A stretch of DNA of 32,924 nt, taken from contig JAPLJS010000089.1 in NCBI GenBank assembly GCA_026388545.1, forward strand, positions 1 through 32,924, given 5' to 3'. This document shows positions 1 to 32,924 of this stretch, piece after piece. Position 1 is the stretch's first letter. Each line of letters opens with the position of its first letter. The notes beneath the pieces are model-generated. The model was not told where the DNA came from. It worked only from the letters and a program-made list of their open reading frames with translations, and ran no database searches. A program made the position numbers and the translations under genes. Source of the DNA: Deltaproteobacteria bacterium. GTDB taxonomy: Bacteria; Desulfobacterota; Syntrophia; Syntrophales; UBA2185.

Positions 1-173
1 AGCAATATTTTGGAATCAGCCATCTCCACAACAATGCCTTTCGGGCCAGGTTCACGAGATTGATGAAAAATGCCATAGACGCCCTGTGTCGGCAGATGGC
101 CTTTAATCTCCTTCGAGGAACCAGGGTGGTAAAACCTGCATGTGCATGAGAAAGGGGGAATATTATCAAATGA
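1..173. other. Window-edge open frames, gene not identified
   Basis: Two frames in the same codon register but on opposite strands are open at the left edge. The plus frame from base 3 stops at 147-149 and reads 48 residues. The minus frame is open from base 173 to the edge, 57 codons with no ATG or GTG near its beginning. The minus frame includes a readable stretch around HLPTQGVYGIFHQSREPGPK. The plus frame ends in LLRGTRVVKPACA. Neither matches a family I recognise. The minus frame lies downstream of the sigma-28-like site at 359-386, which slightly favours it. Only one of the two can be the real gene, and it could be a degraded fragment. Confidence 0.2.
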
Positions 174-403
174 TCAGGTAGCAGTAAAAACTGCTCAAAA
201 AGTAACCCTTGATGGAGGTAAAATGAACTCGTCATAGCCCTTTTAACCGATTCAGGGCCGATTCATCGGCCGGAATCGAAATGCAATATTCAAAAATAGT
301 TGTTGAAAAACCCATTATATTAAAATTAACCGTTGTTCAAAGCTCTCTTTTAATCTATTTATCGACATTTTATGCGAAAAACTTTACACTTTTTTTAATA
401 TTT
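150..403. other. Intergenic region with sigma-28-like site and hairpin
   Basis: This AT-rich stretch separates the FlgN/FliT-like gene from whatever lies to the left. I see no credible gene in it. It carries a compound inverted repeat at 248-278: arms CGATTC/GAATCG around GGCCGA/TCGGCC, with a TTCA loop. It also carries a minus-strand sigma-28-like promoter at 359-386, annotated separately. The hairpin is not followed by a T tract on either strand, so it is not a textbook intrinsic terminator. It could still end or stabilise the minus-strand chaperone transcript. Confidence 0.5.
359..386 (-). promoter_or_regulatory. Sigma-28-like promoter pointing to the left edge
   Basis: Read on the minus strand the site is TAAAGTTT-N12-GTCGATAA. 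The -35 half matches the enterobacterial FliA consensus TAAAGTTT at all eight bases and the -10 half matches GCCGATAA at seven of eight. The 12-base spacer is one longer than the classical 11 but equals that of the fliC and fliD promoters in this window. It lies downstream of the chaperone gene and points out of the window, so its target is unseen. Confidence 0.55.
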
Positions 404-865
404 TCATGTTGTAACGTCCATGAAGCGTGGGGGTTCCCCTGATTTTCCCCTATACCCTTTAATCCCTTTTTGACTATGGCCGAGTTCAGACAAGTCATTC
501 CTCAACTTATCTAACTCACTTTCTGCGGCAGCTTCACAATCATGGTTTAAACGCATGGTTGAAGCAATCATGTTTTCAAGGGTCTTGATAAGGGACTGGA
601 TGCGTTTCCGTGTTTCCGGGGCTTCATAAGAAGGATTTGCCTTCCTGATCTTAAGGATTTCATCATCTATCTTGTCAATAAGAGATATACAGTCGTGACG
701 CCGGGCAATAATCATTTTCACCGCTTCTACATTATGTAGTTCGATCATATCTTTCAGGGATGTGGTTGCAGATATGAAATCTCTAAAAATAGTAATTTTC
801 CGCTCCAATAATCCGCTGAGTTTGGAAAGATCGGAAGATGCCGTTGATGATTTATGATTTGCCAT
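404..865 (-). CDS. FlgN/FliT-type flagellar export chaperone
   Basis: The product has 153 residues. It is predicted to be mostly helical, with long amphipathic stretches at about 12-75 and 80-130 rich in Leu, Ile and charged residues, and a basic, Gly/Pro-containing tail. I see no membrane segment or signal peptide. Small helical proteins of this kind next to fliD and fliS are usually cytoplasmic chaperones that keep filament-cap or hook-junction proteins unfolded for type III export (FliT or FlgN families). Sequence alone does not let me choose between them. The start codon lies two bases after the fliS stop, which suggests translational coupling. It is the last gene of the fliD-fliS unit. 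The call depends more on position and fold character than on a diagnostic motif. Confidence 0.6.
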   Translation of the reverse strand: MANHKSSTASSDLSKLSGLLERKITIFRDFISATTSLKDMIELHNVEAVKMIIARRHDCISLIDKIDDEILKIRKANPSYEAPETRKRIQSLIKTLENMIASTMRLNHDCEAAAESELDKLRNDLSELGHSQKGIKGYRGKSGEPPRFMDVTT

Positions 866-867
866 TT

Positions 868-1308
868 TTAGACTCTCATTTCTCTTCTGCCAGCGATTTT
901 TCCCTCCCTATCGGTTAGATTGGGATTGATATTTTTACTGTGGCTTGTAAGTATCTCTTCCCAGGCTGATTTCAGTTCCACTAACATCCAGATGATGTGA
1001 TCCATTGCTTTCAGGTCCTTTTTTAAGTCCGCTTCCGTTAAATGATGCATCATATAGTTGTAGAGGGCTTGCAAGTTTGAGGCTATTTCCCCTCCCTTTT
1101 CGAAATCAAGTGCGGAGTTGAGTGCACAAATGAAATCCTGCGCTTTAATTAACGCCCGCGCTTTTTCTTCATAATCACGGGAGACATACTTTGCCTTGGC
1201 AATCTTCAAATTCCGTATCGCTCCCTCATAGCACATCAAAACCAGCCTCTTGGGGTCTGCTGTTATCACTGACGCCCGTTGGTAAGCGCCGCCGCCATTA
1301 GTATGCAT
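868..1308 (-). CDS. fliS: Flagellin export chaperone FliS
   Basis: This 146-residue protein has the FliS signature. An N-terminal segment contains AYQRASVITADPKRLVLMCYEGAI, here cited by its key part YQRASV...P..L..M.Y.GA at residues 9-30. Helices follow with the typical KAQDFICALNSALDFEKGGEIASNL pattern (AQ, L..ALD...GGEIA..L) at about 55-80. FliS binds the C-terminal D0 region of flagellin in the cytoplasm, prevents premature polymerisation and delivers it to FlhA. The start is supported by GGAGG nine bases upstream. It follows fliD by 33 bases and is nearly continuous with the downstream chaperone gene. The length is about 15 residues longer than many homologues because of a basic C-terminal tail. 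Confidence 0.95.
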   Translation of the reverse strand: MHTNGGGAYQRASVITADPKRLVLMCYEGAIRNLKIAKAKYVSRDYEEKARALIKAQDFICALNSALDFEKGGEIASNLQALYNYMMHHLTEADLKKDLKAMDHIIWMLVELKSAWEEILTSHSKNINPNLTDREGKIAGRREMRV

Positions 1309-1341
1309 ATAATCTATCCTCCATATTCAAGGTCATAATAT

Positions 1342-3675
1342 TTACAATGCCATCCAGCCGCCCTCTGCAGAACTAATCTGGCCGGCGAGCCAACTGCTCT
1401 GATTCTGGATACTGCTCAGCGCCGTTTCCATCGCGACAAAACTTTTGACCATTCTTTCCTTCTTCAGCGCGAGTCGGGCTTCCATCTGGTCGATCTTTGT
1501 CTCAAAGTCATCGATGCTATTTTGAAGAGAAGTCTGCTTGAAGGATACGTATCCTTCATAGGAATCCGTAATGTTAAAAAGACTGCGGCTAAAGAGTTCT
1601 GCCGTACCCAAGGTTAACGTTAGGGTGCCGGCATCACCAATGGCTGTTCCTGTGTACTTTACAGAAAGACCTTCGGTGTTAACGTTGCCGGTGTTTCCTG
1701 TAAGCATCTGCCCGGAACCGGTAGCAGTCTCTCCACCAATGGTTCCGGTTACATCTGTCCCATTATTTACTATTTCAGGTCCTACAGCTGTCCATAAAAG
1801 GTCGCTTGTCTCTGAGATGGTGAAACTGTAGCTGCTTCCATAACTGTTATGAGTTAAGGCGAGGTGGTTGCCGCCATCGTTGGAGGCGGTAATATCCATT
1901 GCGTAACGGCCGGTTTGTCCGCCTGTATTGGTCTTAAGAACGGTTCCAAAATCAAGTCCTTTTCCAACTGGCTCTTCGATATCGAGGGCAAGCTCGCTTG
2001 CGCCGGAATATTTGTCGGTGACTACAATCCGGCCTGAGGTATCCATCGATGCGGTCACATTATTCGAGAAGGCATTTTCAATGGCAGAGAGGAGACCCTG
2101 AACTTTGTCTGTTGTCGTATTGTTGACCGTATAGCTTCCCGTGACGGAAGTACCGCTCCGGGATGTGCCGGAAAAAGTAATAACATCTCCATTCACAAGG
2201 GTCGTACCGGAGATATTATCCCAGGTAGTTTCCGATGTGATCGGGGTTACATTATCATCCTGTTTGAGTTGCTGACTGCCCGCCAGTGTCTGTGTGTATA
2301 CCGCATCTGTTTCAGCATTAATGGCATTGATAATGTCGCTGATGGTCATGGTGCTGGTCAAAGAGATAGTCGCAGTCTTGCTTCCTTCCGTAATCGTCAG
2401 GGTTTCATCACTGCCAAGAGCGCCACCGACCGCGGTGTTGGAGGTTGATGTGATGCGAGACGCCGCGGTATCGATATGAACAGTATATAATCCTGACTTT
2501 GAATTCTGTGTGTTTCCAGTGTAAGAAAGGCTGCTCGATGATGTGATGCCCTGGGCCGTGAAGAGAGACATAATATCATTGAAGTTGGTCTGAAGGTATC
2601 CTGTTAACGTTGTATCGTTGATACTCAATTGCCCGGTTTTATCGAGGTTGATACCGGCTAGGCCCATGATGGAGAACTGGCTGTTGACGCCCCATACGGA
2701 TTGGGTAACGATGGCTGTAAGATCGGACTTCACGGAAAAGAGTGTCCCGTCTCCGAAAAGAACGCCTCCCGTTTTCTTTGTATCTGCATCATAAGAATTC
2801 TGTGTATTGATATAGGAGGCTACATCATTATACTTGCTCACGAAGTTCTGAATCTTACTTTTGATGGAGTCAATGTCCCGATTGATATTAATAGTTACGG
2901 TTGTGCTGGTATCCGCCTTGAGCAAATCGATGGTCGCACCGGCAATGACATCATCAACCGTGTTGCTTGACTGCGATATGGGGACACCATCGACACTAAA
3001 CGAAGCGTCCAGCCCGTTCACGACCTCAGTAAAATTAAACAGAGAAAGAATATCCTGTGCGCCGCCGTTCTGGAGAAGAATTCCTGCCGCTCCTGTTGTA
3101 TCACTGGTAAGAGTCAGGCGGTAATCGCTCGCACCGTATTTGATGATGGTGGCGGTGACGCCCGTCGGACTCGCACCGGTATTCGCGTTGTTGATCTTGT
3201 TTAGTACACTGGATAGGGTGTCTGTGGCGTCGATCGAAACAGTTTCACCGTTGATCAAGATATCCCCGGCATAGCTGGAGCCAAGGGTGGCGGACGCGTC
3301 GGCATAAGTGGTGACGGAACGAACTTTCTCAGCCATAGCCAGATTGGTGACCTCTATCTGGTATGATCCAATGGATGCCGTTGATGAAGCGGTGACCGTC
3401 ATCAGGTCGGAGCCCTTGACCGTCGAACTGTCCGTCGTCATCGAAGACGTGAACATACCGAAATCATCTGGATTCTTTAGGCTGTCCGAAGCAGTTTTGA
3501 GGGCAAGCAATTTAGTATTAAAGGATTGCCATGCCGCGAGTTTCGCCTCATAATCACTTTTTTGGTTGCTGATGAGGTCGACCCGCTGGTGATCGATAGC
3601 AATGAGATTATCAACCATGGTGCTCCAGTTAATGCCACTGGAAAGACCACTGATGAAATTGGTGCTAAGAGCCAT
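1342..3675 (-). CDS. fliD: Flagellar filament cap protein FliD, extended
   Basis: FliD forms the oligomeric cap at the filament tip that folds incoming flagellin. Residues about 8-110 form the conserved N-terminal domain, starting FISGLSSGINWSTMVDNLI. A flagellin hook-IN-like motif follows near 130-190. The FliD C-terminal region begins near 220. The last 85 residues return to the conserved coiled-coil D0/D1 (FETKIDQMEARLALKKERM, then SS..WLAGQ). At 777 residues it is far longer than the roughly 470 of E. coli FliD. The extra material, about residues 370-690, is rich in Thr, Ser, Gly and Asn, lacks Cys, and contains a second IN-like motif (ETLTITEGSKTATISLTS). It probably forms extra surface domains. 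The start has an AGGA site and a sigma-28 promoter about 70 bases upstream. It heads the fliD-fliS-chaperone unit. Confidence 0.95.
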   Translation of the reverse strand: MALSTNFISGLSSGINWSTMVDNLIAIDHQRVDLISNQKSDYEAKLAAWQSFNTKLLALKTASDSLKNPDDFGMFTSSMTTDSSTVKGSDLMTVTASSTASIGSYQIEVTNLAMAEKVRSVTTYADASATLGSSYAGDILINGETVSIDATDTLSSVLNKINNANTGASPTGVTATIIKYGASDYRLTLTSDTTGAAGILLQNGGAQDILSLFNFTEVVNGLDASFSVDGVPISQSSNTVDDVIAGATIDLLKADTSTTVTININRDIDSIKSKIQNFVSKYNDVASYINTQNSYDADTKKTGGVLFGDGTLFSVKSDLTAIVTQSVWGVNSQFSIMGLAGINLDKTGQLSINDTTLTGYLQTNFNDIMSLFTAQGITSSSSLSYTGNTQNSKSGLYTVHIDTAASRITSTSNTAVGGALGSDETLTITEGSKTATISLTSTMTISDIINAINAETDAVYTQTLAGSQQLKQDDNVTPITSETTWDNISGTTLVNGDVITFSGTSRSGTSVTGSYTVNNTTTDKVQGLLSAIENAFSNNVTASMDTSGRIVVTDKYSGASELALDIEEPVGKGLDFGTVLKTNTGGQTGRYAMDITASNDGGNHLALTHNSYGSSYSFTISETSDLLWTAVGPEIVNNGTDVTGTIGGETATGSGQMLTGNTGNVNTEGLSVKYTGTAIGDAGTLTLTLGTAELFSRSLFNITDSYEGYVSFKQTSLQNSIDDFETKIDQMEARLALKKERMVKSFVAMETALSSIQNQSSWLAGQISSAEGGWMAL

Positions 3676-3745
3676 TTGAAAATCCTTTCTTCATCCCTCG
3701 TAGGTATTTACTTTGGGGGTAAAACTGACTCATCTGTTATACTCA

Positions 3746-3773
3746 ATATCGGCAAAATATTCCCGAAACTTGA
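3746..3773 (-). promoter_or_regulatory. Sigma-28 promoter of fliD
   Basis: The minus strand reads TCAAGTTT-N12-GCCGATAT. The -35 half differs from TAAAGTTT at one base and the -10 half differs from GCCGATAA only at the last base. The layout is nearly identical to the fliC promoter (TCAAGTCT-N12-GCCGATAA), so the two support each other. A start about seven bases past the -10 would give a leader near 65 bases. This places filament-cap synthesis in the late FliA-dependent class. Confidence 0.8.
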
Positions 3774-3807
3774 GCACTTTTGAGAGCTTTGAATAATTAA
3801 CTGAAAC

Positions 3808-3913
3808 GTCATTGCGAGGAGTAAGGCGAAGTGGTAATCTATCATATTATCAATCTGTTATGATATGGCTTCATAGAGTTTATCCTTGGCAAATGCGAAG
3901 GAGTCACAATGAC
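3808..3913. repeat. Palindromic dispersed-repeat-like element (REP/MITE type)
   Basis: The element begins GTCATTGCGAGGAGTAAGGC and ends in CACAATGAC, so its termini GTCATTG/CAATGAC are inverted repeats. The left half matches the well-known family of short bacterial palindromic repeats of the form GTCATTGCGAGGAGCGAAGC...GGCAATCT, in a decayed version (GTGGTAATCT). It is about 106 bases, has no ORF, and sits neatly between a terminator and a promoter. Only one copy is visible in this window, so dispersion is inferred from resemblance. Confidence 0.55.
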
Positions 3914-3966
3914 AAATCGGGTATTGAGCAAAGCCCTCACTTTTATATGAAAGCAAGAAATCTGCC

Positions 3967-4004
3967 AAAAAAGAAACCCCGCAATCAGTAAGGTAATTGC
4001 GGGG
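3967..4004 (-). terminator. Intrinsic terminator after fliC
   Basis: A perfect 9-base-pair stem, CCCCGCAAT/ATTGCGGGG, encloses a 10-base loop. On the minus strand it is followed by TTTCTTTTTT. It begins 28 bases past the flagellin stop codon. This is a standard Rho-independent terminator that isolates the flagellin transcript from fliD. Confidence 0.9.
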
Positions 4005-4031
4005 CCTCCGGTTAAGGGTTAGAATATAAAA

Positions 4032-5168
4032 TTATTTGAACAGTGAGAGTACTTGCTGCGATGACGCATTTGCCTGAGCAAGCATCGCCGTACCTGCCTG
4101 GACCAGGATCTGGTTTTTGGTGAAGTTCGTCATTTCCGAAGCCATATCCACATCGCGGATTGTTGATTCTGCGGCGGTATAGTTCTCCACTGTGGTGGCA
4201 AGGTTGGCTCTCGCATACCCAAGTCTGTTTTGCGCCGCACCGACATCACCACGCATGCCGTTCAGCATACTGATTGCATCATCAACCGTGGTGAGGAAAG
4301 CCTGAGCATTTGTTGCACTCATCATCTGGCCAGAAACTAGCCCAGCATCCAAATCAGCGGCCTTTAAGCTCGTCAGAGTTATACCAATCCTATCATTGGC
4401 CGAGTCCTTTGCACCCACCTGGAAATCAGCTGCAGTACCCGCATTGGCTATAACGGTTGCCCCCGCATTAAGAGCAATATTATCATTTAAAGTCAATGAC
4501 AATCCCAGGGCTGCAAAAGAGACTTCCGCTGTCTCGTTTGATGCTACATCAGGTGCGTCAACATTGTAAATCGTCTGTGACACCTGCTGCCCACTGCTGA
4601 GAGTGGCTGATACGGTAATGTCGAATACATTAGCACCACCAGATGTGGCCACGACCACACTATACGTGACACTGTCCTGCAGACCTGAGGCCGCCTCGAA
4701 GCCTGCGGCATTGTTAAACGTGCCACCACTAGAAACTGTGACGCCGAATGTGCCGTCAACCAGCTTCGTGCCTGCATACGCCGTCGAGTTGGCAATACGG
4801 TCAATTTCCAGAAGCAGCTGGTTGCCTTCTGCATTGATTTTATTCAGGTTAGTGCCGGCATTTGCCGATGATGCCTGGGTGGCCAGTTCTTTCAATCTGG
4901 TCAACATATTTCCGACCTGATCCATGGAGCCTTCTGCAACCTGCAACAGAGCGTTTGCCTCAGAGACGTTCTGGCTTGCCACCTTGTAGCTGGCTATATC
5001 CGCGCGGAACTGCTGTGAAACGGCCAGTCCTGCCGCATCGTCAGAGGCGTTATTGATACGATAACCTGAAGAAAGTCTTTGAAGAGACTTGCCCATTGCT
5101 GTTGAAGAAATATTAAGGTTCTTCTGCGCATTAAGCGCTTCGATGTTATTTTGAATTCTGAATCCCAT
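4032..5168 (-). CDS. fliC: Flagellin
   Basis: This 378-residue protein is the filament subunit. The conserved N-terminal D0/D1 occupies residues 1 to about 140 (NNIEALNAQKNLN, LQRLSSGYRINNASDDAAGLA, ANALLQVAEGSMDQVGNMLTR). The C-terminal D1/D0 takes up the last 90 (LNGMRGDVGAAQNRL, then AAESTIRDVDMASEMTNFTK and a final LSLFK). The centre, about 145-285, is a variable surface region rich in Ala, Val, Thr and Ser, which offers many possible O-glycosylation sites. There is no signal peptide, as expected for type III export. The start has GGGAGG at a good distance. The gene has its own sigma-28 promoter and terminator, and a leader hairpin that resembles a CsrA target. The glycosyltransferase genes lie immediately upstream. 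Confidence 0.97.
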   Translation of the reverse strand: MGFRIQNNIEALNAQKNLNISSTAMGKSLQRLSSGYRINNASDDAAGLAVSQQFRADIASYKVASQNVSEANALLQVAEGSMDQVGNMLTRLKELATQASSANAGTNLNKINAEGNQLLLEIDRIANSTAYAGTKLVDGTFGVTVSSGGTFNNAAGFEAASGLQDSVTYSVVVATSGGANVFDITVSATLSSGQQVSQTIYNVDAPDVASNETAEVSFAALGLSLTLNDNIALNAGATVIANAGTAADFQVGAKDSANDRIGITLTSLKAADLDAGLVSGQMMSATNAQAFLTTVDDAISMLNGMRGDVGAAQNRLGYARANLATTVENYTAAESTIRDVDMASEMTNFTKNQILVQAGTAMLAQANASSQQVLSLFK

Positions 5169-5176
5169 GATTTTTA

Positions 5177-5213
5177 TCCTCCCTGATTTTTAATGATTTG
5201 GCATCCTTGCCAA
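5177..5213 (-). promoter_or_regulatory. Candidate CsrA-binding leader of flagellin mRNA
   Basis: The flagellin leader contains UUGGC-AAGGAU-GCCAA (5198-5213), a five-base-pair stem whose hexaloop AAGGAU fits the CsrA SELEX loop ARGGAU. A second GGA lies about 25 bases downstream inside the Shine-Dalgarno sequence (CAGGGAGGAU, 5176-5185). One hairpin GGA plus one SD GGA at that distance is the arrangement by which CsrA represses flagellin (hag) in Bacillus subtilis. No csrA or fliW gene is present in this window, so the effector is inferred. Confidence 0.55.
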
Positions 5214-5319
5214 TACTGAAAAATAATTCGTTGATTGTTTGACTCTTTACCTAGCCGCGCTCTTTTTGCCTCCTCACACCTCCTCTCTTTTGAGGTTTAA
5301 TTTTTCTTATTTGATAGTC

Positions 5320-5347
5320 TTATCGGCAGGAGGATAAGAAGACTTGA
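5320..5347 (-). promoter_or_regulatory. Sigma-28 promoter of fliC
   Basis: The minus strand reads TCAAGTCT-N12-GCCGATAA: the -10 is a perfect FliA element and the -35 matches TAAAGTTT at six of eight bases. It predicts a leader of about 145 bases before the flagellin ATG, long enough to hold the hairpin described separately. The gap to the upstream glycosyltransferase stop is short, so this promoter overlaps the end of that intergenic space. Confidence 0.85.
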
Positions 5348-5381
5348 GAAAAAAAATGGAGTGGGGATAGAAAAATACGAA

Positions 5382-8300
5382 TCAATGCCTGCTGTCAGGC
5401 AGCAAAGAGAGAATTTTCTCTACCTGGGCGGAAAGAACGCTATCGTGAATCAGGGCCATATTGATTTCTTGCAAGATGCCGGATAGATCTTCAATAGTAT
5501 GAATCGTTCTATTCCTGTTCAACTGCAGCTCTTTCAGGAGGAGATCGCACCAATGGATAAATTCAACGATCCTATTTTGCCTGAGTTCAATTTCACACAG
5601 GTATAAAAGGGCTTTAAGCATCCCCTTTTCCAGGTTGTAAACACGCTCGAAAAACATCCTTGCATTGTCGAATTGACCGAGTTCCATGGCTATTTCACCA
5701 AGGTTGAACCATGGCACAGGTTCCTGCGGATTGATTTCTATGGCCTTACTGAAGGCCTCCATAGCACGGTCGAGAGAATTTTGCCGCCGATGGAGGAGAC
5801 CGAAATTGCATAGTGCCGCATAGTTCTGATGGTCTATGTTCAACAGTGTGTCAAGCGCCTGAGTTGCCGTTGTCAGATCGTCTGATGCCAGGGATAAGAC
5901 GGCAAGACGATTCAGAACGATGACATCCTGACAGCCCAGTTCGAAAACTCGCGATAGACATCGTTTTTCGTCCTTGTCGTTTGCTGCTTTGCCGTTCCAT
6001 TTTGCCAGCATGTACCAGACTGATGGCTCTTTGGGCGCTTCCACCAGGGCAAGATCCAGATATCGGTGGGACAGACCGAGATCACCCGAACGATCCATAT
6101 GGAATGTCCCGATATTCCACCAAGTCTGCCATTTATCATCAGACATTTGTTCGGCGACTTTGTAATGCTTATCCATTCTCGCGCTATCTTTCAGGGCATG
6201 GTACGCGTGACCGATAAGGAGATTGACGCTGCCCCCCTCCCTGATTGTCGCGTTCAGTATTTCGCCCATTTTATCGGGATTATTATCAAAGTCATCGCGG
6301 AGTTCGAGGAAGCGAAGACCGTAATTGAGGACATTCTCCCACTGTTTGTCTTCGGCCGAGAGGATGGTCATCATATACATCGAGTCAAGATGATTGGGAA
6401 ATTTTTTCAGGGCGCGCAAAGAGTAATCCCGGGCATGATTCAAATCTTCCAGGTGAAAAAAGGCGATTGCGGCATTGTGATGTGTCGAAAGATAGATGCC
6501 ATGTTCATTACCTTGAGCATCTGCAAGATGAATGGCAAGGGTCGATTCTTCTATAGACTCCCTGAACATCCCCCGGGCGAGATAGGACGTGCCTAGATAT
6601 TGATGAGGCATGGGATCGTCCGGATTCTTGGCAATCTGCTCCTTCAGGAGATCTGCCGTCCGTATAAATTTCGCATTCGCTTTCTTTTCCTCGACATTAT
6701 AACCATAATGCATCAGCTCGATCTTCGAAGGCTTGGTGCAGGTCTGCCCTACAACACGGTTATGAACGATGCTTTCATAATGGATGACACCGTTGTTCCG
6801 AAAAAGCCGTTCAAAATTGTGCCTGGCTGTTTTTCTGCCGCCGCTGTAAATGCTGATGATATTTACAAAGATGGCATCAGCTTCACCCGTTTCGCGGACA
6901 GCCTGTCTCAACCGTTCTCCGCTGCCTTCAACCAGTTCCTCATCTCCGTCGATCTGAAAAATCCAGTCTCCCGTTGCGTATTGCAGCGCCTGGTTGCGCG
7001 CTTTGCTGAAACTGCCCTCCCAAGGATGAAAATAAATCCGATCTGTAAATTTTCGTGCAATATCGACCGTATTGTCTGTGGAACCCGTATCCACAATAAT
7101 GAGTTCATCGACATGGTTCTTAATGCTTTTCAGGCACTCCTCCAGAAACTCTTCTTCATCTCTGACGATCATGCAGCAACTGATGGTCGGCTCTTTTTGA
7201 TACTCTTCGGTCTTATGTGAAATTTTCGCCAGTAAATCATTGACCGTCTCATCATTTGCATTTAGCCGGCGTGCCTTCTCAAGATATAAGAGGGATTTTG
7301 CCATAAAATTTTTATTGTAAAAATAAATGCCTATCGCTCTCAGAGCAATAAAGGGTTCCAGCGCGGACTGAATTGCCTTTTCGAATGATTTTTGAGAATT
7401 TACCTCCTGCCCCAGCTCGATACAGGCTATACCCATGAGGACGTGTATATTCCACTCTTCATTCAGAGAGCAGGTCACAAGCGTGCCAAAATGAGAAGGA
7501 TCGGCATGCAGAACATCCATAAGCCGGAGATATCGATCGGCATGGTAAATTAAGTCTTTCCAACGCTTCTGATCGAAACAGATCATGATCATCATAAAGT
7601 GTGAATCGATATGGTCGGGATATTTTTTCAGCGCATTCATGGCCACTTCGCTAGCCATTTTCAGGTTGCCGGACCGATAATAGGCAAGAGAGAGATTATA
7701 GTGGGTCCAGAGAAACATCATATCCTGGTTGTTCCGGAGATCTGCCAGGTTGATGGCCTTCAGGCCGTGTTCAATAGTCTCGTTGTCCATTTTCCGGCTC
7801 AGGTATGAACAACTGAGGTAATGATGTGTGGCGGGGTTATCCGGATTGTCCTCAAGATCCTTCCTGAGGAGCGATACGTTCCTTTCAAACTTTTTACCGG
7901 CGTCGCTCTCCAAGATATCATAACCGTAGTGGAGGATTCTGATCGGATAAATTTTTGGCGAGGTTATACCGACGAGGCGGTTATGAACGCGGCCTTCATA
8001 CTGAATGACACCATTATTACGGAATATACGTTCGACATTGTGAACAGATTTGCTCCGACCCTTACGTGCGGTGCTTACGATCCGGATTACAATGGCATCG
8101 ATATCTTTATCCTGAACAGCCTTGCGGACCTTCGGAATGTCCTCTTTGACCAGTTCCTCGTCGGCGTCGATCTGGAATATCCAGTCCCCTTTGGCATATT
8201 TCAAATAGTAATTCCGGGCCTCGCTGAAACTGTTGTTCCAGGGATGGAGATAGATCTTGTCGGTATATTTTCTGGCAATCTCCACCGTCCGGTCCGTCGA

Positions 8301-8465
8301 GCCCGTGTCCACAAAGATGATCTCATCTGCAATCGGTTTGACACTGCTTAAGCATTGATCAATATATTTCTCTTCATTTTTTGCGATCATGCAGACCGAG
8401 ATCAGAGGTTTTTCCGATGGCTTTACGGCGGAGACTGTCGATTTATTCCTTTTTTTCTTCTTCAT
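5382..8465 (-). CDS. Double GT2 glycosyltransferase with TPR repeats
   Basis: This 1027-residue cytoplasmic protein carries two family 2 glycosyltransferase domains. The first is at about residues 20-125 (LISVCMIAKNEEKYI, VDTGSTDRTVEIARK, IDADEE as the DxD metal site). The second starts near 425 (TISCCMIVRDEEEFL, VDTGSTDNTVDIARK, IDGDEE). Each is followed by helical TPR-type repeats, and a third TPR block occupies about 770-950. The two halves are clearly an internal duplication. GT2 enzymes transfer sugar from a nucleotide donor, and TPR arrays usually bind the acceptor protein. Its position directly upstream of flagellin suggests flagellin glycosylation, but the substrate is inferred. The start has TAGGAGTG six bases upstream. 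No signal peptide or membrane segment is seen. Confidence 0.85.
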   Translation of the reverse strand: MKKKKRNKSTVSAVKPSEKPLISVCMIAKNEEKYIDQCLSSVKPIADEIIFVDTGSTDRTVEIARKYTDKIYLHPWNNSFSEARNYYLKYAKGDWIFQIDADEELVKEDIPKVRKAVQDKDIDAIVIRIVSTARKGRSKSVHNVERIFRNNGVIQYEGRVHNRLVGITSPKIYPIRILHYGYDILESDAGKKFERNVSLLRKDLEDNPDNPATHHYLSCSYLSRKMDNETIEHGLKAINLADLRNNQDMMFLWTHYNLSLAYYRSGNLKMASEVAMNALKKYPDHIDSHFMMIMICFDQKRWKDLIYHADRYLRLMDVLHADPSHFGTLVTCSLNEEWNIHVLMGIACIELGQEVNSQKSFEKAIQSALEPFIALRAIGIYFYNKNFMAKSLLYLEKARRLNANDETVNDLLAKISHKTEEYQKEPTISCCMIVRDEEEFLEECLKSIKNHVDELIIVDTGSTDNTVDIARKFTDRIYFHPWEGSFSKARNQALQYATGDWIFQIDGDEELVEGSGERLRQAVRETGEADAIFVNIISIYSGGRKTARHNFERLFRNNGVIHYESIVHNRVVGQTCTKPSKIELMHYGYNVEEKKANAKFIRTADLLKEQIAKNPDDPMPHQYLGTSYLARGMFRESIEESTLAIHLADAQGNEHGIYLSTHHNAAIAFFHLEDLNHARDYSLRALKKFPNHLDSMYMMTILSAEDKQWENVLNYGLRFLELRDDFDNNPDKMGEILNATIREGGSVNLLIGHAYHALKDSARMDKHYKVAEQMSDDKWQTWWNIGTFHMDRSGDLGLSHRYLDLALVEAPKEPSVWYMLAKWNGKAANDKDEKRCLSRVFELGCQDVIVLNRLAVLSLASDDLTTATQALDTLLNIDHQNYAALCNFGLLHRRQNSLDRAMEAFSKAIEINPQEPVPWFNLGEIAMELGQFDNARMFFERVYNLEKGMLKALLYLCEIELRQNRIVEFIHWCDLLLKELQLNRNRTIHTIEDLSGILQEINMALIHDSVLSAQVEKILSLLPDSRH

Positions 8466-8570
8466 GAATTACACTCCTACGAGCGCGGATAGACAAATCT
8501 TAAAAGTTCACACGAGTATATCGCCTCCACCATTCCATGGGTATTTTTCATTGGAAAGATGTGGGGCACT

Positions 8571-10316
8571 CTATTTTTTCTTGATTTCTTCGATCAAGCC
8601 TTGCGCTCCGGAATGGGATAAATCAGCCAATAGGGTCCTGCTGCAATATTCAGCAGCCTGTTCCAGGTCATTCACGGAAAAGCACCAGCGAGCCATCCTG
8701 TACTGAGCTTCCGCCCAGACGGGCGCCAGATCTGCGGCCGTGCCGAAGCCAATGCCGGCTTGTTCCCTTGCACCCTGGATGTCATAGATCCGTCCCAGAC
8801 CAAGGGCAGCGGGACTGCAAAAGGGGTTAAGCCGGAGCGCCTCGTTATACCAGTGCATTGCCTCGGCATAAACACCGTGCGATTCCAGCAATTCCGCCAT
8901 CGAAACGGCAGCGGGGGTATAGCCGGGCCAACGTTTCAACAGGGCGGCCAAGTCCTGAAGTGCCGCCATCGGATACTGATCTTGCAATGCCTTCGCCTTA
9001 AGCCAACAAGCGCGAAGAGAATGCGGATTGCGTTTGATGGCTTCATCAAACCATTGGGATGCGTCCGGATTGCATTTACGAAGGGAACAATAGCCAAGCC
9101 AAAACCACGGCAGCGAATAATCGGGACTTTCCTCAGCGGCGCGGCGGTATGTTTTGACGGCGTCTTCATAAACACCGGCCACTTCATGGTTGATCCCTTC
9201 TATAATGAGCCTCTCAACATTTGAGGTAGCTACTTCGAAGTAATCGGCGTTTTCATCACAGCGAACAAGGGGTACTTCAGGATACAGAGCGGAATTGTCT
9301 TTACCGCTCTGAATAAGGCTCGAATAGAAAGTCAAACGACTATCCGCATGAACGTCCTCCATGCGACAGCGCTTCACATAAGCATAAGCTGTCTTGCTTA
9401 TACGATCCCGAAGACCAGCGTCGCAAGCAAGCGTCGATAAAATCGACAGGAGTTGTTCTGGTGAATCATAGAGGAAGCCCGTTTCTCCCTGTTGCACTGA
9501 AGCTTTGTAAGGAGTAAGAGAACTGAGCACCGGGACGACGCCCCTGGATGCATATTCCAGAAATTTTACATCGGATCTGCAGCGGTTGTAAGGATTGTCC
9601 TGAAGGGGCGCAATGCCAATATCGAGCTTTTGTAAAAAGCCAAGATAATCATCCAATGTTCCCGGCGGCGTATAAATGATACGGCCGGCCGGCAAGGCGG
9701 CTGACAAAATGCGATAGATCGTTTCGTCGCCCATGTAGGCAAAATCCAAATGTGGACAAAAACGCATGGCCTGAGCAATGACATCCCTGACTACTTCGAT
9801 GTCTCTTCTATGGCCGGAAGAACCGGCCCATCCCAAAATAACACGGTCGGAAGCCTGTCGTTCACCCATGCCCACAGTGGCCATTTGGTTTTCAAAGATA
9901 ACCATCCGTGAATTGATGAAGCGGAATTGATCAGCAAGCCCGGAACCTGTCACCTGTATAGCATCTGCCATTCTCATGTATTGAAAAGCCAAGGCAAGAT
10001 TGACCGGATCGGAAAACCACCTCCGAATACCAACCCCTTCATGTAATGCCAAAATATTATCGGAAAGCTCGTATATAGTAGGTCGCCCTTGCCGCTTCCT
10101 CTCTTCCAATAGCGGCAGAAGGTCGTGTTCACTAAGCAAATGAAGTATGAGAACGTCCGCAGACAGGCAGAGCTTATCAAACCATGGAGAAGTTGTATTA
10201 ACTGTAATGACGGTGGCCTTCCCAGTTTTTCCCAAGGCGATCGATGGTTGTTCTACCCGGTAAATATAATCGCCAACTTTTCGGGTCAGCATGGCAACAG
10301 CATTAACAATTAACAT
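8571..10316 (-). CDS. GT4-type glycosyltransferase with C-terminal TPRs
   Basis: The protein has 581 residues. Residues 1 to about 345 look like a GT-B fold, family 4-like transferase. There is a Rossmann-like start, a segment VILGWAGSSGHRRDIE near 155-172, LDIGIAPLQDNPYNRCRSDVK near 235-255 and the donor-site stretch KFLEYASRGVVPVLSS shortly after. Residues about 365-575 are TPR repeats (several A..A...YRRA, W..LGYCSL-type helices). It lies in the same direction as the neighbouring transferase genes. It may add or extend glycans on flagellin or another cell-surface acceptor; the exact sugar cannot be read from sequence. The start at 10316 has AGGA about ten bases upstream. The gap upstream contains a GT2 gene remnant. 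Confidence 0.8.
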   Translation of the reverse strand: MLIVNAVAMLTRKVGDYIYRVEQPSIALGKTGKATVITVNTTSPWFDKLCLSADVLILHLLSEHDLLPLLEERKRQGRPTIYELSDNILALHEGVGIRRWFSDPVNLALAFQYMRMADAIQVTGSGLADQFRFINSRMVIFENQMATVGMGERQASDRVILGWAGSSGHRRDIEVVRDVIAQAMRFCPHLDFAYMGDETIYRILSAALPAGRIIYTPPGTLDDYLGFLQKLDIGIAPLQDNPYNRCRSDVKFLEYASRGVVPVLSSLTPYKASVQQGETGFLYDSPEQLLSILSTLACDAGLRDRISKTAYAYVKRCRMEDVHADSRLTFYSSLIQSGKDNSALYPEVPLVRCDENADYFEVATSNVERLIIEGINHEVAGVYEDAVKTYRRAAEESPDYSLPWFWLGYCSLRKCNPDASQWFDEAIKRNPHSLRACWLKAKALQDQYPMAALQDLAALLKRWPGYTPAAVSMAELLESHGVYAEAMHWYNEALRLNPFCSPAALGLGRIYDIQGAREQAGIGFGTAADLAPVWAEAQYRMARWCFSVNDLEQAAEYCSRTLLADLSHSGAQGLIEEIKKK

Positions 10317-10327
10317 ATGTTTGCTTC

Positions 10328-10483
10328 CTATCTGGGCCGTTTACGATAAACAGCAGAATAATCAGAAGAAAAATCTTTTGAAAAATGGTGAAGATAGCCT
10401 ATTTTTCTAACTGTCCGTGATTTATGGATAAAGTATTCCTCTTCATTATTCATGATCATGCAAAGAGAGATTCCGGGAATTTT
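10328..10483 (-). pseudogene. Remnant of a GT2 glycosyltransferase N-terminus
   Basis: On the minus strand, in a frame different from the upstream gene, this gap reads IPGISLCMIMNNEEEYF and then unrelated sequence up to a TAG stop. The first part is an obvious counterpart of the GT2 opening motif in the neighbouring gene (LISVCMIAKNEEKYI and TISCCMIVRDEEEFL). No DTGSTD or DxD motif follows, so only about 17 codons are recognisable. It looks like a scar from deletion or recombination of a GT2 gene copy. It overlaps the stop codon of the upstream four-domain gene by two bases. Confidence 0.6.
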
Positions 10484-13262
10484 ATTCTTCGCAGCTCTGC
10501 TTTTTGAGTTTTCGTTCTGACTCTAACGCTTTCCCATAAGTCTGCTGTATATAACGGATCGAAAAACCTTGTATGTCCGCAGGGCGCTGAAGATGGTGGA
10601 CCTTCACGGCGGTGAGTTTTAGCGATGGTTCATCCTGCGCATGGTAATCTGTCGGCGCTTCCTGCCGGATTTCCCGGAAGCCCAAGCCTTGAAGTATCTC
10701 TGCAAGATTCTCAAACGTGTAACCAAAATGATGATAGTCCCCGGGATGTCTTTGGAGGCCAAAGATATTATTGATCCGGAATTTCTTTCCTTTCATATAC
10801 TCTTTGACGGTTGCATCAAAGTCCGGACACTCGATAACCAGTGTGCCGCCCTCCTCGAGAACGCGATTCCATTCGAAAAGCGCCTCAAAAAAATCATGGC
10901 GGGGAAGATGTTCGATCATGTGATACGTTTCGATCCGGGGAACGGTTCCTGCGGGGAAGGGAAGCCGACGGCTATCGCAGAGAAGATCCACGGCGGAAGA
11001 GGGCATAATGTCAATATTCAAAAAGCCCTCTAACCGGCGCTGACCGCATCCCAGATGAAGATTCAGGGGCTGTATTACGGGAATTTCTTTTCTGTTATTA
11101 CCTTCCAGATAACCGGTTCCTACTACAAAATTCCATTGTGCAGTGTTGCTGACTTCAATGCCATCCGGCTCACGCATGCCGCGGATAGAAAAGGTGGGGA
11201 AGAAGCCGAAAAGGAGATTTCTAAAATCATCGAGTCGCCAAGCGATTTTATGATCGGGATCGTTCAGGTGCATTATTGGAATACCAATAATAACCCTTTT
11301 TCGTGCCACACGTTTGGCTTCCAGAATCAGCGGTACCGGGTCGCTGAAGTGTTCGATGATATGGTCAAGAACAACGGTATCGTAAAATTGATCAGGGAAA
11401 GGTAGTTCTTTTGCATCACCCTGAACGAATCTCATCTCCGGATGATTTTTTATCGCTTCCTGGTATCCCCAATCCGTCAACTCTAAACCAGTCAAATCGA
11501 GCGACGGATTATGTCTTTTCATGATGGCGGTGGAATCACCATTGGCGCACCCGACATCCAGTGTGGAGCCTTCGCTTTGTTCCGCGGTAACTTCTTTCAA
11601 GCGTCGAATACGATCTGTATCCAGTTTTCCTTTCACCGGCGCCCAGACCTTTTTCATATAAAGATTCTTTGCCCGCTTCTCTAAATCATCTTCATTGATT
11701 CCAGTAATGTGCTGGATGATCTTTTGGGCTACCGATTTAAAGGAATATGCCTCCGCGGCTGCAAGCCCCAGTTTTTTTATGTGTTGTCTGTAATGATTAT
11801 CTTCGAAGAGACGATGAAGGATTTGGTCCAGTTCCGCCGGTGACGTGTAGATCAGTAAGGCTTCTCCAAAAATATCCTTTGCGTTGGGAAGAGAATCAGA
11901 GACCACAACGCCTCCTGATGCCATCACGTCAAGGATTCTCGGATTGAGGAAGCCTTCCCGGCGCATATCCTCATGATGGTCGTTCAACACCACTCTCGAA
12001 GAGGCATACAAATCGGGAAGTTTTTGGTTGTCAAAGTATACCCCGCAAATACATTTATCAGGAAGGATTCCATCCCAGCCCTCGCCCCATACCTCGAGAC
12101 GATCGATCCAGCGATTTCCCAGTGATATGAGATCGTGAATGATTCTTCTCCCCTTGCCTTGCTTGCCATTGGCGACAAACACAATATCATGAGATAATTC
12201 GTTGACTCCGGAAGGAGGTCGTTTGGCCGTGCCGCCGATTAAAAGCTCACCCCCTCTCCCCATAGTTCGGATCTTTTCAAGAAACTGTGGAGAGAGACAG
12301 AAAATATGGTCATAGAGAGAAAGAGATTGAGGCGTTATCGTGTCAGGATGACTGTGTATCCATATGATGTTATGTGTTGGCTCTTCAATCTTATTAAGCG
12401 GGATGCCATGTAGATGGATCAGTACCTTCGGTTCCTTTCCCGAGATGACAGCGCCTTCTGCTGACAGGGCATCGGCCAGTTCTTTACCGAACCAATGATC
12501 GCCCCATCGTAGTTTTCTTACAGGATCTTTTTCCAAAAGATCGGATGCGGAGATAATGGCGATGGGTAAACGTTTAAGTTTTTCTTTTCTGATCAGCAGA
12601 TCTTTGAGATTCTGAAGTTCCTTATCATGGGTCCCTTGTTTTAATGCGGGGATTAAGAGATCCCGCGCAACCGTTAAGTTCCCTTCATCAAGATAAAACT
12701 TGGCTACCTTCTCCACGGGGTATTTTTCTGAATGCAAAGCGTTACGGAAGTCATGAATCAGTTGTTCTCCGATTATCCGGATATTCTCCTGACCTTCATG
12801 TGAGCGCACGAGCTTCTCTAAAGAGGTTTTTGCCAGACTGAATTCACCAGTATGAAGGTAGCAATTTATAATCGAGATGAGTGTTTCAGGCTTTTTATCT
12901 CCGGATTTCAAGACTTTTTCAAAACTCTCTGCCGCCTCGGCATAGTTGCCGGTTTTTTCTAAACAAATAGCAAGATTCTCAAGGGACTCACCATAGTTTT
13001 CATTGACTTCCAGGGCTTTATGAAAAAAATGTATGGCCTGTTGAAGGTGGCCTTCCCTGAAATGAATTACCCCCAAATTATTGAAAGACTCATAATGTTG
13101 AGGATCAGTGACAATAATTCGCTCAAAACAGACTCTAGCCTTGCTGATATTGTTGCCGTTAAAAAGACGCTCCCCTTCTTGAAATAATTCTCTTACATCG
13201 CTGGTTTTCAAATCTGTAGCATCATTCATCATGGCATTGACTGTCTCAATTTCCTTATACAT
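10482..13262 (-). CDS. TPR-glycosyltransferase-dual methyltransferase fusion
   Basis: The 926-residue product has four parts. TPR repeats occupy about residues 25-215 (NNLGVIHFREGHLQQAIHFF). A CgeB/GT4-like glycosyltransferase follows at about 230-515, with IHLHG..., YASSRVVLNDHHEDMRREGF and NPRILDVMASGGVVVSDS. A class I SAM methyltransferase lies near 535-690 (LDVGCANGD, LDHIIEHFSDP). A second class I methyltransferase lies near 735-895 (LHLGCGQRRLEGFLNID, YHMIEHLPRHDFFEAL, GGTLVIECPD). Combining sugar transfer with methylation fits synthesis of an O-methylated glycan, as known on some flagellins; this is inference from context. The start at 13262 has no strong ribosome site, and a downstream Met is possible. 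The gene ends next to the GT2 remnant. Confidence 0.8.
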   Translation of the reverse strand: MYKEIETVNAMMNDATDLKTSDVRELFQEGERLFNGNNISKARVCFERIIVTDPQHYESFNNLGVIHFREGHLQQAIHFFHKALEVNENYGESLENLAICLEKTGNYAEAAESFEKVLKSGDKKPETLISIINCYLHTGEFSLAKTSLEKLVRSHEGQENIRIIGEQLIHDFRNALHSEKYPVEKVAKFYLDEGNLTVARDLLIPALKQGTHDKELQNLKDLLIRKEKLKRLPIAIISASDLLEKDPVRKLRWGDHWFGKELADALSAEGAVISGKEPKVLIHLHGIPLNKIEEPTHNIIWIHSHPDTITPQSLSLYDHIFCLSPQFLEKIRTMGRGGELLIGGTAKRPPSGVNELSHDIVFVANGKQGKGRRIIHDLISLGNRWIDRLEVWGEGWDGILPDKCICGVYFDNQKLPDLYASSRVVLNDHHEDMRREGFLNPRILDVMASGGVVVSDSLPNAKDIFGEALLIYTSPAELDQILHRLFEDNHYRQHIKKLGLAAAEAYSFKSVAQKIIQHITGINEDDLEKRAKNLYMKKVWAPVKGKLDTDRIRRLKEVTAEQSEGSTLDVGCANGDSTAIMKRHNPSLDLTGLELTDWGYQEAIKNHPEMRFVQGDAKELPFPDQFYDTVVLDHIIEHFSDPVPLILEAKRVARKRVIIGIPIMHLNDPDHKIAWRLDDFRNLLFGFFPTFSIRGMREPDGIEVSNTAQWNFVVGTGYLEGNNRKEIPVIQPLNLHLGCGQRRLEGFLNIDIMPSSAVDLLCDSRRLPFPAGTVPRIETYHMIEHLPRHDFFEALFEWNRVLEEGGTLVIECPDFDATVKEYMKGKKFRINNIFGLQRHPGDYHHFGYTFENLAEILQGLGFREIRQEAPTDYHAQDEPSLKLTAVKVHHLQRPADIQGFSIRYIQQTYGKALESERKLKKQSCEE

Positions 13263-13470
13263 TTAAGAGCATTGATCTTCACCGAAAGATCGAATCGATT
13301 ATCTTGCGTTGCAGGCCCAGGTTTTGTGATTTCTGAGATCACGCATTATCCGTGCCATTATTTTGTATCGGAGGGGCAGGAAAGGTAAATATTTCCTGTT
13401 ATGATCTTCATCGGGCATTCATTTCCCACTTTGCCACTGACATTCCGTATACACATTAAAAAGTCTCCCA

Positions 13471-14202
13471 CTAAGATTTCGCATTTATATGTTTCAGCAG
13501 GTCATTGCCCTCTTTAAACAGGGGGTTTATTTTTAACGCCTCCTGAATGGATGCCTTGGCATGTTCCCATTCTTTTTTTTCCACCTGGACTCTGGCGATG
13601 TTGTAGTGCAGCCCCTCGTCATCCGGCAGAATAGTGAGGGCTTTTCTGAACTCCTCTATGGCTTCGTCGTAATTACCCTCTTTTCGGAGACGAATTCCAC
13701 TTCTGTTATATGATTGAACGATAAAGGTTACTAAAATATCGTTATCGGCAATAAGCTCTTTCGCCTGAGTATAATCACCCTCATCAATAAGCTGCATAAT
13801 CGCCCGTGCCTCCGTTTCAATATCCGTATCTGTGGCAATATCTTGGATTAATGTGTCATCTTTTTGACGATCCTGAATATTTTCCTGTAACTCCTCCACT
13901 CCAACACGTATCAACTGTTTAACAAAATCGAGAGATGTGCTGAAGTCTTTAGCATGGAACGATACAGGTCCGTATAACTCTTTGAAAATCTTGCTTTCCG
14001 AAAGTGCCAGCTGAAAAGCATTCACTTCCACCATTATTTCTTTTTCATCAGACGGGAGCATCTGTGTGCCCAGGGTTTTCTCCAGAACTGTTTTGAAGGA
14101 AAGGAGACAGGGACGAATGTTACCCTGTTTAAGGGTTTTTTTGCATTCGTTCAACTGCTTAACTATTTTTGCTATTTCGTCTCTTTTTATTTCTGTTGCC
14201 AT
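13471..14202 (-). CDS. TPR protein heading the minus-strand flagellar group
   Basis: The protein has 243 residues. The start at 14202 is chosen because AAAGGAGAAGAG directly precedes it; a longer frame would add 11 residues without a ribosome site. The first 125 residues are helical and unrecognised. The rest forms TPR-like repeats, clearest at about 165-235 (GNYDEAIEEFRKALTILPDD, then EWEHAKASIQEALKINP). It has no signal peptide or membrane segment and probably acts as a cytoplasmic scaffold. A weak sigma-28-like site lies about 60 bases upstream. Being at the head of the glycosyltransferase genes, it may help bring flagellin or the transferases together, but I have no direct evidence for that. 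Confidence 0.7.
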   Translation of the reverse strand: MATEIKRDEIAKIVKQLNECKKTLKQGNIRPCLLSFKTVLEKTLGTQMLPSDEKEIMVEVNAFQLALSESKIFKELYGPVSFHAKDFSTSLDFVKQLIRVGVEELQENIQDRQKDDTLIQDIATDTDIETEARAIMQLIDEGDYTQAKELIADNDILVTFIVQSYNRSGIRLRKEGNYDEAIEEFRKALTILPDDEGLHYNIARVQVEKKEWEHAKASIQEALKINPLFKEGNDLLKHINAKS

Positions 14203-14259
14203 CTCTTCTCCTTTAACATCATGGATCTTATGCAAAAAGTGTACAATGGCCTTCGTTTA

Positions 14260-14286
14260 TAATCGGATGCCCTCACCAACCCTTTA
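14260..14286 (-). promoter_or_regulatory. Weak sigma-28-like promoter of the TPR gene
   Basis: The minus strand reads TAAAGGGT-N11-TCCGATTA. This matches the FliA consensus at 12 of 16 scored bases with the classical 11-base spacer, including the whole TAAAG of the -35 and CCGAT of the -10. It predicts a leader of about 50 bases to the chosen TPR start. It is weaker than the other sites but correctly placed. Confidence 0.45.
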
Positions 14287-14440
14287 CCTATATCTCTTAA
14301 TTTTGTGTTCACAATTCGGTACTTTAGGGTTCATCGGATTCATTCGTTGCTTTTGTTTCATCATCAATGCTGAAAAGGGCTCAGGATGGCTCTGTTGTTT
14401 TATGCCGCGGAAAAAAGTCAGATATTTTTACCATCCATTC

Positions 14441-14467
14441 TAAAGTTTTCTATTTGTGTGCCGATAA
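14441..14467 (+). promoter_or_regulatory. Consensus-perfect sigma-28 promoter
   Basis: The plus strand reads TAAAGTTT-N11-GCCGATAA, which equals the classical enterobacterial FliA promoter at every one of the 16 scored bases and in spacer length. It sits about 70 bases before the ATG of the HTH/receiver-like regulator. This is the strongest promoter match in the window. Confidence 0.92.
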
Positions 14468-14537
14468 AAGGGTACAGAGGTTGCATTGGATTAATTCGTT
14501 ACTATCGGTTCATCGTAAATACTTAAAAAGGATAGAT

Positions 14538-15173
14538 ATGTCTGAGTCGCTTTATTCTACCGCAGAGGTGGCGAGGTTATTCGAGATCAATAGAGTTACT
14601 ATTTACCGATGGGTGCAGGAGGGAGTTGTGAAGGCCTATAAGGTTGGTAAACATCTTAAAATCCCCGCATCCGAGGTGGAGAGGCTATGGAAGGAATTTG
14701 GTTTTCCCGGGGCATCATACATACATGTTTCCGATGCTTCCAGGAAAAAGCGATCAAGCGATTCTATGAGCAATGAGATGAAAGATGAGCATCAAAAAAA
14801 ATTGCTCATGACGGTAGGAATTGGCGAGGATGATCTCAAATACATCCGGGAAATATTTGCCGGGATGAAACTTGCAGAAGAATACCGGCTGACGACTTAT
14901 ATGGATACTCTTGAAGCGGCTCTCGCAATAGGCAAAGAGAAACCGGATTTGTTGTTGATCAAGATAATGAAGTTAGAGGGGAACGGCGTTGAGTTTGCGA
15001 GAAAAATCAGAAGTATTCATTCTGATATTAAGATCATCTTCATGAGTGATTCTGCCATAAACCGGGATGAAAAAGGGGAAGTCGGATCTCTTGAGAATGT
15101 GCCTATAACTGTTGGACGAAAAAGGCTGCATCGCGAGATCGTCAAAACCCTCGGATTACATGACAGGAACTGA
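14538..15173 (+). CDS. HTH regulator with degenerate receiver domain
   Basis: The start at 14538 follows AAGGA, giving 211 residues. Residues 5-52 form an excisionase/MerR-like winged helix (YSTAEVARLFEINRVTIYRW, then KHLKIPASEVERL), which binds DNA. After a charged linker, residues about 88-208 follow the pattern of a CheY-like receiver: an acidic cluster GEDD, then KPDLLLIKIMKLEGNGVEF, then IKIIFMSDS. The residue at the phospho-acceptor position is Lys142 rather than Asp, so it should not be phosphorylated in the usual way. It is expressed from a perfect sigma-28 promoter and stands between the filament and chemotaxis blocks. It may regulate late flagellar genes, but its target is unknown. 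Confidence 0.8.
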   Translation: MSESLYSTAEVARLFEINRVTIYRWVQEGVVKAYKVGKHLKIPASEVERLWKEFGFPGASYIHVSDASRKKRSSDSMSNEMKDEHQKKLLMTVGIGEDDLKYIREIFAGMKLAEEYRLTTYMDTLEAALAIGKEKPDLLLIKIMKLEGNGVEFARKIRSIHSDIKIIFMSDSAINRDEKGEVGSLENVPITVGRKRLHREIVKTLGLHDRN

Positions 15174-15378
15174 AAGGGCTGTATGCGGCGAAAAGATCCT
15201 GTAATGAAAAAGTAACCGGTCAATTAATAATGATCAGAAGAAAGGGGGTGGCGGGCGTTCACTAGACAAGTAAATCAAATGAGGAAATAAAGAACTGTTA
15301 GGAAATCGAGAAATGAGAAGTTTAGAAAAAGTGGATTAAGAAAATCAATAAGAATAGAAAGTAAGGGGGAAAGAAGAG

Positions 15379-15828
15379 ATGAAAAAAGTTTTAGCAATAA
15401 TTCTGGTAGGCCTTTTTGTGTTAGGGGGGGTCGCGTATGCAGCCAAGGGTACGGCGAAGGAAGCCATAGCAAATGTGGACAAGGCAATTGCGTACTTCAA
15501 GGCAAATGGAAAGGCAGCAGCATTTGCGGCATTTGATAACCCGAAGGGGGCATTCGTAAAGGAAGACCTGTATATCTATGTTGTCGATATGAAAGGTGAT
15601 ATTTTATCCCACGGAGCAAACAAAAAACTGATAGGTCAGCATTTTATCGATATTAAAGACTCCCATGGAAAGCTCTTTTTCCGGGAGATTATCGATGTGG
15701 CAAAAAAGAAAGGGAGCGGATGGGTCGATTATACATGGACAAATCCCGTATCGAAAAAGGTGGAGCCGAAATCGGCGTATGTCAAAAAATCCGGCGACTA
15801 CGTTTTTTGCTGTGGTGTATACAAGTAG
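15379..15828 (+). CDS. Secreted single-Cache-domain protein
   Basis: The 149-residue protein begins with a clear signal peptide (KKVLAIILVGLFVLGGVAYA, cleavage near residue 22). The remaining 125 residues look like one Cache domain: a helix, then DLYIYVVDMKGDILSHGANKKLIGQ-type sheet (key parts YIYVVDMKGDILSHG and LIGQ near 62-88), and ending GDYVFCCGVYK. Cache domains normally form the extracellular ligand-binding part of receptors and kinases. Here the domain is alone and has no membrane anchor beyond the signal peptide. It precedes the MCP gene by 67 bases, so it may present a small ligand to that receptor from the periplasm. The start has a GGGGGAAAGAAGAG ribosome site. Confidence 0.8.
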   Translation: MKKVLAIILVGLFVLGGVAYAAKGTAKEAIANVDKAIAYFKANGKAAAFAAFDNPKGAFVKEDLYIYVVDMKGDILSHGANKKLIGQHFIDIKDSHGKLFFREIIDVAKKKGSGWVDYTWTNPVSKKVEPKSAYVKKSGDYVFCCGVYK

Positions 15829-15841
15829 GTGTTTGAAAAAC

Positions 15842-15870
15842 GGTCAGATAGGCCTCCCGCCTATCTGACC
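15842..15870 (+). other. Intercistronic stem-loop before the MCP gene
   Basis: A perfect 12-base-pair stem (GGTCAGATAGGC/GCCTATCTGACC) encloses a five-base loop. It starts 13 bases after the Cache gene stop. On the plus strand it is followed by AACTCTAG, not a T tract, so it is unlikely to be a strong intrinsic terminator for the operon. It could protect the upstream message, cause partial attenuation, or direct processing. Confidence 0.7.
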
Positions 15871-15895
15871 AACTCTAGTAAAGGGGGGGGTTGAC

Positions 15896-17497
15896 GTGAA
15901 AAAAATTATCAGAAATCTGAAGATGGCAAAAAAAATGATGTTACTCCCGGCGGTCGTCTTCATATTCCTCATGGCTCTGTCATATGGGGCCTACGACGGG
16001 CTTTCGAATCAAAAGAAGGCCATTGAGGACATATTTAACAACCGCTTTAAAGTGTACCAGGATTCCGCGGACATGATCAAGAAAATCGGGAATGTCCACG
16101 CGAATATCTATAAGATCATCAGCTGGGTTAATGCGCAATATGACGACCAGAAGATACAGGCGCTTGCTAAAGAACAGACTGCTGTCCTGGAAAAGACCAT
16201 TGAGCAGGCACAGAATATATTGAAATCAAGCGCCCTCACGGCTGAAGAGAAGAAGCTCTTTCAAAAGACCCTTGATGATCTATTAGAGTATCAAAAGCCG
16301 GCTATGGGCGTTGTCACTGTTGGTTCGTCCGATGCGGGCGCAGCGACGATGTTCATGGGCACCGCGGATGATAAATACCAGATTCTCAACCAGACACTGG
16401 AGGAACTCCTGGTCCTCGAGAACAAGTTGAGCAAGGAGAAGTACGATTCATCTATCAGTAGCTTCAATGCGGTGATGAGGACTTTTGCGATCGTACTGGT
16501 AGTTGCCATAGTCCTGTCTGTATTGATCAACATCTTTATTACCAGGCTGATTACCCAGCCGATCAAGGAGACAATTGAGGCGATCCATAAGGTAGCCGAT
16601 GGCGATCTTACCCAGGAAATGAGTATAGACTCCAGGGATGAGATCGGTGAACTCGCTCAGTCTATCAATACCATGCGGATGAAGACGGGAGAAGCCGTCG
16701 GGCAGGCGCTGTCGATCTCGAATGTTCTCTCTGAATCATCTTCCCGGCAGGCCGCAGCACTCGAGGAGACATCCGCCTCTCTGGACGAGATGGCTTCCAT
16801 GACCAGACAGAATGCCACCAATACATCCGAGGCCAACAAGCTTATGGCGGCGGCCAAGCAGGCTATTGAAAAGGCAAATTTTTCCATGAATGAGTTGACC
16901 AGATCGATGAAGGAAATTGCATCCGCAAGCGAGCAGACCCAGAAGATTATCAAGAGCATAGATGAAGTTGCCTTCCAGACAAACCTGCTGGCTTTAAATG
17001 CGGCGGTGGAAGCGGCTCGTGCCGGTGAGGCGGGAGCAGGTTTTGCAGTGGTTGCCGATGAGGTCAGGAATCTGGCTATGCGGGCAACGGATTCCGCGAA
17101 GAATACAGCTACTCTGATTGAGGATATTGTGAACAAAGTCAGAGGAGGGGAATCTCTCGTGAACGTTACCAATGAGGTCTTTAGTGAAGTAACGGCCAGC
17201 TCGACGAAAGTTGTTGAGTTAATGGGGGAGATTGCTGCTGCATCTCAGGAACAATCTCAGGGGATTGATCAGGTGAACAAGGCGATGGCCGAGATGAACC
17301 AGGTAACACAGCAGAATGCCGCCAGTGCAGAAGAATTGACTGCCACCATGGCCATGTTCAAGGTTAACGGTCATAATGGACAGGGCCATGCGGATGAAAT
17401 ATCCCATAGAAAAAGTGTAAAAAAGCTGCTGCCTGCACACTATCAACAGGGCGGTCCCGAAAAAATTATTCCCATGAAAAACGATGACTTTGTCTGA
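15896..17497 (+). CDS. Methyl-accepting chemotaxis protein
   Basis: This 533-residue receptor begins with GTG after a G-rich ribosome site. It has one membrane segment at about 13-32, a periplasmic helical region about 33-195 resembling a four-helix-bundle sensor, a second membrane segment about 196-216, a HAMP domain about 216-268 (ITQPIKETIEAIHKVADGDL, RDEIGELAQSIN) and a long cytoplasmic signalling coiled coil to about 500. The conserved hairpin tip is present (IDEVAFQTNLLALNAAVEAARAGE, key part FQTNLLALNAAVEAARAGE). Methylation-type Glu/Gln segments flank it. There is no NWETF-like tether at the C-terminus. It signals to the CheW and CheA encoded downstream, and may work with the secreted Cache protein upstream. 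Confidence 0.93.
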   Translation: MKKIIRNLKMAKKMMLLPAVVFIFLMALSYGAYDGLSNQKKAIEDIFNNRFKVYQDSADMIKKIGNVHANIYKIISWVNAQYDDQKIQALAKEQTAVLEKTIEQAQNILKSSALTAEEKKLFQKTLDDLLEYQKPAMGVVTVGSSDAGAATMFMGTADDKYQILNQTLEELLVLENKLSKEKYDSSISSFNAVMRTFAIVLVVAIVLSVLINIFITRLITQPIKETIEAIHKVADGDLTQEMSIDSRDEIGELAQSINTMRMKTGEAVGQALSISNVLSESSSRQAAALEETSASLDEMASMTRQNATNTSEANKLMAAAKQAIEKANFSMNELTRSMKEIASASEQTQKIIKSIDEVAFQTNLLALNAAVEAARAGEAGAGFAVVADEVRNLAMRATDSAKNTATLIEDIVNKVRGGESLVNVTNEVFSEVTASSTKVVELMGEIAAASQEQSQGIDQVNKAMAEMNQVTQQNAASAEELTATMAMFKVNGHNGQGHADEISHRKSVKKLLPAHYQQGGPEKIIPMKNDDFV

Positions 17498-17575
17498 TGT
17501 GAGGAAAAAGGATACTCGTGTGTAACAGGCGACGCCGCACGTCTGGAAGTTTGTACAGAGGTGATGTATATAATG

Positions 17576-17598
17576 TTTCCCCTACCGGATAGGGGAAA
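17576..17598 (+). other. Intercistronic stem-loop between MCP and cheW
   Basis: A perfect nine-base-pair stem TTTCCCCTA/TAGGGGAAA encloses the five-base loop CCGGA. No T tract follows on the plus strand. It lies 79 bases after the MCP stop and 47 bases before the cheW start. It is similar in form to the stem-loop before the MCP gene, so the MCP cistron is bracketed by hairpins. Confidence 0.65.
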
Positions 17599-17645
17599 GG
17601 GGTTATTGCGGCAAAAAATGAGGACTATTGAGGAGGTTATGAGTT

Positions 17646-18176
17646 ATGCAGGAAGTATCAGGAGATACAAGAGAAAGCGCAGTTTTCCATGCAATGGAAA
17701 GAGGGCTCAACAGGGAAGGGAAATACCTAACCTTCGGCCTTGGTAGCGAAGAGTACGGGTTAGAGATCCTTAAAGTGAAGGAAATCATCGGTATCATGAA
17801 TATTACCTCTGTACCTCAGACACCGAAGTACGTAAAGGGCGTTATTAATTTAAGGGGAAAGGTTATTCCCGTTATTGATCTTCGTCTGAAGTTCGGAATG
17901 GATGTCATAGACTACGATGACAGAACCTGCATTATTGTTGTTGATATTGCAGGCAGCACGGGGAAAAAGATCGTCATGGGTATTGTTGTGGATTCCGTTT
18001 CTGAAGTTCTGAATATTAAGGGTGAAGAAATAGCGGATACGCCGACATTTGGTGTGAGATTAGATACGGACTATATCCTGGGTATGGCCAAAGTAAAAGG
18101 TGGAGTCAAAATCCTTCTTGATATTAATAAGGTGTTGACGACAGATGTCGCCATAGCTGAATCAATAGAGCATTAA
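17646..18176 (+). CDS. cheW: Chemotaxis coupling protein CheW
   Basis: This 176-residue protein links receptors to CheA. The CheW SH3-like fold spans about residues 25-165, with KYLTFGLGSEEYGLEILKVKEIIG, TSVPQTPKYVKGVINLRGKVIPVIDLR (key parts P..P.Y.KGVINLRG..IPVIDLR) and GIVVDSVSEVLNI. There is an N-terminal extension of about 24 residues and a short Ala/Glu tail. The start lies 11 bases after GGAGG; the nearer ATG at 17639 is out of frame. It follows the MCP gene and leads the cheW-cheR-cheD series. A stem-loop covers its stop codon. Confidence 0.95.
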   Translation: MQEVSGDTRESAVFHAMERGLNREGKYLTFGLGSEEYGLEILKVKEIIGIMNITSVPQTPKYVKGVINLRGKVIPVIDLRLKFGMDVIDYDDRTCIIVVDIAGSTGKKIVMGIVVDSVSEVLNIKGEEIADTPTFGVRLDTDYILGMAKVKGGVKILLDINKVLTTDVAIAESIEH

Positions 18177-18195
18177 GAAGCTGGTTTTCTTAATG
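18171..18195 (+). other. Stem-loop over the cheW stop codon
   Basis: CATTAAGAA pairs with TTCTTAATG across a seven-base loop. The left arm contains the cheW TAA. It is A/T-rich and not followed by a T tract. It is the third stem-loop in this stretch of the operon, and it may separate translation or decay of cheW from cheR. Confidence 0.55.
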
Positions 18196-18247
18196 CAGGC
18201 AAGTGTGTGGTCTGATCAAATCTTCGATAGGTATATGTGCTGATACG

Positions 18248-19072
18248 ATGGCGTCGATTGAGCTCAACGATATTGATTTTGAGAAAATAAGCCGCTTTGT
18301 TTACGATCTCTGCGGAATCAATTTACATGAAGGAAAGAAAGAACTTGTCAAAGCACGTTTGGGGAAAAGGCTGAGAGAAGGGAATTTCACGTCTTTCTCG
18401 GAATATTATCGCTATGTGACAACACCGGAGGGGTCGGATGAGCTGATTGTTATGATTGACTCGCTCTCTACGAATTTGACGTATTTTTTCAGGGAAGCGG
18501 AGCATTTTCAGAAACTTCGAGAGATCCTGCCGGAGATGGCAGGAATGTCAGGGAAGGGTCGTATCCAGAAGTTGAGAATATGGAGTGCCGGCTGTTCGAC
18601 AGGTGAAGAACCTTATTCGATTGCCATGACGCTAAGAGAAATATTCAACAGCAGTCAGGTTGATATCAAGATAATCGCATCGGATATATCTACAAAAGTA
18701 CTGAACACAGCGGTGAAAGGTGTATACCCGGAGGAAAAGGTCAAAAATGTTTTCCCCGTTCTTTTAAAAAAATATTTTCAGATCGGTCAGGGTAACTGGA
18801 AGGGACACTATCGGGTTAAAAAGGAAATGCAGGAAATGATCGATTTCATACGGTTCAACCTCATGGAGGAACTTCGGTATAGTGATCCTTTTGACATCAT
18901 ATTCTGCAGAAACGTCATGATATATTTTGATAAAACAACCCAGGGTAATATGGTGAATAAATTTTACGGGTACTTGAAAAAGGGCGGGTATTTATTTATC
19001 GGACGCTCTGAAAGCCTGACAGGGTTGAATCATCAATTTGCATATATAGAGCCGAGTGTCTATAGGAAATAA
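18248..19072 (+). CDS. cheR: Chemotaxis protein methyltransferase CheR
   Basis: CheR methylates glutamates on the MCP signalling helices with S-adenosylmethionine. The N-terminal helical domain covers about residues 1-75 (DFEKISRFVYDLCGINL). The SAM-dependent domain follows (FFREAEHFQKL, WSAGCSTGEEPYSIAMTL, IIASDIS, FDIIFCRNVMIYFD, GGYLFIGRSESL). I chose the ATG at 18248, giving 274 residues, the usual length. A GTG 45 bases earlier is possible and would add 15 unconserved residues. Neither start has a strong ribosome site. The stop is one base before the cheD start, so translation is probably coupled. There is no C-terminal receptor-tether or TPR extension. Confidence 0.93.
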   Translation: MASIELNDIDFEKISRFVYDLCGINLHEGKKELVKARLGKRLREGNFTSFSEYYRYVTTPEGSDELIVMIDSLSTNLTYFFREAEHFQKLREILPEMAGMSGKGRIQKLRIWSAGCSTGEEPYSIAMTLREIFNSSQVDIKIIASDISTKVLNTAVKGVYPEEKVKNVFPVLLKKYFQIGQGNWKGHYRVKKEMQEMIDFIRFNLMEELRYSDPFDIIFCRNVMIYFDKTTQGNMVNKFYGYLKKGGYLFIGRSESLTGLNHQFAYIEPSVYRK

Positions 19073-19073
19073 T

Positions 19074-19559
19074 ATGAGTGAGATTGTTGTCGGGATTTCA
19101 GATATCAAGATAAGCAATAATATAAATGATATTTTAGTCACCTACGCGCTCGGTTCATGTATTGGGGTCTCCGTATATGATCCTTTGGTCAAAGTAGGGG
19201 GACTTTTACATTTTATGCTTCCTGAATCATCACTCGATGCTCAAAAGGCAACTGTAAATCCGGCTATGTTCGCGGATACAGGCATCCCTCTTTTGTTTAA
19301 GTCCTGTTATAAGTTTGGTGCGGATAAAAAAAGAATGAGGGTAAAAGTTGCCGGTGGGGCGAGTATTCTGGACGATACGAATTTTTTCCGGATAGGTCAG
19401 AAGAACATCACCGCCGTGAAGAAACTATTCTGGAAAAATAACGTGTTAATTGAAACCGAAGATACGGGGAGTAATTATAACCGGACAGTTCATGTGCATA
19501 TCGCAACGGGTAAAGTCTTCGTGAAAACCGCCCATAACGGGATGAGGGAGTTGGTATGA
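19074..19559 (+). CDS. cheD: Chemoreceptor glutamine deamidase CheD
   Basis: CheD deamidates receptor glutamines and, in other species, exchanges between receptors and CheC-type phosphatases. The 161-residue protein contains the catalytic set Thr23, Cys29 and His46 (VTYALGSCIGVSVYDP and GGLLHFMLP), with the same spacing as Thr21-Cys27-His44 of Thermotoga CheD. The ATG at 19074 is preferred, with ATAGGA upstream; a GTG six codons earlier overlaps cheR and lacks a site. Its last four bases overlap the next gene in an ATGA arrangement. The two CheX proteins encoded downstream are CheC relatives. Confidence 0.95.
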   Translation: MSEIVVGISDIKISNNINDILVTYALGSCIGVSVYDPLVKVGGLLHFMLPESSLDAQKATVNPAMFADTGIPLLFKSCYKFGADKKRMRVKVAGGASILDDTNFFRIGQKNITAVKKLFWKNNVLIETEDTGSNYNRTVHVHIATGKVFVKTAHNGMRELV

Positions 19560-20401
19560 TCAGTGACGAGATCTTGAAATCTATCAAGAACATTCCGGCC
19601 TTTCCTGCAGTGGCATTGAAGGTGATGACCTTAATTGATGATCCCGATTTCTCTCTAATGGATGTTGTCGATGTGATTAAATATGATCAGGCAGTAACAG
19701 CGAACATACTCAGAATTTGCAATTCTGCCTATTTCGGTCTCCGGTATAAAGTCGAAACTGTACGTGATGCCGTAATGCGTCTCGGGCAGCAGAATGTCGT
19801 CCGTGCTGTTCAGGTTTCCGGAGTATCAAAATTTTACAAGAATGCAAAGGGTTATGGTCTGGAGGCTGACAAACTCTGGGAGCATTCCGTGGGTGTTGCA
19901 CTGATGTCCCAGATATTATCCAGGAGGATTTTTCATTGTGAAGATGCCAGACTTTATACGACATCCCTTCTTCATGATATCGGAAAAGTTGTTATGGGTG
20001 AATTTGTCGATAAGTCATTTCAAAATATTTATAATCTTGTGTCCGACAAGGGGATTTCATTTCTTGAGGCCGAAGAAGAGGTTCTCGGCATCAACCATGC
20101 GGAACTGGGCGGGAAGATAGCCTCCCATTGGAATTTTCCTGAGGATATGCGGGATGCGATTGTTTACCACCACAGACCTGATCTAATGCCGGACGGAGGC
20201 AGCAGCAGCGCCTGGCTCGTATATCTTGCCGATCAGGCGTGTATTATGATGGGGATTGGCTTGGGGAGTGATGGTCTTGCATACAAAGGATTGTCTGAAG
20301 TGATTGTCAGATTCAAACTTCGCCAGAGGGATTTCGAAGAATGCATCATGATGATGCTGGGGGATCTGGAGAGCGCCAAAGAATTGCTTGGTATAGTTTA
20401 A
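19556..20401 (+). CDS. HDOD-domain signalling protein
   Basis: This 281-residue protein consists of an HDOD domain for most of its length (KNIPAFPAVALKVMTLIDD, VIKYDQAVTANILRICNSAYFG, VRDAVMRLGQQNVVRAV). HDOD domains are HD-related, usually non-catalytic, signal-output modules found beside chemotaxis and cyclic di-GMP genes. This copy retains several HD-type residues: His in LWEHSVG, HD in LLHDIGKVV, and YHHRPD. Catalysis therefore cannot be excluded by eye. It overlaps cheD by four bases (ATGA), so the two are translationally coupled. No receiver, GGDEF or EAL domain is attached. Its role inside the che operon is unknown. Confidence 0.88.
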   Translation: MISDEILKSIKNIPAFPAVALKVMTLIDDPDFSLMDVVDVIKYDQAVTANILRICNSAYFGLRYKVETVRDAVMRLGQQNVVRAVQVSGVSKFYKNAKGYGLEADKLWEHSVGVALMSQILSRRIFHCEDARLYTTSLLHDIGKVVMGEFVDKSFQNIYNLVSDKGISFLEAEEEVLGINHAELGGKIASHWNFPEDMRDAIVYHHRPDLMPDGGSSSAWLVYLADQACIMMGIGLGSDGLAYKGLSEVIVRFKLRQRDFEECIMMMLGDLESAKELLGIV

Positions 20402-20474
20402 ACATAACAGGAAAGTACAGATGTTAAGGAAAGTAAGATCCGCCATAGAAAATAATATATTATGAGGTGTTGCG

Positions 20475-20906
20475 ATGTCTTTTAACGTCTTGATCGTCGA
20501 TGATTCAAATTCGATGCGTTCCGTGATCAAGAAGATCATTACGATTTCAGGCTTCAAGATGGACCAATGCTATGAGGCAGGAAACGGAAAGCAGGCCCTG
20601 GAGATTTTGTCAAAAGTATGGGTGGATGTGATTCTCTCGGATCTGAATATGCCGGAGATGAACGGTTTGGAGCTGCTGGCGGCCTTGAAGGGAGACAGTC
20701 TCTTGCAGGAAATTCCTGTCATCATTATCTCGACGGAAGGCAGTGATGAAAGAAGGCGTACCGTTTTAGAGATGGGTGCGAAACAGTTTATCAAAAAACC
20801 GTTTTCACCTGAAAATGTCAGAAAAATTCTTTATGAAGTTATCGGTGTGGGGGATGAAGGAACCTATGAAGGAAATGAAAGAGACGCTGATGGTGGCGAT
20901 TTTTGA
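20475..20906 (+). CDS. cheY: CheY-type response regulator, copy 1
   Basis: This single receiver domain has 143 residues. Asp9-Asp10 form the acidic pair, Asp56 (VILSDLNMPEMNG) is the phospho-acceptor, the Ser/Thr switch is in IIISTEGS, and the invariant Lys is in FIKKPF. The C-terminal 20 residues after the domain are acidic and Gly-rich, and extend the protein beyond the usual 120-125. The start has ATGAGGTG upstream. The end of the gene overlaps the start of the following cheX by 41 bases. CheA probably phosphorylates it, and the overlapping CheX could dephosphorylate it. It is only moderately similar to the second CheY in the operon. Confidence 0.9.
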   Translation: MSFNVLIVDDSNSMRSVIKKIITISGFKMDQCYEAGNGKQALEILSKVWVDVILSDLNMPEMNGLELLAALKGDSLLQEIPVIIISTEGSDERRRTVLEMGAKQFIKKPFSPENVRKILYEVIGVGDEGTYEGNERDADGGDF

Positions 20907-21300
20907 TGTATTTGAACGAATGTTTTATGTCTTTCTCGAACCTGTGAATGATGAATATTCGGACTATGCTATGGCGGCGACCATACAGTTTGGCGGTGCC
21001 TTGAAGGGGGAAGTGAAGATCTTCGTTTCTGAGAGGTTGGCAAAAAGTATGGTTCAAAATTTGTTAGGTATAGAGACAGAAGATATCACTGAAAAGGACA
21101 TAGAGGATTGCATTAAAGAGGCAGTCAACATGATTTGCGGAAACTTTTTAGGGAGACTTGACCAGACGAAAGTGTTTGATCTATCCATACCATCATTTTC
21201 ACAACGTCCGGGGAAAGCCGCGCAGGGGGAAAATGTCTGCATGTTGTATTTTGATTCAGATAGTGACGGGTTCGGCACAACCCTTACACTGTTCAATTAG
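20866..21300 (+). CDS. cheX: CheX-type CheY-P phosphatase, copy 1
   Basis: The frame is open further upstream, but the ATG at 20866 has GAAGGA five bases before it and gives 144 residues, the normal CheX size. The fold pattern is alpha/beta with the phosphatase helix KEAVNMICGNFLGRL, in which Glu and Asn form the E-x-x-N motif of the CheC/CheX/FliY family. An earlier segment, IQFGGALKGEVKIFVSERLA, matches the beta-sheet of the family. CheX dephosphorylates CheY-P, replacing CheZ, which is absent here. It overlaps cheY copy 1 by 41 bases, which points to a functional pair. Identity to the second CheX is low by eye. Confidence 0.82.
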   Translation: MKEMKETLMVAIFDVFERMFYVFLEPVNDEYSDYAMAATIQFGGALKGEVKIFVSERLAKSMVQNLLGIETEDITEKDIEDCIKEAVNMICGNFLGRLDQTKVFDLSIPSFSQRPGKAAQGENVCMLYFDSDSDGFGTTLTLFN

Positions 21301-21426
21301 CCATTTGCTTTTTTATTTTTTATAAGGAGAAGAGATTTCGGGGAGGAGAGAATTATATAAAACCGGGACAAATCATTTGCCGGGTAACAAAATTCGCAAA
21401 GGTGATTGGTCTCCCTCTTTGGATGA

Positions 21427-22467
<1,041 letters not shown>

Positions 22468-22470
22468 ACA

Positions 22471-24678
22471 ATGTCACATGATCAATTGATGAGATTAATA
22501 GATGAAATTGCTTCGAAATTTTTGTTTTTGGACGATCGGGATATCGATATCCCGACGGCCGGAAACTTGCTCAATCAGCTTGATGCTATTATCAAAGGTA
22601 CAGAGGTCCTGAAGATAGACCCATTGATGTGTGTGGCTAAGGGGTTGAGTTTGCTTTTAGAAAAGAAGATTCTCGATGAAATCAAAGATGCCGGGGCCGT
22701 TTTTACCACCTTCGAAAAAGGTATAACCATGATGCAGGAAATTGAACAGAGTTATGCTAAAACTGGTGGTTATCAGGGCGATATCAACGGCTTCATGGAG
22801 TCTGTTTGCCACCTGACGGGCGAAGCCCCACCGGTGATTGAATTTACGCAGAGTACGGTCGAAATATGTCAGGAGCCGGATAGTAAAGTAAGTGCCGGAT
22901 CGGAAAAAGAAGTTGAAGTTCAGGACGAGTCGTTATTGAGGGATTTTATCATTGAGGGGCTTGAATATATTAACGAAATTGAAATGAATATCTTGTATCT
23001 GGAACAGGACCCGGAGAACAAGGATTATGTAAATACCATCTTTAGGCCATTTCATTCCATCAAAGGTGTGGCAAGCTTCCTCAATCTGGAAAATATCCGT
23101 GATCTTGCCCATCACCTGGAGAATCTCCTTGACAAGGTAAGAAACAATGAACTTTCTGTGACGCCCCATGTTATCGATGTTATCCTTGATGGGGCTGATG
23201 CATTGAAGGCAATGATCGGGCGGCACAGAGATCGACTGGAAGGAAAGACAGTTACACCACTTGAAATCGATATCCCGGCATTGGAGAAACGAATAAAAAG
23301 CGTTCAAGAGGGGACTAATGAAAAACCAGAACTGAAGAAGATCGGGGAAATTCTGGTAGAAGATGGTCTCATTTCTGAAGATACTTTGGAGGAAGTGCTC
23401 GAAGTTGCGAAAACACCACCTGAGAAGAGGATCGGTGAAGCATTGATAGCTGAGGGGAAAGTGACTCCAAAACAGGTATCTCAAGCACTGAGAAAACAGA
23501 CGAGCCAGGTAGTTGATACGACTTCAATAAGAGTGGATACGAGGAAGCTGGATGATCTGATCGACATGGTCGGGGAGTTGGTCATTACCCAGTCGATGAT
23601 CAGGCAGAGTCCTATTGTTCAGTCGAACAAGGAAAGAAAATTCTTTAGAGATATTTCCCAACTGGTCAGTATTACATCCGAGTTGCAGAGGACGTCCATG
23701 AGTTTGAGGATGATTCCTATAAAGCAGACTTTTCAGAGGATGTCGCGTTTGGTGAGAGATCTTTCAAAATCTGCCGGAAAATCGGTCAATGTGTTTACTG
23801 TTGGTGAGGATACGGAAATAGACAGGAATATGACGGAGGAGATTTATAATCCCCTTGTCCATCTGATCAGAAATGCGGTGGATCATGGCATCGAACCTCC
23901 GGAGGAGCGGATAAAAGCGGGCAAGAGGGAAACAGGTACGATTCAACTGAAAGCTTACCATAAGGGCGGTAACATCATGATCGAGATATCCGATGACGGG
24001 AAGGGATTAAATAAAGAAAAGATACTCAAGAAGGCCCTTGCTAACGGAATTATTGATTCTGCAACAGGTTTTTCAGATCAGGATATATACCGCTTCATCT
24101 TACTGCCCGGGCTTTCAACAGCTGATAAGGTAACGGATGTTTCCGGCCGGGGAGTTGGCATGGATGTAGTAAAGCAAGCGGTAGATAAGTTAAGAGGAAA
24201 AATAGAGATCAACAGTCATTATGGGACAGGAACGACGTTCGTGACGAGCTTTCCTCTGACGCTTGCCATTATAGACGGAATGATTGTAAGGGTGGGACGT
24301 GAAAAATACATCGTTCCAACTGCCACAATCAGGAGACTGCTACGTCCCGCAAAAGAAGCATACAACAGTGTCATCGGTCGGGGCGAGGTTGTAAATGTCA
24401 TGGGTAAACTGCTGCCTCTGGTTCGGCTGCATGACTTATTTGAAATAGAACCTGATTGCCGGAATCCCTGGGAAGCAACAGTTGTAGTTGTAGAAGGTGA
24501 GAACAAATCCAAGTGCCTGTTGGTAGATGAGATCATCGGTCAGGAAGAGGTTGTTATCAAAGGTCTCAGTGAAAGTTTAAGGCATGTAAAAGGGGTTTCC
24601 GGCGGCGCGATCCTGGGAGATGGAAACATAGGACTGATACTGGATACGGAAGGTTTATTCGAATTGAGCGAGATGTAA
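22471..24678 (+). CDS. cheA: Chemotaxis histidine kinase CheA with MshEN-like insert
   Basis: This 735-residue kinase phosphorylates CheY and CheB. Residues 1-140 are helical and poorly conserved. The P1 (HPt) domain follows at about 150-250, with phospho-accepting His195 (FRPFHSIKG). A typical P2 domain is not seen. Instead residues 290-343 contain two 24-residue repeats of the form [KR]IGE.L...G..[ST]....[LV], which resemble the MshEN cyclic di-GMP motif. P3 dimerisation (about 350-410), P4 ATPase (HLIRNAVDHGIE, DDGKGL, GRGVGMDVV) and P5 CheW-like domains (about 595-730) are all intact. The gene starts three bases after cheB and is followed by cheY copy 2. Confidence 0.95.
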   Translation: MSHDQLMRLIDEIASKFLFLDDRDIDIPTAGNLLNQLDAIIKGTEVLKIDPLMCVAKGLSLLLEKKILDEIKDAGAVFTTFEKGITMMQEIEQSYAKTGGYQGDINGFMESVCHLTGEAPPVIEFTQSTVEICQEPDSKVSAGSEKEVEVQDESLLRDFIIEGLEYINEIEMNILYLEQDPENKDYVNTIFRPFHSIKGVASFLNLENIRDLAHHLENLLDKVRNNELSVTPHVIDVILDGADALKAMIGRHRDRLEGKTVTPLEIDIPALEKRIKSVQEGTNEKPELKKIGEILVEDGLISEDTLEEVLEVAKTPPEKRIGEALIAEGKVTPKQVSQALRKQTSQVVDTTSIRVDTRKLDDLIDMVGELVITQSMIRQSPIVQSNKERKFFRDISQLVSITSELQRTSMSLRMIPIKQTFQRMSRLVRDLSKSAGKSVNVFTVGEDTEIDRNMTEEIYNPLVHLIRNAVDHGIEPPEERIKAGKRETGTIQLKAYHKGGNIMIEISDDGKGLNKEKILKKALANGIIDSATGFSDQDIYRFILLPGLSTADKVTDVSGRGVGMDVVKQAVDKLRGKIEINSHYGTGTTFVTSFPLTLAIIDGMIVRVGREKYIVPTATIRRLLRPAKEAYNSVIGRGEVVNVMGKLLPLVRLHDLFEIEPDCRNPWEATVVVVEGENKSKCLLVDEIIGQEEVVIKGLSESLRHVKGVSGGAILGDGNIGLILDTEGLFELSEM

Positions 24679-24727
24679 GGTTTAGATGAAAAAAAGAGTA
24701 AATTGATCATAAACGGGAGGGAGCATT

Positions 24728-25114
24728 ATGGATGTTAAAAAAATCAAAATCCTGGTAGTCGATGACTTTGCAACAATGAGAAAGGTTATCAGAAACCTTT
24801 TGAAACAGTCCGGTTTTGAAAATGTTACCGAGGCCGAGGACGGCGTGGTGGCCCTGAATATATTAAAGACGACGAAAGTGGATTTTGTTATCTCTGACTG
24901 GAATATGCCCAATATGACGGGAATTGAACTTTTAAGGTCGGTCAGGGCGGATGCTGAATTAAGCAAAACACCTTTTCTTATGGTTACAGCAGAATCCCTT
25001 AAGGAAAATGTCGTGGAAGCGGTTAAAGCCGGGGTCAGCGATTATATCGTGAAGCCATTTACGCATGAAGTCCTTGGTGAAAAAATCGATAAGATCATGA
25101 AGAATGTCAACTGA
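24728..25114 (+). CDS. cheY: Chemotaxis response regulator CheY, copy 2
   Basis: This 128-residue protein is a classical CheY in length and motifs: acidic pair Asp12-Asp13, phospho-acceptor Asp57 (FVISDWNMPNMTG), Thr in FLMVTAES, and Lys in DYIVKPF. The DWNMPNM sequence around Asp57 is the same as in enterobacterial CheY, so this is the more likely motor-binding copy. When phosphorylated by CheA it would bind the switch protein FliM. The start is supported by GGGAGG seven bases upstream. It lies 49 bases after cheA and 19 bases before the second cheX. Confidence 0.96.
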   Translation: MDVKKIKILVVDDFATMRKVIRNLLKQSGFENVTEAEDGVVALNILKTTKVDFVISDWNMPNMTGIELLRSVRADAELSKTPFLMVTAESLKENVVEAVKAGVSDYIVKPFTHEVLGEKIDKIMKNVN

Positions 25115-25133
25115 TTTTGAAAGGTGAAGAGTC

Positions 25134-25601
25134 ATGGACGTAAAATTTATAAATCCCTTTTTAGGGGGGACCGTTGAGGTATTAACAACGATGGCCTTTG
25201 TAAATCCCAAGCCCGGCAAGCCGTATCTTAAAAAAAACAATTTAGCCAAGGGTGATGTTTCCGGGATTATCGGCATTACGGGAACGATAAGGGGTTCGCT
25301 TGCTTTGAGTTTCAGTACGGGCAGTATACTTAAAATAGTATCAAACATGCTGGGTGAGGAAATCACATCAATCAACGGCGACATCAGGGATGCTGTTGGG
25401 GAAATCACGAATATGGTATCCGGTGCGGCAAGGAAAAGAATAGAAGCGATGGGGTATAGTCTAGCTGCCTCCATTCCGACCGTCGTTTCCGGTAAGGAAC
25501 ACTCAATTATGCATGTGATGGGTGGTCCCAGTGTCGTTATTCCTTTTGAAATGGAAGGAGGTTCTTTCGTGGTGGACGTCTGTATGGGCGATCCCCAGTG
25601 A
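25134..25601 (+). CDS. cheX: CheX-type CheY-P phosphatase, copy 2
   Basis: The 155-residue protein has typical CheX features: an N-terminal MDVKFINPFLGGTVEVLTTMAF helix (key part INPFLGG...V..TM), GTIRGSLALSFS, and the phosphatase helix VGEITNMVSGAARK, containing the E-x-x-N pair. The end returns to the sheet (SVVIPFEMEGGSF). It resembles Thermotoga and Borrelia CheX better than the first copy does. It lies 19 bases after cheY copy 2, so the operon holds two adjacent CheY-CheX pairs. It probably terminates the CheY-P signal. Confidence 0.93.
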   Translation: MDVKFINPFLGGTVEVLTTMAFVNPKPGKPYLKKNNLAKGDVSGIIGITGTIRGSLALSFSTGSILKIVSNMLGEEITSINGDIRDAVGEITNMVSGAARKRIEAMGYSLAASIPTVVSGKEHSIMHVMGGPSVVIPFEMEGGSFVVDVCMGDPQ

Positions 25602-25678
25602 TGAATTTTTTTATTCGGCAGGGAGAACCGCTTTTACTGCTATTTGAGGATTAATCAGGTCTTGATCGGGATTAGAGC

Positions 25679-26218
25679 ATGGATTACACTAATGATAAGA
25701 AGTATCAAGATGCGAGGGAATATGCAAGAGTAACGGCATATCTTCCCTTAGAGGTTCGTCTTATTCCACCTGAAGAACGCGAAGTTCACATATCTCGAAT
25801 TTCCGGAGGGGCAGTATTAAGTGATTTTGCTCAACCGCCCGACCTTGATGACAAACTCCTGGCGCAATGGTTTAATATGTTAAACGCAAAACTTGATTCC
25901 ATTATCAATTCCCTCTCAGTTGAACGTGAGGGCTTCAGCTCTTTAATCTTTCAAATGGTTACGATAAGCGGCAGCGGGATGGGTTTCGAGTCCAAAAAAA
26001 AGTACAATAAAGGAGATATCCTTGAAATAAAGATTTTACTTTACATGTATCCGCATGTGACTCTTTGTGTATATGGAGATGTGGTCAATTCTGAGCAGGA
26101 CGGCGATAGCTTCAAGACGTCCGTCAAGTATACTCAAATGAGTGATGATATAAGAGATGAGATCATAAAGTTTGTTTTTCAAAGACAGAGGGAACTCCTC
26201 AGTGCGAAAAGAGGATGA
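25679..26218 (+). CDS. Atypical PilZ (tPilZ-like) protein
   Basis: This 179-residue protein has the two halves of a PilZ cyclic di-GMP-binding site. The N-terminal R-x3-R is Arg13 and Arg17 (AREYARV), and the second motif is TISGSG at 95-100, where the usual first Asp/Asn is Thr. Between them lies an inserted helical segment of about 75 residues (QWFNMLNAKLDSIINSL). This layout matches the tPilZ family described from Xanthomonas. The C-terminal FVFQRQRELL is typical of PilZ proteins. It sits 14 bases before motA, so it could act on the stator in the manner of YcgR. Whether it still binds cyclic di-GMP is uncertain because of the Thr substitution. The ribosome site is weak. Confidence 0.72.
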   Translation: MDYTNDKKYQDAREYARVTAYLPLEVRLIPPEEREVHISRISGGAVLSDFAQPPDLDDKLLAQWFNMLNAKLDSIINSLSVEREGFSSLIFQMVTISGSGMGFESKKKYNKGDILEIKILLYMYPHVTLCVYGDVVNSEQDGDSFKTSVKYTQMSDDIRDEIIKFVFQRQRELLSAKRG

Positions 26219-26232
26219 ATTTACATTAATAT

Positions 26233-27093
26233 ATGATAGCTATAATAGGATTCATCGTTGTTACAGTCGCCATTGCTGCCGGCTATCTCATGGAGCATGG
26301 CAATCTCGCTGTTCTGTTCCAGCCTGCCGAGATTGTTATTATCTTTGGTGCGGCTACCGGGGCTTTTCTGATTGCATCGCCCATTAAGGTAGTTAAGTCA
26401 ACAATAGGTAGTGTTGCAAAGGTATTTACCAACAAGCCTTATGTAAAAAATGATTACCTGGACATTCTGATGTTATTGAGCGAGATATTTTACAAGATCA
26501 GAAAACAGGGACTCGTGTCAATAGAAGGCGATGTTGATGATCCAAAAGAAAGCTCGATTTTTAAGAATTATCCGAAAATCCTTAAAAACCACCATGCCAT
26601 TACCTTTATTACGGATACACTGAGAATGGTCATAACGACAACGATCGAGCCGCATGAGCTTGAATCATTAATGGAAACAGAGCTGGAAGAACATCATGAG
26701 GATGCTTTGATACCTGCAAAGAGCCTAACGACTACAGCAGATGCCTTACCAGGATTAGGTATTGTGGCCGCCGTATTGGGGGTTGTCTTGACCATGGGGA
26801 AAATAGGTGAGCCCCCCGAGGTTTTAGGACACAGTATTGGGGCGGCGCTGGTCGGCACATTCCTTGGTGTTCTCATGTGCTATGGTTATGTGGGACCTAT
26901 GGCAAAAAACCTGGAATTTATTGCCCAGGAAGAACTCCAGTATTTGAATGTCCTGAAAATTGCCCTCAAATCATTTGTCAGCAATAATGCAGCGCCCATG
27001 GTTGCAATTGAATTCGGCAGAAGGGCGATTCCGGCAAAACAAAGACCTTCCTTTGTAGAGGTTGAAGACGCTGTACGGAAGGTAAGAAAATAA
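26233..27093 (+). CDS. motA: Flagellar stator protein MotA
   Basis: MotA is the inner-membrane stator subunit that, with MotB, conducts protons and pushes on the rotor. The 286-residue protein has four membrane segments: about 1-20, 30-50, 170-190 (LPGLGIVAAVLGVVLTMG) and 200-220 (ALVGTFLGVLMCYGYVGP). The opening IIGFIVVTVAIAAGYLMEHGNLAVLFQPAE matches the family (key part GGYLM..GNL.VLFQPAE). The conserved Pro of the third segment is in ALPGLG. A long cytoplasmic loop, about 55-165, carries the charged residues that contact FliG. Conserved proton-type features suggest an H+ motor. The ribosome site is weak, so translation may be coupled to the PilZ gene. Confidence 0.96.
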   Translation: MIAIIGFIVVTVAIAAGYLMEHGNLAVLFQPAEIVIIFGAATGAFLIASPIKVVKSTIGSVAKVFTNKPYVKNDYLDILMLLSEIFYKIRKQGLVSIEGDVDDPKESSIFKNYPKILKNHHAITFITDTLRMVITTTIEPHELESLMETELEEHHEDALIPAKSLTTTADALPGLGIVAAVLGVVLTMGKIGEPPEVLGHSIGAALVGTFLGVLMCYGYVGPMAKNLEFIAQEELQYLNVLKIALKSFVSNNAAPMVAIEFGRRAIPAKQRPSFVEVEDAVRKVRK

Positions 27094-27145
27094 TGGCTGA
27101 CGAAGCCGTCTGGTTTTATCAAGATCGACATTTTGCGGGATTATC

Positions 27146-27934
27146 ATGGCTGAGAGATTAAGACCTATCATTGTTATCAAAAAGATAAAGAAACATGCGG
27201 AACACCACGGTGGGTCGTGGAAAGTCGCCTATGCGGACTTTGTTACGGCCATGATGGCATTTTTTCTGCTGCTGTGGTTGTTGTCGATGGTTTCTCCTGA
27301 AAAAAGAATCGCATTATCTCAATACTTCAAAGAATTCAGCATCTTTAAGGAAGAAGGAGAAAAGGTTACCAAGGGAGGGTTGGGAATTCTTGATCAAAAG
27401 GGTATTGGTAGCGTGCGCGGTATTGCACCGGGAAGAATGCAAGGGATGTCTCCCGAGAAATTGAAGGGAAAGATTAAGGCAGCGGTGGAAGCAAACCTGA
27501 AGACATTGAAAGATCAGGTTCTCGTTGATGTTCGTGAAGGGACAGTGAGAATACAGATTGTTGATAACGAGGGAAGTCAAATGTTTCTTTTGGGCAGTGC
27601 AAATCCCACTGAAAAAGCCTTGGAAATATTGTCGCTGGTATCTGAGACGATAAAAGATACACCAAATAGAATTATTGTTGAGGGGCATACCGATGCCCTT
27701 CCTTACAAAGGAGGTGAAACGACGAACTGGGAGCTCTCTACCGCCAGGGCTTCAGCGGCAAGGCGTGTTCTGGAAAACGATGGAATAACACCGGACAGGA
27801 TTGCAAAAGTAATTGGATATGCGGATAATGAACTGCTCATCAAACTCTATCCGAATGATCCTCGAAACAGAAGGATAAGTATCATCCTGCAGCCGGTTCA
27901 ATATACAAATACCATACAGACTTTAAATAAATAA
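27146..27934 (+). CDS. motB: Flagellar stator protein MotB
   Basis: This 262-residue protein pairs with MotA. It has a basic cytoplasmic N-terminus, then one membrane segment at about 27-48 (YADFVTAMMAFFLLLWLLSM) containing Asp31, the proton-carrying residue. A plug and linker region follows. The OmpA-like peptidoglycan-binding domain covers about 155-250 (IIVEGHTDALPY, NWELSTARASAARRVL, NDPRNRRISI). All key features of an active stator are intact. It lies 52 bases after motA and closes the chemotaxis-motor run. No obvious intrinsic terminator follows in the 106-base convergent gap to the next gene. Confidence 0.96.
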   Translation: MAERLRPIIVIKKIKKHAEHHGGSWKVAYADFVTAMMAFFLLLWLLSMVSPEKRIALSQYFKEFSIFKEEGEKVTKGGLGILDQKGIGSVRGIAPGRMQGMSPEKLKGKIKAAVEANLKTLKDQVLVDVREGTVRIQIVDNEGSQMFLLGSANPTEKALEILSLVSETIKDTPNRIIVEGHTDALPYKGGETTNWELSTARASAARRVLENDGITPDRIAKVIGYADNELLIKLYPNDPRNRRISIILQPVQYTNTIQTLNK

Positions 27935-28040
27935 GGGCAGGACAGGTTTTACAGGGGTGATCGATATACTGCGCCGATAAACTGTAGCTTTATACGAAAC
28001 CGTACGCCTTTAATCCGTTTTGCGACTTTTTTTAAGATCA

Positions 28041-28430
28041 TCAATGATAGCGCTTCCGCCAGCGATCGAGCTTTTCAAATGCATCATCAACCGCCTTCAA
28101 AAGTATATCGGTCTTTGCCGGTTTTTTGAAAAAGTCATCGAATCCTGCCTCCCGACATTCTTCGATTTCGTATAATGCCGCCCAGCCTGTCATTGCGAAG
28201 ATAATGGTGATGGGGTTATTTTTTTTGATTTGCTTGCATAATTCTATACCGTTCATGCCGAAGAGCTTAAGATCCAGAAATATTACCTTGATGTCTTCTT
28301 CCTTCAGAATATCAAAGGCCTGTTCAGCTCCGTCTGCCAGTCGGACATCGTAGCCTGCATTACTGAAAGTATCTTTCAATAAATCCCGAATCGATACTTC
28401 GTCATCGACTACCAGTATTTTTCCACCCAT
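28041..28430 (-). CDS. Stand-alone receiver domain protein
   Basis: This single-domain response regulator has 129 residues. It shows Asp9-Asp10, phospho-acceptor Asp53 (VIFLDLKLFGMNG), Thr in FAMTGW, and Lys in DFFKKPA. It lacks any output domain. The ATG at 28430 is chosen over a TTG one codon earlier because AGGAG lies seven bases upstream. It faces the che-mot run and is at the end of a minus-strand group with the MBL-fold gene. The partner kinase is not visible nearby. It could serve in a phosphorelay or bind another protein. Confidence 0.88.
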   Translation of the reverse strand: MGGKILVVDDEVSIRDLLKDTFSNAGYDVRLADGAEQAFDILKEEDIKVIFLDLKLFGMNGIELCKQIKKNNPITIIFAMTGWAALYEIEECREAGFDDFFKKPAKTDILLKAVDDAFEKLDRWRKRYH

Positions 28431-28465
28431 CAAAGTTCTCCTTGATCCTCAGTATGCCGGAGTTA

Positions 28466-29214
28466 TTATAGTTCTATTTCCATAGTATCGGTTGTTATAA
28501 ATGCATTCTTAAATATTTTCTGGGCTATCCTCTCTGATTCTTTCCTTTCCGCTATGGTTTTATACGTTTTGCGTCGAAATGAACGAGAGCCAGACGTTTT
28601 GCATCAGCTTCTCCGGCGATTCTTGCAGCAGTTTCCGGGTTCAGATGGGGCCAGTTTTCAGAAAACTGACCACTTTTATATGCGCATTCGGCGATCAGGA
28701 GATCTGCCGATCTTGCCAGAAGAGGAGCATTATCACAGTAACCGGTATCGGGGCAGTAACTGATTACCGTATCTTCTATTTCAATCCTGTATCCTAAAGT
28801 TAGTGAAGGATGAAGGAGCGGCCTGGATTCAACTCTGAACGGAAGCTTGATATGCTCTTCCGGCAACTCATATATAATTACTGCATAGGGGAGTTGTGAG
28901 AAGGGTGCCGTGAAAGGTTTATTGATAAATATTCCCAGAATATCTCTTGTTCCGGCAGGACCGCAGATGGTCAGACCATGGGAGAAATTGAATTTCATCA
29001 GGGTGTGTAAGCCCACAATGTGATCTAAATGAAAATGGCTGAGGAATAAGTAGACGGGCTTCTTAATTCCTTCAGGGATATACTGGTCAATTTTATAAAG
29101 TCCGTTTCCGGCATCAAGGATAATCTCATAATCCTTTGTTCTTATGAGAATGCAAATGGTATTTCCGGTGTCAGTATCATACCAGCCGTTTGTACCTAGG
29201 AAGATCACTCTCAT
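28466..29214 (-). pseudogene. MBL-fold hydrolase, frameshifted near C-terminus
   Basis: The intact frame covers 28552-29214 (220 residues). It has a metallo-beta-lactamase fold with the metal motif HFHLDH near residue 60, GTNGWYDTDTGNT at the start, and later PDTGYCDN and CAY, resembling RNase Z-like MBL proteins. After ALVHFDAK it stops at RIKP. In another frame the reading continues with KTYKTIAERKESERIAQKIF and on to IEL, 35 codons ending at 28466. That is the expected C-terminus of this family. Loss of one A in the run at about 28567-28570 explains the shift. It could be a true mutation, a sequencing error or, less likely, programmed frameshifting. Substrate unknown. Confidence 0.72.
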
Positions 29215-29232
29215 GCGTCCATTCCCAACCTT

Positions 29233-29532
29233 TCAAGCCCCCAGGATCTTTTTTTTTGCTTTGTCGAATATATTTTTCTGAAAACCGGGGTAACCGGGAA
29301 TAGTCTGGTTCAAATACTTATTGATATACTGACTGTCATAGAGCAGCATTCTTTCAAATTCTTCTGCTTTACCATATTTTTCCAAATTATTTTTAACCTC
29401 ATGGCAGAAAATTTCTTCAAGTCGGCGTGCATAATCTTTGGTAAGCTGTCTCAGGAATTCCTGGTCGTTTCCTTGTAATTTACCTTCCTGGAACATTTCG
29501 CGAATCCATTGTCGTGCAGTTTCTTCAAACAT
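29233..29532 (-). CDS. Hypothetical protein, 99 residues
   Basis: I do not recognise this protein. It is highly charged and likely all-helical up to about residue 65 (ETARQWIREMF, DYARRLEEIFCHEVKNNLEKY), followed by a Tyr- and Gly-containing segment (YINKYLNQTIPGYPGFQ) and a basic tail. There is no signal peptide or membrane segment. It ends 18 bases before the MBL-fold gene start and is probably cotranscribed with it. GGGG lies eight bases before the ATG. Function unknown. Confidence 0.65.
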   Translation of the reverse strand: MFEETARQWIREMFQEGKLQGNDQEFLRQLTKDYARRLEEIFCHEVKNNLEKYGKAEEFERMLLYDSQYINKYLNQTIPGYPGFQKNIFDKAKKKILGA

Positions 29533-29605
29533 GTGCGTATCCCCAAAAAATACCCCAAAATATGTAGATTTTTGTGGTATTGAGAAACAAATGGTATGGA
29601 TTTAT

Positions 29606-29773
29606 TTATCTCTTTTCACCGTCGAATTCAGGAGATTCCACGTCAATAAAGATTCCCTCAGTGCCGGCAGGAGATACATCAACCCTCTCCTCGCGCCTCC
29701 CGGGGTCATCAGTGTTATATCCTTGCCAATCAATCCTGAAATGTCTGTCTTTACATTGTTCCTTGCGATTCAT
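29606..29773 (-). CDS. Possible small protein, 55 residues
   Basis: An ATG-started frame of 56 codons on the minus strand encodes a hydrophilic protein beginning MNRKEQCKDRHFRIDWQGY and ending ESPEFDGEKR. Its content of Arg, Asp and Glu is high and it contains no membrane segment. The ribosome site is weak (CTAAAG), so it is less certain than the others. It lies between a sigma-70-like promoter (29932-29960) and the 99-residue gene, in the same direction. I recognise no family. Confidence 0.4.
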   Translation of the reverse strand: MNRKEQCKDRHFRIDWQGYNTDDPGRREERVDVSPAGTEGIFIDVESPEFDGEKR

Positions 29774-29931
29774 CTTTAGTGTGTTTCATGGTTTATATTA
29801 AGGTTTCATCATATGGAGGATGATAACTTTTTTAGTTTAAGGATGTTCAGTTTCTCAACACCTCTTGTGTCATATAATTTTCTGAATCTCAGAAGTTCCT
29901 TATACATACTTTACCATTATTAATAAAGTTA

Positions 29932-29960
29932 AGTATAGAAAAGTGATAGATGGTTGTCAA
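29932..29960 (-). promoter_or_regulatory. Sigma-70-like promoter for the minus-strand group
   Basis: On the minus strand the sequence is TTGACA-N17-TATACT: a perfect -35 hexamer, the ideal spacer, and a -10 matching TATAAT at five of six bases. It points to the small ORF, the 99-residue gene, the MBL-fold gene and the receiver gene. The leader to the first of these would be about 150 bases. The match could be by chance in this AT-rich stretch, but the quality and placement are good. Confidence 0.6.
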
Positions 29961-30239
29961 TGATAATCCGGTGTTATTTTAAGACAATACTTGTGGGATG
30001 CAATTCCGGTCAAGAAAAGGTTTGGTTCAGTATCCAATGTATGAAATATAATTTTTCGCTTGTAGAGAGGTAAGACGCTTTCATTTTTATAGAATCATTC
30101 TTAGTTCTGTGGTATGAAAAAAAAGCATTTCACTACAGATGAGACAAATCGACCTGTTGTCTGAATCGGTAATGGAAAACCATCAGACTCAAATAGTATC
30201 AATACAATCTATTTTTTTGCGCTCAGAACCATAATTCCA

Positions 30240-30261
30240 GGTACTGCAAAGGTACTGCAAA
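30240..30261 (+). repeat. Short tandem repeat, 11 bases twice
   Basis: GGTACTGCAAA occurs twice with no spacer, followed by GGAGAC. It is 57 bases before the CoA transferase ATG. It may be a simple slippage product. I see no match to a known operator. Confidence 0.5.
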
Positions 30262-30317
30262 GGAGACTTTTGTAGGGACAACCGGCTGTCAAAAATGCCA
30301 TGAGAAGGAGGGGAGTC

Positions 30318-31526
30318 ATGTTGGCTTTAGAAGGTATCAGGGTGTTGGATCTTTCAAACTATGTTCCCGGCGCCCTTTGTACGATGATCATTGCGGATTT
30401 CGGAGCCGAGGTCATCAAGGTTGAGCCTGCCAAACCCTTTCCGCTGGGAGAAATGGGATATTCACCGAAGGGGGAGGATAAGAGAAAAGAAGCGGCTTAT
30501 TTCGCACTCAACCGGAATAAGAAGTGCATTGGTCTCAATCTCCGTTCGGAGGCCGGTCAGCAAATTTTTTACCGAATGGCGAAGGAAGCTGATGTCGTCA
30601 TCGAAGGCTACAGACCCGGTGTAGTAGACAGGCTCGGCGTCGATTACGAGACCATCAGAAAAATCAATCCAAGGATCATCTACTGCTCACTCAGCGGATA
30701 CGGGCAGGACGGCCCTTACCGTCTCCTGTCGGGACATGATATCAATTACATCTCTATCGCCGGCGTCCTGGGTCTCCTGGGAACAAGGGAGGGTCCGCCG
30801 ATGATTCCTTTGAATTTAATTGCAGATTTTGCCGGTGTTTCTCTCTATGGAGCTATTGGAATCCTCCTCGCAATCCTGGCGAGAAACAAAACGGGGGAAG
30901 GGCAGTACATTGACCATACTTATTTGGAGGGGGCTGTTCATCTTATGACATGGTTTACTCATCGCTATTTCATGGATGGAACGATGCTGAAAAGAGGGGA
31001 ATCCTGGGCTCACGGCGCCTACCCGTACTACGGGGTTTATAAGACGAAAGACGGGGGATATCTCAGCATCGGATGCCTGGAGCCGCATTTCTGGGACAAT
31101 CTCTGCGACGTGCTGGGCAAAGAGGAATTCAAGGCGTACAAGTGGGATATGGAGATGACTTACCGTCCGCCTGATGAAAAGCATGATGAGATACGGACCT
31201 TCCTGGAACAGACCTTTCTCACGAAGACGAGGGATGAATGGTTCGACACTCTCGCCGGGAAGGATATTCCCGTGGGCAAGGTGTACTCGACAGATGAGGT
31301 TTTTACCGACCCGCAGATTGTGCATCGCAAGATGGTAATTGAGGTTGAACACCCGACGCTGGGGAGTGTCAGACAGATCGGCATCCTTCCCAAGCTTTCG
31401 GAAACCCCAGGCCGGGTGAGAAGTTTGGCCCCTATGCATGGAGAGCATACAGATGCGATTTTAAAAGGGCTGGGCTACGGCGATGAGGAGATAGATACGT
31501 TTCGGCGGGAAGGAAATGTGGGATAA
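30318..31526 (+). CDS. Family III CoA transferase (CaiB/BaiF type)
   Basis: These enzymes move coenzyme A between carboxylic acids through a covalent aspartyl-CoA intermediate. The ATG at 30318 follows GGAGGGGAG and gives 402 residues, the usual length; the upstream ATG at 30300 lacks a good site. Family features are LEGIRVLDLSNYVPGALCTM (key part L.G.RVLDLS....G), ADFGAEVIKVEP, NRNKKCIGLNLR, VIEGYRPGVVDRLGVDY, and the catalytic Asp170 in NLIADFAG. The acyl substrate cannot be read from sequence. In syntrophic or sulfate-reducing anaerobes such enzymes often activate aromatic or fatty acids. It is separate from the motility genes and is followed 27 bases later by the sensor gene. Confidence 0.92.
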   Translation: MLALEGIRVLDLSNYVPGALCTMIIADFGAEVIKVEPAKPFPLGEMGYSPKGEDKRKEAAYFALNRNKKCIGLNLRSEAGQQIFYRMAKEADVVIEGYRPGVVDRLGVDYETIRKINPRIIYCSLSGYGQDGPYRLLSGHDINYISIAGVLGLLGTREGPPMIPLNLIADFAGVSLYGAIGILLAILARNKTGEGQYIDHTYLEGAVHLMTWFTHRYFMDGTMLKRGESWAHGAYPYYGVYKTKDGGYLSIGCLEPHFWDNLCDVLGKEEFKAYKWDMEMTYRPPDEKHDEIRTFLEQTFLTKTRDEWFDTLAGKDIPVGKVYSTDEVFTDPQIVHRKMVIEVEHPTLGSVRQIGILPKLSETPGRVRSLAPMHGEHTDAILKGLGYGDEEIDTFRREGNVG

Positions 31527-31553
31527 TTGAATTTCCAGAATGGAGCATTTTAA

Positions 31554-32924
31554 ATGTCTGAAAAATTAACCGGCAAGAAGTCGCTTCGATCGACATCAAG
31601 TTCTGAGAACATATCCAGAGAGCGCAGAGAGGCGGAAGAAAAGCTGCGTGAGAATGAGCAGCTTTTTAGAAGCCTGACGGAAAAATCCTTTGCTGCCGCA
31701 TTCATCGTGCAGGATGGAAAATTCCGCTATATTAACACCAGTGCAATTGCTTATGCCGGTTATACTGCGGAAGAGCTCATAGGCCGGGATTCCGATATCA
31801 TCGTTCATCCGGACGATAAGGAAATGGTTAACGAGAAAGCCCGTGAGATGCTGCAGGGGAGAACCTCTACACCTTACGAATTCAGGATGGTAACCAAACA
31901 GGGTCGGATCAGGCTGATAATTCAAATAGTTTCTCCTATCCAATACGATGGTAAGCCGGCTATCCTCGGTAATGCCATAGATGTCACCGAGCGAAAGCAG
32001 GCGGAGGAGGCGCTGCGGGAGTCGGAGAGACGGTTAGCGGATATTATTGATTTCCTGCCGGATGCGACGCTTGCGATTGACCGGGAGGGAAAGGTTATTG
32101 CCTGGAATCGTGCCATAGAGGAAATGACAGGGGTTAAGGCTTCCGAAATGCTGGGAAAAGGAGACTATGAATATGCCCTGCCGTTCTATGGTGTACGAAG
32201 ACCCATCTTGCTCGATTTAGTACTGAAACCGGATCAAAAAATTGAACAGAGTTATTATTCTATCCTCGAGAAGCAGAAGGATATTCTTATTGTGGAGACG
32301 TGGGTTCCTTTTTTAAAGTGGAAGACGGCCTTTCTCTGGGCAAAGGCAACTTTCCTTTATGACAGCAAAGGGGACATCGTGGGCGCCATTGAGTCGATCC
32401 GCGACATTACCGAGCGCAAGCAGGCGGAAAAGATGCTGCAAGAATCGGAGGAAAAATACCGCTCCCTCGCATTCACTGTTGACCTGATGTATCTCATTGA
32501 CAGAGATTGCAGGTATCTGTTCATGAATGAAGGATATCTGTCAAGGCTTGGGATACCATTAGAAGACATGAAAGGGAAATTCTACAGGGAGTTCCATCCC
32601 GATGATGATTCGAGAGTGTTTGAAGAAACTGTAAAACGTATTTTCAAAACGGGCCAATCCGTCCAGCATGAACATAAGAGTGCAAGAGACGGCAGATATT
32701 TTCTACGGACATTGAGTCCCGTTAAGGATTCTGATGGGAGAACAACGGCCGTAACGGTAGTATCCAAAGACATTACCGAGCGCAAGCAGGCGGAAGAGGC
32801 GCTGCGGGAGTCGGAGAGACGGTTAGCGGATATTATTGATTTTCTGCCGGATGCGACGCTCGCGATTGACCGGCAGGGAAGGGTTATTGCCTGGAATCGC
32901 GCTATAGAGGAAATGACAGGGGTT
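31554..32924 (+). CDS. Multi-PAS sensor protein, 3' end outside window
   Basis: A frame of 457 codons starts with ATG 10 bases after GGAG and is open at the right edge, so the protein is incomplete. After a 22-residue basic/Ser lead, a short coiled coil opens PAS 1 at about residues 35-145 (FRSLTEKSF..., GYTAEELIG). PAS 2 covers about 155-285, PAS 3 about 295-405 and PAS 4 begins near 418. Each ends with the linker D[IV]TERKQAE, typical of PAS-PAC chains. No membrane segment is seen, so sensing is probably cytoplasmic. A histidine kinase or GGDEF output domain is expected beyond the edge, but none is visible. Part of PAS 2 is repeated almost exactly in PAS 4. Confidence 0.85.
   Translation, partial: MSEKLTGKKSLRSTSSSENISRERREAEEKLRENEQLFRSLTEKSFAAAFIVQDGKFRYINTSAIAYAGYTAEELIGRDSDIIVHPDDKEMVNEKAREMLQGRTSTPYEFRMVTKQGRIRLIIQIVSPIQYDGKPAILGNAIDVTERKQAEEALRESERRLADIIDFLPDATLAIDREGKVIAWNRAIEEMTGVKASEMLGKGDYEYALPFYGVRRPILLDLVLKPDQKIEQSYYSILEKQKDILIVETWVPFLKWKTAFLWAKATFLYDSKGDIVGAIESIRDITERKQAEKMLQESEEKYRSLAFTVDLMYLIDRDCRYLFMNEGYLSRLGIPLEDMKGKFYREFHPDDDSRVFEETVKRIFKTGQSVQHEHKSARDGRYFLRTLSPVKDSDGRTTAVTVVSKDITERKQAEEALRESERRLADIIDFLPDATLAIDRQGRVIAWNRAIEEMTGV
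31986..32135 (+). repeat. PAS-coding repeat, copy A
   Basis: This 150-base segment (TERKQAEEALRESERRLADI... to ...EMTGV) recurs at 32775-32924 with 8 base differences, six of them silent. It spans the PAS linker and the first half of a PAS domain. It points to a recent internal duplication or gene conversion. Confidence 0.9.
32775..32924 (+). repeat. PAS-coding repeat, copy B (cut by window edge)
   Basis: This is the partner of the segment at 31986-32135, in the same reading frame, 789 bases downstream. The two non-silent differences are Glu to Gln and Lys to Arg. The repeat reaches the last base of the window, so its true length is unknown. Confidence 0.9.

Follow-up and report, generated by a model that had tools for sequence, protein, structure and literature searches.

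Closest described systems

The closest solved sequence match to the regulator studied here is BldC of Streptomyces (PDB 6ama and 6amk), a MerR-like HTH_17 protein that binds direct repeats head-to-tail as a cooperative multimer, with the 9-mer AATTXXXX(C) as the site of each protomer (PMC5859096). The "9-bp direct repeats" are restated in later work (PMC11963761), and bldC of Actinoplanes has been termed a global transcriptional activator (PMC11960193). Excisionases, or recombination directionality factors such as Xis and RdfS, have the HTH_17 fold and also form head-to-tail filaments on DNA (PMC11963761). FrzS, RitR and CosR are pseudo-receivers, in which the (beta-alpha)5 receiver fold is kept without the acceptor Asp (PMC4395418, PMC12632262).

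The gene of interest lies on contig C89 of a 3.28-Mb assembly, and "the window" below means the whole stretch of 32,924 nucleotides that was analysed. Among named genomes, Syntrophaceae MAGs are its nearest relatives. It combines known kinds of element, namely a BldC-type HTH, a pseudo-receiver response regulator and the FliA regulon. Like FlgM, FliZ and FliT of enteric bacteria, which are late-class or FliA-linked and feed back on flagellar expression, it is tied to FliA, but those proteins differ from it in family and mechanism.

The window regulator has an HTH of the same family as BldC, the site proposed for it consists of consecutive 9-bp direct repeats, and several HTH-only orthologues are BldC-sized (62 to 77 aa). 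Unlike BldC, which is tied to sporulation, it carries a C-terminal receiver and is associated with FliA and chemotaxis genes, and its repeats are of the GTTGCA type. It shares the TIGR01764 match with excisionases, but no integrase was present among the scanned window genes, and the regulator sits in a chromosomal chemotaxis cluster. The predicted receiver fold is that of FrzS, RitR and CosR. The differences are an N-terminal HTH_17 output domain instead of an OmpR- or LuxR-type one, a Lys at the acceptor position, and canonical sister proteins that share the promoter and operator.

FliA promoter and gene neighbourhood

14441 to 14467, plus strand: FliA (sigma-28) promoter, with the -35 element TAAAGTTT at 14441 to 14448, an 11-nt spacer and the -10 element GCCGATAA at 14460 to 14467
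15379 to 15828, plus strand: single-Cache (sCache_2) protein with a signal peptide-like N-terminus, the next gene in the same direction
15896 to 27934, plus strand: chemotaxis and motor block (MCP, cheW, cheR, cheD, HDOD, cheY, cheX, cheB, cheA, cheY, cheX, PilZ, motA, motB)

The promoter on the plus strand matches the E. coli FliA consensus at 16 of 16 positions with a spacer of 11, and is identical to the printed sigma-28 consensus, TAAAGTTT-n11-GCCGATAA (PMC2859248), as the initial annotation had stated. The exact string TAAAGTTT-N11-GCCGATAA was found in none of 100 dinucleotide shuffles of the window, and the genome contains no second exact N11 copy. One further exact copy of the consensus, with an N12 spacer, lies upstream of flgM-flgN-flgK. 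The regulator's site is also nearer to consensus than those of fliC and fliD, which were expected to be weaker, because the latter match at 14/16 each and have N12 spacers. N12 is the spacer in most of the best FliA-like sites of this genome, whereas the regulator's site has N11, so the closer match need not make it the stronger promoter. On the minus strand, a strong FliA-like site at 359 to 386 (TAAAGTTT-N12-GTCGATAA, 15/16) aims off the left edge of the window, behind a fliT/flgN-like gene.

The genome contains a fliA gene (248.8 bits, above cut-off). A FliA site of 13 to 16 matches out of 16 was detected upstream of 22 of the 27 orthologues tested (P <= 0.002 against shuffles). The site was weak (11 to 12 of 16) in three f20 orthologues, weak in L099 and absent in L097. 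With a consensus at an accepted spacing that is conserved in orthologues, and with fliA in the genome, the gene is best read from its promoter as a late-class, FliA-dependent member of the FliA regulon, the class to which it had been assigned initially.

The regulator gene heads the chemotaxis block and is located between the filament and chemotaxis genes. No terminator-like site was found on the plus strand from 15173 to 15379. Co-transcription of the regulator, sCache and MCP genes is only possible, because the gaps before the sCache and MCP genes are 205 and 67 bp. A perfect GC-rich 13-pair hairpin lies between the latter two genes (15841 to 15871), with a T-run on the minus strand only. 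The single-Cache protein (15379 to 15828) is free-standing, and the MCP beside it bears a four-helix-bundle sensor instead; the relatives L003, L004 and L013 retain the sCache-MCP pair or the Cache gene. In the interval from fliC to the regulator, three large proteins that combine TPRs with glycosyltransferase or methyltransferase domains (5382 to 13262, minus strand) suggest flagellin glycosylation. Elsewhere in the set, a FliA-like site with one mismatch (L017, G000:C27:57642) precedes a small gene and an HDOD gene, beside a PilZ-like gene.

Regulator protein

14538 to 15173, plus strand: HTH-(pseudo)receiver regulator of 211 aa, with a conserved reading frame and dN/dS below 1 in both domains
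14538 to 14699, plus strand: excisionase/BldC-type HTH (HTH_17), residues 1 to 54, identified by profile matches
14793 to 15161, plus strand: pseudo-receiver, residues 86 to 208, in which the Lys142 codon (14961 to 14963) replaces that of the acceptor Asp

The regulator starts at the ATG at 14538, with AAGGA just 5' of it, and stops at 15171 to 15173. A 268-aa read-through frame from 14367 was ruled out, since both homology and the ribosome-binding site begin at 14538. The HTH matched two curated profiles above their cut-offs, HTH_17 (PF12728; residues 5 to 52, E = 5.5e-12, 46.2 bits against a cut-off of 27) and TIGR01764 (excise; 45.9 bits against 28.8), which bears out the proposal of a DNA-binding protein with an excisionase-like HTH. 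The classical MerR profile PF00376 scored 14.3 bits, below its cut-off of 28.2, and the candidate site consists of direct repeats behind the promoter, instead of the palindrome in a long spacer that is typical of classical MerR targets. The best PDB sequence match was BldC (6ama, E = 0.0095). The regulator falls outside the BldC subfamily as defined by the NCBIfam profile (26.8 bits against a cut-off of 77) and, carrying a receiver, outside the small wHTH-only form that several of its orthologues have. The HTH domain is 96% identical to those of L003 and L004, and its dN/dS was about 0.01 where computable, indicating very strong constraint.

The Response_reg profile matched residues 98 to 172 (E = 1.7e-5) with 25.4 bits, under its 30.2-bit cut-off. 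An AlphaFold2 model built with 21 orthologues (pLDDT 71.7) consists of the HTH, a disordered linker (56 to 84) and a complete (beta-alpha)5 domain, with the elements E88-93, H97-109, E116-121, H124-133, E138-142, H149-160, E165-170, H176-181, E190-192 and H194-205. Aligned with solved receivers, the model gave a VIA Z of up to 14.2 (2.8 A over 117 residues) and a Foldseek E of 7e-5, so that the structure alignment called for at the outset supported a receiver-like C-terminal half. Lys142 (AAG) is the final residue of beta-3, which is the acceptor position, and no neighbouring Asp substitutes for it; the replacement of the acceptor by Lys thus stands as originally described. The 'TKP'-type (KP) Lys is also lost. 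The protein lacks the full residue set of an active receiver (acceptor Asp, acidic pair, Thr/Ser and Lys) and classes as an aspartate-less pseudo-receiver, with the fold given by prediction.

Judged from substitution ratios, the receiver of the window's family is under relaxed but not absent selection: its dN/dS is 0.15 to 0.25, compared with 0.04 to 0.08 in the canonical f14 relatives. We infer that the receiver is an accessory control domain, and it is predicted to be signal-independent in this organism.

Orthologues and receiver evolution

Orthologues were found in 27 of the 155 genomes of the order, and wherever the fetched neighbourhood was clear they adjoin chemotaxis genes (MCP, CheW, CheR, CheD or HDOD). 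Most have an intact Asp receiver, and those of the f14, f5 and f20 families are canonical or near-canonical. In the window's family, K, NK, K or R replaces the acceptor Asp in the four full-length proteins, and this Asp-less family forms one supported clade (100/98). Outside it, Asp was lost in one separate f15 genome, where Gly is found. In several lineages the HTH alone is left, and no receiver remnants were found downstream of the HTH-only orthologues. A receiver match at L099 was rejected as a remnant; it lies in another gene, which is encoded on the opposite strand. Outside the order, HTH-only orthologue genes of 62 to 71 aa occur in four genomes with a FliA site and the array described below.

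The initial annotation knew of no named regulator of this build. The literature searched yielded nothing specific on an HTH_17-receiver flagellar regulator and no described equivalent. The HTH_17-receiver architecture itself is not unique, since versions with an intact Asp are frequent within the order and are found in other parts of the phylum as well.

A 9-bp repeat array at the predicted transcription start

14471 to 14515, plus strand: five 9-bp direct repeats (GGTACAGAG, GTTGCATTG, GATTAATTC, GTTACTATC and GGTTCATCG), the proposed head-to-tail operator
14326 to 14403, plus strand: degenerate copy of the leader and gene start, 71% over 78 nt, 152 bp upstream

The array begins 3 nt past the -10 box, at about the predicted transcription start, and extends into the leader. 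In the orthologue comparison, the stretch from the -10 box to the start codon matches the promoter in degree of conservation, and a GTT (GTT.C) pair 18 bp apart is present in all 25 alignable leaders. Over 15 divergent leaders, self-match was raised only at 9 bp (0.387) and 18 bp (0.422) against 0.264. None of 2,000 shuffles reached this periodicity, a pooled statistic that overstates independence because the leaders are related and share ancestry. The single leaders of G087 and G140 were not significantly periodic alone, the second GTTGCA-register repeat of the window (GATTAATTC) matches GTTGCA poorly, and two HTH-only orthologues (L097 and L099) have no array. In the four genomes outside the order, which were left out of the building of the array matrix, the array lies 8 to 19 nt behind a near-perfect FliA site and before the HTH-only gene, with five repeats in three of them.

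The degenerate upstream copy matched the leader model with an E of 0.00125 and is also present in L003 and L004, at 151 bp. It looks like an old duplication of the leader and gene start, and its array part (14328 to 14368) may serve as a distal operator or may be left over from that duplication. Before one orthologue, a second FliA-like site with array (L164, G140:C99:918-956) lies about 130 bp further upstream, a layout that resembles the upstream copy in the window.

Candidate targets of the array

In its own genome, the array model was significant only at the regulator leader and its degenerate copy. No array was found behind the FliA-like sites of fliC, fliD and flgM or behind seven others of this genome. 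Weak genome-wide matches on C109, C53 and C111 (E of 0.2 to 0.5) were taken as chance, and none of them precedes a motility gene. In two relatives, a match lies directly behind a FliA-like site of another gene.

G114:C30:127612 (L160): FliA-like site followed by a 9-bp array, before a cheW-cheR operon (E = 0.0019)
G097:C3:47616 (L161): FliA-like site followed by a 9-bp array, before a chemoreceptor (MCP) gene (E = 0.009)

Judged by these arrays, the two loci are likely further targets of the regulator, and the regulon in these relatives would therefore include chemotaxis genes. A match in G138 (E = 0.016) at the end of a coding sequence was taken as chance. The proposal that the protein is a feedback regulator of late flagellar genes is narrowed by these results. 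Feedback is probable on the regulator's own promoter and on chemotaxis genes of some relatives; for fliC, fliD and late genes in general it is not supported, because their FliA sites have no array behind them.

Proposed mechanism and alternatives

The reading preferred here, with a probability of about two in three, is that the gene encodes a late-class BldC-like autorepressor that acts on its own FliA start region, and on chemotaxis genes in some relatives, with the receiver as an accessory domain. After release of FliA, RNA polymerase-FliA would transcribe the regulator from 14441 to 14467. The HTH, of the BldC/excisionase kind, would then line up head-to-tail along the 9-bp repeats across the start region, and the bound regulator would block FliA-dependent initiation or clearance. 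Such negative autoregulation would cap the level of the regulator and possibly that of chemotaxis genes transcribed from this promoter. In some relatives the regulator would also act at the FliA promoters of the cheW operon and the chemoreceptor gene. That the regulator binds the array and thereby represses is inferred from the family to which its HTH belongs, from the 9-bp register of the repeats and from the location of the array, which is downstream of the -10 box. Most relatives have an intact receiver, presumably subject to phosphorylation; here the domain is degenerate yet predicted to fold, and other relatives lack it. Since Lys replaces Asp in the degenerate receiver, activity in this organism would depend on how much regulator is present, or on a partner that binds the pseudo-receiver, and not on Asp phosphorylation.

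The conserved leader could instead be an RNA element (an attenuator, a site for an RNA-binding protein or a leader peptide) that steers translation. It lies almost wholly within the predicted transcript, between the -10 box and the start codon, and FliA-class mRNAs are often controlled post-transcriptionally. This explanation is unlikely: the leader had no match in Rfam, that of the window folded no better than shuffles, and no structure was common to the relatives. What is conserved is a 9-bp register and not a stem, as would be expected for a protein that binds DNA head-to-tail; leader lengths vary, and the degenerate copy sits upstream of the promoter. A CsrA-type GGA site was rejected, as some leaders have no GGA (e.g., G110). 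An equally improbable alternative takes the array as a DNA site of opposite sign, at which the regulator bends DNA and stimulates its own FliA promoter in positive feedback. MerR-type proteins can activate from within promoters. BldC-type regulators can also act positively, besides acting negatively, as with Actinoplanes bldC (PMC11960193), but the array here lies downstream of the -10 box, over the start and early transcribed region, where a bound protein usually blocks, and a promoter that already has the consensus does not need an activator.

Global feedback on late flagellar genes (fliC, fliD and flgM) would fit the late-class promoter and the position between the filament and chemotaxis genes. 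Weak sites could escape detection, because BldC-like proteins have a loose consensus and can recognise DNA by indirect readout (PMC5859096). Given the lack of an array behind fliC, fliD, flgM and the other FliA-like sites of the genome, and of any other significant array genome-wide, this wider role is slightly less probable still. A different question is whether the receiver is a functionless, decaying relic in a gene heading to the HTH-only form, which is doubtful, if less so than the preceding alternatives, and compatible with the preferred reading of the HTH. The roughly three- to five-fold higher dN/dS than in canonical relatives, and the HTH-only orthologues with the same promoter and array, are consistent with decay. 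However, dN/dS stays far below 1, every full-length member of the family has an open frame, and the model predicts an intact fold.

Significance

The module of promoter, operator and regulator is real, conserved and well defined, with a putative role for the operator. The balance tips slightly towards an undescribed class of feedback regulator, FliA-transcribed and BldC-like, that would form a head-to-tail filament on 9-bp repeats overlapping FliA starts in several lineages of the phylum, and in which the receiver has been kept, degraded or discarded with the promoter and operator fixed. Most of what is known about the tuning of FliA-dependent genes once FlgM has left the cell comes from enteric bacteria. 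The module can be read off the sequence alone. It predicts a defined circuit of autoregulation at sigma-28 promoters and points to likely extra targets in relatives (cheW and chemoreceptors). With the same HTH, promoter and operator combined with an active, dead or absent receiver, it also provides a natural series for the role of a pseudo-receiver.
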